Source: Lepidostoma basale | Taxonomy: Eukaryota > Arthropoda > Insecta > Trichoptera > Lepidostomatidae | Assembly (NCBI GenBank): GCA_022606425.2 | Contig: JAHDVF020001471.1 | Span: 372,001-436,000, forward strand | Direction: 5' to 3' | Length of the DNA: 64,000 nucleotides | In this document: one piece after another, positions 1 through 64,000 of the stretch | How positions within the stretch are numbered: position 1 is the stretch's first letter | Layout of the letters: each line of letters begins with the position of its first letter | Notes under the pieces: generated by a model | Told to the model about the DNA's origin: nothing | Databases searched by the model: none | What the model saw: the letters and a program-made list of their open reading frames with translations, nothing else | Position numbers and translations under genes: made by a program

Positions 1-893
1 TTATGTAATTACACGTATGTTCCTTATTTTACAAATGTGCTAGTATTTATCCGTGTATATATCGCGAGCAATCATAAGGAAATGACGGACATTGACAAAC
101 ACTCGTAAGCCTACACATATTTACAAATGAATTGTGTTCTCGAATATTGAGTAAACATTCTTAATTTAATCCCCTCTCGATTGATCATGATGGTGAAATA
201 AACATATTGCGCCAGCCCGCTTCCTCGGACTCCCGCAACACCTGCCAAATAGATGTTCACAAGTGACAAGTGCACCATTCCCCATCCCGCTGACTTGCCA
301 TGTTTGGCAACAAACCGATCGCCAATATGATCATTATGAAGAAAACAAATGGTACACGCGCTAATGGATTATCCGCGTTGTGACCTTTGAAGAATGATCA
401 TCGGAATGAGTCACATCAGGTCCCGCGCTGGATGACATTAGCATAATCTTACTCTCGGGTGATTAATCCTCTGATTCACGCGGGTTGGTCAATCTCGTAC
501 TAATTACTATTCATTCGACATTCTGTCGCATTCATATTCCATTGTACGAGCGACTCAATACACTTTTTGTACACCCACTGGATAAACGTTCGTTACCTTT
601 TCAACCGTCATTGTTCAATGTTATTATCTTTACCCGAATAGGTAAATCGCTGATAAGCTTTACACTCCTTAATATCTATCTGCTCAGCACACTATCTATT
701 ATCTTTAGGCGTACGGACTGCGCGCACCTACACTCATTATTTTATTTTATTTTTAGTATCGATCACACGCCATACGGGTAGGTATGCGATAATCGGAAAT
801 GACACAAATAGCGGACGGACTATCGAGGAAAGGATGACGAAAAAGTTTTCATCGAAAAGTGCGAGTGCGTAAAGTGAGGTTATATCAGTGAAG
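1..893 (+). promoter_or_regulatory. 5' flank and 5' UTR of the verprolin gene
   Basis: I see no convincing coding exon here. A pyrimidine-rich tract ending in TTTTAG at 751-756 looks like a 3' splice site, so a 5' UTR exon beginning near 757 probably runs into the start codon at 894, with a noncoding first exon further upstream. Small open frames in this stretch (for example 485-781) have no start context or composition to support them. Confidence 0.35.
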
Positions 894-3800
894 ATGCCCG
901 CGCCGCCGCCGCCCCCGCCTCCCGGGCCGCCGCCCCCTGGCCCGCCCCCGCCGCCGGCCCCCGCGCAGGCCTTCCGCTCGGGCGGCAAAAGCTCCGGAGA
1001 CGGCCGCAACGACCTGCTGCAGTCCATCCGCCAGGGCGCCAAACTCAAAAAAGCCGTGACGGTGGACAAGAGTGCTCCTGCGATCCCAGGGAAAGTGAGT
1101 GCAGTGGCTCCCAGCGCAGGGAACGGAGTGGGGCCCCGGGGCCCAGCGCCCGCGCTCAATGGCGGACCGCCCTCCCTCGGAGGCCTATTTGCTGGGGGAA
1201 TGCCCAAGCTGAGACCCACTGGCAAGGGATATGGTAACTACTATTGTACTTTATAATATAATGCCTACTGATTAGATAATGGAGTTGTTATTCTAATTTC
1301 ATAGTCCTTAGATTTTTTTTTGTCTACGTAATTTGTAATTTTACTATCTTTGTAAAATTATTCATTCAATGTAGTAAAAAAATTGTGTCTATAATCGTTA
1401 CGTTATAAGCAAACCATAAATATTTGTGGCTAGAATAATACATACCATTGAAGATCTTCGTTTGTTTCTCTTGTGACGTCCAGTACTTGCATTATCTGGT
1501 CTGGCCATGTTTCCATTTACTTCTTGTTTAGATTTTATTCATTCACCAACAATTTCTATGACACTTCTGCACTTTCTAACACTTGTTTTCCCTCTATACG
1601 GATAATTAAATGAAAATGAATATTCACTTCGCTCGCTCCTTGAATTGTATTTTATAAGGAAGAGTATCAACAGTAATGAACCGGCCAAATCAACGCACAG
1701 TATTATTATGGTTTATTGGACCTGACTTGTGTATAAACAATACATAATTTAAACACCTCCATTTGCAATATTTTGAAAACATTTCAATTTCATTTTATAC
1801 ACCACAGTCTTCAACGATACATTTTCGTGATTGCTTGCAAGATTAATTCTTAGTGTATATAACATTGTGCTGCGCAAAATGACTTCGGACAAGTACCAAA
1901 CGGATATTGATGAAATGAGAATAGAAGAAATATTATCTTTCGTACGAAGTAATTCCAATTCCAATGTGTTGAGTGATGGAGATATCTGTGATGTAATAGA
2001 GTCCCTCTATTGCAAAACTACCATCAAATGTGCTTATTTGGCCCTGTGCAATTATCCGCAAGTGTGCAAAGTCCCCAAAACTTACAGAAAACGTAGAAAA
2101 TACCTTCAAAAAATCATTGAGCTAACGAAAGAATCCCACTTCCCCTCTGTGGACCTTCCCAGTGACTCGCCATTCCCTTCAGCTGGCAGCGAAGATGTGA
2201 CTTTTAAAAGTATCTACACTAGAGGAAGGAAGATATTTAAGAATAATAGTAAAAATATAGGTTCTTTTCTTAACAAGCATTTCTCTAAAATGATGAAAAA
2301 TATACAGACCGTCAATAAGAAAGGATTCATCCAAAGAATGCATTTACATATGCTATGGAGAACCAATCCATTGGAAAAATTCCAACAATTCAGGAAGCGC
2401 AATGTCAATTTTGTGGAGTCTTTTCAGTATAACAAGGACTCACCGTGCTTCCTGGACTCCGCCAGTATATCCTCCTTCAGCAGTACATCTCACTCTCTTG
2501 TATCGCAACCGGTGTTTGATATTTCCGTTTCTGTCCAAAGCAATACTAAATGTTGCAATACTTTTCAAATAATTCCTGAAATTCATTATACTAACAGTAA
2601 GGCACTTTCTATTTTTTATTTCAACTTATCTCAGTCTCTATTACATTCAAAATATTATTACTTAAAATTTCTTGGTAAAAGTTCATTGTAAATAATAAAA
2701 TTAAAAAAATTAATAAAAAAGTTCATTACGTTAAAATTTTAATTGAGTATTAATTCACTTGAACAATAATATTAATAGTTCTGTAAATCTTGCTTTTTCT
2801 TTAGTATATTTCTTTATTTTACATTAAACAAGCATATTGGTTGAACAGGCGGAAATCAGAGCAGCTCCCAGCCCAGGGGATCTCCTACTTCTGCCACGCT
2901 CCCTCGAAGGACGACGCAGTCACCGGAGAAGCCTGCCCCCCAGAAGGTGGTGGACTCGGGCCCAGGGCCCTTGTCCGTGAGCCAATTGAGCCAGGTCCTG
3001 GGACAAACGTTGAACCAGGGTCGACCCAAAGAGGGCCCCAAGCAGCCTCCGGGTCGGGGGCCCCCGCCTCAGCCCCCACCGCCCCCACAGACGAGTGCGC
3101 CAAATCTTAGTATGGTGAGTTTATTCATTTGAATATCCATTATAATGGAGGGGTCTCTTTTACAGTCTCCATTTTACTAAGTTACATAATTATTTAATTT
3201 CAGTTTCAAAAACACCAATAAGAAGTAACGAAAAAACAAATTATATTATATAATTACTTGTTTTTATATTTCGATGGGTTTCATTATTTACAGTTAACTT
3301 CTTCCGACAAATTTCAATTAACAACAAATATATCAATAACAAGTGTATTTATAAATCCTGTCTATAATTACCCTTCTTATTTATGTATATACACAATTTT
3401 TTATAAAGAAATACATTTAGAAAAAAACAACAACAACAAAAACAGGCTCGCTGATGAATAAAAAGAATATACGAGTACTGTTAATATGTGTCATTGCATA
3501 ATGTCAATCCCTGTATTACACACAAATGCATGGTCGACATTCAACCTGTTAAATAAATAACACTGTGAATGAAATATTCATAAAGTTTATGAATATAATA
3601 ACCCTCTATAAATTTTTCTGTCACTTCTTTATTATAATTTCTAGGAATAAAAACAGTGTTAATATCTTAAGGGGGTATTCTAGTCTAGATGCCCAAATTT
3701 TAGGTGTTTTTTCAGGCGCTATAAAGAAAAAACAATAAACATTTTTAGCATAAGTTATTTATTGATATTTCAACAATATAAAAAAGTACAATAATAAAAA

Positions 3801-6800
3801 TAAATCAATAATGCAAAAAAGTGCAGGCTGACAAAGTGGGGCTTCAAAAAATAGTATGTCCTGGTTGGCATGATTGCAGTCCTTCCAGTAATCTGAAAAA
3901 AATTTTCTTTAAAATTCTTGAAGAAGAAGGATGTAGTTATCGCACTACGTAGGGAAATTTTGAAAAAAAAAAACGCAAAATGGCGGCGATTTGAAAAAAA
4001 TATTTCTCTTTTGCCCTATTTTTTTCAACTTTTGATTTTTTATTTTTAAATATTATAAAATATTTTTTTAACTAAATCGGTACTTGAGATATCATGCCAA
4101 CGGTATTGAATAAATTAAGTTTTGGAAAAACGCATTTAAAGTTTGGAGTCGAGTTTCGCGCGATCTTAGTCTAATGGTGTGTTATACTTACATTTTCTCA
4201 ATCAGCGATCCCAGCCTCATACAATTTTCACCCTTCCATGAAGTCGATTTCTAATGATTGAGTACAAAAGAGTTTACATAATGTGGGCTCTTCCCAGGTA
4301 GTCAGAGTTTGCCTACCGCCTATTGTTCATTCCTCCCGGCCAGACCGATTTAGTCGGTGGGTCACAAAAATAGCTGTAACTTCGAAAATATTCAGAATTT
4401 CAGAAAATCCTCTTAGGGGTTTATCCAATAACAGTCATATTATAATTCTCTTCATATTATAATATCTTCATATTATAATATCTCTTTACAAGTTGTCTCA
4501 TTTTGCTTTAGTACATGCTGTTTCATTGCTGGATGTTTACAAAAAACAATAATATTGTGTTTCGTAAAAGTCCATTATTTACATTGTTTTACTTTTAAAA
4601 TTTCACATTGATATTTTTTTATCTGATTTGTATTTTTTTTTATAAGAATGGTGTGATAATTCTTGTGTTCAGATCTTTTTCTATTGCATAAAATAATAGT
4701 TTGAATAGTGAAGTTACCACAATATATTTATTGTTCTTAATTTTATGTTACTCTTCCTATTCTACAATCTTTTTTCTATTTGATTGTGTGCCATCGGTTT
4801 AATGATATATTTATTTAAACTTGGTTTATAACATTTGATTTTCTTAATTTATTTCATTCTACTTAAATTATGAAAGGTATCGATTTGGACATATGGAATG
4901 CACGGATGAAGAAAGAATGCTTAATGTATGCATTAACAACGTGAATGGAGTACGGAGTCGAGGAAGACCAAGGAAATGGCATTACCAAATTACTCGAATT
5001 TTAAAGATTGGCCCATGTTAAAAGTCGAATGAATCAATGTGGGTCTGTGAATGTGCAGGAAATTAGAGAGGTGTGTCAGGATAGAGTAGTGTGGCAATCT
5101 ATTCTCTCTGCCTACCTTTCTGGAAAAACGACGTGATGGGTTTTTGTTATTGTATTCTACATTTATCAAGCATCTTTATTTAAATATACTATCGTGATTA
5201 AATTCTTAATTTGAATTCTTTGCATTAGCAGAAACTGTCTACTTATAATAAATGATTTTGTATTACCTCTCACAAACTGATGGATCATCCAATAACCACT
5301 ATTTGAGTTAGATAAACCGAGTTTAGTCACGTAGAATTTACTTTATGATATCAGCGCATTCATTAAACATGCAACGCCGCTATTTTATTGGAAGTAAGGA
5401 AATAGAAATTTTAGAACCGGTGCAAACTAATATGTTGATATCATGTTATCCTTCTTTATTATTTATTTGAAAATGAAGATACTTTATCTATGAATTAACT
5501 TTTGTTTCTTTAGTTTTGTCTTTAAAACTTGACCCCTAATGACGCTTGGGAGGAACATTACAGTCATGTTTTATTTCCTATTCAACGCAAAGTATTTAAA
5601 ACAAATGTTACATTTAAATACATCGGGATTATTTATTAATTTACATCGTCAACATATACTTAAATAGTGCACTTAAAGTTGTCATCGCAAACAAAAGCCT
5701 ATCCAAAAAAGCTAAGATGGCAGTGCACAATGGTGTTCTTGTGCCGACCCTTATGTATGGAAGTGAAGCATAGAACTGGCAAAAGAAGGATGAAAGTAGA
5801 ATAAATGCAGTAGAAATGAGATCTCTAAGACGAATGTGTGGCAAATCTGTTTATGATAGAGTGACAAATGCAAGTATAAGAAGTGAATGTGGTGCGAATG
5901 AAAGTGTTATGAACAAAATAAGGAAAGGGTCATTAAGATGGTTTGGACACATGGAAAGAATGAGTGAAGACAGAATGGTAAAGAAGGTATATATATGTAA
6001 ACGGCGTGAACGGAGCTAGAAATAGAGGAAGGCCGAGGAAAACGTGGCACGATCAAATCAATCAAATATTGAATGTCGGTCACGTGAGGAGTCGGAAAAA
6101 TCGACGTGCGTGCATGACAAGATGTATGAATGTAGAGGAAGCGAGAGACGTATGTCAGGACAGAACAGTGTGGCGTTCCATTCTTTCTGCCTACCCCTCC
6201 GGGGAGACGGCGTGATGGTAAGTTAGTTAGTTAGTTAAATAGAGGAAGACCGAGGAAAACGTGGCACAATCAAATAAATCAAATATTGAGTGTCGGCCAC
6301 GTGAGGAGTCAGAGAAATCGACGTGCGTGCATGACACGATGTACGAATGTTGAGGAAGCAAGAGAAATATGTCTTGAAAGAAAAGTGTGGCAGTCCATTC
6401 TTTTTGTCTACCCCTTCGGAGAAACAGCGTAATGGTTGTTTAGTTTTTTTATTTATTCATAAGATTAAACAATAACTATCTAGCAAATAGAATTATAGTT
6501 TTTGATTTATTACACAAACTTGTCATCAATAAAACCTCAATTGTAACATTTTTAATTTTATTAATTTTATTACTAATAATTTTCTTCTAATGTTCTTTTC
6601 ATCGAACCCGTCTCAAAATTTAAATCTGTAGAAAGTTTAAAAAAAAAGTGATTGTTGTCATTCAAGTGTTTTTGATCGCTTGTCCATAGACAAAATCTAG
6701 TGCAACTATTGGCTATTAGCAACTATTCTAGTACTCTACCTGGCGAGGATTAGTTTTAGATGTCAAATGAGATAAATAATGGCTTTAATTTGTAAATGTT

Positions 6801-9800
6801 GCACTCAAAATTTTATTCATATAACATTCAAACCTGTTTTTAATATTTGTGCGGATGTTTTTATTTTCCTGTGCATAACAAGTTTTGAACGTGATTGCTG
6901 TACTTTTCGTGCCCATCGTGGTTAAAGTATTTGTCATTTTATAACCATTAAAAAACATGTTAAATAGTTTATATGTTTTTTTTTTAATTTAACATTTTTA
7001 ATCACTTTTCACTGTGTGATGTTTTTCATCCCAATCTGCTGTAAATGTACTTTGCATATCATTAAGTACTCCTTACTTCTTTTTTTTCAGAGAAATACAT
7101 TCATGTATGAGTTAAAAGTGAGTAAATTTCAAAAACATGATTTCCTAATCAACTAATAAAAATAATACATTTAATAAAATAACACTCTAAGCCATAATTG
7201 CAATGCAAATTAATTCAATAATTAAAATAATCTAATAAATCAGTAACTCCTCCATATTTATTCCTGAGTTTTTTTCTTGCCAATTTAAAACTAAACTAAA
7301 CAAACTTGAAATAAGCAAACAAACCATCACACCGTTTCACCGCAGGGGTAGGCAGAGAGAATGGACCACCACACTACTCTATCCTGGCAAACCTCTCTAG
7401 CTTCCTCCACATTCATACAACGAGTCATACACACACTTCGATTCCTCCGACTTCTAACATGACCAACCTTTAAAATTTGATTAATTTGGTGATGCCATGT
7501 TTTCCTCGGTCTGCCTCGACTCCGTACTCCATTTACATCATTAACGTATACTTAATTAACCATTCTTTCTCCATCCATGCGTTCCATATGTCCGAACCAT
7601 CGCATCGATCCTTTCATAATTTTGTTCATAATACCTTCTTCCGCTCTACATTCCTTTCTTATATCAACATTTGAGATTCTGTCGTATATCATTCTACCAC
7701 ACATACGTCTAATGGACCTCATCTCTACCGCATTTATTCTGCTTTCATCCTTCTTCTGCCAGTTCCATGCTTCACTTCCATACATTAGGGATGGGACCAG
7801 AACTCCATTGTGAACAGCCGTTGTCGCTTTCATTGATAGATTCTTGTTTCCAATAACTATTCTTAAAGCTCCATTCACTTTGTTACCCGCACCAACCCTT
7901 CTTTCGACGTCACTATCCGTTTGGCCATCTGCTGTGAACATGCTACCTAAATACACAAATTCGCTCACCTGTTCCAATTAAATTTGAAACAGGTCACGTA
8001 GTTGGTTTAGAGCATCTGGTACAAATGGATGGGATAAAGATAAAAGTTATTTGAATGGAAATAAATATTAGTCAGAAAAGGCTAAGATAATATGACATTA
8101 CCAATTTGATCCAATGTTAAATATCAGCCTTGTTCACAATCGAAACAATCAAAAAACGTGACGCTTTTGAAGACAGAAGATTGTGGAATTGTATTCTCTA
8201 TCCACCTCCCTTGGGGATACAGCGTAGTCATAAGTTTGATAGAATTAACCTCTCCGCTAGTGAGTTTTTATTTACTTAACTGCATCTGGGGAGTGAGTTC
8301 TCGTAGCAAATGGTTGTCACTCTATGAGAAACTTCGAATAACGTCACAGATATTTTGTTGTTCAAATTTTCAGTTTGGTAATGTAGGGCAGTGCTCCGCA
8401 ACCGGTGTGCCGTGAGCCGGATGCAGGTATGCCGCGGTCAAATACATAATGAAAAAAATATTCAGTTATAGTCGGAAGTCGTGAAATGCGAAAGAGTCGA
8501 CTCTTTCGTAAATCAGCCCAGGTGACCTTTTTTTATAGTTTTTTTTAGCTCATTCAGATTTTTAGTGAAAATCTGATGGGATATTTTTTGTTGGCGACCT
8601 TTATTTAGGCCATTTGCGAAAAATCAAACATTCGATTTTCCGAATGAGCCTAAAATAAAAGTCACCAACATCTCAGCTGAGCTGATTAAAGCCCACGCCT
8701 AGACCGAATTTTAGCTTTAGGTGTGCCGCGGAATTCTAGGAAAAACTTAGGTGTACCGTAGGTGAGAAAAGGTTGCGGAGCACTGATGTAGGGAACCACT
8801 ACAAATATTTGTAAAAGTACTTGACAAAGTCCAACAGTAAACATATATTTTCTTTAAATCAGACTGCGTTTATACTATAGGCGCGGACGCGTCGGTGAGT
8901 CCATACTCCTTAGAGACTTTTTTCTACTTCACGCGCCCGTGTGTCCATACTCACGGAGAGGTTAAAATACAGACAGCTGGTTTACTTAACCCTTACCACT
9001 CGTATGTCCTATGTGACTCGTATTTCTTGGCAACTCCTTTTTTCTCTCCCTCTAAATGTGTCATATTCCAAATATTTTAATTTGTACCAATAGTTATTCA
9101 AATGAATATTACATTTAATATTTTTAGACTGCATTTAAAATATATATAGGAATTAGAAAAACTAGACTAGTTCAATTTTTATTATCTTGAGTTCAACCAT
9201 ACTTTTTTTATTTTAATACCAGACTAATGTGTTGAAAATCTGTGTATGATAAAATGTCTAATGAAATATATAAGAAGCGAATGCGGTGCGAATGAAAGTG
9301 TTATGAACAAAATAATGAGAGGATATTTAAGATGATTTGAACACATGAAAATAATGAATGATGAAAGATTGGTAAATACAGCATATGTTAACAATGTAAA
9401 TGGAACTAGAAATAGAGGAAGAACGAGGAAAACGTGGCATTGAATGTCGGCCACGTGAGGAGTCGGAAAAATCGACATGCGTGTATGACACGATGTATAA
9501 ATTTTGAGGAAGCGAGAGAAGCATGTCTGGAAAGAAAAATGTGGCAGTCCATTATTTTTGCCTACTCCTTCAGAGAGACGGCGTGATGGTTAGCTAGTTA
9601 GTTTTGTAAAATAAATGTTTTTTTAAATTTTTCGACTATTTCTTAAAATTCGTGATCAATTCATATATACGAGTACATTTGGTCTAAATTTTTAATTGTT
9701 TATCATCATGTCACCCTCTTCATTGTTTCATTGAGGAAGCCACATTTGTGCCAATTTAGAATTGTCGCTGTTTAATCTAACTCAGGGCTGTCCAATGAAC

Positions 9801-12800
9801 ACAAAACAGTCATCATATCCACTAAAAAATAATTATTTTATTTATTTATTGATATATTTAATATACTCGTAGATATTTGTTTTAATAAAATTTACCATGT
9901 ATAAGTTCTTTTCACCCTTTGACTGGTATGATGTTTATCAAAATACTAGTGAGAAATGCTACTATCCATAATTAATTTTGAAAAATATCTAAAAACATCT
10001 ATAAATTACATGCTTCATCGTTTGTGTGTATAAAAAATAGCATACGAGAATTAGAAAATATACGTGAAATTTACATATTTTGTTCTATTATACTTTCTAA
10101 CCGATCGCGAATATCAGATGCAGCGTTCATATTTAGATTTTTAGATTTAAAACACGTCTTAATGCGTCGTTAAGGTGATTGCATCACAAAAACGGCACTT
10201 TTAAAGTTAGCATATTATTATACAGATGGTCTACCGAACTTGCACTTTCTTCGTTGTTTGCTTGATGGTATGAGAATGAATATGAAAAACAATATATTGT
10301 TAAGAGTTAAGAATTTTGATCCTAGCTTTTAATTTTAGATAAACTTAATGCATTAACACTGTGGAATTCCATAATGATGAATTTTTTTTTATGAATAAAC
10401 AGTTTATATCGTTCTCCCGGTGATAAAGATGTAAGCCTTCGAAACATGTCGAGAAAAATAAACTCAAAAGTGGAAAAAACAGTGTTATAATTCATAAAAA
10501 AAATTATAATCTTTGATCCTTTTTTTTCTATAAACTTAAGCGGTTAATTACTGTGGAATTCCATAATGTCGTTTTTTTTGTTGATAAATTACAACGCTGT
10601 TTTTACACTTTTGAGAAATGTAGAAAAAACAGTGTTATAATTCATAAAAAAATCTTCAATCTTTGATTCAATTTAAAGTGAAAATTTTGCGTCTGAGTAA
10701 AAATAATTATCATACTATTTTTTTTGTGTGGGCATTTTCTTCTAAAAAAACATGTATTCAAAATATCATTTTTTTACTTATGATCATAATGTTTTATGAA
10801 TCAGTTTTTTTTTTTTTTTCAAATCTATCCCAAAATTAACACGTTTATTTGGCATTTAAAAAGTTAAATGGAATATAAATAACTACAATGTGACATGAAA
10901 ACATGATACATAAAATATCACTTCATTTTAGGAAATATGAACCATTGTATGATTTTTTTTTAGGATGTACCTCTCATGTTGCATTTTTAGTATTTTGTCT
11001 TCGGGTTATCATATGTTGGGCAGCCCTTAACTAGCCTATATGCACTCTGCTTACCATCAACTCGTCTGACTAAACTATACTGTGACCTTTTTGGCACTGG
11101 CATCGCTTCACACTCGGATTTCAATTGAAATATAAAAACGGATTATCAGATATGTGTTATGAATTCCAATGTACTCGTATAACACCCCGAACCGAAATGT
11201 ACTGCATCATTCTGTAGAATTTGTTTCTATCGTCAGTTCAATTTTGTTATAATGTCACTGCTGGCTTATCAAAATCTATTTGGTTTAAAGTATAATAACC
11301 AATTTTTACAAAAACAGGAATTACAATAGTGATAAAATATGTTTGTTCTAATTTTAAAACCACTTAGTGGCACCCTCTTATCTCTATAATCATGAATAAT
11401 TATCAATTGTTGTACTTTGTAAGTTTAAATAATACACATTGAAGGTTCTTTTTTTTATTAGTTATCAGGTTTAAGTAAATGTGTTTAAGTATAATATACA
11501 ATTTGGATCAGATAATCAAATATAATATATCCATTAACATCATGAATGAAGAAAGATTGGTATAGAAAGAATATGTTAATGATGTAAACAAAACTAGAAA
11601 TAGAGACATCAAATAAATCAAATATTGAATCTAATGATTTTACTGAAATCACTTGACGGAAGTTCATTTTAAATAAAGCAATTTTTTTTATCAACTACTT
11701 ACACTTATTCCACACTTCCACATATTAAATAAGAAGTTAGTAAAAAAACATTGTTTTATTTAATTATTTTTTCAAATATTGAATGTCAACCACACGAGGA
11801 GTCTGAGAAATTGACACAATGTTGAGGAAGTGAGAGAAGTATGTCAGGAAAGGACAGAATAACAGTCCATTCTTTCTGCCGACCCCTTCGGAGAGATGGC
11901 GTGAGTTAATTTTATTGATATTATATAGAAATTATAGCGTTACAACAATGGTACTGTCTTATTTGATTTCATTGAATGGATTATTCATCAACTGCCATTG
12001 AGTCAAATAATTTCGGCCACATACGGCATAATTAATATTCCCATTGTGTTTTGTCTTACAAATGAACGTCCTCAAATGTACTCGAGGTATTTTTAACATT
12101 TTGGAACTGAGTCATGATAAGGAAAACAAGTTTCATATGAACATTGACAATAGATGTTTACCTATAAATACCACTTCCATATTTATGACATCACAAGAGC
12201 TGTGGTGTCTCTTTGTTGCTTTGACGTCTTTTTGTATTACTCAGTCAGTTAGTGACAGCTTTAACTTAAATAGTTATTTCCCATTGACGTATGCAGCTTT
12301 CTTCACTTAACATATATTTAACTTCGGTGGTCAGTGACTAATTAAAGTCATAAGAACTCTCAAATGAGGCAACTGACCTCAACCATTGATTTTGAATGAT
12401 TCATATGCACAGTTTTTTTTTGTAGCTGATACACACCCGGCTGTTGACTTACTTCCTGCAACATTATCAAGCCTCAAGCTTATCTGTTTATCCTCTCAGC
12501 CCATCCATATGAAACCTTTTTATTTTATGTATGATTTAGTTCATGGTATGGATGTGATAATTTTTACCCACCAAGAGCATAAATTCACATTTTTTTTAAG
12601 TATCAGAAGTCATTGGTATATATGGATGGTTCAGAATATTAATGGATCAAGTCCATCGATCCTGATTCTGAGATAATTAGACCTAAAGTTGAAAGACTTT
12701 TGTAAAATCCACGGATGTTTTCACTGCAAACACTTAATTTTTTTTTTTTTTTACTTGTATACAACAGGTCGTTTTGAACCCAATTACTGCATACAATTTA

Positions 12801-15800
12801 TTTTAGCTAATTTATTGATTCTCATGACATGTGATAGGTAGCCAATCTATCGCCATTTTATTGTCACGTGAATTCTACACCAGACCAATGACATTGTGAC
12901 AATCACTCTGCCATCGCCGGGAATCGAACCCGGGACCTTGAGAATGGAAGTCGGAGCTCTTACCACTCAGCCACGAAGGTCGACCTTTGATAGTACATAA
13001 ATCAATTTAAATAAATAGACAAAAAAATAAGATACACAAAGGCTTTATTATTATTAAAAGTACAAATAAAAGAAAATAAAATGGACATGATTCACTATTA
13101 TTCTGAAATTTTTCCTTAAGCAAATGAAACACACTTAAAAAAAATCAAAATAGAACAACATTAAAATACAACATTAATCGTAAATAACTTCATGGTCTCC
13201 AAAACCTTCCTCACTTTGGTCATGGTCACTTGGTTCTGACTTCCCGGGTTTCATTTGTCACTGAATTTAGACTTGTTTTCTTCAAGCACCTGTATAAACG
13301 CCCAACACTAATTTGTAAAGTCTCATGCACTGGACGAACTAAAGTCTTCACCTGAACTCATTTTTAGCAATCAATAGTCAAAATAATATACCCCTGATGG
13401 TGAACGAACTGTTAAATTGGCCATAATTCACTAATATTCTGAAAGGTTTCAAATTTTGATCTCTAATAAATAGTAGTATTGTCATTTATGGAGAAAATTG
13501 AAAAGCTACTATTCTGTTATAAACACACAACATAGAAATCTGTTTTATCTACCTGTAGAAACATTAAACTCCAAATTTATAAAATTTGGACTTGATCCAT
13601 TAATATTCTGACCCACCCATATATGTGTCATAAATTAATATTCCGATTGTTTTTTTTTTTACAATGCCATTCCTTTATTAGTTTATTTGATTCTTTCGAA
13701 ATATCTTCTTCTTTTTCTTCAAATAGATTTAATGATCTGTGATACAGATATTACGTCTTCTGTGATGATGGGGTCCAACTATTCTTCCATCTTTCAGGTG
13801 GTCTTCTAGGTATCCAGAGGGGATTTTATTAGATGAATATATATTCGAGTCTATCACTATCTTTTCTGGCTACATGGTTCTTCCGGTATCTTCTTCTGGA
13901 TCTACTCCACTGAACAACGTCCTCTATTTTGCGAGTTTTTTCTTATTTCTATTCTAATATCGGAGATTTTTTCCAGTAATGGATCTTAGAACCTTTGTCT
14001 CAGATCTTTTTATAAGCCCTTTGACTCATACAATATTGGCCTGCGTCTACAGCATACGTCATGGTAGGTTGCACTCGTGTTTTATTAATTTATTTTAATT
14101 AAGACATGCATGCGACATATGCATTCATTTCAGACCTTGCTGTCAATACGTATGTATTTGTTCTTCCAGACCACCTTTTTAGACACCCTGATATGCCAAT
14201 GGCCATTCACAATAGAGTTCTAGTTCCAATCCTTATGTATGAAAGTGAAGCATGGGACTGACAGAAGAAATATGAGAGCAGATGAGAAAGTTGTATGGCA
14301 AAATGATGTATGATAGAATTTCAAATGCTGATATTAAGAAGGAATGTAAAGCGGAAGAAAGTATTATGAACAAAATTATGAAAGGATCACTGCGTTGGTT
14401 TGGTCACATAGAATGTATGGATAAAGAAAATATACATTAACAATATAAATGGAGTACAGAGTTGACGAAGACCGAGGAAAACATGGCATAACCAAATTAA
14501 TCAAATTTTAAAGGTCGGCCTTGTCAGAAGTCGGAAGAATCGACGCTCGTGTATGACTCGCTGTATGAATGTGGAGGATGCTAGAGAGGTATGTCAGGAT
14601 AGAGTAGTGTAGCAGTTCATCTTCTCCGCATTCCCATCCGGGATAAGATGAAATGGTACGGGCATGTAAAACGGAGACCACCAGACCACACAGTAAATTG
14701 AGCTTTGTCTGTGAATCTTCCTCGTCAACCATCCAGAGGAAGACCTAAGAACACGTGGATGATTCAGTACAATAGCGTCTTGCAGAGAAATGGCTTGAGT
14801 GAGGGCGATACTCAGAACCGTGCGAGGTACAGCCTGAGATCGAGAAGAGCCCACCCCAACAGTCAATACAGACGATGAGTTGGGATAGCGCCAGGAAGAA
14901 GAAGAAGAAGAAGATAAGGCGTGTTCGTTTGTTGCTGGTGTTGATACATCAAACGCTTTATTGACTTGTTATTTTACTTCCTATAGATGTCATTTTTTTG
15001 AATGTGAAATGTTTGAATTTCGTTATTTTGTTAGTGTATGTGTTTTGATAACATGAGATCTCAGCTCTATATCAGATTGATGCTCAAGTACATGGATTGA
15101 TATCACTTTTATACATGTGTGCCCAAGTGAAATGAGTGGGCTGCATTATTAATTGTTGGAATGGTGTCTGACTGATATAACAGATGTGTAATAAGTAGTC
15201 CACAGAGATCTTTATCACTTGTCCGGTTTAACATTTCTCCTAATTATAATCATGCACTCATGACAACGAAATGTAACTATTGGGCCATAAATTATTGACA
15301 TTTTAACACTACATTTTAACAAAATTAAGAATTGAATATCTTCATTTTTTATTTGTAAAATTAATATACAGTAGAACATCACTTATCCAGATGTCAGTTA
15401 ACCGGAACGTCAATTATCCGGACAAGCCGAGATGAAGAAGCTCAACTCAATTGCTTTTATTAAAACAAATCTTGATCAAAATAATCTCATTATTTTTCCA
15501 AGATTGTAAAATATGGCCGAGCCATAGAGGGCTCCCTCCGCTTACCCGAAGATGTTATAGGCGCAGCGGCGCCTTTCGTCAACTTCACTCGTGCACTCCC
15601 TAGGCCCGTCCCCCGTCCATGCGGGACTTACGTTTAAAAAAAAAAAAATAATAATATATGTGTATTTGCAACCAAGGGAGACCCAGACCACATTTAAGCT
15701 ATGCTACTCTCCCTCGATGTCCCGCCGTACACACATAGCAATACAACAGCAAAAGAAAATACACTGTAGAGTTATGTAAACCTTTTTATGTACATGTACT

Positions 15801-18800
15801 ACATAAATACTTGTTTTTTGCAGTAAAATTTGTAATTTCATAATCAATAAGCCTAGGAAAAAAAATCTTGCTAAAAAAATTAATGCCAGTTCGGTATCCG
15901 GAACACCTCCGGTTCCAAGCAGTCCGGATAAACGACGTTCTACTGTACTGTCATTTATGTAATTCAGTTTATCAATCAATTATCTCGGACGCAAGGTTCA
16001 AAATATCAAATCATTATATAATATGTTTATAAGATTTTGTCACTAACTAACCACCACGTCGTCTCTCCGAAGGTGTAGGCAGAAAGAATGGACTGCCACA
16101 CTTTAACCGATGCTCACACTCCATCATTCTCTTACCATCCCCGCGGGAGACGCAGCATGATGGGTTGCCAACCTCATCGCCACCAATAGGCATCTGCCGC
16201 ACACACTTAGTAACTAAAATGTCAACAAAATAAATCCAAAACGAAATAAAATAACATAACACATAATATAGTTCTTTTCGATGGTGCACATGTTGTCAGC
16301 TGGACAATCCGGGCATTTGTGTTTAATTTAATTTAATTTATTATTCCACATATCCACCTTTCATTTAATTAACTGTAATTAGGCACTTAAAACAATCGAA
16401 CTCCAGCAAGTTATGTTATAAAAGAAATTATTCAAATTGTCATTGGAACATAAGCACATAAAGGCTCGAAAAAATCATGAACATTAATTTTTATACATAA
16501 TTTATTTTTATTTATAATTAATAAATTTAAACTTATTAAAATAATCATCAGGTCTGAAATGTTCTTCATGTTTATCTTATTATGTTTTTGCAGTGTTAAA
16601 ATCTATTGAATATAAAAAAAAATTGTTATGCAAAGAACGCTTCTCACCTCTTGTTACACAACTTTAGTAAACAATGGAATTGTGATAAGTTTTCCTATTA
16701 ATGGGCCATTCAAAAGATGAATCATTTTTATATACAAGGTGTTCCATAATATTTTTTTATTTTTATAAACACAATATTTCTTGAAGAAAAAAAGTACATA
16801 ACAGAAAACTCAATTACAGTGACATATTTTTTTCTTTAATATGGAAGGGGAAATTTTCATTATAGAAATTATGTTTTCTGATCTTTAATTTTTCTATAAT
16901 TATAATCTTGCAAAGGCTTATAAAAGCTTATTAAATAATTACAATTGTGAAAATTATCATAACCATCATGCCGTCTCTCCGAAAGGGTAGGCAACAAGAA
17001 TGGACTGCCACACTTTTCTTTCCTGACATATTTCTCTCGCTTCCTCAACATTCATACATCGTGTCATGCACGCGCGTCGATTTCTCCGACTCCTCACATG
17101 GCCGACATTCAATGTTTGATTTATTTGATCGTGCCATGTTTTCCTCGGTCTTCCTCTATTTCTGGTTCAGTTTACATCGTTAACATATAATTTTTTTACC
17201 ATTCGTCTTCATTCATTCTTTCCATCTGTCCAAGCCATCTTAATGATCCTTTCAATATTTTGTTCATAACACCATCATTAGCACCGCATTCACTTATTAT
17301 AATTATCATAAAAATAATAAATTGGATTTTCTTCTATATTCGCCATCAATTTGTTTTGTGGATTAGAATATCTTTTGAAAAACATTTTATTGCACTTTTC
17401 ACAAACGTTTCGGATGGTACTCATCCTTCTTCAGTGTTAAAATTTTTATATTGAAGAATGACTTAGACTTTGAGAAAATTGCATTAAAGTGTTGTGAAAA
17501 TACAATGCTTTTCAAATTGAATGAAAATTACGGCACCGTTTTTTTATTTTTTTATTAATCGCCTGAAGAGTGCTGATATATACATAATTTTTTTGGTATT
17601 TTAGTTATCATATTAATTTAAACGCACCATGTATATAATAATAATTAATTGTGTCTACTTTTTATTTCTAAAATCTCCAATTCATTGGGTTTGGGTGTTG
17701 GCCTCAATTTTACTATTGAAATAGTTTTTTTTTTTTCTTCAATAAACATTGTTCTTGTTTCAACATCATATGCGATTTTCTCAATGCCATGTCCGATGCC
17801 TGAGTGAGGCTACACTTTGGAATGTCCTCTCCTCTTGATTTGGCGGTGCTTCCTCTTTATTAGTATTCTCACCTCAACAGAATTCAATGTCAGATACATT
17901 ACATCCAATATTTTATTCTAACTTGGCTTCAGATTCAACCTCTTCAATAAGGACACACATTTTATTTCACAATAATATATTAATGGTACTTCCTAAGAGT
18001 GGGTGATTTTGCATTATACTCAGAACTATAATTTGACTTTGTTTGCTTCAAAAAGATTTTTTTTGTTATTTTTCGTATTATATACTTCTTAAAAAAAGTG
18101 TATGAAAAATGATACGAATTGTAACTAACTAACTAACCATCACGCCGTTTCTCCAGAGGGGTAGGCAGAGAGGATGGATCGCCACATTGTTCTATCCTGG
18201 CATAATTCTCGCACCTCTTCTACATTCACACATCGTGACATGCACGCTCGTCGATTGTTCCTACTTTGAACATGGCCGCCTTTCAGTAATTGATTAATTT
18301 GGTCATGCCATGTCTTCCTTGGCCTTCCTCGACTTATTTTCCCATTCACACTACTTTCATATATCTTTTTAACCATTCTTCCCTCATCCATTCGTTCCAT
18401 ATGTCCAAACCATCTTAGTGACCCTTTCTTAATTTTATTTATCACGCATTCATCCGCATTACATTCCTTTCTTACTTCACTTTCTTACTTTGTTTTTCCG
18501 TACATTCTTCTTAGTGGCCTCATTTTTACGGCATTTATCCTACTTTCATCCTTCTGCCTTCTCCATGCTTCACTTCCATACATAAGGGTCGGGACTAGAA
18601 CTCCATTTTGCACTGCCATGCCACTGCTACGAATTGTGTTTTTAAAATTCACATTTTTGTTCACATTCATCATTACGTCTCCCCGAAGCGGTAAGCAGAA
18701 AGAAAGGATTGCCACACTGTTCTTTCCTGACATATTTCTTTCACTTCCTCAACATTCATACATCGTGTCATGCACGTAAGTCAATTTCTGATTCCTAATG

Positions 18801-21800
18801 TGGCCTTGTTTTTAAATTATTAAAGTTATAATAAATAATTTAAAATCATTCTTAGCATAAGCATAAATTTTATATCTGAAATCATGATTTTATTAACATT
18901 TTTTCCTCACTGAATATTAGCTAAATTTAAATGAAGAAATTTTATTTTTGAAATAGTTCATAATTTTTTTTTTCTCAGCATGTTGTTACATTCATCTCAA
19001 TTTGGTATGTGTGTGTTTTTTATGTAGATTTTTACGTAAAAGGGCGTTGTCCATATTCAGATAATTATATGTGGCAATATTTGGCCAAAATGTTTCATGA
19101 CATCACTACACAGAGTGTTGTGAATTTTAAAGCAGTTTTACCAGATTGCAGCCTTCGCTAGGCACACTAAATAAATTATATCTTGGATGTTATGTTTTTA
19201 CGATACAGTCATAACATTACAAATATACATACATACCCCAATTGAATGTAATTTTGCTTTTTATTTCTTTACCTCTACCAGATTATTATTTATGACATTT
19301 TAAATATATTTACAAATTATATGCATACTGGTTTTTAATGTATGAAAAAGATATTCACAAAATAATATAACTAACTAAACTAACTAACCATCACGCCGTC
19401 TCCCCGAAAGGGTAGGCAGAAAGAATGGACTGTCACACTTTTACTGATGCGGCACTACATCCTTCTCTTTTCGCTCCGCGGGAGACGCGGTGTGATGGTT
19501 TGCGAACCTCATCTGTATTTTTTTAATATATTTAACCCTTAGCCGCTACAATGTTTTTCAAAATTCCACCGAGAAATGCTTATATACCATCCGTAAATAA
19601 TTTTAAAATTAATAAATTAAAGAGTTACACACTTTATTATTTGTGCATGAAAAATATTGCACGCTGATCGTATATCAGATGTGGGATATCTCTTTCTGCT
19701 TGTTCGTACAAGTGAACAAGCGAGTTGCATTAATTATCGCGTACAAGCGAGATGCACTAATTATCATGTAGAAAGTATTTTATTTCAAGAATTTATTGGT
19801 CATATTTTAAGCATAAGAAATATATCCATTATAGCAAAGATGGCAGTACATAATGGAGTTCTAGTGCCAACCCGTATGTATGAAAGTGAAGCTTGGAGCT
19901 GACAGAATAATGAAACTAGCATAAATACTGTAGAAATGAAATCACTGAGAAGAATGTGCACGGAAAACAATATAAGATAGAATACCAAACGGCAAAATAA
20001 GGAAGAAATGTAAGGCAGATGGTTTGAACATATGAAATGAATGGAAGAGAGATGAATGGTTAAAATATTGTATACAAGCAGTGTGCGTGGAAAGCGAAGC
20101 CGTGGAAAACCAAGGAAAGCAAGGCATGACCAAATTAATCAAATACTAAAAGCCGGCCACATTCGAAGTCGGAAAAATCTACGAGCGTGCATGTTACGAT
20201 GTATGAATGTATAGGAATCTAGAAAGGTATGTCAGGACAGAGTAGTATGACGGTCCATCCCCTCTGCCTACACCCCTAGTGAAACGGCATGATGATTAGT
20301 AAACAACAAGATTCAACATGATTCATCATGTCAACCTACATGTGCCATACAGCCGCAGCGACAAAGTTCTGTTGTCACGTCAGAGGTGACTTACGTCCGT
20401 TAAGGGTTAACATTCTAAGGATTGAATAAAATATTCAATTTCCTTATTATATATGTTTATTGTAGCGTTAACTCATTATTGTAAGAGTGGGCTCTGATCA
20501 TGTCTTCTGGATCTAAAATAAAGTTATCCGACGGCTTTTAATTGCATATAAAAAACTTATTTTTTATTAGATGAATCCAATTGAATGATGACAGATTTAT
20601 GGAGATGGGATATTTAATTGTTTGAGAAAACTTGTTTATGATATCACCTCTAATGATTCACCGGGTAATTACACTTATTGTGTTGTGAGTTCTTACATCA
20701 GAGTGGTTTATAAGGAGCTTCAAGGTGCTCGCCAGAGGCGGATAATTGTTACTGTATATCCCAAGACTCGAGTGAATGACCTATTTATTCCGCTTGTACC
20801 TACACAAATCCAGTGGCAATAAATACACTGCAAACAAATTGGATCGATGATACTCTGTAGAGAGACATTTTTATTGAGTAAGATTAATTAGGGGGAGGGG
20901 GTGTCCGTTAAAGCCGAAAGTCCGTTATATAAAAATAGGTTTCAAATAAATCATTTTTTTATTTATTTAAATATGTACACTGTATTAAGATAATAAGCAA
21001 TACAAAACACAAACAAAATTCTATGTATTGTCTTCAGACACTCGTCGTGAAGTGACTTGGCTGTTAGATATCGAAACACTTGCTTTCGGTAATCCTGCTT
21101 TGAAAAAGGAATCAAGTTTTGTTTGCACTTTTGAAGTTTGCTGTTTTTTTTATATACCAACTCTCTAAAATTACAAAAATGCATTTAATATAGTTGAACT
21201 TCGTTATCTGACGAATAGTCAATAAATGTTATTAAATCGTTGAGATGTGATCTTACCACCGATAACTTCATTTTTGGCAGTGTTGTTTCTTCTTCTTCGC
21301 TATCTTCCCTTCCATCCTCGGCATTATGTCTCAAATTCTAATGCTAGACGTATGACGTGATTATCACAGCAGCTAAAAATTGTTTACATGCGGCGACATT
21401 TTAATTTAAGCATGTATAATATTAACAGGACGTTTTTAATTTTTTTACATTTGACCGGATATTTTATCCGTTATATCCGAAATTCGTTAAATAGAGATCC
21501 GTTATATTGAGGTTTTACTATACTTAAATAATAATGCATTCCAAATTTGAACACAGAAATTATTTTATACATGCAATAATCATGTAGCTAATAGTACTTT
21601 CTTTTGGAAATATTATGCACATTTATCTAATCTTACACACTCAACAACAAACCATCACACCGTTTCTTGGAAGGAAAAGGCATAGAGAATGGATCACCAC
21701 ACTATTCCATCCAGTCACACCTCTCTAGCTTCCTCCATTCATACAGAGAGTCATACAAGCACGTCGATTCTTTCGATTTCTAACATGGCCGACCTTTAAA

Positions 21801-24800
21801 ATTTGATTAATTTGATCATGCCAAGTTTTCGTAGGTCTTTCTGGACTCCGTTATCCATTCACTAAACTTTCTTCATCCATGTGTCTCATATGTCCAAACC
21901 TACGTAGTGATCCTTTCATAATTTTGTTCATAATACTATCATCCACTCTACTTTCCTTCCCGATATCAGCATTTGAAATTCTATTATACATTAGTTCCAC
22001 GCATAAAATAATATATATGTTAATATACAAGTAATATTTATAAACAAACCACAAATGTTAGTAAGTTAAGATTAATTATCTTTCCAAATGAACAATGGAA
22101 TTCCACAGTGTCAAAGCATTGAATAAAATAAAAAATAATAATAAAACACTTTTAGTTTAGTAAGACAAGTTTTTACATTACATTATTTTTGTTAAAACCA
22201 ACAAAAATAAAGTGATGTGAAAACTAGTAATAATATAATTTTATGAATATTATCTTTTATTAAACAACCAAACACACCTATAAACTCTTTTGCTTTGTCA
22301 GCAATATTTACATTAAAAATAAACTGTGTAATAATGTATGGTTGTTCATCCTGGTGAAGTATAAATGTGAGGGAATCTAGAGAGGTGTGTCAGGATAGAG
22401 TAATGTCTAACTTAAGGCGTTAACCTTTAAACGCCCGTGCGCCGCGTGCAATAAAGGTAGCCCACTGCCCAAGCAAATATTCGCGCCACTTGCAACCTTC
22501 GCGTAGCTGTTATAAAAATAATTATATCTCTAAAATTAGTCGTCCTATTTAGGTAAAATAAAAAGCATTATGAAAATAAAAGATTGTTAATAATTTACAA
22601 AAGCTTTATTTGTAATTTTTCACATTTTATATAATCTTATAATTAAACATTAAAGTTAAAGAATAAAAAAATTATTTAAACATTCACAACAGCAATGTGA
22701 TTACAACCGCCCAGTTCAGAAGATGACAGTAGTGTAGATTGTGTGTTTTATTAGGCGGACCGTAATAAAACACAATGCATATCCCAAGAGTGGACCTTGT
22801 AATTCAGGTATAATAATATTACTCATGACAAAAATATTTATCGGAAACAAAAATAAAATTATGTATCCGTATCTCAAAGACATTATTTACATAAGATAAT
22901 ATTCATATTTTGAATACTATTGTCATAAATCAATCTAAACCGATAGCGAAATCATCGGTCCCTTACGGGACCACTGGACATTGAACGACACAATTCTACG
23001 GTCCCGTACGGGACCGCTGGGTGGTTAAAGGTTAACACTAGAATTTCATATTGACCAATTTTTTATATATTAAAACCCTGTTTTTTTTCCACTTTTGAGT
23101 TTATTTTTCTTGACACGTTTCGAAGGTTTTACACATTCATCATCAAGAGAACAATATTAACTCTAGATGTAATAGTTATTAATTCTTAAAGAAAATGTGT
23201 CGATGTGATAATTAATGACTATTTATCATTTCTTGAACAGTTATGTTAAACTCCATATTAAATAATTATTCAAATAAAAATATCTCTTTTATAGAATGAC
23301 ATGATTCACTCTTCTAAAGCATTATCAAATATCTATTGACATTCTCAAATCCATTTGATAATGCCTTAAAAACATGTCATTCGTATTGATTACTATATTT
23401 AATTGATTACTTTCCCTTTTTTTATTTTTAATATTAACTCGTCTATTCTATTTGATTTGTTGCAGGGATCGTCCGATTCGGCGCCCCCCGCATCGGTGCT
23501 CCAGAGGATACAGAGTCTCTCGGTCTCCGACCAGCATGTCTCCCATAACCCCGGCCCCCCGAGCCCCTCCATTGGAACGCTGCAACGCAACAAGAGCGCC
23601 CTGCACGGCTCCAGCGGCAGCATGTCCTCCCTCAGTCAGTCCAACTCCCTGCCCAGCCCGTTGGTCCTTCACCCGCATGATGCGAGCGACGGGTTCCACA
23701 AGGTGGTGAGCCACGGCAAACCCAACGTAGCCCCTAAACCCCCTGGTATAGCTGTGTCTCCAAACGGTGCCCCGCCTAGTAACGGCAGCAGCAATAACGG
23801 CAATGGAAGGCCATCTCCCCCAATGAAGAAGCTCGTTATGAATGGAAAACCAGCATCACGAGCACAGAGTATGCGAGTACCGAGGTACGTTCGAGATTTT
23901 GAGTTTCTTTTTGATAAACTTAAAAAATTTATTGTTTCTTGAACAACAATCTAAAACTTCATATTAAATAATTAATATGAATGAAAATATCTGTTTTCTA
24001 AAAGTTTTATTATATTTTATAGGAATGACACTTTGCAAATGCATTATAAAATGTCACATTTGACGTCATTCCCACTAAATATAATAAAACTTATGTTTTA
24101 ATTCGTATTAATTAAACAAATTTAAGGAACACTGGAATTCCATAATCACGATTTTTTTTACGTATATTTAACTTATTAATACAAATGAAATCCTCTGTTT
24201 TCTAGAAGTTTTATTATAATATATGGGAATGACTTGTTTCGCCTTACTAAAGTATTATCAAATGCCTTAGACAGGTGAATAATACATTAGATAATGCCCT
24301 AGACAGGCGAAACATGTCATTCCCATAAAATATAATAAAACTTATAGAAAACAAACATTTTAATTTACATTAATTATTTAAATATGGAATTTTACATCAT
24401 TGTTCAACTCACTAACCATCACGCCATCTCCCCGAAGGGGTAGGCAGAAAGAATGGACTGCCACACCTTAACTGATGCGGCACTTCATCCTTCTCTTTTT
24501 GGGAGACGCGGTGTGATTGGTTGCGAACCTCATCGCCACAAATAGTCGAGAAACAATAAATATGATTACACTGTTTATTCCAATTTTGAGTTTATTTTTC
24601 TTGACATGTTTCAAAGGTTTTACGCCATTATCGGAAGAATGATATCCAGTTTTTTTAATAACAAAAAAATAGTTTTGAGTTATTTTAATACCATTTTAAC
24701 ATGGTAAGTCTTCATTAGATGTACTGGAGTAACACAGTGGTACCTGCTAGGTTAGACTGGGAGAATCTTGAATGATCATAAACAATTATCTAGGTTATTA

Positions 24801-27800
24801 TGTCAAGTTGCATTTGCCTTTATTCGTAATGTTTACAAGAGTAATCCAATTATTTTATTTCTAATTGAACTATTTCTATCCAATTACATCAACTAACTAA
24901 CCATCATGCTGTATCCCTGAAGTGGTGTGCAGAAAGAAAAGACCATCACACTGTTCTTTCCTAAAATACTTATTTCATTCCTCAACATTCATACATCATC
25001 CATTTGCACCGATTTGTTAAACTGGTTAAATTTTATTTATATTAACAAAGTTAACAATTTATTATTTGATCAGTTCAATTATTATATTTACCATTTGACA
25101 TTTAGTTATCAGATTTATGTTATCATGTTTTTTTTTTGTTAATGTGTCAAATTTAAATTTATACCTTTTGAGGCCAGTAAAAGATGAAAGCCCTCGGTAA
25201 TCAATTATTTTTCTGATAGATCAACACTTCTGATTGGATTTTTTTTATATTCATATTTAACCCCTTTGCATATCCGTGAACTATCTCTCAATAGTTCAGT
25301 TTTTGTCATTTTATTAATGAAATCACAAGAAGAAAAGTGTTTAAAATTATAATTAATTTTTTTCTACTATTAAACAATTCAGTATTTCAAAGCTGAGTGG
25401 GGAAGTAGCGAACAACTATGACTGCAACTCCGAAGGTCCCGGATTCGATTCCCGGCGATGACAGTGTGTTTGTCACACTGTCTTTGGTCTGGTGTAGAAT
25501 TCACGTGACAATAAAATGATGGTAGATTAGTATCACATGTCATGAGAATCAGTATAATAGCTATATCCTTTACATCGATTTGGCTCGTGCTATAATGGAC
25601 TTGGACTTGGATCTTCTGGCTTACAGAGGTTCAGCTGATGAAAAGAGCTATTCAACAAAATAATAATAATAATAAGAAGAAGAAAGAAAAGTCCTTACAG
25701 AAGTGATTGAGTGAAACCTGATGTGGCACAAGAAGAATAATAAGAAGAAATTAATAAAAGCACATTTATATTTTTACATCTTTGTTATAACCAAATCTTT
25801 ATTGATTAAATGTCCATTCCCCAGATCTCCCTTGGTGGTCATGCCGTGCCCCCCGAGCCTGTCTTCGGGGGCCAATGAATTTGGTCCACTGGGGGCCAGG
25901 CCCAGCGCTTTCCACCAATCGCAGGACTCCATCGACAGAAAGATTAACCCCATTCTCGGGAAGAACTTCGCACCTCAACCACCTCTAGGTAACTTTTTTT
26001 TTCATTATTTACCAGATTAAAAGTTTTATATATTCATAAATAAATTATTTATATATTTGATTATTTTCTGCCTTTATATTTTGGGCCCTATCTTCATAAT
26101 CTCTTCTTCTTGTTCTTTACCATCGTGGGTCAGCCCTCCTAACATGATTTCTCCAGGACGATCTTCAATCTGCTCTCTAAGTCCACATTTCTTGAGACTG
26201 GCCTCGATAGATGATTTCCATGTTGCCAAAGGCTGTCCTCTACCCTGATATTTAAATCGTTAAAGTATTAAATAAATAAAATTACATTTTCTCTGTTGTT
26301 TCTTGTGTTGAAATACTATCACATTGAGGTTAAATGCCGTTTCCTGGTGTTCAATATATTTTTATCACCATGCTTCCGGTTAGATAGCAGATTTTATGTC
26401 ATATAAGCATAATATAATATTTGCATCCGTAAAAGTGTATTTTATTCTTCGTGTCCGCTTTTCAGTGGTTAGAGAACACTAAAATGCTATTTCAAATGTA
26501 AAACTTGATTCATGTCCACAAACCGCACACTTTATACATGCGGAATCAGGTCAGGTCTCTTACGGCGCAGGTATTTCAGAAATATTAAGATCATTTTATT
26601 TATATAATAAACATGAAACAACTGAAGTTTGATACACTAATAAAGATTTATAAAAAAGCACTCTTAGTAAAAAATGTAAATATATCAATTCCCAAACCAT
26701 TTAAGTGTAAAACTAACTAACTAACCATCATGCCGTCTCCCCGAAGGGGTAGGCAGAAAGAATGGACTTTCACCCTTTTCTTTCCTGATATTATATTTCT
26801 CTCGTTTCCTCAACATTCATACATTGTGTCATGCTCGCGCGTCGATTTCTCTGACTCGTCACGTGGCCGACATTCAATATTTGATTTATTTGATAGTGCC
26901 ACGTTTTCCTCGATCTTCCTCTATTTCTAGTTCCATTTACATTGTTAACATATTTTTTTACCATTCGTCTTCATTCATTCTTTCCATCTGTCCAAGCCAT
27001 CTTAACGATCCTTTCAATATTTTGTTCATAACACCATCATTAGCACCACATTCACTTCTTATATTTTCATTCTACACTATCATATACAGAGTATCACACA
27101 TTTGTCTAAGAGATCTCATTTCTACTGCATTTATTCTACTTTCATCCTTCTTTTACCAGTTCCATGCTTCATGAATGAACAAGAATACTATTAATAATAC
27201 GCGAGAGTTATTTCAGGATAGAACAATGGCGATCCATCTTACCGCTCTGGGGAAACGGCGTGATGAATTTTAATTTTTTTTTAGAATTATTTATTTAATG
27301 TTTTGTTGTTTCATTTCGTTATTCTTGTACAATAATGATGAGTATGTTTCCAGCGCATCGGCCCTCAGTGCGGGCGCCCCTCCGGCCCCCGACCCACGGG
27401 CCGCCCCCGCCTCCTGCGCGGCCCGCTAACTTGCCGCCTCCGCCTCCACCCCCGCACCGCCACCCTGCTCCGCCCCTCACCACACAACCCCATCACACCA
27501 GATCCAACGTGAGTATTATTATTATTATTTTGCTGAATCACTCTTTACATCATTACAGTGCGAGCCAAATCAATGTGAAGGGTAATAGCTATCGTATTGA
27601 TTCTCGTGACATGTAATAGGTAGCTTATCTATCGCCATTTTATTGTCACGTGAATTATGTACCAGACCAAAGACAGTGTGACGATCAAACTGCCATCTCC
27701 GGGAATCGAACCCGGGACCTTAGAGGTGGCAATCAAAGCGCTTGTCCTTTACATCGAGTATATCCTAAACACATTGCCTGCGGGTGGATTTGCACGCGTT

Positions 27801-28805
27801 GACACAAGGAGAATAGTTCAAACTTTATATTGCTCTACCAAGTATGAAGATATGAGATATAAGGTATATCTTCGAAAAATAAATACTGAAAGTATGTATA
27901 AGTATTTTAATTCATAAAAAAAAATTATCACTATGTATACATTTTTCTTTTTCTAATCCAAATATCATATTAATTAATTGTATTTAGCATTATAAAATTT
28001 GTTTGCCTTTTTCAAAACCATTTTTATCAATTTACAAATTCCGTGTTTGGAGATTGACTTTGGAATTGTTTCCCTACCAGTCGTCCCCCAACACCGGGCC
28101 GCCACAGCCGCCGGTGCGAGGCTCCTCCATGCGGCCTTCGGAGCTGGACTCGCGCTTCGCCGAGCGTTTCCATCCGCCTGCACAGTTCCCCTTCCCCGAC
28201 GCCTTCCTGCGGATAGAGAAGACCTACAGCAGTGCAAATGCCGCTGCTAACGGTAGCCACACTTATAACACTCATCTTTATTAAATCAAATATATCTCAA
28301 TGTGATGGAATGACAAAAATATGGAAGGATAGCCGGGAGTCAATTTCCCAAGAGAGACTAGCCTAACAATAGGAACAGACCAAAGATCTATAAGTAGAAG
28401 AAGAAGATATCTCAATATTTTGATTCCTTTACCGTATTACCTTTACCGTAACATTTAAAATTCTTAGTTTTTTTTTTTCAATTTTATAGAGGACTTTGTT
28501 TTTTGAACAATGATGTAATAATCTGTATTAGTACAAATGAAAACTTTTAGAAGACAGAAGTTTTAATTATTTATAGAGAATGACTATTTTTTGTATATAA
28601 TGCTGGTATAATAAAAACTTCATTGAAATAGCATATTTCAATGAAGGTAGATTGGATTGATAAAATTATTTTCCGTCATATGAGAAAATATGTATTCATA
28701 TTATATACATTTTTTTTAGTGAACAAACAACAAGCCCCGTTACCGCCGACAACGCAAATCCAACTGAGTTCGAAGCTCTGGTCGAATAATTCATCAACCT
28801 GCTAA
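894..28805 (+). CDS. Vrp1: Verprolin / WASP-interacting protein (WIP) homologue, 7 coding exons
   Basis: WIP-family proteins bind actin and chaperone WASP during Arp2/3-driven actin assembly. Exons: 894-1233, 2849-3114, 23466-23884, 25825-25988, 27354-27508, 28081-28252 and 28720-28805; every junction is GT/AG and phases agree, giving 533 residues (vertebrate WIP is about 500). Residues 1-26 are almost all proline. A WH2 actin-binding motif (LLQSIRQGAKLKK) is at about 41-53, followed by the family segment GLFAGGMPKLR. The middle is Ser/Pro rich with PPPPPP stretches. Residues about 468-499 (SELDSRF, then IEKTYSS) match the WASP-binding segment and KTYPS motif of WIP, and APLPP follows. The start ATG has A at -3; the GTG two codons upstream was not used. 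Intron 2 is 20.35 kb of mostly transposon debris, and intron 1 contains another gene. The TAA is followed by a long open frame, described separately. Function is inferred from family similarity. Confidence 0.9.
1234..1878. other. Verprolin intron 1, first part: no gene seen
   Basis: AT-rich DNA between the first verprolin exon and the nested gene. I see no open frame, splice pair or recognisable repeat; it may hold the promoter of the nested gene. Confidence 0.4.
1879..2691 (+). CDS. Intronless protein of unknown function, nested in verprolin intron 1
   Basis: A 270-residue open frame with ATG at 1879 in good context (AAA before, A at -3) and TAA at 2689-2691. An AATAAA signal follows at 2694-2699. 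I do not recognise the protein. It begins MTSDKYQTDIDEMRIEEILS, has a helical-looking, mildly acidic N-terminal third (to about residue 90), then a basic Lys/Arg-rich middle (many RKRRKY/KKGF-like patches) and a Ser-rich, hydrophobic C-terminal end. No signal peptide or clear membrane span is visible. It lies on the same strand as verprolin, wholly between exons 1 and 2, and has no intron, which fits a retrogene or small lineage-specific gene with its own promoter and polyadenylation site. The length of open frame in such AT-rich DNA is the main evidence that it is real; it could also be an alternative verprolin exon, although the frame stops and the poly(A) signal argue against that. Confidence 0.6.
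   Translation: MTSDKYQTDIDEMRIEEILSFVRSNSNSNVLSDGDICDVIESLYCKTTIKCAYLALCNYPQVCKVPKTYRKRRKYLQKIIELTKESHFPSVDLPSDSPFPSAGSEDVTFKSIYTRGRKIFKNNSKNIGSFLNKHFSKMMKNIQTVNKKGFIQRMHLHMLWRTNPLEKFQQFRKRNVNFVESFQYNKDSPCFLDSASISSFSSTSHSLVSQPVFDISVSVQSNTKCCNTFQIIPEIHYTNSKALSIFYFNLSQSLLHSKYYYLKFLGKSSL
2694..2699 (+). terminator. Polyadenylation signal AATAAA of the nested intronic gene
   Basis: Canonical AATAAA three bases after the TAA of the intronless gene, in an A/T-rich stretch. It would end that transcript upstream of verprolin exon 2 at 2849. Confidence 0.5.
3670..4460. repeat. Unclassified noncoding repeat-like block
   Basis: Starts near GGGGGTATTCTAGTCTAG and contains tracts (actaaatcggtacttgagat; tttcgcgcgatcttagtcta) that look like the subterminal region of an insect DNA transposon. 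No open frame and no clean terminal repeats or target duplication could be found, so class and limits are uncertain. Confidence 0.25.
4876..5143 (+). mobile_element. Non-LTR retrotransposon 3' end (abundant GTTA-tailed family), relic
   Basis: The broken frame reads the C-terminal tail of the reverse transcriptase (RWFGHM-like, then NGVRSRGRPRK, then WQSILSAY). It shares this with more than 20 other copies in the window. It lies in verprolin intron 2 and is truncated at its 5' end. Confidence 0.6.
5655..6236 (+). mobile_element. Non-LTR retrotransposon 3' end with intact GTTAG tail
   Basis: One of the best-preserved plus-strand copies of the family. It covers the end of the polymerase (AVHNGVL, LMYGSEA, then MRSLRRMCGKSVYDR, LRWFGHMERM, NRGRPRKTWHDQINQI, CQDRTVWRSILSAYPSGETA) in two frames split near 6003-6017, with a stop in place of Trp near 5771. 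It ends in GTTAGTTAGTTA, the short tandem tail used by this family. Similar C-termini belong to RTE/R1-like non-LTR elements; I cannot fix the clade. Confidence 0.75.
6237..6435 (+). mobile_element. Second 3' end of the same non-LTR family, abutting the tail of the first
   Basis: The sequence restarts at ATAGAGGAAGACCGAGGAAAACG directly after the (GTTA)n tail of the upstream copy and runs through the same polymerase end to GAAACAGCGTAATGG. The tail is truncated. The junction suggests insertion of one copy into the tail of another, or template switching. Confidence 0.65.
6470..7315. other. Intronic AT-rich DNA: nothing recognised
   Basis: No coding exon, no clear repeat and no structured element found in this stretch of verprolin intron 2. 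Confidence 0.4.
7322..7977 (-). mobile_element. Non-LTR retrotransposon 3' portion, longest copy of the abundant family
   Basis: The minus strand carries a 141-codon open frame (7977-7552) reading EQVSEFVYLGSMFT, ERRVGAGNKVNGALR, VPSLMYGSEAWNWQKKDESR, MRSIRRMCG and MRWFGHMERM. These are conserved blocks after the polymerase core of RTE/R1-like elements. Downstream (7551-7322) the frame is broken but continues through the RGRQRKTWHHQINQILKVGHV and SAYPCGETV-like end. It is truncated at its 5' end near 7977. Confidence 0.75.
8095..8235 (+). mobile_element. Badly decayed 3' end of the abundant non-LTR family
   Basis: Only the order of landmarks survives: ACATTACCAATTTGATCCAA, then GTTAAATATCAGCC, then a degraded version of the shared 3' end (ATTCTCTATCCACCTCCCTTGGGGATACAGCG). 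Confidence 0.4.
8389..8785. mobile_element. hAT-type MITE with perfect 8-bp target-site duplication
   Basis: The ends are perfect 15-bp inverted repeats, CAGTGCTCCGCAACC and its complement. The element is flanked on both sides by ATGTAGGG (8381-8388 and 8786-8793), an exact 8-bp duplication as hAT transposases make. It is 397 bp long with no transposase, so it is non-autonomous. The perfect flanks and ends suggest a fairly recent insertion compared with the relics around it. An internal palindrome GAAAGAGTCGACTCTTTC lies near 8500. Confidence 0.85.
9240..9605 (+). mobile_element. Non-LTR retrotransposon 3' end (abundant family)
   Basis: Shows RSECGANESVMNKIM, then NGTRNRGRTRKTWH, then the ACSERKMWQSIIFAYSFRETA-like end. 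It has an internal deletion after TGGCA at about 9440 and ends at GATGGTTAGCTAGTTAGTT. Confidence 0.65.
9895..10215. repeat. Interspersed repeat related to the 19.5-kb piggyBac-like element
   Basis: Shares CACCCTTTGACTGG-like start, GAGAAATGCT, and CGCGAATATCAGATG with 19541-19690. It also shares the run CTAACCGATCGCGAATATCAG through AAAGTTAGCATATTATTAT with 45585-45955, where a SINE interrupts it. No open frame; ends not defined here. Confidence 0.45.
10411..10510 (+). ncRNA. Hammerhead-ribozyme-like end of a Penelope-type repeat, relic
   Basis: GTTCTC (10411-10416) can pair with GAGAA (10451-10455). Between them come GTGATAAAG (degenerate CUGAUGA box), a GCCTTC stem remnant, then CGAAAC-AT-GTC (10441-10450), where AC and GU can form a two-base stem III. 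This matches the minimal hammerhead of Penelope-like elements: GAAA box, tiny stem III, GUC cleavage site. The tail AAAATAAACTCAAAAGTGG recurs at the other copies. G8 of the core is A here and three extra bases precede the box, so activity is unlikely. Confidence 0.4.
11530..11905 (+). mobile_element. Decayed non-LTR 3' end interrupted by about 135 bp
   Basis: 11540-11640 (ATGAATGAAGAAAGATTGG to AATAAATCAAATATTGAAT) and 11774-11905 (CAAATATTGAATGTCAACCAC to CCCCTTCGGAGAGATGGCG) are consecutive parts of the abundant family. The motif CAAATATTGAAT is present on both sides of the intervening AT-rich segment. Confidence 0.5.
12590..13660. mobile_element. Candidate DNA transposon with inverted ends, split by a SINE
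   Basis: TCAGAATATTAATGGATCAAGTCCA near 12630 is repeated in inverted orientation near 13585-13615, with further CA(C/A)TAATATTCTG copies at about 13090 and 13425. The interior has no intact reading frame. A tRNA-SINE (12790-12985) is inserted. Class unknown; limits approximate. Confidence 0.35.
12790..12985 (-). mobile_element. tRNA-derived SINE, copy 1
   Basis: Read on the minus strand it starts with a tRNA-like head: TGGCTGAGTGGTAAGAGCTC (A-box like) and GGTCCCGGGTTCGATTCCCG (B-box), followed by a shared body (GATGGCAGAGTGATTGTCAC, GGTCTGGTGTAGAATTCACG, TGACAATAAAATGGCGATAG, CACATGTCATGAGAATC). The same body occurs at four other sites in the window, so this is a SINE and not a tRNA gene. 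Confidence 0.8.
13700..14015 (-). mobile_element. Non-LTR retrotransposon 3' fragment of a different family
   Basis: The minus strand reads broken pieces typical of the end of a reverse-transcriptase frame, finishing in an AAGAAGAAAAAGAAGAAGAT-like microsatellite tail (forward TCTTCTTCTTTTTCTTC). No continuous frame; assigned by layout only. Confidence 0.35.
14200..14655 (+). mobile_element. Non-LTR retrotransposon 3' end (abundant family)
   Basis: Has AIHNRVLVPILMYESEAWD, then MRKLYGKMMYDRISNADI, LRWFGHIECMD, and the RKTWHNQINQILKVGLVRS and CQDRVV end in several frames. Its last bases run into a second non-LTR fragment. Confidence 0.6.
14645..14915 (+). mobile_element. Second non-LTR family, 3' end with AAG tail
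   Basis: The forward frame reads MKWYGHVKRRPPDHTVN, a stop, then LPRQPSRGRPKNTWMIQYN, VLQRNGLSEGDTQNRARYSL and RSRRAHPNSQYRR, then (AAG)n. This is a distinct reverse-transcriptase C-terminus from the abundant family, joined end to end with it. Confidence 0.6.
15369..15945. mobile_element. pogo/Tigger-like MITE flanked by TA
   Basis: Terminal repeats CAGTAGAACATCACTTATCC and CAGTAGAACGTCGTTTATCC (complement of the right end) face inward, and each end is flanked by TA (15367-15368, 15946-15947). Subterminal TCCGGATAA-type words recur inside. The 577-bp interior has no transposase, and an A-rich run at 15634-15656 may mark an insertion. TA duplication and CAGT ends fit the Tc1/mariner-pogo group. 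Confidence 0.7.
16048..16178 (-). mobile_element. Short non-LTR-family 3' end with divergent terminus
   Basis: Carries the shared 3' signature (CGTCTCTCCGAAGGTGTAGG, AGAATGGACTGCCACACTTT), then CGATGCTC...CCCGCGGGAGACGCAGCATG. The same composite occurs at 19383-19505, 24410-24540 and, inverted, 35355-35500, so it is a distinct short subfamily. Confidence 0.5.
16962..17290 (-). mobile_element. Non-LTR retrotransposon 3' end (abundant family)
   Basis: The minus strand reads the polymerase end (GANDGVMNKILKGSLRWLGQ, RGRPRKTWHDQINQ, SRRNRRACMTRCMNVEEARE) broken by frameshifts, with the family 3' end at 16962-16990. Confidence 0.65.
17390..17450 (-). ncRNA. Second hammerhead-like motif (CTGAAGA...CCGAAACG)
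   Basis: On the minus strand, CACTGAAGAAGGATGAGTAC is followed by CATCCGAAACGTTTGTGAAA. CTGAAGA fits the CUGANGA core, GGATG and CATCC form a 5-bp stem II, and GAAAC follows. The position after stem III is G where hammerheads need a non-G, so it is probably a decayed copy. Confidence 0.35.
18128..18625 (-). mobile_element. Non-LTR retrotransposon 3' end (abundant family), long copy
   Basis: A 101-codon minus-strand open frame (18445-18140) reads MINKIKKGSLRWFGHMERMD, GRPRKTWHDQINQLLKGGHV, CVNVEEVRELCQDRTMWRS and ILSAYPSGETA. An upstream frame (to 18620) adds AVQNGVLVPTLMYGSEAWRR. It ends with GGTTAGTTAGTTAG on the minus strand. Confidence 0.75.
18660..18800 (-). mobile_element. Short 3' end of the abundant non-LTR family
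   Basis: Only the terminal segment (CMTRCMNVEEVKEICQERTV and the GETA-like end) remains, directly beside the previous copy and in the same orientation. Confidence 0.5.
19375..19512 (-). mobile_element. Short composite non-LTR-family 3' end
   Basis: Same composite as 16048-16178: TAACTAACTAACCATCACGC, then AGAATGGACTGTCACACTTT, then CGCGGGAGACGCGGTGTGAT. It retains its TTAG tail. Confidence 0.55.
19536..20406. mobile_element. piggyBac-like MITE flanked by TTAA, carrying a nested non-LTR insert
   Basis: Left end TTAA-CCCTTAGCCG (19532-19545) and right end CGTTAAGGG-TTAA (to 20410) are inverted copies, with TTAA on both sides, the hallmark target of piggyBac elements. A plus-strand non-LTR 3' fragment at 19835-20298 sits inside, so about half the length is foreign. 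Part of the interior matches 9895-10100. Confidence 0.6.
19835..20298 (+). mobile_element. Non-LTR retrotransposon 3' end nested in a piggyBac-like element
   Basis: Shows KMAVHNGVLVPTRMYESEAW, then frame-broken MKSLRRMCTENNIR, GKPRKARHDQINQILKAGHI and a terminal GCCTACACCCCTAGTGAAAC. Confidence 0.6.
20860..21525. mobile_element. Probable pogo/Tigger-like DNA element, ends poorly defined
   Basis: TATAGTTGAACTTCGTTATC near 21190 and the complement of GGTTTTACTATA near 21510 look like inverted ends, with CCGTTAT-type words repeated inside and also at 20900-20930. No transposase frame was seen. Confidence 0.4.
21645..22000 (-). mobile_element. Non-LTR retrotransposon 3' end (abundant family)
   Basis: The minus strand carries MYNRISNADIGKESRVDDS, IMNKIMKGSLRRFGHMRHMD, and a broken KTWHDQINQILKVGHVRN end. 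Confidence 0.6.
22424..23031. mobile_element. piggyBac-like MITE, 608 bp, TTAA target duplication
   Basis: TTAA at 22420-22423 and 23032-23035 flank inverted ends CCTTTAAACGCCCG and CCTTTAACCACCCAGCGG. Subterminal GGTCCCGTACGGGACC palindromes are near the right end. It has no transposase. It is inserted just beside a scrap of the abundant non-LTR family (22365-22410). Confidence 0.75.
23075..23400 (-). repeat. Palindromic repeats with hammerhead-like ends
   Basis: Minus-strand 23152-23106 reads GTTCTC, TTGATGATG, ACCTTCGAAAC, GTGTC, AAGAA: an almost complete minimal hammerhead layout, followed by the shared AATAAACTCAAAAGTGG tail. A second palindrome at 23285-23385 pairs GAATGACATG with CATGTCATTC around CATTATCAAAT and TTTGATAATG. 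Confidence 0.4.
24000..24380. repeat. Palindromic repeat pair with GCGAAACATGTCATTCCC end
   Basis: Two units share TCTGTTTTCTAAAAGTTTTA, a TAGGAATGAC arm, and the inverted partner GTCATTCCCATAAAATATAA. In the second unit AATGCCCTAGACAGGC then GAAACATGTC resembles stem II, GAAAC and GUC of a hammerhead. Related copies lie at 30030-30200 and 36780-36890. Confidence 0.4.
24408..24540 (-). mobile_element. Short composite non-LTR-family 3' end
   Basis: Same arrangement as 16048-16178 and 19375-19512 (CACGCCATCTCCCCGAAGGG, then GGGAGACGCGGTGTGATTGG). Confidence 0.5.
24575..24645 (-). ncRNA. Hammerhead-like Penelope-type end, relic
   Basis: The minus strand reads ATTCTTCCGATAATGG, AACCTTTGAAACATGTC, AAGAAAAATAAACTC. 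The GAAAC-AT-GTC segment and shared tail are clear, but the CUGAUGA box is degraded. Confidence 0.35.
24893..25010 (-). mobile_element. Short 3' end of the abundant non-LTR family
   Basis: TAACTAACCATCATGCTGTA followed by CACACTGTTCTTTCCTAAAA and CTCAACATTCATACATC; only the terminal 100 bp or so is present. Confidence 0.45.
25385..25605 (+). mobile_element. tRNA-derived SINE, copy 2
   Basis: Head with GGTCCCGGATTCGATTCCCG (B-box), then GACAGTGTGTTTGTCACACT, GGTCTGGTGTAGAATTCACG and CACATGTCATGAGAATC, ending near GGCTCGTGCTATAATGGAC. It is upstream of verprolin exon 4 and opposite in orientation to copy 3 downstream of exon 5. Confidence 0.8.
26712..27270 (-). mobile_element. Non-LTR retrotransposon 3' end (abundant family) plus a short inverted scrap
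   Basis: 26712-27175 is a minus-strand copy running from TAACTAACTAACCATCATGC to the MRSLRQMCDTLYMIV and ELVKEG region. 27190-27270 (TTTCAGGATAGAACAATGGC to GGGGAAACGGCGTGATG) is a scrap in the opposite orientation. It lies between verprolin exons 4 and 5. Confidence 0.65.
27550..27745 (-). mobile_element. tRNA-derived SINE, copy 3
   Basis: Minus-strand head with AAGGTCCCGGGTTCGATTCC, then the shared body and an end matching copy 2 (GCGAGCCAAATCAATGTGAA versus the complement of 25570-25600). It begins 40 bp after verprolin exon 5. Confidence 0.75.
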
Positions 28806-29990
28806 CACCAGCTGCAGGCCGAGCAGCCTGCATGTTCGGCCAACCAAGAGCCCCCGCGCCCCCAGTCGGAGCCCTCGCGCCCCCTTCCCTGGATCAGCGC
28901 ACCGGTGCTGCAGAACACCACCTGCCGCGTCCTGCTGGACCCCCGCAAGCTGCTCTGCGAGAGTTCCTCTATTGTGGCCCTCATTCCCTGCCAGACAATC
29001 CGCAAGACCCCCCAGACTGCTAGTGAACCTTGTGAAAGTGCAACTAAACCCGAACCCCTCGATGACTCCCAAGAGGTCCCCCTCGAAGTGTTTCAAAGTG
29101 ACTTACTCTCTGAAATTTTATCATCCGCCAACGCTTTACAGCTTTTAGGAAGTGATATCAGTATTTTATCTCCAAGTAGTTCTAACACCAGTGTAGTCGC
29201 AGAAGTTCAAGTTGAAAATAATCCTGTAGTGGAAATTCCTACTCCCGCTCAAGTCACCAATGTATCGAAAGAGACTGAAAATCAAGAAGCTTTAACCAAC
29301 TGGTGTTTTGAAGGTGACGATGGGTTTAGGGATGTTATCGACGCCATCAACAGGCTCTGCGACACCATGTCTAGCTCTAGTTCTAATGCAAACACGGAGG
29401 ATGATCCCGCAAACGCCGCGTTTATCCAACGGGCCGATAGTGAAGAAAGTAGAATTACGCAACAACCTAAAACTCGGACTACCGAATTCCAAATCGATGC
29501 TAGGAACGCTACAGACCAATTCAATACTACCGAAGATATTTTTTTAGGCAATATTACGCAGCCCGCACCAGTCACCGACAAGTTAACAGCGAGGCTGCCA
29601 CTCGATGTGACTGACTCCGTAGACAGCTCTACATGGGCCCCCACCCCAGACTCGCAGTCCACACCGGAGCTAGGCGAATACGCGATTCCCGATTCTTCCA
29701 TCGCCGACTCGTCTTCGCAGGCGGCTATCGGAGACGATTCTTCTTCGCCTGCCGTTATAGAAGACGATTCCTCCACAAACCACACGGACCTCCTTCAGTA
29801 CAGCATGTGCAGCTCCAGCATCAACAACGAGGACTCGTGGCTGCTGGTGGGGGAGGCGGGGGAAGGCCACCGCCCTCTGCCAGAGGAGGTGCCGCCTCCC
29901 GGCCACGTGGCCGCCATGCGAGTCAAGTTTGAGACCATCACCAATGTCAACACCATGAGACTGCTTAAGAAATCTGAAGATGAAGTTTAA
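28806..29990 (+). CDS. 394-codon open extension of verprolin past its TAA (candidate stop-codon readthrough)
   Basis: The last verprolin exon reaches TAA at 28803-28805, and the identical frame then runs without a stop to TAA at 29988-29990. The first in-frame ATG is at 29367, 188 codons after the stop, so most of it cannot be a separate AUG-started protein. It begins HQLQAEQPACSANQEPPRP and continues as an acidic, Ser/Thr-rich, probably disordered segment with hydrophobic islands (VFQSDLLSEILSSANALQLL; DGFRDVIDAINRLC) and, near the end, EDSWLLVGE, which fits the W-x-x-L/V form of Atg8-interacting motifs (motif match only). I do not recognise the domain. Alternatives are a nonsense mutation, a base error, or splicing around the stop; the only AG that would keep the frame (CCAACCAAG|AG near 28850) is a poor acceptor. 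Composition and length make coding use likely; the mechanism is inferred. Confidence 0.65.
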   Translation, partial: HQLQAEQPACSANQEPPRPQSEPSRPLPWISAPVLQNTTCRVLLDPRKLLCESSSIVALIPCQTIRKTPQTASEPCESATKPEPLDDSQEVPLEVFQSDLLSEILSSANALQLLGSDISILSPSSSNTSVVAEVQVENNPVVEIPTPAQVTNVSKETENQEALTNWCFEGDDGFRDVIDAINRLCDTMSSSSSNANTEDDPANAAFIQRADSEESRITQQPKTRTTEFQIDARNATDQFNTTEDIFLGNITQPAPVTDKLTARLPLDVTDSVDSSTWAPTPDSQSTPELGEYAIPDSSIADSSSQAAIGDDSSSPAVIEDDSSTNHTDLLQYSMCSSSINNEDSWLLVGEAGEGHRPLPEEVPPPGHVAAMRVKFETITNVNTMRLLKKSEDEV

Positions 29991-32900
29991 CATTATCAGT
30001 TCGCCCACAGCTTATAGATACAAATTGTTTCTTGAACACTGATGTAAAACTCCATATTCAATAATTAATACAAAGGAAAACCTCTGTTTTCTAAAAATTT
30101 TATTATAATTTATGGGAATGACCTTTCTAAGGTAGACATTTAATAATGCCTTAGAAAGGCAAACAAAATAAATTATAATAAATCTTCTAGACGTTTTCTC
30201 TTATTCTATAACTGCATTCATTATTTCACATCTTTTAAAATGGTCTAGATACGATTGTCGCAATTTAAAACTTTGTCAATATCCACTTAATCAAATGTGA
30301 TTTTATTTCAAGCTGTACTTTTGACATATCAAGTTGAAATATTTGTAACAATTTTGTAAAATGTGATACGTACATTGTGTAGGTACTTCATTAGGTGGTT
30401 GGTTTTTTTTCAATTCAAGACATTTTCTTCTCGAATTGAAATAGGAAGGCACTATATAATACACTAAATGTATTATCTTTTTGCCTACACCTAATTTAGT
30501 GATCTTTTGATGTTAGGGAATTGTGAATTGTCACTAAATCATAAAATTAGCATATGAGTATCTTCACTTGTTTTTTTTTTTTTAATTAAATATAGTCATC
30601 GGTTAGGTGTATTGTGTGTAGCACATTTGTGAGGAGAACGTGGAGATTTGGGGTGGAGCGCCAGTTCAGGATACCCCCCAGGCCTGGTTGTGATCAGTAT
30701 CATGTAAACAGACTCCTGGAGCAACGCCAACCCATATCTGAGGGACCCGACACACCGAGCAGTGTGTGGAATTATCTTAATACGATTGTTTCATAAACTA
30801 TAATGTAGGTTATGTAGTTTTCGTGGTTAATTACTTAATATTTTTAACTGTAAATTTTTTAACTTTATTATCTAATTCGTTAACATTTTGATGGTATATC
30901 CCTGTTGCTTGATAACTTATCGATAATAGTATTTTGTGAAAAATAAATTATCACTCGTTAACCGCCTACACTTGGATATTGTTTATGAAATTTTCAATAG
31001 TGAAATTATCAAATATTAGACTAAGTGTATTTTTGCTTTCTATATATGTTTGAAATACGTATTATTATGTATTGAAATTTACAGTTTACAATTTTTTTGT
31101 TATCGAGTTAAAATTACACTTTCTAAACAAATTTGAGCCAACCATAGAGATGTGCCAATGTTTTTTTAAATGAATTTGGTCAAACTATTATTGTTTCTTA
31201 TTTTATATATATTCTCACTGAAAGGCCTGAAACATTTATATAATATTTAATTAACAGCAATGCACCTCAAACTTGTGAAATATTCATCTTGAGTACATAG
31301 AAGCTTTATCGAACTTAGATCAGTTGTAAAAAGTCCTGTATTTAGCGACAAATTATAACTGTGCTTCTTTGAAGAGTGCATAAAGTGATAAATAACTAAT
31401 AATAAGATTACAAAATGTATTTCTGTAACTGTAGTTCTGTTTCTTGTTAATTTTATATACATTTGTACCAAATACATACAGTTTCTGTTTTATATTCATA
31501 AGTGAAGTGTTTTTTTAATATTAAAAATGTACCAATCCAAGGTTCCGTTTTCCACTTTCATAACAATTTAATTTGTGGATTAAATACTTTCATTTACCCA
31601 TGAATTGCACTTGAAGCAAAACAGAAGCTCATTTTCGTTGTTCATTTTTCTATTCATCTGTAATTTGGTAACGCTAGGGTAAGTTTTAGTAAAACCTAAT
31701 TATGTGCAATGCATTTAGGAGTTACACACTCCTCAAGTTTATACGGATTCACTGTTATGATAATGCAATTTGTATGTATTATTTATTGTAACTAGTATAT
31801 GTTACACAAATATCATGCAAAGTTTATTTGATTGTTGAAACTTTACTTATAAACTATTGTCATTCGACGGGTGAGTATTTATTAAACCTGTCTATATTAT
31901 TCACTGGGCACATTCACGTTCATGTAATGAGAAAATATATCTCTTTGTTAGCTATTTGATTATTATATTCTCAAGCAATACAAAATGACCTATTCTGACA
32001 TAGCAACGTTCTAGTTTTAGTATCTCACTCTATTTGTAAGTGTTTAAAAATTATTTCGCAATGGAAATAAGTTGCTTTATTCTCTACAATCCAACTATTT
32101 GCACGATAAAATACGTGGATTATTCAAGAGAATCTAACAAAAACCGTTAAATATATGCACAATGACAATATTTGTATGAAATGTTATGTCATTTTGTTTG
32201 TACGTATTTTTTAACACTTAAAATATTTAACAATGAATTACTTTTATATAACATAAATATATTTTATTTTTTTAATTTGAACACTATTACATTCATATAC
32301 TGCAACAAGGTAGATTTGTGGAATTCAAATTTTCTATTAAATGTTGTAAAATACCGCAAGATGTCATCGAAATACATTTATATGTTATATTTTTAACCGG
32401 TTTTGGCATTGCAAAGTTATTATGTTTACCGGATGTATTAGTTTGTTCATATAATCGCGTACATAATTGCGTGACACACTGCAGTACTTAGGTTGATCTT
32501 GAAAGCATAATATCCCATGCTAGAAGTCATTAGAAGGATTCTTCAATTATCTGTAGTCTAATAATATTTTTGGTTAGAAAAGTAATTATTTTAAGTTATT
32601 ATTCTCTTAAACATTTTACTATTTGGACATTGCTTCAGTTTGTTACCCTGAAAAGAGTATGTAATTGCATAGTTAAATTTGGTGATATCGTGTGTGTTGG
32701 TAGAACCAACCAAGTTCGGGAAGGAAAGATTTCATGTTAACATAGTTTATTAAGGTATTCGTAAAGTATTTCACAAATCTAACTAGTCACTAAACTTGTC
32801 TGGAATAAGTCTTAATGTAACACCCGTAATGTGTAATACTTAGTGCTAGCGGCACTCTACCGGGGTCGAGAGAGGTCCGTTCCGCTATCAGCTGCAGTCA

Positions 32901-33900
32901 GCGGGCACCAGCTTGGGGCGCCGGTGTTTGCTCAAAATGGACACTTGGTTTAATGAAGTCATTTTATTCATAGCTTACCAATGTTTATTTTGATTTTATG
33001 AAATTTGATTTGTTTTATTTATTATTTATCTTTGTAAGTTCAATCATTGTTTTATTTTACTAGCCAAAGGTAGATGGGATATATATATGTTTAAAAACAT
33101 TGTTTATTTAATTTGTTTAAGTAAAAAAAAAACATGAAATGTAAAATTTTAATTCTGTTTTATTTCTTAACTCTCTTTGCAGTTTCACTTTTACAGATTC
33201 GATATGTTTTTTACTGTACATTATTATGTTTTATAGTAGCATTTTATGTGCTGTTATAATTTTCACTTAATGAAACCTTTCGGTTTCAATAATATTGAAA
33301 CACACTTTGTTATGATACGTTTTATTTATTTTTAAACAAACGTGTTTCAGAGAGCAGATAGCCTTCTTCAGCTTAAAAAATTAAGATGAAATTTCATTAA
33401 AAATATGTATATCTGAAGAAGGATATCGGCCAGAGATAAATAGTAAAAGGGAGATTTAAACAATTACGAGCATTTGGTGTTCAATTATTATGATTATTCA
33501 TAAACAACACAATATGTATGTGTTCTATAAAGCATTAAATCCAGTGTGACTCGCACACAGGCAAAACTTACGAATAAATCAATGTTTAAAATGTACTGTC
33601 TAGCAGAAAATGTGAAAGTTGAATAATCCTAGTTCTAAAGACATATTCATATACATCATTAAACTAATGTAGTAAGATTGTAAACAAATCAGTGCCTAAT
33701 TCCCATATTATTTGTTGTGCATTGGTGGCATTACTGTTGAATTTGTATATAAACACATATTTCATTGTGTATTCCAGTTATTTTGTATATACTTTAGTGT
33801 TGTAACTGTATAACCTGTACAAAATATTAACATTTAATATAATTAAAACATCAATAAAAATATTACATGTCTTTTACTCCTTATTTTATTATTATTATTT
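29991..33900 (+). other. Probable long 3' UTR / intergenic DNA after verprolin
   Basis: About 3.9 kb of AT-rich DNA with few repeats compared with the introns; only one palindromic unit (30030-30200) was recognised. An AATAAA near 33853 is followed by TTACATGTCTTTTACTCC and could end the transcript. A 60-codon open frame at 30614-30796 has fair composition but no supporting exon structure. GAAACACGTTTGTTTAAAAA with CTGAAGAAGG (minus strand, about 33380-33320) is another hammerhead-like scrap. Confidence 0.35.
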
Positions 33901-33904
33901 GTAG

Positions 33905-34770
33905 CTTGAAGACCAATGCCCTCTCGAAGTCTATGTTTATCAAGCCGTAATGTTAAATTTAAATCTCTGGGTCCAATCGATCTGACAGTTGTCAAATGTT
34001 TACATTTTAGTAAAAATATCGCGAATTTTTTGAAACAATTAATTTAACATTTTTTAATATTATTGTATTATGTATAATATTATTATTATTATGAATTTTG
34101 AGGTTACATTGAAAGTTTATTTTCAACATTTTACATACCAAAGTTGTACACAACTACAATTCAATGCGCGTTCAATATATTACTAATACTCTTATAAAGT
34201 AAACACACTGAAGGAAATGCATATACATGCTTTACAAATGTTCCGGCACCGGGAGAGAGGTTAGACAGAGTAAAATTTACATACAAAAATTTGCGGAAAC
34301 ACAAATGAAGACTACAGGGGAAAAACAAGGAATGTCAGTAGAAGGTTAATTTGAATAAATTGAGAATAAAGCTAATCAAAGTCTATATACTTCTTAGCAA
34401 TTAGCAATCGATTATCTGGCCATAGTCGATGACACACATGATTTTTGAATATGGAAATTTTACTGTAGATAGATACGTACAAATGCCGCTAGATGGCATT
34501 ATTACATTTATTTTTAATTTTAACTGACATTCCTTGTTTTTCCCCTGTAGTCTTCAAATGTATTATATTTAAATGTTTGTCAAACGTATATAAGGAGTAA
34601 TAATACAATCATAGTCGTATTTTACATTAATTTCACATTTATAATCTAAATAAAATACGAGATCACAGCAGGAGACACATACTAACGGCCCAGAATAGCT
34701 CCATGTTGTAAATATTATCTATGTGCTTACAGCCTGGTAAATACTTTCAAGAGGGCATTGTTGAAGACTC
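33905..34770. mobile_element. MITE-like element with outer and inner inverted repeats
   Basis: CAATGCCCTCTCGAAGTCTA near 33917 is matched in inverted orientation by ACTTTCAAGAGGGCATTG near 34745, continuing to AAGCCGTAA versus AGGCTGTAA. Inside it, 34307-34338 and 34524-34555 are a perfect 32-bp inverted repeat (GAAGACTACAGGGGAAAAAC...). No reading frame. It may be one element inside another. Confidence 0.5.
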
Positions 34771-34839
34771 AACATTTACCCATTTCATGTAAGAAAATTA
34801 TAAAAAACAATGTTTTTTCGAATATTATTTTTCTCAAAT

Positions 34840-35250
34840 CTACCGCGGACGTTATTGGAAAACTCCAGGTGTTTATAAATAGGTGCCTTCGCTCAATATT
34901 CAAGATCTATTGGCCCCAAACAGTATCAAATGCCGTTCTCTGGACCATGGCAGGCGAAAAGCCAATCAGAGAACAAGTTGCTAGATGCAAATGGCAGTGG
35001 ATCGGTCACACTCTGAGACGGAACCCAGCCTGCATCGCTCAGGGCACACTAGACTGGTCCCCTATAGGGGGAAAGAAAAAGCGAGGCAGACCTAGAGCCA
35101 CCTGGAGAAGACCCCTGCAGGACGAGGTTAAAGCAACAGACCTCACTTGGGATGATGTTAGGCATCAGGCATGCGATAGAGTCGAGTGGAGAAGGTTCCT
35201 TGAGGCCCTATGCACCACGGAGGTGTGACAAGACAAAAAGAAGAAGAAAA
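34840..35250 (+). mobile_element. Non-LTR retrotransposon C-terminal fragment, third family
   Basis: An open frame ending at 35228 reads VIGKLQVFINRCLRSIFKIY, then WTMAGEKPIREQVARCKWQW, IGHTLRRNP, KKRGRPRATWRRPLQDEV and WRRFLEALCTTEV, the usual end of a reverse-transcriptase ORF2, followed by a GAAGAAGAAAAAG tail. It is 5'-truncated and was probably captured from a recent insertion, as the frame is intact for about 130 codons. Confidence 0.7.
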
Positions 35251-35349
35251 AGAATATCCTTTTTTATTCACCATACAAGAAAGCATCATAATAACTTGAA
35301 TAAAGCACTGTTGTACCACTGGTAAGAATAATGAAAAATACTAATTAAA

Positions 35350-35503
35350 AAAATATAAGGGAGATGCCTATTGGTGGCGATGAGGTTTGCAACCCATCAC
35401 ACCTCATCTTTCGTGGGGGCGAAAAGCGAAGGATGGAGTGCTCGGTTAAAGTGTGGCAGTCCAGACCAGTGTGGCATCAGAGACAGCGTGATGGTTAGTT
35501 AGT
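35350..35503 (+). mobile_element. Short composite non-LTR-family 3' end, plus orientation
   Basis: GGTGGCGATGAGGTTTGCAA, GTTAAAGTGTGGCAGTCCAG, and the terminal GACAGCGTGATGGTTAGTTA give the inverted form of the composite at 16048-16178. Confidence 0.5.
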
Positions 35504-36049
35504 TAAGAAAATATAATTAATGATCTAAAATCCAATAAAATAAAATACAAACTTATATTATGCATTTCTTATATTGTAACTTAAGCTAATTAACAAAAAT
35601 TAAACATTCCTATTTGCATTGATTTTGACTGACGCATACACGAACCACTGGTAAGACCATATCACTTTCTATTGTTGATGATAATTTTCAAAACAGGAAC
35701 GATGTAAATTAATATTATGTTACATCTGTGACATATATACATACCATAGTGTGGCGCAATAAAGTGAATATGTTTGATTCTAGTGCGCCAAGTTCGCCCT
35801 CATTTGGAATATGCCTCAGTAGTCTGGTCTCCATACTATGAAATTCACATTTACAAATGTGACTTAATCCATCGGTATCATGGTAACATTGCTAAAAACT
35901 TCGACTATTTGTGACAAATGGTTCACAGACACCAGTATTGTTCGATATTCGGGGAAAAAATAAGTATGTAATAAATTCTTTGTAGGCGCAAACGTACCGG
36001 TACGGTCATTCCACCGGACATGTTAAAAAAATATTATTTTGAATTCTAC

Positions 36050-36494
36050 ACTTTAAGTGGGTGATAGACGGGCGAGCAAGTACGCGTACTTATGGCTCAA
36101 CGACCTTTTTCGCTCGTGTGTCACCGTAAGTACGCGTACTTTAAAACCGCCGAGTAAGTTCGTCGGCGATCCAACCGGTTTGAAATCTTACTCGTAGCTC
36201 GTCTTGGCTCGTACGTGTGGCAGCACTGCGAGCCGCGAGCCGCCATTTTGTACGATATAATTCCTAAATACGATATAATTATAATACGATATAAATACGA
36301 TCCTAAATACGATATAATAAATACGATATAATTATAATACGATATAATTCCTAAATAACACAAAGCTTCTTCAGTGGACGACATCGCGATACGGTATGAG
36401 TAAGTTGGCGCGTGTATTGCCGACGTCAAGTCAAGTAAGTTCGCGATCTTAAAAACCGCAGACTTTAAGTTCGTACGTCTATCACCACCTTTAG
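36050..36494. mobile_element. MITE-like element just upstream of Rad17
   Basis: Ends CTTTAAGTGGGTGATAGACG and CTAAAGGTGGTGATAGACG (complement of the right end) are inverted. Next to the left end are two AGTACGCGTACTT palindromes, and the centre (36255-36355) is an array of TACGATATAAT-type units. No transposase; superfamily uncertain. It ends about 200 bp before the Rad17 start codon. Confidence 0.5.
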
Positions 36495-36697
36495 AATAAC
36501 ATTGACAGTTTACCAACTTTAAGAAATTATCTATGGAAAATTCGAAAGTCGAGTTATCTGTCAGAATTACCTAAACGTATCATAATTTATAATTAAATTA
36601 TACGCGAATATTGTTAAATATTATAACATATGTATTGACATCAGTAACAGTTTACAATTACATTATTTAATAATATTTATTACAACCTTAATTTAAA

Positions 36698-39600
36698 ATG
36701 GAAACGACTAACAATACACGAAAGGTAAATATGAAACGAATACAAAATTTACTGTTTCTTTAAATTAAATGATTAATTCGAATGAAAGCCTTGCTTTTTT
36801 TAAAGTTTTATTTTATGGTATAGGAATGACATATTTCGCCTTACTAAGGTATTTGATAGTGCCTTAGCAAGGCGAAAAATGTGAATACAAAATTGTTTAC
36901 GATCATTCAAAATTTACTATTTTCAAATGTATAATGTTTATTTATTGTCAACGAAAACAGGACCGTTGGTTTAAACCCGTATTTGATATTCGGTGTGATA
37001 TCAGTTCAAAAAAATCTAGGATGGAATGTGAAGAAAGCCTCGATTCTTCTGATAAAATTACGTCGGCGCGAATACCAACTGTAAGTTAAAATGTCTCCTA
37101 ATTCAAATTGTTTACCTAATTCACAAATATTATTGTTGTTAATTAAAATTTATTGGTTGAAGTTCATTCATCAAGAAAATATTATTTTGAATGAAAATTC
37201 CTTTCTAATATTTATATATATATTAAATGTTTAAATTGAAAAAACACTGTTTTTTGTACGTATCACAATTTATTTGATTCAATTAAATTTATTACATAAA
37301 TTGTGATACATATAAATAACAGTGTTTCAAATTTAAACATTCAATAATGTTGAAGTGTTTCGGACAAAACAATGGATATAATATTAAGTTTAAAACTAGA
37401 TTTTATGGCTTCGACTGGTTTTGGGATCTCGCTGCCATCTTCTAGTCGAAGCCACCATCAATTTCACAAATCTTACATATGTTCTTACTGGTGTTAAATC
37501 ATAATTGTATGATGAGATCATATTTTTTTCATGGCTTAACAGCATGCAGTTGAAACCAAGAATGTGGAAGTTGAAATGACACTGGAACAATTGAGTCCTC
37601 AGGAGGTCTCAGAACTAGCCGTCCACACTAAAAAGGTTCAGGAGGTGGCTGATTGGCTCACAAATGCCCTGAAGAACCCGACCTCCGGGGGCATGTTGCT
37701 GCTGACCGGGCCCTCAGGGTGCGGAAAGACCGCCACCGTGCAGCTGCTAGCACGTCAGATCGGGGTCGCCATCAGTGAATGGGTCACTCCGCTAGATGTG
37801 GAATTTGAACGAGAATTTGGTATAACCTAATTTCAAAGAATTTTTAACCAACAATCACACCGTATCTCCCGCGGGGTAGGCAGAGAAGATAGACTGCCAT
37901 ACTGCTCTGTCCTGACATACTCTCGAGCTTCCTCTATATTTAAATATCGTACATGCATGCTCGTCGATTTTCCTGACTTCGAATGTAGCCTTCTTTTAAT
38001 AAATTATTTATATGGTCATGCCGTGCTTTCCTTGTTCGTCCACAGCTTCACTTTCCACTTCAATTCATAATGGTTGGCACTAGAATTCCATTGTGTACTG
38101 TCATTTTTGTCATTTATTTTGTAGGACCAACCCAGTTTCAAAGATTTATATATGGCCCCTGCATTTCATGATTTTTTTTATTTTTTTTTAACCAAAATAT
38201 TATTTTTAGTTATTGTAAGTATAGGAAAAATATTTTAAAATGTATTTTTTTTTAATATTTATGTATCTAGATTGGTACAAATATTTTTGTATCAAATTGA
38301 CTATTAGCTATATTTCATAATATATTTTATTATTACATACAATAAATGATTTGACCATTATATAAATACTCACCTGGCAATGTAGGAATTATTTATTTAT
38401 TTGAAAAGAAAATTGTTTTTTTTTTAAACTCAAATGTGTCTTATAAACTGGCAGTAATCAAATCTGATCAACCGTCAACTAAATGTCATAGTACATTTTT
38501 TTCCTATAAACTAGCACCACTAACGATGGCTCGTGTAGAGTATATTAAATTCAAATATTCTATACAAATATTTACAAATTTACTACACCATGAAATGAAG
38601 GGTTAATATATGTTTCTGTATGCAAAATGTTCACTCAATGAATTTGTGTTTTCAAGGAACCCAGTCAATATAACCTGTGATGGATAGTCGAAATCTTAGG
38701 TTCCCAACCTCTTCTGGACCACCCTCCCCCCCTCTCCCAGTATTTTACTCAACACTATTTATAACATTGTTGCACATTATCTATATTTTTTTATCTGTAT
38801 ATCATAACATGCTTGATTGCGTGAATGGCATCCCTTGTTACCGACTTATAAAGACTTGTCTGCAACACCGGACCCGATTAGGTTTATGCATAGCTAATGC
38901 CTATTTAACAATAAGTTTGATATTTAATATTAAGAGAGATAGATAATAATGGTGAACATCGAACTGGATGCCAAAATCAAGTGCAAAATAGAAATATCTC
39001 ATGCATCCTTTAATAATATGAGAAGTGTTCTCTGTGATGACAACATTAATTTACATCTGCAACTGCTACCGCCCCCATGGAAGATTCCAGCACCCACTGG
39101 GGGGCGGTACCACCCATGTTGATGGCCTATGGTCTAAATGTTTCTTCACCGTTATTACTAACAATATTTATTTTCATCATACAAATGAATTATTAAAAAA
39201 ATCCGAACAATTGTGTAGTTTTCTGTTTGCTAAGAGTGTAATATGATCATATTAATTATCTGGGTTAATGTAATATAATCATTTATTGTTTACTATTTTA
39301 TTTTTGATATATTTCAGGAGGAAACAGTTACACATTTCAAGAAAAACAATCTGATAAGTTTAAAGATTTTCTATTGAAATCCTCATTTTATACATCATTA
39401 TTGAGAGGTCCGAACTCTAGAAGAATTACTCTTGTTGAAGATTTCCCCAACGTATTTGTTAAAGATTCCTCCGAGTTTTTCAATATTTTACAGTAAGTTT
39501 TGTTTGGAACATTAATTCAAATAATTTTTCACCATAAAATATTTAGATTTACTTACTTATTTGGAATGTGTTCAAATAAAATAAACTTTGTGTTTTATTT

Positions 39601-41907
39601 TACGGATGGTTTAGAGTGATTGTCACCTTAAATTGTCAACGGATCAAATACTGATGTGACATTCAAATATATATATTTCAGAATTTACAAGGAACGTGGA
39701 AAGTCTCCATTGATCTTTATATGTACAGACACAAGGGATGGTGGGATCAACATGTCTTGGAATTTATTTCCAGCAAATATACAAGAAAAATATGCCATTG
39801 ATCAGATAAGGTAAATTTGTTTTGTTTCTTATTTGATTACATTGCTTGCCATTATTTTTAAATATCAATCAATATTCATTCATTATTATTTGTATTGCAG
39901 TTTTAACCCCATATCCGCTACCTTAATGAAACAGGCTTTGAAAAGAGCCATTTCACTTATACAAAAAGCAAATTCCTCTTTCAAAGCCCCAGAACAAGAT
40001 TATATTGAGAGTATTATCAATTCTTCCATGGGGGATATTAGATCGGCTATTAACAATCTACAGTTTGCTTCGGGTGAAGGTGATGTTGTTTATGTACTTT
40101 TGTTCTATTGATTATTTACCTATTTTTAATATCAACATTGATGATAATAAAAAAATATTTATTCTAGGTAATAAAATGGCGAAAACGCAATTCATTGCAA
40201 AAGGACCAAAAGGAAAAAAGACAAACAAGAGCAAGGATAAAAAGCAATCTAAATTAACTTCTATAGGCAAAGATGAAACTCTCACCATTATGCATGGCGT
40301 TGGGAGAGTACTTAATCCAAAATGTTTGTATTAAATTTATTTATATATTATAAGCAAGAAGCTTCATTTTGGATCACAACTAAATTATCTGCCATCACAA
40401 TTATATCAATCAAATATATATTAAATAATAAAACACAATGTATTTAACCATGGTATGGTTATTATAATTGATGCCTCAATCAAAGGCATCAAACATTGCT
40501 TCTGGGTAAACCAGGGATACGAGATTGCTATCGGCCCGACATCTAGAGACAAACCCTGTCACAAATCTCTCTTACCTTAACACCTAATTCTCTCCCTTGT
40601 CTCTTATATATTATATACATGACTCCCTCTCTCCCTTGCTTCAGCCCGTCGACACTCGCATATCCAGGCTTTAAGTATTGTCAATAAACAGTTAACTCGA
40701 CCTGTGACTTCATTTCACTCACACACCAAGGCATCCACAATCATAAAGTGGTGATCCTAACATGATGGCAGAGACGCACCACTTATACAAATATATGTAT
40801 TTTAATTTTGCACCAAATGTATTTATCTACTTTTTTTTAGTGACTGAGAAACTAACAGCCAAAGATCATCAAAGGTTTACCCACAGCCCCGACAGCATCG
40901 TGGATAGTTTTCTAATGCAACCACATTCTTTTGTTAGTTATATTCATGAAAACTACCTTCCGCATTTTTCCAATATCCATTATGTGGAGTCAGCCGCGCA
41001 CACACTCAGCGACGCTGATTGCTTTATGAATGAATGGAGGGTAAGAATATTATATTTTTATTATTTGTATAGAATAAACATTCTGCAGCAGATACATAAT
41101 AACGCATGCAATACAAATTTTCTTTTAAAACTGCAAGCTTTAAATAACTTCCTGTGTGAAAAAAATCTTGTCTGATTTTGAACCTTACCCCGACACAAAA
41201 AAATTGTACACAGAGTGACCATGGAAAAGACAACAGACAGCACCTACAAATTAACTAAAAATTCAGACATACACAGACACTGGACCAGGAATTGTGACAG
41301 ATATCACTTACCGATTGCACGAACTAAGACAGGACAATCAAGGATATTGAACCATGGACTGAAACTTTACAATGAACTACCAAAAGACACAAGGAATCTC
41401 ACTACAACTCAATATAAAAAATATCTGAAACAATACATAATTAATAGTAAGATCTAAAAATGTAACCATATAACCCAATTGGGTTTTTAAAAAAATACGT
41501 TAAATAAAAAAATTTAAAAAAATGTGATCTGATCTTATCTTTTACAGGAAAAATTTGGAAAGATCTATGGAATGACAGTGGCAGTTTCCGGACTGATGAT
41601 CGCTAACAAAGCTCCTGTGTCTTCCTGGCATCCTATCAAGGGGCCAAAAAAAGGAAATATTATATATCCGTGAGTACTGGTTAAATTAATTCAATGTGGG
41701 AATGCCAGATTTATCAATTAATACTATTCTTATTACAATGTTTTGTATATTTCCAGAACTATGCAAGATATACCGGGGTTAGACAAAAATCAACTGATAT
41801 GTGGAAAAGTGCTAGCAACAGATTTTAAAGGGTTTTGTAACTTGATTTATGACGGATCTGTAAATGAAGATATAAGTCTGATTGAAGAATATACAATATG
41901 TGAATAA
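36698..41907 (+). CDS. Rad17: Checkpoint clamp-loader protein Rad17, 10 coding exons
   Basis: Rad17 replaces the large RFC subunit and loads the 9-1-1 clamp at damaged DNA so that ATR can signal. Exons: 36698-36724, 36961-37080, 37543-37819, 39318-39492, 39682-39810, 39901-40079, 40168-40323, 40841-41040, 41548-41669 and 41757-41907. All are GT/AG with matching phases and give 511 residues, near the size of insect Rad17 but shorter than the vertebrate protein. ELAVHTKKVQEVADWL precedes the Walker A motif GPSGCGKT (105-112). The Walker-B-like ITLVEDFPN (178-186), the ISFNPISATLMKQAL block and SSMGDIRSAINNLQF are diagnostic of the family. A Lys-rich segment (GPKGKKTNKSKDKK) follows, and the end IEEYTICE resembles the acidic Rad17 C-terminal tail. 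Introns hold non-LTR and LTR fragments. An AATAAA at 41903-41908 overlaps the TAA. Function is inferred from family similarity. Confidence 0.9.
37845..38105 (-). mobile_element. Non-LTR retrotransposon 3' end in Rad17 intron 3
   Basis: CACACCGTATCTCCCGCGGG, CTGTCCTGACATACTCTCGA and TACATGCATGCTCGTCGATT show the minus-strand 3' end of the abundant family. It resumes at 38040-38100 with an internal deletion. Confidence 0.55.
38950..39065 (+). mobile_element. Short non-LTR reverse-transcriptase scrap in Rad17 intron 3
   Basis: The frame reads VNIELDAKIKCKIEISHASF and NNMRSVLCDDNINLHLQL, resembling the conserved RI-KA-AAFG-L region between polymerase core and C-terminus in RTE-like elements. Both ends are lost. 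Confidence 0.4.
40470..40800 (+). mobile_element. LTR-retrotransposon remnant: LTR end, primer-binding site, start of gag
   Basis: The block has a TATA-like CTTATATATTATATAC, a CTC/CCTT-rich stretch, AATAAA within GTCAATAAACAGTTAACTCG, and then GTGGTGATCCTAACATGATG with GGCAGAGACGCACCAC. The TGGTGATCC segment sits where a primer-binding site should follow an LTR, and MMAETHH resembles the start of insect gypsy-type gag. Everything downstream is missing. It lies in Rad17 intron 7. Confidence 0.45.
41190..41520 (+). mobile_element. Non-LTR retrotransposon 3' end (jockey-like), in Rad17 intron 8
   Basis: A frame ending at 41457 reads YHLPIARTKTGQSRILNHGL and KLYNELPKDTRNLTTTQYKK, the usual last segment of a jockey/CR1-group ORF2. 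The 3' UTR ends ATAACCCAATTGGGTTTTTA before an A-rich tail. The same palindromic terminus recurs at 50076. Confidence 0.6.
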
Positions 41908-42114
41908 ATTAACTAGTGTTAAGATTTGCTTTTTCATGTTTATATAAAAATACAAATCACAGTTTTGTTTTATTATAACCTAGATAAACTTTATTTCTAG
42001 ATCATATATAATGTATAGATCCCTTTCATAAATGTTTTGAAAAGATTGATGAAAGGGATCCTGCATCCTAAACATAATGCATAAATTAAATTTTTGGATT
42101 CAAGTATCTATAAC

Positions 42115-42775
42115 AAGTTAATAATAATAAGACAGTGAGCGCCAGTTTCTTTCACCTATCTTTCGTCGTATCTCGACTCGACTATTGCAACAGCATTTAC
42201 GCCAACATACCCAAGAAACAAACAAATAAACTTCAATCTGTTTTCAATGCGGCACCACGACTTATAAAAGGCGTTCTAAAAAACTTGTATATTTCACAAC
42301 ATCTAAAAGATCTTTACTGGCTCAATTGTCTTGAAAGAATCCAGTATAAACTTTGCTGGACGGTTTTTAAAGCGCATCACGGAATGGCACCAGCCTATAT
42401 ATCTGAACTTTGTGTTGCTGATAGCCCTAGCTTGCGGCAATCTACGCTTTGATCACCAAACTCCTCATCAATAGGCAGGTTAATTGAGCCAAAGCGCAAC
42501 CCCCGGACAAATTTCGGAGATCGCGCTTTCGCAGTGGCAGGTCCGTCCGCCTGGAATATGCTTCCTGCACTCCTCAGATGCATTGACAATCCGACAGATT
42601 TTAAATCTCACCTAAAATCCACCTTTTCAAAATATTGCATAAAATGTAAACAACTGTATGCTGGTGTCACATGCAGCTCTCATGACTAAAAACATTTTCA
42701 AAGCGCCCTTGAGGTGAGCTATTCACGAAAACAGCGCTATACAAATTAGCCTAATTATTATTATTATACTCTTCT
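42115..42775 (+). mobile_element. L2/CR1-like non-LTR retrotransposon 3' portion
   Basis: Reads FVVSRLDYCNSIYANIPKKQ, QSVFNAAPRLIKG, RIQYKLCWTVFKAHHGMAPA and YISELCVADSPSLR. After a frame break near 42450 it reads FGDRAFAVAGPSAWNMLPAL and DFKSHLKSTFSKY. The end CGCTATACAAATTAGCCTAA runs into (ATT)n. Relatives are at 44945-45560, 47515-47580 and 50600-50690. Confidence 0.7.
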
Positions 42776-43594
42776 GCCGAGAATCAATACCAGACATAAA
42801 ATAAAACAAATTGATGAAGTTGTTACAGTTTTATTAGAAATTTGGTAAAGAATTACAAACAAATACAATCTTAAATTAAGGAATAACTTCTCCAATAGAA
42901 GATTGGAAGCCCTGGCAGTTGCCGGGGGTAAGGAAAGGGAATTTCTTGGTTCTGGGAAAACAAAACAGAACTAGTATCAATCATTTATTATTTTACACAA
43001 GTTACACTTTTTTATATGAAATAGATTCTTTCACAAACACACGACAAAAAAATATCCCTTGAAACTGGCACAAATCAATTAAAGAAGTCTGATGAAATAT
43101 TTACTTACCATTTCACTGGCTATTCTCTCAAACTATGTTTGTCGTCTGTTGTACTTGATTAATTAACAAATATAAATGTACAAAAGTGTAAAAATTTCAT
43201 TCCCTTTTAAACAAATCTTTAAAAATTACTGTCAAAATCTATTAAAAAATCTGTTATTAGTATACCTAAATACGTACCCTTCAGTTCCTTGTTGAAAACC
43301 TGCAGGAATTAGCATATTTTGGGAAAATGGGTGAATGATGTATTTGCAAAAAATATATATATTTTTAATTTTTGTCAAATGAAAAAGCAATCGTGTGGAG
43401 GATCAACAATGGAAAATGCGATGAAACTGTACCAAATTTTTAACTTGTGACGTATGGTAACATAAAAATCGGCAATAACAAAATATAGAAAATTTCTAGT
43501 CACATGAAGATGAAAAATTATCATGCAAAAATGTAACTGAAGTGAAAGAGATTTATTGGGTAGGTGCCATTGGGGGTCGTGTGCGACAAGTGAA
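42776..43594 (-). other. Probable RNPS1 3' UTR
   Basis: AT-rich DNA after the RNPS1 stop. A complementary AATAAA (forward TTTATT near 42831) could be its poly(A) signal. No coding signal or recognised repeat. Confidence 0.35.
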
Positions 43595-46500
43595 CTACCT
43601 GGAAGAGGAGGAGGAGGAGCGGGAACGGCGGTGGGGGCGCGAGGGGGGCGGGGGCGGAGGGCGCGGCGCAGCGGAGCGAGAGCGCCCCCCGCGGGGGCGA
43701 CGCGGAGACAGGCGGCGCCGCATCGGCCCCGGGGGGCTGCGGCGGCGATCACGACCGTACCTGCAATATAGAACATTATAATACAGTGAAAAAGAGATCT
43801 CTTAAACAAATGTGTGTATATGATGGTATCAAATGGGAGTAAAAAGTGAATGCAGTGCGAATGAAAGTGTTGTGAACAAAATAATGAATGTCATTAAATG
43901 GTTTGGATACATGGAAAAAAAAATTAAGAAAGTATATGTAAACAATGAAAATGAAACTAGAAATAGAGGAAGATCGAGGAAAACATGTGAAGATCAAATC
44001 AATCCAATATTAAATGTCGGCCATGCAAAGAGTAGGAAAAATCAGCTGTGTGCATAACACAATAGTGAGTGTTGAGGATGCGAGAAAAACACACTGTGAA
44101 AGACCACTGTGGCGGTCCATTCTTTCTCCCTACCCCTTCGGAAGACGGCGTGAAAAGAGGTCAAGAAGGACATGACCAAATTAATCGATTACTGAAAAGC
44201 GGGCCATGTTCGAAGTTAGAACAATGAACAAGCGTGCGTATCACGGTGAGTGAATGTAGAAGCGTGAGAGTTGTCAAAACAGTGTAGCGGTCCCTGCCTT
44301 CCTCTCCGAGGAAACAGCGTGATGGTTAGTTAGTTACATTGATATTCACATAACAAGTATAGTTACCGTGGCGGAGAACGGCGGCGCTGTGGAGGGCGAA
44401 GCGGAGGACGCGGAGAGAGGCGACGGGGCCGTGCGGGCGCCAGTACGGGGGCCGCTGTGATCTCCTGCCCATCCACTTGACCTACACACAATTTTTAGCA
44501 ATGATTACAACCAAAAGAACAGGATTCATAATTGGCCATTTTCAAACAAGTGATTGATCACTACATCAACTGCAATAAAGATTTAACATTTTTGACAAAC
44601 ACAACAGAGAAAATGAAACTGCAATCTCTTAAGTATACTGATACTCTATCAAGGCAGGTCAACAAGATGAAATACTTCAAATGAGCTTACTCCGATTTTG
44701 GTTCTAACCACTAATGCGTATGCTCATACTAACTCAAGTGGCTAGTAACCTCTAGCGCATTCTCGTTAATTCAAGTGAACTTATATTTTAGGTATAAATG
44801 TACAAATGGAATTCAGTCAGTGTCAAGTGTAGCTTTGTTTACTATTTTATAGATAATCTTTTTCATAAAAATACTGTAAATATTGCTTTTTCAATAGTAT
44901 TTACTCATTAGACAGTTTTTATACTTATTCTTAACAACTATTGTCTAGTGCACAATCGTTTATATCACTATTACTTGACTATTGTAATGGAATTTATGCA
45001 AACAAACTTCAATACACGTTCAATACAGCAACAAGACTCTTTTTGTTTCTTTGCTAGTTTCAATCCAATGGATTGGTTTGCAGCAAAGTGTAATATTTCT
45101 TTTGCTGGTTCATGGGATGCCACTTGGGCTTTTGATGTGGTAGTTTCCCGTTGCTTTCCACATTAAAGGTCTCATGAGGTGCCACATGAAAGGTATTAAA
45201 AAAGTCCCATACAATACAACACCTCAAAGAACTTCACGGGCTTAATGGTCCAGAAATAATACAGTATAAACTCTGCTTGACAGTATATAAAGCACTATAT
45301 GGAATTGCACCAAATTATATATCCAAACTCTGTATGACGGACAGCCTAAATTCAAGGAAATCAGAAAAATTCAGACTCCTCCGCAATAGGTAGATTAGTT
45401 GAGCCGAAGAATTGCCCTAAAACAAATATTCGAGGATCGAATCATTGCAGTAGCTGGCCCATCGGCTTGGAGCAAAATCTCCCTTCATACTTTAGGTGCA
45501 TAAATATTCTGACAGCTGAAAACCATATTTTTCATCTTTCATACCCAAATTAAAATTCTATTTGTATATTTATTTTAATTATGATATAATTTTCTAACTG
45601 ATTGCGAATATCAGATGCAACATTCATTTTTAGATTTAAAGCACGTCTTAATTTTTTTTTTAATTTTATATACAACAGGTTGTTTGAACCTAATAACTCT
45701 ATACAGTTTGTTTTTACCTATAATATTGATTCTCACATGTGATAGGCAGCTAATCTATTGCCATTTTATTGTCACGTAAATTCAACACCAGACCAAAGAT
45801 GGTGTGACAATCACACTGCCATCGCCGGGAATCGAACCCGGGACCTTCGGTATGGCAGTCAGAGCTCTTACCACTCTGCCAAGAAGGTTGTCGTCCTTAG
45901 AGTTATGTAATTATTTAGAGAGAATGGCACTTTAAAAGTTAGCATATTATTATTATTTATCTACATAGAGTAAAATCTGTAAATATACAACTTGAATATA
46001 ATACTCAGTTGCAGTTACCTCCGTCCATATGTTTCATGGCATTCTCAGCCTCGTCAGCAGTAGTGAACTCGACATATGCAAAGCCCTGGTTTAGCTGCGG
46101 GTGCAGACGGTTTGTGGCCATTTCCACATTACGAACTACCCCGTATGTGGAGAAGATCTCCAGCACGTGCTCCTTGCACACGTTGCGCGTGAGACGGCCA
46201 ATGTGGATGCGTGTCGGGCGTGGAGGTGGTGAACGCTCACGCTTCTTACTCGGACGAGGTCTCGGCGAAGCGGATCTGAAAATACAATATACCATCATTT
46301 CAGTTTATTCACTTTTATGCCTATACTAAAATGTTAATTCACAGTTTGTCGGACCAGTTAAGCTAAGCTATTGTGATTTATGTTTAATTTTGTTGTTTAT
46401 TATTTATTACGAGATACTTTTTTTTCAATAATACTTTTTTTTTCATATTGTGTCAAGATTTATGACTGCCACACTGAAAGTTTCTGGTTCGATTCCCGGC

Positions 46501-48503
46501 AATGGGAGTGTGATTGTCACAATGTCTTTGGTCTGGTGTAGAATTTTTAGTAACAAAAAATAACGATAGATTAGCTACATATCACATGTCATGAGAATCC
46601 ATAGCTAAAAAGTTGTATACAATAATTGGGTTCAAATAATCAGCTGTATACAAATGTGGAAAGTAAGGGGAAATTATCACATTAATAGCCCAAGTGACAT
46701 CCCAAGAACTGGCAAAAATGCTACACTTTGCTGCAAACCAATCCCATGGATTGAAACTAGAGAAGACAATTTTTTTAAAGACGATTTATATAGATAAAAT
46801 ACAATATTGACACTCAAAATTACAATCCTTTAAATTGATAAATAAAAAATTGTATTAATTTGGGACGATACCAATCCACATGAGATAGAGCGTATAATGC
46901 ATCCCGAAAAAGTCACTGTTTGGTGTGGATTTTGGGCTGGCGGCGTCATCGGTCCATATTTCTTTGAGAATGACGTTGGCCAGGCCATCACTATAGCGAA
47001 CTTCATAGGTTGATGATTACCTACTTTTTTTGCCCTGAATTGGATGATATGGACACCAACGACATATGGTTTCTACAGGACGGCGCTACGTGCCACACAG
47101 CTCATGCCACATTGGACATTCTGCACCAACGATTTGAGGGCATGGTCATCTCACGTGGAGATGATGTGAACTGGCCACAGAGATCGTTCGATTTGACCCC
47201 AAAAAGTCACAAACCACAGCGGCCCTCAAAACTAACATAACCCATGCCATTGGTCAAATTCAGCCTGATTTATGTGCCAGAGTCATGGAAAATTGGACAT
47301 TTCAGATGCGCGCCACCCAGAGAAGCTGCGGCGGACATTTGAACGATGTTATATTCCATACATAATGGCATCGATAGGCCTTTCAAATGAATACAAAAAT
47401 TCGATGATATCTCGCATACACTTTGTTTTATTTAAATTTAAAGATAGGAAGCACTTAATGAAAGACCCTTTATTAAGGTTATCGGTGTTATAGTTCATAT
47501 AATATGTATAAGCCGATACCATCCCTTGAGATGATTAATTCATAAAAGCAGCGCTTTATAAATCATCAAATTATTGATATTAAATAAAAAGTATGCGAAA
47601 GGAAGTTTCCACCGCACGAATACAAACAAAAGATGGACCCACCTGGAATGTGCCTTGACTTTTCCTTTGTCATTAGAAACAGCTGGGGGGGCCTTCTTCC
47701 GGTCTGATGGGCGGTCACTATCCTTGCGATTCTCTCTCTGCGGACTTTTTGCTTCTACAGCCCTAGAGATTTGCAAACATTAATGATAATATTAAAGAAA
47801 AAGATAAATAAGTCCATAAAATACAGAATAAAAACTTTCATAAACAGAAAAATAAAAACAACCTCAAGACAAAACATAATTTGGAAGTAAGAAATGGTTT
47901 CTTAATTAATTATTCATTGCTTAACTGTCATAAATTGATATCAAAGGTTACTAACTTGCGCTTCGGCCTCTGTCGATATCCGCCGCTACTGCTTGAAGAG
48001 GAACTGGAAGACGAAGAAGAGGACCGCGATGAAGATCCCCCTGAGCTGCTAGAGCTTGAACGAGATGAGGAGCGAGAAGAACTGCTATCTGATGAACTGG
48101 AAAAATTAATATAATTTGTCCCTGGCAATATTTATGGTTTGATCACTCTAAAATAGAGCTAATACAATAGTGATTTCTTCAATTTACATATATTGAAAAT
48201 CAAATTTATACAATTAACCTAAAATAAGGTTCTGGATGTTGCAAAACTAACTTACCTACCGCTGCTGTCACTACTACTCGAACCTGAATCTTTCTTTTTC
48301 TTTTCCTTTTCTTTAAGTTTTTTCTTTTCTTTCTCCGATCCAGCAGAAGGCGACCTATTTCGAGCCCTAAATACAAGAAATAATCTTTATTGCATGAAAA
48401 AAACAACTATCGTGTGCTGAACAAATTTTGAAAATTTGACAAATATTAATAGAATTGGTGAATACAACACAAATGTATAAGTAAATTGACTATATCCTTA
48501 CAT
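43595..48503 (-). CDS. RnpS1: RNPS1, Ser-rich RNA-binding splicing / exon-junction-complex factor
   Basis: RNPS1 joins the ASAP/PSAP complexes with SAP18 and Acinus/Pinin and acts in splicing and nonsense-mediated decay. Coding pieces (minus strand): AT at 48503-48502, then 48366-48256, 48096-47956, 47762-47643, 46275-46019, 44481-44367 and 43760-43595. Phases agree and give 303 residues, against 305 in human. Residues 1-37 are MARNRSPS followed by a Lys/Glu-rich stretch. Residues 38-80 are an uninterrupted Ser/Arg tract, and 86-124 form a basic linker. The RRM covers about 146-222 with RNP2 IHIGRL (148-153) and RNP1 QGFAYVEF (188-195), ending VDGQEITAAPVLAP. The C-terminal part is RRRSPP/RS-rich and ends SSSSSSR. 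The start codon appears to be made across an intron (gcAT|GGCT). Introns contain a mariner relic, SINEs and non-LTR pieces. Family identity is clear; the first exon is inferred. Confidence 0.88.
43838..44335 (+). mobile_element. Two joined 3' ends of the abundant non-LTR family in an RNPS1 intron
   Basis: 43838-44155 reads KSECSANESVVNKIM, GRSRKTCEDQINPILNVGHA and ends GACGGCGTGA. 44155-44335 restarts with AAGGACATGACCAAATTAAT and ends AACAGCGTGATGGTTAGTTA. Like the pair at 5655-6435, two 3' ends lie head to tail. Confidence 0.6.
44945..45560 (+). mobile_element. L2/CR1-like non-LTR relic, interrupted
   Basis: LLDYCNGIYANKLQYTFNTA at 44970-45030 and IQYKLCLTVYKALYGIAPNY, ISKLCMTDSLNSRKSE at 45255-45370 match the element at 42115. 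Between them (45045-45140) is foreign sequence present in inverted orientation at 46680-46760. Confidence 0.55.
45715..45895 (-). mobile_element. tRNA-derived SINE, copy 4
   Basis: Minus-strand head TGGCAGAGTGGTAAGAGCTC (A-box like) and GGTCCCGGGTTCGATTCCCG (B-box), then the shared body. It splits a repeat related to 9895-10215 and lies 124 bp downstream (in RNPS1 orientation) of the RRM exon. Confidence 0.8.
46450..46610 (+). mobile_element. tRNA-derived SINE, copy 5, decayed head
   Basis: TTTCTGGTTCGATTCCCGGC, GTGATTGTCACAATGTCTTT, GGTCTGGTGTAGAATTTTTA and CACATGTCATGAGAATC. Plus orientation, 175 bp upstream of the RRM exon of RNPS1 and inverted relative to copy 4. Confidence 0.7.
46870..47360 (+). 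pseudogene. Mariner-group (IS630/Tc1/mariner) transposase relic
   Basis: Broken frames read KVTVWCGFWAGGVIGPYFFE, then WFLQDGATCHTAHATLDILH with the second catalytic Asp of the DDE/D triad, then RSFDLTP, where a deletion and frameshift remove the following segment, then NITHAIGQIQPDLCARVMEN and WTFQMRATQRSCGGHLNDVI ending in a stop. The N-terminal DNA-binding half is absent. It sits in a RNPS1 intron on the opposite strand and cannot encode an active enzyme. Confidence 0.75.
47515..47580 (+). mobile_element. 3' terminus of an L2/CR1-like element
   Basis: CCCTTGAGATGATTAATTCA, AAAGCAGCGCTTTATAAATC and an ATT-rich tail match the ends at 42705-42770 and 50625-50690. Confidence 0.45.
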
Positions 48504-48906
48504 GCTTCACTTAAACAGCAATCTGTTCAAATAACTAAAAAATAATTGACAGATCAAGACGCCTTCAATACTGAAAAGAGGAAAGGCCGGGTAGCACTCC
48601 ATAGAGCATCAAAAACATACCATAGATCAATAATTATCAAAAACCATAAACAAAATATTAAGTGACGTTCTTCCCATCTGACAGGTTCTTTCTATGGTGT
48701 ATCGACTTCTTTCGATTACATAAATATTGTGAGGGTTGTTTTCGTATCTAAATTTATATTAAGGGTTGCGGTACGTATACGTGTAATTTTTATATTATGA
48801 ATTATGTAATGATTATTTATTTATTATTCTTTGTTGCATTTTTTAAATATACTGGCTATAACCTAGAATGTGTTGTCAAATAATGCAGCTCTTATTATTT
48901 TTTAAG
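48504..48906. promoter_or_regulatory. Divergent promoter region between RNPS1 and NDUFS7
   Basis: The two start codons are about 400 bp apart and face away from each other, so this interval holds both 5' UTRs and a probable bidirectional promoter. A splice donor for the RNPS1 leader exon (GCAT|GTAAGG on the minus strand) ends at 48502. No TATA box was obvious. Confidence 0.55.
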
Positions 48907-49847
<941 letters not shown>

Positions 49848-51640
49848 ATAATTGTCATGTAGAAACTTGTTCATTAAACTATTAATTATTATTTTCAGAT
49901 ATTTTATTTGTTCTGCGATTAATAAAATAATCTCATCTTGGAAAATGATTGTACATACCCCTAAATAGTTAATTGTTATAGATGTGTTAAATAAATAGGC
50001 CCTTTTTAGTTGTGAAAACAGGTTAAAATAGATCCTTGCAACAAAAAGTTTTATTATTTTATTTATATCTCTGTATAACCCAATTGGGTTTTTAAAAATA
50101 AAATAAAAAATTTCACATTCCTCACTTCACGTGCGTATCCAGTAAAACAATTCAACTTATTTATTCATGTTTCCAAATTTATGACATGATGCAATTAAAT
50201 CGAGTGATTTTGTTTTGCATAATCTGAAGTCAAACGCAATAAAAACTCACGGTGAGTCCATGGAACTAGGTATATTTTATACACGATACACAAAAAGATA
50301 AACCTTAAATCGCCATCCCATTAGAGGGTAATTTAATAAAGCTCTTGGTGGAATATTTCATCATAACGGCCATGTGAGCAGGAGGGATGATGGCTGCATC
50401 GTCCACAAGGCCCTGCAACTGGAAGATGGAAGGAGGGGACCAGGTCGACCTCCTGTAATCTGATGTCCAAAGTTAGGAATGACCTGAATGCGCCGGGACT
50501 GGACAGCCATATGGGCCTGTATCGCGAGACTTGGCCGAGCCATATTAGGAGAGCTGACCCCAAATTACAGGAAATGGCCAGGCAAAAGAAACACTGCTAG
50601 TTGCTTTCTTGGACTTTCGTTCCCTTGAGGCGAGTTACTCACGAAAACAGAGCTATACAAATTAATCTAATTATAATTATCATTATCTGCTGTACCCGAT
50701 TTACGGGTTAAAAATCAGACCACCTTTTTTATTACTTTTATTTTTTATGCACATGCAAAATCACCCAGATCTTTTCAGGGCATTATTTCGACTCGTGAGG
50801 ATTGTATTTGATTAAAAACAATTTATTTCTTAATGTCAAAAAATAATGTTTTTGGTTATTTTATAAACATCTTACTGGCTTACCTTGTTTCAAGCATTAA
50901 TTACTCAAAAGTTTTTTCTTGATATATATATTTTTTAATATTATGTATATTTTAAACAAAGTTGTGAGCGTGCATTAATTAAGAATTATAAATACAGTTG
51001 AAATTGGTTATTACGATTAGGAAATAGCGAGATCTCGGATGTAACGAGATGTTTATGATTTTCTCCATACATTTCACTTTTATAAAAAGCGACTTCTCGG
51101 GACATACCGAGCAAAAATATCATCAACAATTTATTAATTTTACTTATTGATGAAGCTGTGTTAAACAAAGATGATGATGTGGCCCGTGAATGTCAAATTG
51201 AGAAATCCAAACTAGCAACGACGATATCCAGAGCTCATCATTATGTGACCGCTGCAGATACTTCACGTCTTTGTGTGATGAGTATTTTTGTATACAACTA
51301 CCCATTTTCTGATACAACAAGTAATGCTTATGGTCTCACCTACCTCGTAATAACCAAGTTCGATTGTATAATGTGAATGCCCTTCATCCCGGGGCACACA
51401 ATTGCATCTTACCACAATATTCAACGTCCTTGAGAAACAGCGTGTTGTGTATGGGTGTGGTAGGAAGAAATGAGTAGGCCAGATTATATTTGAACGTTTC
51501 TACTTTATATAGAAACAATATAGGTACATAATTATAGTTTTTTAAGACCCTTTCATAAAGGATCGAACACTGAAAAAATGGCTCTTTTGCAAAAAAAGAA
51601 CCTTTAAGAGTCCACATTTTCATATTTATCTACAAAAATC
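49848..51640. other. Intergenic DNA between NDUFS7 and Atrophin: repeats only
   Basis: Contains a jockey-like 3' terminus (ATAACCCAATTGGGTTTTTA near 50076) and a degraded L2/CR1-like fragment ending at 50690 (ACTCACGAAAACAGAGCTAT). Small open frames at 51158-51376 and 51384-51623 have no family resemblance or splice support. Confidence 0.4.
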
Positions 51641-53190
51641 ACTTTTATTTCTTATAACAATACACAATTATATGAAATTATCTACAAAAATTGGTTTGGC
51701 TTTTATTTTGCGTTTCATTCCTTTTTGGATAATGGGTGATGTTCAGTTACACACAGGAAGAGAGGACTTTTGGGACTCACACAGACTGGATACTTTACAA
51801 GCAGTTTCCTACAAAGCGACTCAAATACAACAGCTCTTCTGCGGCACATGTTGCTGCGGACTTCTTTCTCCAGTACATGAACATTCAAAATTCTACACAC
51901 ATAAAATACAAAATGTCAACAGTTTATAAATTGTGAGAAACACATGGCTATGGAAGTGACCAATGCTGTATATACAATCTACTGAAACAATGCCCACTCT
52001 CACTGTGTGAAAAAGATAATAATAGTGAAGTCCTCCTAAGTTCTTGTCATATTTGAAATAATTTAGTTTCAAGAAACTTCCTAATACTGCATGCTCCTCC
52101 CCGGGAGAAGTAGTGACACCGCGGAGGAAGAATTTATTGGTCCCTTGGAATACGACTTAGGAGGAGTTCACTGCGCCGGGCAATCGGGTAGAAACTCGGT
52201 GGAGCAAGTCAAGGAAGTAAGAGAGAGAGAGAGAGGGCAGTGCTCCTTGGACAGATGTTTTCCAGCCTTAGTCATACAGATACAGGATACAGAATTGGTT
52301 TGTGTTGAAAAAGTACTAAATGTTGATCTCACGAGTATGTACATTGTATTGTATTTGTTAAAGGAATCACAATATATTACAATCAATTGAGCGGGCCACA
52401 GATTCGCGTCTCATTCACTCTGATAAATGCCGGAACAGAATTTACACCAAATAATTGACTAAAAGGTGGAATTGTGTACTGAGTAGTGACAAAATGATTC
52501 AAATAACGGAATAAATACCAAATCTCCAATCACACGCTGTCGGTTAATTAGTTCTCCAACCTAAGCATTCCATTTCCTAAATTGTAATTAAAAATATCTC
52601 ATTTTCATTGACACTTCTCAAAGTAAATAATATGTATAGACTATTTACAAAATGGTTACTATGTCCAACAATACAATTCTGATACTTCCAGCCGCTATAG
52701 ACACTTTACACCTAGTATCATACACATTGCTTCATATCTTCACTATACGAGAATAAATAGATTTCATATAACTAAATGTATTTATATATTTATATTAGAT
52801 ATTGTTTTCTTATGTATAATATTCACGAGATGCTAACACTACCAAATCTACGATTAACTAAATGATTTTGTCATGTTAATGAATATCGACGCTGAAATCA
52901 TGGCAAAAATATAACAACTATTCCCTCTCCGCGCAAACATCGAGATCTGATTCTTAATGAAAATAAATTCTTCCTTTTGGTATATTCCAAAAAATATCTA
53001 TCAAAAACTATCCGAATATTGTTACCGTGTGCGTCCCCGCGGTGGGCGCGGGCTCGTCTTAGGAAAGCTTTTACAGTCAGACTTATCGGGCGCGGCTCGC
53101 TCGCGTCCGTTACAATAATTTCGCTAAATAATACCATTCGCTAACTCAATACGCGAGGAAAGTAACGCCAGGCTAACACTTGGGGGACTA
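51641..53190 (-). other. Probable Atrophin 3' UTR
   Basis: A complementary AATAAA (forward TTTATT at 51644-51649) would give a 3' UTR of about 1.5 kb for the minus-strand Atrophin gene. A (GA)n run lies near 52219-52234. Short open frames on both strands look accidental. Confidence 0.35.
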
Positions 53191-56100
53191 TCATCGGGGC
53201 TCCTCCTTGGGGGGCAGGGGGTGGGGCAGCAGGTGCGGCGGCGGGGGGGCTCGCGGCTTGAGCTGCGCGTGGTACGCGTTCAGCATCTTGGCGCGCTCCT
53301 CCTCCGCGCGGAAGGCAGCCTCCACCAGCGGACTGAAGCGCAGCAGGGGGTCGTACGGCCGGTACGGATCCCACGGCGGGGGGTATCCCAGGGGCGGGGG
53401 CAGTAGGCGCGGCAGAGGCGCCAGGCGGTACAGCTCGTCCTTGCGCGCCTCCTCCTTGCCCGGTTCGGGGCCGCCGTTGCGCAGTGGGGAGCGCTCTCGC
53501 TGTCGCAGCCGCTCCATTTCCCTACGCTCCTTGTCACGTCGCTCTTGCTCCAGCTGCTGCTGTTGTTGCTGCTGCTGCTGCTGCTTCCTTGCCTTCTCCT
53601 CGCGCTCGCGCTTCTCCCGGTCTTCCTTCTCCCGACGTTGCCGTTCTCGTTCCCGCAGCTCTCTCTCTCGCTCTCGCTCCCGCTCCCTCTCCCTCTCTCG
53701 TTCGCGCTCTCTTTCCTCCTGCTCTCTCCTCTCTAGAACTGCAGGGTCAGGCTTCAGGGTCCAAGGGCTGGGACCGGGAGGACCCGGAAATGCGCCAACC
53801 GATCTCTGATAACTGAAAACATAGCACTTAATTATTAATATGAATAAGCAAACTCACACCATGAAAAAAAAACATGTATTTATCTCTAATAATGTTTTAT
53901 ATACAAACGTGGTTGAGAATTTTTTTTTATACATAGGTATATCTGTAAATTTTTTCAAAGGTTTTTTTTGGTTCATTTAGCTCAATGAGTATTCTTTTAT
54001 ATAAATATCATTTTATATTTTCAAATTGCTTTACAGGAGTGACTCAATTAGACTAATTTAAAAAAAGTAATAGTATAGTATAATATAATAGAAATATTAG
54101 AAGATATAACTGAGTGAAGCAGACACTCTACTCACATACAACACACCATTGTTAGTCAGATAGAGAAGTGGGGTTATAATAAATACAAAGCGGATGTTTG
54201 ACAAAGTGACTGACATTGGCATTACGTACCTTCTCCAGGGATCATGCACGGGCATGGGTCCACCCAGGCCCAGGTCTCGAGGTGGCGGGAAGGGAGACAG
54301 CCCGAAGGGTGGCGGGCCGCTAGGGTACGCGCTGCTGTAGCGCGCAAACGGGGACATTCCCGCACCTGAAACGATATTTATTCAATTACAACCAAATTTT
54401 ACAAAAGTTTAGTTTATACAAGACAGTTTTTACAAAATGCTAGATATTTCTTAACCTCGTCACCTGAGAGTAAGAGGGTTCCAAACTAACAAAAGTTCAC
54501 ATTTGGCTTTTTTTCGTGAAAAGGGTTCTTACTAACCTTATCTATACGTACAATTAAAAAAAAAACTTGTAATAGTATCGCCATTTTGATGTTACGAAAA
54601 GAATCAAGTTCCATCTGATCATTCAAAACACACGATTCACTAAAGAAGGATTCATTTACACTTAAAACTTTATTATTCCAACTGTCGCCAGAGAAAATTT
54701 ACAAGCTTCTCGGTAAAAGAGTTTCATCTGCTTCAGATGGAACCCTTTTATTCCAAGATACACACCCGAAACCAACAAAACTTTGACTTCATTTTTCTCA
54801 GCTTTTTACTTTTGACAGTTGGAACCTTCTTACTCTCAGGTGACGACCTGTTAACCAAGCAATATTGTTTTGTCAAATGCAATAAAAACACGATATGAGT
54901 CCACGCAACTCGGTCCCTAAATATATTTATATTTTATATATGATACGCAAAAATATAAGCCTTAGATCATCATCCCCATTAGAGTGTTAAGGTTCATTAA
55001 GGTCTTGTCGAAATATTTCATTATAGCCGCTACTGTTGCTTTCTTCGTATGATGTAATATTTCATCCCGGATAATGGGTTAAAATCATCAGCTCAGTATT
55101 GGCATGATTTCCTCACAAAACCTCTTTTGACTTTTTATTAAAATAACCTTCAATGTTTTGCTAAGCCAAATCATGTATTTGTAATAATATATACAAAATA
55201 AAAAAGCTATTAATGAGGCGTAATCACAACTATTCTAAATTTAAAAACTTACTAACCATAACAACGTCTCTCCGAAGGAATAGGCAGAAAGAATGGACCG
55301 GCTCACTGTTCTTCTCTGACACAGTTTTGCTTCCTCAACATTTATATGTTGTGTCATGCACGGACATGGATTTCTCCGATTCCTCACGTGGCCGACATTT
55401 AATTTTTGATTGATTTGATTGTGACAGTTTCCTGTATTTCTAGTTCCGTTTACATATACTTTCATATCATATACAGATTTACTATTTTTTTATTATTATT
55501 CTACTTTTGCCAGTTCCATGCTTCACCTTCCAGAAATACTTTTTGTCAAATTTAATATTATTTAAGAATACTCACCTAAATGAGGTGCGTATGGCGAGGG
55601 TGTGAGCGTGTCGTAAGGCGTCCTCTGGAATGGGTGTCCGGGGTGAGAAGGGTGTGTCGGGTGCGGAGGAGCCAGTGGAGGCGGGGGCGCGAACACATGC
55701 GAGGGCGGCCGCAGCAGCCCTTCCTTGGGCGGCCCTACGCCCTTGCCTCCCTCCCCGCTGCCAGATTTCTGCTGGTGATTGTATATCTCCCACGCTATAC
55801 GCACATGCATGGCGTTCCATTTTCCAGTCTTCTAAAAATGAACATGTAGCGATAATGAGCATAATTCACAAAATACTCGACGAGGAAATGTAATCTGAAT
55901 ATTTTTCTCAATAGGCACACTGCCGGAGATGTGATTTCATTGTAAAATATTAAAGCAATACAAAGGCTTCAGAGCATGAATGTACCAGAATTTTAATTTG
56001 AAATTGCTCAGTTTCGTTGAGAAAAATAATACAATTTTAAATGCCATATTATGAGTGAGAATTACATATTCACTTTCTACTTTTATTATTAAAGAGATTT

Positions 56101-59100
56101 AGCGATTACTTAAATTCATTTAAACCATCATAAGCAAAACAAAAAATCATTACTAAAAGAGGAAAACTACATTAAAGAGTACACAATGAACAGATACAAT
56201 TTTGAAAGCATATAATGTTTATAGGTGTTATTCATATGGTTAAATTATAATGGAAAGCAACTAAGAATAAAAGGATGATGAGAAATGAAAGAAAATAATA
56301 TTTATGAAAAGCGATGCAGACGCGAGTCCCATCCCAGGGAACAGCATACAATTATAACACTTTGTATATTTGTATCTAAGCAATGAAAAAAAATACATTA
56401 ACGAAAATATGGGATTTTAAAGTTAATTAAAACGAGAAACCTCTAGAGCAGCTAGTTTATACATCGTCGACATTCTAAAAGTTTCTCATTCAGCAGACGA
56501 TTGTTTGGATAACGTCGTTCTGTTGCTTGAAACTTCTTGTTTCACTATCTGGCGATATGTAGGTACTAAAAGGTGATCAGCACGTGACCACGGTGACCTA
56601 CCACTTGTGTCGGCCTGGGAATCTTGTTAGTTTGTTCTGGCGGCAGCATCGCCTGCTGTGAAGAACCACAATACCCATGGGTTAAAAAAAAAACAAGAAA
56701 AAATACATCACATAAACAAATTAGGCAGTTTCCGTGCAAATAATGACCCTGCTAAAACTATGAACTGTTTAAATTGACCAGCGTCTTACCAGATATGCCG
56801 GAGTATGTTTCATTCAAACCTATTTCACCTCACTTTGGATAAATAAAATAATTTCCAAGCGATTTATTTGAACCCAGAACGTCAGTAAAATTATCTTATA
56901 TAGAATACTTTTTTTTTAGGATGAGACTAATATAGCGAAGAAAAATAATAATTAGTAAATGTTATGAAAATGACATGGATAAAATAGCATTAATGATTAT
57001 GTAAATTCAGATTGGAAGCAAAATAAAAGCACTAGGGTTAAAAGCAACAAAAAATGGTATACCATGGGAAAAGACTTTGGTACTCTTTTATTCCAATGTA
57101 AAAGTGGTATTGTTATTTCATTCAAAAAAATAATACAGTAGGCCTGCGGTGATCTGACTCAATTTTTGCGAGGCGGTTTCGGATTATCAAATTTGTCTGA
57201 CTATAGTCAGACAAACAAAAAAAAGACTCTATAGAGTGCCGCCACCAACCCCTTGCAGTCCCCGGAACTTTTTGGAAAGGAATACCTTTTAATCTGACAA
57301 ATTATGAAAATTGTGGAATAAAATCGATATGTAATTCAATACATGTACCTAATTATGTATATTTATATTCCATCATGCAACTTCATAAATTAAACAACAC
57401 AATAGATAATGCAAGGTTTATTATATAATTAACCCCGCCCCAGTTATAAAAAATTAAGTAGTATTTATGTAAATCAATAGTTACTACAGCTTAGTACTTA
57501 TTTGAGCTAAAAAAAAATTAATGAACAGATAAATTTATGTTGTGTGCAAATATTCATCAATTTTCTTTTGTTTTACATTAGCAATGGGCAAGTTTAAGAC
57601 CTCGTCTATCAGCCTCCTTAGAAGTAATAGTTCGTATGATGCACCATTCTCTTCACCCCATTGCATCCCCACTTCAAATGGGTTGATCACATTTTTTGCT
57701 TATTACCTGTAGATGTCGGATTAGCGCGGGGTCTACTGTACTAAAATTATTTTCATTAAATTCAGTTTTAAGAGAGATAACTGATGACGAGTACTGATGA
57801 GAGTACCGGGGGTTAACGGTTAATGATATCCGTCTGTATCAAATAATATAATAAATGATCTGACCTTTGGTGTGAATGTGGGGAGGGCATTAGGCGGTAC
57901 AAAGGGCGTAGGCCCGCCTAGGCCAGGGTGCAGCAGGCCAGGGCTGTAGCCGGGGTAGCCCAGACCCAAGCCCTGCCGGTACAGCGAGTCCATCTTCGTA
58001 ATGTCCTTGAACTGGGAATAAATAATGGAAGGTTCCTGAACAAATAGTAAAAACCAAATGACACACATTGTCAAAGATTAAGATGTCCCAATTGTAAAAA
58101 AATAAATTATACAATAATCACATACTTCTAAGGTGACTCTTCATATTATTAACACATTGTCTGCGCGAAGGGTATTAATGCCCGTTTATCAAACTCATGG
58201 CAGCCGGCAGAAAGGGTACAAGTACCCTTTTCGCGAACTCGTAAACTGTTGGAATGTAGAATGCAGAAGTCATTTTTGTGATATATTTTTATCACAAAAT
58301 TATCATTATATTTCAACTACAATTAATGCATGGTAATTTGCGTGCAAATTTATTCACAGACAATGTGTTAATACCGTAAACATTGGATATTTTTAGTGTT
58401 CATTTAATGAGATTACTGTCTCATTTTATCAAATTATTCTGTATTATAATAAATATGCCTTGAAATATTGGAGACCTCTTAACCAAAATTAAGGGGCTCA
58501 CGAAATAAACTGGAATCTTTATTTCAACGAAGCTTGAAACCAAAATGCGTAGTGGTCCTCAGTAATGGGCTCGACGCAAATGTAGTGATACTATTTTCCT
58601 GAAAGGCTAATTAGAGTGGATAGGCCACGACATTCTTCAGTTCTGATATACTTATTCGTCCTTTTATTCAGCTTGTCACGCCACACCAATTACTTTGACT
58701 TTTAAAATTTGATAAAATCCAATCAAGTACGTAAAATATAATGACCTATAGGGCACTGCTTTAACTTCTCGAGTAGTAAGATTTACAAAACATAATTTAT
58801 ATAACTAGCCTATAAATTATTTAATTTTATGTACACCAATAGATGTCGCTGGTAGTCCAAATTTTGGCATAATTATGGAATATTTTAGAAATTATAAATA
58901 AGCCGCAAGCATGGGGCCATATGCTATCTGACCGTGTATTCAATGGCCCCACGGTTGGGGCAGTACGGAGAGGTTAGAGGTTGTTTAACCCTTAAAGGCC
59001 GGCGAGAATTTGAAACATCAGAACGCTCTTGTAAACAATTAAATTACTCTTCACACAAAATACATAAAAATATCAAATAAATTGTATTTTGTAGTCAAAT

Positions 59101-62100
59101 GTTTTACTTTTTTTATCTTATAAAAATAATCAAACTTTTTCATTTCATTTTGAGTTTAAGAAAACAAATAAAAAAAGATTACATTGAAAATGTTCTTTAT
59201 AAATGAAACCAAAACATCGCGCTGTTGACAACTGATATAATGATACACTCAAATCAAAGATCCGACACAGTTTATTTGTACAAAAAGGATGAAAGTTTAA
59301 CTCTAAATCGCAGAGAATACAAAATAGTATATAATAGACATTTTTACTTTTGATCCTAGTAAATTTACGGGATATTACACGTTAAACATGGAGAATATAC
59401 GCGGACTGCTATTGTAGCCAGCCAGACTATAAGGGTTAAAAAAATAAGAAATGGAAAAAAGGTACTAACCAGGGGTGGTGGTGGCGGAGCAAATAGTTGC
59501 ATGGGTGGGGGGTGAGGGTGTGGATGAGGGTGCGGATGTGGCGCGGGCGGCGCTGGCGGCGGCAGCTGATGCTGGTGGACGTGCGTGTGTTGGTGCTGGT
59601 GGTGGTGCATCTCGGTGCGGAGAGCGAAGCCCGCGGCGCTCGCTGCGCCCGGAGCTGCCCCCGCGCCCGCTACACCTGCAGCACCACCTGACGACGCCAA
59701 GAACCGGTTGTCCAGCTCACGACGTAATAAATCTGCCGATGGACCTAGAATTGACATAACGATTGGGATTACTTTATGTAAATAAGATGTAAATAAGAAT
59801 TTTTAATTAAAAAACAAATCTTATGACATTAACTTAACAGCACTTGCTAACCAAACTTAATGTTTTGTGAGTTAATCATTTACCAAACATGTGAACATAT
59901 AAAAAGGTATTTAATTTTAGCACGTTATTTGAGGGAGACGCTAAAAGACATATTAACGCAAAGACGTTTTGCTATTCTGTGAAGTAGAAATTAGGCGCCA
60001 ACTCTCATGAAACATTCAGTGCTAACATTTTGTTTTTATCCTTACATTTCTTCAGTGTTGTAGCGATATTCGTTGGTTCAAGATGTTCACCATTTTCATT
60101 TTTCCCTCCATTCTTCTGTTATAAATTACTAATTTCATACAAAATACGAGTAGGTATAGGTATATATATGTCACATATGTTTATATGGTGATATAAACGG
60201 TAGGTAGACTCACTAGATTGGAAGAGAGACTCGGCAGAAAAGGGGTTTGGATTGGTGGGTGGCTGCGGCTGTGATGGAGGAGGCAAGGGTGCCGCAAACA
60301 AAGGTGGGGCCGCAACCGGGGGCGCAAAGGGTGCCCGCGAACTTGTCACTGTAGGTACTGGCGGTGGAGGTGCCACAACACTGGGAGAACTGGAATCAAA
60401 TAAAAATATTAATTATATCATATTGTTCATTTTTACTATGAATTTTTTTTAAATAATACATAATAATTACTTCATAAATGTTTTATATTAAAGATAATAG
60501 GTATGGTAGATTCAAATACATAATAAATTTGTATTGAATAACTAAAGTAAATATATACACAATAAGAAGTACTGTTAATATTTCGCCTCCAATAATGTAA
60601 ATTAAAATATTGAAAAATCAATTTTCAACAAGAATATTCAGTAAATAATTTACTACAACAAATAGATATACAAAAATAAAAGGATACGAAGAGAGAGAAA
60701 ATTACCTTAGTCCCCACTGGTGGCTGGGGGGTTTAGGCGCTGAGGAAGACACAGGAATGGCGGAGACAGGAGGTACAGTCGAGGGAGGCAAACTGGGTGC
60801 TAAACTAGGAGCCAAGCTCGGTGCCAGGCTAGGGGCTAGGCTGGGAGCCAGGCTCGGTCCCAAACTTGGGCCTAAACTCGGACCCAAACTCGACCCGAGG
60901 CTCGGGGCCAGACTCGGCCCGAGACCCGGGGCTAAACTCGGTCCTAGACTAGGGGCTAAACTTGGTCCCAGACTCGGGGCTAAGCTTGGTCCCAGACCGG
61001 GCCCTAAACTGGGAGGTAAACTGGATGCTAAACTAGGGGCTAGACTAGGGGCTAAACTCGGGGCCAGGGAGGAGGGCACGGGAGGGGGTAACGAGGGGGG
61101 CAGGGCTGGGGAGGGACCCGCTGTGGATATGGGAGTGGTGACGCTTGCTCTTGACATGCTGCTCACATTACTTCTGCAAGTTAAAATAAATCAAAATTAA
61201 ACCTCTGTAAAAAAAATCTATTCTTCTGGTACTTTTTAAATTCACTTTAGGGTCAATTATCTATCAATATAAAGAAGGAACATTCATTTTCAGAATTTTG
61301 TAGATCTAAATAAAAATAACTTTAAATTCAGCGTGTGGGTAGGATGGCTAAAATAAAGGCTACTGAGAAATTCTTATTAACAATTAGATAAGTGTGTCAA
61401 TAATTGTAAACGGTGGTTAAACAGTCATAGTAGAAAAAAACATTTCATTTAGTTTTTCACTCATCATAACTCATTTATTTATTGATACTGATAATTTTAT
61501 ATTCCTGTTTATAAGGGATTATTTTAACACTATGTAATATAAAAGCCGAATGAAGCTCATCCAGTAGAATAATATTTATAAAGTATTAAAACACTGTTTT
61601 TCCTGACTTTAAAGTTTATTTTTCTCGACGTGTATCAAAGGTATCGTTCTCATGTTGATGAAGGTTTTATACCTTTAAAATTGGTCGAGATAAATAAACT
61701 AAAAAAAAAAAATTATTCTACAGTGTTAAGTGTGAGTGTATTAAGTCTCTAGTTTATGCAAATTAAAAATAAAACTGAATATTTTTTGTTCAAAAACCTG
61801 ATAAATAAAATAAACATAAAAAATCGATTCAGCAATCATTCTTTTAGCTTTTACATAGAATGTTAATAACAACCCTGTATTGTGTGCGAAATTTGTGGGA
61901 AAGGAAGTAAAGAAACAATTCTGAGGTGAAATAAGTGTAGAAACCCTTACCCATAGCTATCCCTCTCCCTGGTGGGGCTATGCCCCCGTGGGGAGTGGGC
62001 GGCGGGGGGCGCGGGGGGCCCGCTGGGTGTGTGCGCCCTCACAGTCTTAGGAGTCACCAATGGTGATGATAAACTGGATCTCTGAAAACGATAATTCACC

Positions 62101-63231
62101 AAATGTCAGAAAAACTCTCAAATACATAAAACAAAACATAAAAGTTGTCTGAACTACTCTACCAATAATAAACTGATGCAATATTTAATATTAGAGAATT
62201 TGGTTGTTGCAAGAACACAAAATTGACATTTCGTTTTAATATTATAGATTATATTTATAAATATGTATATTACACTACTGCTTTGTCACCTTGAGGATAT
62301 TTTTTTACGAATGTCTGCAAATCATAAAAGATCCTTGAACAAAACAAATGGCGACATTTAAAAAACGAGTTAATGTAATTTAGTAAACTCACCGTGGTGT
62401 CCGTATTCCTAGGCGAGGCTGCATTAGGCGAGGCCGCGGCCGGCACGTAGGGCGAGTGGTGCATGGCAGGCGCGTAGGGCGCGTAGAGCGGAGGGTAGCC
62501 GGGCGGGTAGGCCGGCGGCGCCGGGTGCGGCGCGTGGCCGGGCGCCGTGCCCACGGCCGGGCTGCCTCGGCGCCCAGGCCGCCCTGGCCGGCCGCCGAGC
62601 CCACGGGGAGGGCGGCCGCGGGCGGCGCGAGCGAATGGAGGCTGGACGCGTACCCGTGGCCCGGCTGCTGGCCCGGCAGCGCCACGTGCCCGTGGTTCAT
62701 GGGCGGGTGCTGGCCGTGCGAGGGCAGGCCCGAGGGGTGCGGAGGGAAGTTGGGCGGGTGCGCCGTGTGGTTCTGCGCGCCGGCGGGATGTGGCTGGTGG
62801 TGCGGGTGCGTGTGATGCTGGGCCGCGGTCTTGTGGTGGCCGGTATGGCCGGGATGGCCGGGATGGCCGGGATGGCCGGGATGGCCGGGGTGGCCGGGAT
62901 GGCCGGGATGGCCGGGGTGGCGGTAGTCGTGGTGCGCGGGCGGCAGCGGCGGCAGCAGGTGGTGCGGCGGGTAGCCGGGCGGGTGGTAGCCGCCCAGCGC
63001 GGGGTGGCCGAGCCCCGGGCCGGTGTCCGGCGCACCGCCGTTACTATTACTATTAACGCTACTGTTATTATTATTACTACTTATTGGTTTACTAGTCTGG
63101 AGAGGCGGTAGTTTCGCGGCGGGAGGAGTGTTCTGAGTTTTGGCAGAAGCCGGCCTAGGCTGCGGGAGGTGATTGAGAGGCACATGATTGGAGAGCGGCG
63201 TGATGTGTGTCGTTACAGGACCATTGGACAC
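53191..63231 (-). CDS. Gug: Atrophin (Grunge/RERE family), C-terminal 1,034 residues, 5' end outside window
   Basis: Atrophins are nuclear corepressors that bridge nuclear receptors and HDAC1/2 and act in patterning and planar polarity. Exons (minus): 63231-62393, 62081-61951, 61173-60706, 60389-60214, 59744-59470, 58011-57865, 56655-56602, 55831-55576, 54365-54230 and 53812-53191. Phases agree except that the first listed exon is one base short. In order: Ser/Asn and His/Pro/Gly-rich tracts; [20 protein letters not shown]; 24 SLAP/SLGP units; [17 protein letters not shown]; an [13 protein letters not shown] histidine run; [35 protein letters not shown], the most diagnostic atrophin block; a DPW block; an Arg/Glu-alternating coiled-coil-like run; ten Gln; and [20 protein letters not shown] near the end. 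The GC-rich coding contrasts with AT-rich introns. The N-terminal BAH/ELM2/SANT part, if present, would lie beyond 64000. Confidence 0.88.
54455..54850. mobile_element. piggyBac-like MITE with about 28-bp inverted ends, in an Atrophin intron
   Basis: TTAA at 54451-54454 and 54851-54854. Ends CCTCGTCACCTGAGAGTAAG and CAGGTCGTCACCTGAGAGTA face inward, continuing through AGGGTTCC and AAGGTTCC. 396 bp, no reading frame. Confidence 0.75.
55245..55530 (-). mobile_element. Non-LTR retrotransposon 3' end (abundant family) in an Atrophin intron
   Basis: ACTAACCATAACAACGTCTC, CAGAAAGAATGGACCGGCTC and GGATTTCTCCGATTCCTCAC show the minus-strand end. It continues to TTTTGCCAGTTCCATGCTTC with deletions. 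Confidence 0.6.
56602..56655 (-). CDS. Candidate 54-bp Atrophin microexon
   Basis: Eighteen codons ([18 protein letters not shown]) between TTCACAG and GTAGGT, phase 0 at both ends, exactly as needed between the neighbouring exons. It leads directly into [20 protein letters not shown]. The acceptor is a tandem CAGCAG, and the donor could also be used three bases earlier plus (CAA|GTG), so small length variants are possible. It rests on splice signals and frame alone. Confidence 0.55.
57136..57738. mobile_element. pogo/Tigger-like element with a transposase C-terminal scrap
   Basis: Flanked by TA (57134-57135, 57739-57740) with ends CAGTAGGCCTGCGGTGATCT and CAGTAGACCCCGCGCTAATC. The minus strand near 57690-57545 reads [40 protein letters not shown] and DEYLH, like the tail of pogo/jerky-type transposases. 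603 bp, defective. Confidence 0.65.
58153..58367. mobile_element. Short piggyBac-like MITE, 215 bp
   Basis: TTAA at 58149-58152 and 58368-58371. Perfect inverted ends CACATTGTCTG and CAGACAATGTG. Internal AAAGGGTACAAGTACCCTTT palindrome. Confidence 0.75.
58989..59435. mobile_element. piggyBac-like MITE, 447 bp
   Basis: TTAA at 58985-58988 and 59436-59439. Ends CCCTTAAAGGCCGGCGAG and CCCTTATAGTCTGGCTGG (complement of the right end). No transposase. It ends 31 bp before an Atrophin exon. Confidence 0.7.
60783..61070 (-). repeat. Coding minisatellite: 24 tetrapeptide units S-L-(A/G)-P in Atrophin
   Basis: Exactly 288 bp made of twenty-four 12-bp units encoding SLAP or SLGP, with rare GLGP, SLAS, SLGS and SLPP variants. 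The Leu and Ser codons vary among units (TTA, CTA, CTG, CTC, TTG; AGT, AGC), so the protein repeat is better conserved than the DNA repeat. Confidence 0.85.
61590..61715. repeat. Palindromic pair of hammerhead-like Penelope-type ends in an Atrophin intron
   Basis: Plus copy: GTTCTCATGTTGATGAAGG, TTTTATACCTTTAAAATTGG and TCGAGATAAATAAAC (61645-61699), with an intact TTGATGA box and AAGGT/ACCTT stem. Minus copy: ACCTTTGATACACGTCGAGA and AAAATAAACT (61640-61610). The two share the central GAACGAT/ATCGTTC region head to head. Confidence 0.4.
62838..62922 (-). repeat. Coding 9-bp tandem repeat (Gly-His-Pro)n in Atrophin
   Basis: About nine units of forward GGCCGGGAT encode GHPGHPGHP on the minus strand, within a His/Pro-rich exon. 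Units are nearly identical at the DNA level (occasional GGGGT), unlike the SLAP array, so this tract is probably young or length-variable. Confidence 0.85.
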
Positions 63232-64000
63232 CTGAAACAAACAACGTATTGCAATTACCACCATTTTATGAGTAAATTAAAATAGTTGTAGGTATCAGAA
63301 ATTAGCAGCGAATTGCTGAAACCAGTCATTCCTAAAAATCAGTTGAAATACAACTAAATGTTACAATATAAAATGAAACCGTACGTCCTAGAGTATTAGT
63401 AGTAGGGGGGACTAGTTACGACAGATTGAGTAGTAATAAATATCGTCTATAAAATGTTTTCGTTAAAACTCTAGCCAGCCTCTAACATCAAAATTATTTG
63501 GGAAATCAAATAATTTAATGATTCCTATTAAAAAATAATAAATCCCCGGCTCGGCCATGACTAAATCGTAGCATCGCTTTTATGTTAAATCATAAAACAG
63601 AACTGCGTCATAAAATTGAAAAGCAACCAAAATAAATCTTCATTTCACGAGTTTCCTGCCATAAACTTCATATTAAAGCCGAGAACATTATGATGTAAGG
63701 AGATAATAAAGGCGCGGGCTGTAAATGCAAATGTGCAACAATTTAGCAATTCCACACTAAAATGTCTTAAACCCATTCGTCACACGCACTAACCTCACTC
63801 ACACACACGCATTCTCTCTCTCCCTCTTTCTCCGTCTTGCCCCAGAACAAACTTACTCAAAATAAATATTTAAAGAAACAATCTCGTTTTTACGAAAAGC
63901 TCGAGTGATCAAGTTGACAAATAATGCTAAGGCCGTAATCCGAACGTACACATTATAGCTAATATGATACGATTGCGTGTATCTCTTGAAATGTTTCAGA
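63232..64000 (-). other. Atrophin intron reaching the window edge
   Basis: The acceptor TTTCAG at 63237-63232 opens this exon, and the rest is intron. No further exon was found; a CT-rich run (CTCTCTCTCCCTCTTTCTCC near 63812-63833) is simple sequence. Confidence 0.5.

Follow-up and report, generated by a model that had tools for sequence, protein, structure and literature searches.

Verprolin and the open frame behind its stop codon

The window, i.e., the whole 64,000-nucleotide stretch analysed from the caddisfly Lepidostoma basale (GCA_022606425.2, contig JAHDVF020001471.1, positions 372,001 to 436,000), contains a verprolin gene on its forward strand and, directly behind the verprolin stop codon, a long open reading frame (ORF) in the same frame (Table 1). 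Pfam places a WH2 motif in verprolin residues 35–61 (E 9.2e-10), and the RFAERFHPPAQFPFPDAFLRIEKTY of exon 6 is presumably the WASP-binding end, by comparison with the WIP family; a PDB search gave no match for this end. The acceptor of the last exon lies at the 98.6th percentile among the AGs of the window under the assumed splice model. Translation of 28602–30100 shows that the protein ends in ...NNSSTC directly before the TAA. WIP-family proteins stop shortly behind APPLPP, and so does this verprolin.

Table 1. Features of the verprolin locus (positions in the window)
Feature	Position	Strand	Basis or remark
Verprolin exon 1, coding part with WH2 motif	894..1233	+	gene model
Verprolin exon 2	2849..3114	+	AG/GT borders, open frame
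Verprolin exon 3	23466..23884	+	AG/GT borders, open frame
Verprolin exon 4	25825..25988	+	AG/GT borders, open frame
Verprolin exon 5, phase 0 at its end	27354..27508	+	AG/GT borders, open frame
Verprolin exon 6, RFAERFHPPAQFPFPDAFLRIEKTY at expected WASP-binding end, phase 1 at its end	28081..28252	+	gene model
Verprolin last exon, coding part, ends ...APLPPTTQIQLSSKLWSNNSSTC-TAA	28720..28805	+	gene model, translation
In-frame TAA stop of verprolin, then C	28803..28805	+	translation, stop-to-stop ORF list
Conserved long open frame, 394 codons, closed by TAA 29988–29990	28806..29987	+	ORF list, homology, chance test
First 14 codons behind TAA, without similarity to P0001	28806..28847	+	alignment
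CTG codon, possible near-cognate start	28812..28814	+	third codon behind TAA; aligns ungapped with first Met of P0001
Candidate 3' splice site AG, ctgctaacaccagctgcag/GCC, phase 0 for long frame, weak	28816..28817	+	best-scoring between TAA and codon 15
Imperfect 9-nt hairpin, GGCCGAGCA / TGTTCGGCC, 89% complementary	28817..28841	+	folding energy ordinary
First ATG behind TAA, out of frame with long ORF	28832..28834	+	translation
Conserved block 1, LPWISAPVLQNTTCRVLLDPRKLLCESSSIVALIPCQT	28884..28997	+	37/38 residues identical to P0001
Conserved block 2, WCFEGDDGFRDVIDAINRLCDTMSSSSS, with predicted helix 173–188	29301..29384	+	alignment, structure model
Conserved block 3, VPPPGHVAAMRVKFETITNVNTMRLLK	29889..29969	+	alignment
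First AATAAA behind verprolin stop	30167..30172	+	others at 30177, 30942; variant AATACA at 30067

The 394-codon run described in an earlier note on this DNA was recovered both by translation and in the ORF list. As that note had also said, the first in-frame ATG lies far downstream, at codon 188 (29367–29369) with 187 codons before it, and an in-frame AUG gives no account of the first half of the ORF. The note was mistaken in calling the stretch AT-rich, its G+C content being 53% against 36% across the window, but right that such an open run is improbable by chance, with a probability of about 1.5e-7 given the local base composition and 5.6e-13 given that of the window. None of 2000 first-order simulations was fully open, and the longest open run in any of them was 269 codons. 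A search of the 769-Mb assembly with the long ORF returned one match at E ≤ 0.001. None of eight poly(A)-type hexamers tested occurs within the ORF, and AATAAA is absent from 28806 to 29990, suggesting that the verprolin mRNA probably carries the ORF as 3' UTR.

Homologues and the border at codon 15

Judged by its sequence, the long ORF is genuine protein-coding sequence, for which chance is no explanation, because four database proteins align over 92–96% of it (E 1e-31 to 1e-115). These homologues, drawn from candidates of about 217–689 aa, are 329–427 residues long, and a profile search returned the same four. The closest, P0001, is 57% identical to the ORF and 37% identical overall to the distant homologue P0003, which, used as a query against the assembly, gave one match at E ≤ 10, the long-ORF locus. 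Conserved block 1 precedes codon 188, and thus translation begins upstream of that ATG. The encoded protein looks Ser/Thr/Asp-rich by eye and is probably disordered according to a model built on five sequences, in keeping with the acidic, Ser/Thr-rich content noted earlier; the Atg8-interacting-like EDSWLLV proposed at the same time is absent from all four homologues and is not conserved.

It is very improbable that the ORF is a decaying gene whose start was lost recently in this lineage. Neither a start exon in the 345 kb of contig scanned nor an in-frame start was found, as decay would have it; however, 394 codons have stayed free of stops although the closest relative is just 57% identical, and block 1 has kept all but one of its residues.

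The homology to P0001 begins abruptly at codon 15. Codons 15–29 are identical at 8 of 15 positions, whereas codons 3–14 (1/12 identical) score lower than any other of the 254 ungapped 12-residue windows. Such an abrupt loss of similarity is the pattern expected if an exon boundary fell between codons 3 and 15. In the P0003 alignment, the stretch behind the stop (0/11 identical) is no outlier, the first ungapped window scoring 0 and 11 of 188 windows scoring ≤ 0. The N-termini of P0001 and P0003 are identical at seven of seven residues, MSRSDTF, a start thus common to two of the four homologues. Scanning both strands of 345 kb of the contig, outside C581:1-172000, turned up no MSRSDTF-like peptide above control level, and the genome contains no uninterrupted exact encoding of MSRSDTF.

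Possible modes of translation

We tentatively favour, at somewhat less than even chances, the reading that an insect protein in its own right, conserved and probably disordered, has the long ORF as its large 3' coding exon, joined to an upstream exon with the start. The ORF's DNA would sit within the last exon of verprolin; a different transcript would supply the start exon (MSRSDTF... in two relatives), spliced in just 3' of the verprolin stop, at 28817 or an AG nearby, while verprolin messages would terminate at the TAA and carry the long-ORF stretch as their 3' UTR. Support comes from the open, conserved, single-copy frame, the homology border, the homologues' own start and the lack of AATAAA before the ORF end. 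Against it, the candidate acceptor at 28817 (score −0.48, 64.7th percentile) falls below all six verprolin acceptors (0.66–8.18), and the ORF lies in the frame of verprolin, as separate use would produce one time in three. The upstream start exon was not found in the 345 kb of contig, nor by exact encoding genome-wide.

The absence of AATAAA between the two frames would also suit a dicistronic verprolin mRNA, on which ribosomes would reinitiate or enter internally directly behind the stop to make the ORF product as a protein of its own. The start would be an ATG in relatives and here the near-cognate CTG 28812, which aligns without gaps to the Met of P0001, or else ATG 28832, provided that the assembly has a one-base error there. 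Precedent exists in 159 annotated Drosophila dicistronic pairs (available part of PMC4528330). However, the first ATG behind the stop is out of frame, no in-frame ATG precedes codon 188, the CTG is in poor context (C at −3), and the predicted MSRSDTF similarity is absent, leaving this second cistron unlikely.

The earlier note had proposed a C-terminal extension of verprolin by stop-codon readthrough. That the extension is real coding sequence with homologues holds; that it is a readthrough tail of verprolin is unsupported. Some ribosomes would pass the TAA and extend verprolin to 928 residues, adding a disordered tail that is acidic and Ser/Thr-rich. This is consistent with a shared frame interrupted by a single stop with C at +4, with a long, conserved ORF that has no usable in-frame AUG, and with the abundance of readthrough in most insect species tested (PMC5100048, in part). 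However, conservation in the P0001 alignment is lowest at residues 3–14 behind the stop, two of four homologues have their own start, and RNA folding downstream of the TAA shows nothing unusual (z −0.52 to −1.08 in three stretches). UAA readthrough is a rare class, reported in Diptera only according to the available portion of a review (PMC4528330). A composite verprolin+ORF query found no verprolin-fused homologue among the 7981 candidates that had the most words in common with it, a limited search that missed ordinary verprolins too. Readthrough is not favoured, and we consider it rather improbable.

Slightly more doubtful still is a faulty TAA, due to a nonsense allele in the animal sequenced or to an error in the assembly, in what is a single long verprolin in this group. 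One transition separates TAA from a Gln codon, the codons behind it look protein-like (HQLQAEQP), and the starting Met of the homologue entries may be a gene-finder choice rather than the true start. On the other side stand the verprolin end shortly behind APPLPP, as in the WIP family, and the lack of a fused homologue in the limited search; the assembly offers no second copy for comparison.

Comparison with known insect genes

In the readthrough curation described in the available parts of PMC5100048, the second ORF counts as an alternative exon if it contains a break between exons or a 3' splice site scoring at least 4 in MaxEnt, and as dicistronic if a fully conserved ATG lies inside; both classes also require that the sequence ahead of that point lack a coding signal. 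Insect shared-exon, shared-3'-UTR and dicistronic pairs (FlyBase classes; PMC4528330, in part) likewise have two unrelated same-strand coding sequences in a single terminal exon, with the downstream sequence inside the upstream gene's 3' UTR. Here, in contrast, the downstream frame abuts the upstream stop, in the same frame and with no start visible in the window. The readthrough genes of Drosophila and Anopheles, as far as the available text of PMC5100048 describes them, share the long conserved open frame right behind a stop and C. There, however, the stop is usually TGA rather than TAA, whereas here nearest-homologue conservation is lacking right behind the stop and two homologues have a common N-terminus of their own.

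The long-ORF protein has no known relation to verprolin. Verprolin itself resembles the WIP family and Drosophila Vrp1 (PMC2931478, in the part available) in its N-terminal WH2, proline-rich middle and end shortly behind a PLPP motif, although two WH2 motifs are described there, whereas Pfam reports one stretch here.

The frame downstream of verprolin

The 394-codon frame directly 3′ of the verprolin TAA, and in frame with verprolin (here, the long ORF), most likely belongs to a conserved, uncharacterised protein gene that overlaps the last exon of verprolin. An earlier note had placed it in AT-rich DNA; its composition is in fact 53% G+C, compared with 36% for the whole window. The same note's view that such a run is unlikely to arise by chance holds even at this local composition (p near 1.5e-7 for 394 open codons). 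None of 2000 first-order simulations stayed open over this length, and the remaining five frames across the stretch carry 6 to 33 stops each. A protein search with the long ORF, among candidates of about 217–689 aa, returned four homologues, i.e., P0001 (57% identity over 96%, E 1.2e-115) and three more distant ones (42% over 93%, 35% over 96% and 35% over 92%). A profile search with all five sequences recovered the same four, with none further among the 7992 candidates scored. The claim of a conserved protein frame past the TAA is thus borne out by 394 codons and four homologues.

Three strongly conserved blocks run through the five sequences. In the first of these (block 1, residues 27–64), the window and P0001 agree at 37 of 38 positions. 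The first in-frame ATG is codon 188, and because block 1 lies far upstream of it, translation is not begun there. The long ORF occurs at a single place in the 769-Mb assembly, in which the window corresponds to 372001–436000 of contig C581. No Pfam family reaches its cut-off in the long ORF or in any of the four homologues, no PDB chain matches the long ORF at E ≤ 1, and there is no match to it in phages. Stretches that fitted the pattern in viral contigs (34) and in prokaryote genomes (47) yielded no relative by tblastn. An AlphaFold model from the five sequences has a mean pLDDT of 39.5, with helices only at 100–109 and 173–188; this low confidence fits disorder, though the shallow alignment may contribute in part. 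A proposed Atg8-interacting EDSWLLV is confined to the window, where its Trp stands alone among the five sequences, the homologues P0001–P0004 reading DDSALYL, DDVSIYY, ENSD(gap)LYL and SPEDA, respectively. At the level of the alignment, the acidic stretch gives no sign of a conserved Atg8/LC3-interacting (LIR) motif.

The upstream gene, verprolin, was modelled as seven coding exons encoding 533 residues and the TAA, with AG/GT bordering all six introns. The model contains an N-terminal WH2 motif (Pfam E 9.2e-10), and its translation is proline-rich, with APLPP close to the C-terminal end; WIP proteins reach their C-terminus soon after APLPP. The last 85 residues have four matches in the PDB (E 0.031–1.4), none of which is WIP, and the WASP-binding C-terminal end of verprolin is therefore a predicted one.

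Coordinates of the features discussed, in window positions
Feature	Position	Strand	Basis
Verprolin coding exons	894-1233, 2849-3114, 23466-23884, 25825-25988, 27354-27508, 28081-28252, 28720-28805	+	gene model
Verprolin TAA	28803-28805	+	gene model
Long ORF	28806-29987	+	open frame
Block 1	28884-28997	+	protein alignment
AATAAA after the long ORF	30167, 30177, 30942	+	motif
Variant AATACA	30067	+	motif
Frame in verprolin intron 1 (270 codons from ATG)	1879-2688	+	open frame
Frame with RRM domain	46008-46304	-	Pfam
Frame reading like NDUFS7	48862-49215	+	open frame
Pro/His- and Arg/Glu-rich frames	53194-53853; within 59368-63276	-	open frames
Many short frames with RGRPRKTWHDQINQ-like peptide, and antisense	5910-9589, 14466-14968, 16963-20138, 26725-27171		open frames
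One scanned frame of the RGRPRKTWHDQINQ-like set	7555-7977	-	open frame

No AATAAA occurs at 28806–29990, and therefore verprolin messages probably carry the whole long ORF as 3′ UTR, under any mechanism. The absence of the signal before the end of the long ORF agrees with both ORFs lying on one mature mRNA. PMC4528330 reports 159 dicistronic pairs and 14 genes with common 3′ UTRs in flies, and such shared-terminal-exon or dicistronic pairs present the same situation as verprolin and the long ORF. In a dicistronic pair, the second ORF would open with a conserved ATG in its own frame; no such ATG is found here, the first in frame being that at codon 188. Annotators could easily take the protein of the long ORF for verprolin 3′ UTR, or gene finders could overlook it. 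Depending on how its translation starts, the case is one of gene overlap, of a dicistronic mRNA or of UAA readthrough of unusual length, and verprolin expression and verprolin mutants in this group would have to be interpreted differently under each.

Possible stop-codon readthrough and the onset of homology

The earlier note had explained the long ORF by readthrough of the verprolin stop codon, for which the frame common to both, the C at position +4 and the want of an AUG can be cited. However, the stop is TAA, which PMC4528330 treats as a rare class for readthrough; the C is present, but the usual leaky context, TGA-C, is not. Moreover, the protein alignment with P0001 argues against coding conservation directly after the stop. 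The first pair in the BLASTP alignment is residue 15 of the window frame with residue 13 of P0001, and an ungapped extension places the first Met of P0001 opposite window codon 3, a CTG at 28812–28814. Codons 3–14 are then identical to P0001 at 1 of 12 positions (score −9, the lowest among 254 ungapped windows of 12). In the weaker, more distant alignment with P0003, codons 4–14 are no outlier (0/11 identical); the first ungapped window scores 0, and 11 of 188 windows score 0 or less. RNA folding 3′ of the TAA, an optional stimulus of readthrough, is unexceptional (z −0.52, −1.08 and −0.56). Two small hairpins compete just behind the TAA, a perfect 7-nt inverted repeat (TGCAGGC/GCCTGCA, 28813–28832) vying with a 9-nt hairpin. 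A composite query of verprolin and the long ORF found no fused protein among the 7981 candidates with the most shared words, a weak negative because only these candidates were covered and ordinary verprolins were missed too. Searches of the literature on insect readthrough, Vrp1/verprolin and WASL-interacting protein found nothing on this locus. Readthrough is not favoured. In PMC5100048, a second ORF is filed as an alternative exon or dicistronic if coding signal is lacking from the stop up to either a fully conserved ATG or a splice site predicted with a MaxEnt score of at least 4; at the protein level, and against one close relative, the long ORF resembles this pattern.

Judged by these alignments, an exon border would be the simplest reading of the divergence before codon 15. 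P0001 and P0003 are 37% identical overall, yet their first seven residues, MSRSDTF, are all identical; these two proteins would represent the spliced product, and the window the genomic flank. P0004 starts differently, 15 residues before the block-1 Trp, and P0002 opens with Leu, which suggests that its entry derives from a cut contig.

Candidate start exons and splice sites

The explanation that we favour is a separate protein gene, whose upstream start exon would be spliced into the last exon of verprolin after the TAA. We hold it tentatively, at slightly less than an even chance, because the start exon was not found and the candidate acceptor is weak. From the TAA up to codon 15, the best acceptor is the AG at 28817 (phase 0), which lies at the 64.7th percentile and scores below all six verprolin acceptors under a simple model with generic, assumed weights. 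Exon 5 of verprolin ends in phase 0, matching a hypothetical exon that begins at 28818. Exon 6 ends in phase 1, and its splicing to the long ORF behind the TAA would require the poor AG at 28848.

No start exon was recognisable in 228.8 kb upstream (plus strand) or on both strands of 345 kb of the contig outside C581:1-172000. Exact start motifs are absent from the window, and ATG-initiated 7-mers before 28800 score at best 16 of a possible 35. At a threshold of 22, the 228.8 kb gave a lone 7-mer, LGRQDTF (score 24), which recurs at three further places in the 345-kb scan. The best of that scan, VSRSSTF (minus strand, score 25), does not exceed the control level set by three permuted peptides on the plus strand (23, 23 and 25), and nothing MSRSDTF-like did. 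Donor-linked pieces comprised one SDFF and one DSF (8499, with no in-frame ATG near by), and none of three MSRS starts was followed by DTF. Short ATG exons with a donor gave 395 candidates, the best of which, MSHSQQL, is unconvincing. Genome-wide, no uninterrupted exact encoding of MSRSDTF was found, and its pattern had one forward match (MSRRDTF, on a different contig) and no reverse match, compared with 3 and 1 in controls. With up to two mismatches and a GT, 164 forward and 163 reverse matches compare with 166 and 138 in controls. Among about 100 places listed, MPRSDTF on contig C1140 was judged a chance match, with a poor donor and surroundings that are not exon-like.

Splicing within the verprolin transcript was considered as well. 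Three GT dinucleotides precede the TAA in the last exon (28739, 28768 and 28781); paired with AGs at 28811–28871, only 28768 to 28848 removes the TAA in frame (81 nt), by a hand count of frames, and its sites are poor. Skipping exons 6 and 7 would keep the frame but lose the expected WASP-binding end, and nothing supports it. It seems unlikely, but distinctly conceivable, that conserved UAA readthrough, or CUG reinitiation beside the UAA, yields or appends a disordered protein of nearly 400 residues outside Diptera; if so, one verprolin message would give another protein besides the actin regulator.

Other frames in the window

The frame in verprolin intron 1 (MTSDKYQTDIDEM...) is possibly a nested gene. 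Its first 240 codons occur at one place in the genome, A-rich sequence follows closely 3′, and it has no Pfam match. As a 5′ exon of the long ORF it was rejected, since its donor at 2597 (phase 1) fits only the verprolin acceptor at 28720 and two poor AGs, one at 28734 and one at 28848.

The minus-strand frame, whose RRM domain matches Pfam at E 1.3e-12, looks like RNPS1, and another frame, with no Pfam match at E 0.01, reads like complex I subunit NDUFS7. The Pro/His- and Arg/Glu-rich frames, the first of which has no Pfam match at E 0.01, resemble atrophin. The one scanned frame of the RGRPRKTWHDQINQ-like set likewise had no Pfam match at E 0.01; a common mobile element, now in fragments, is the probable source of these recurring frames.
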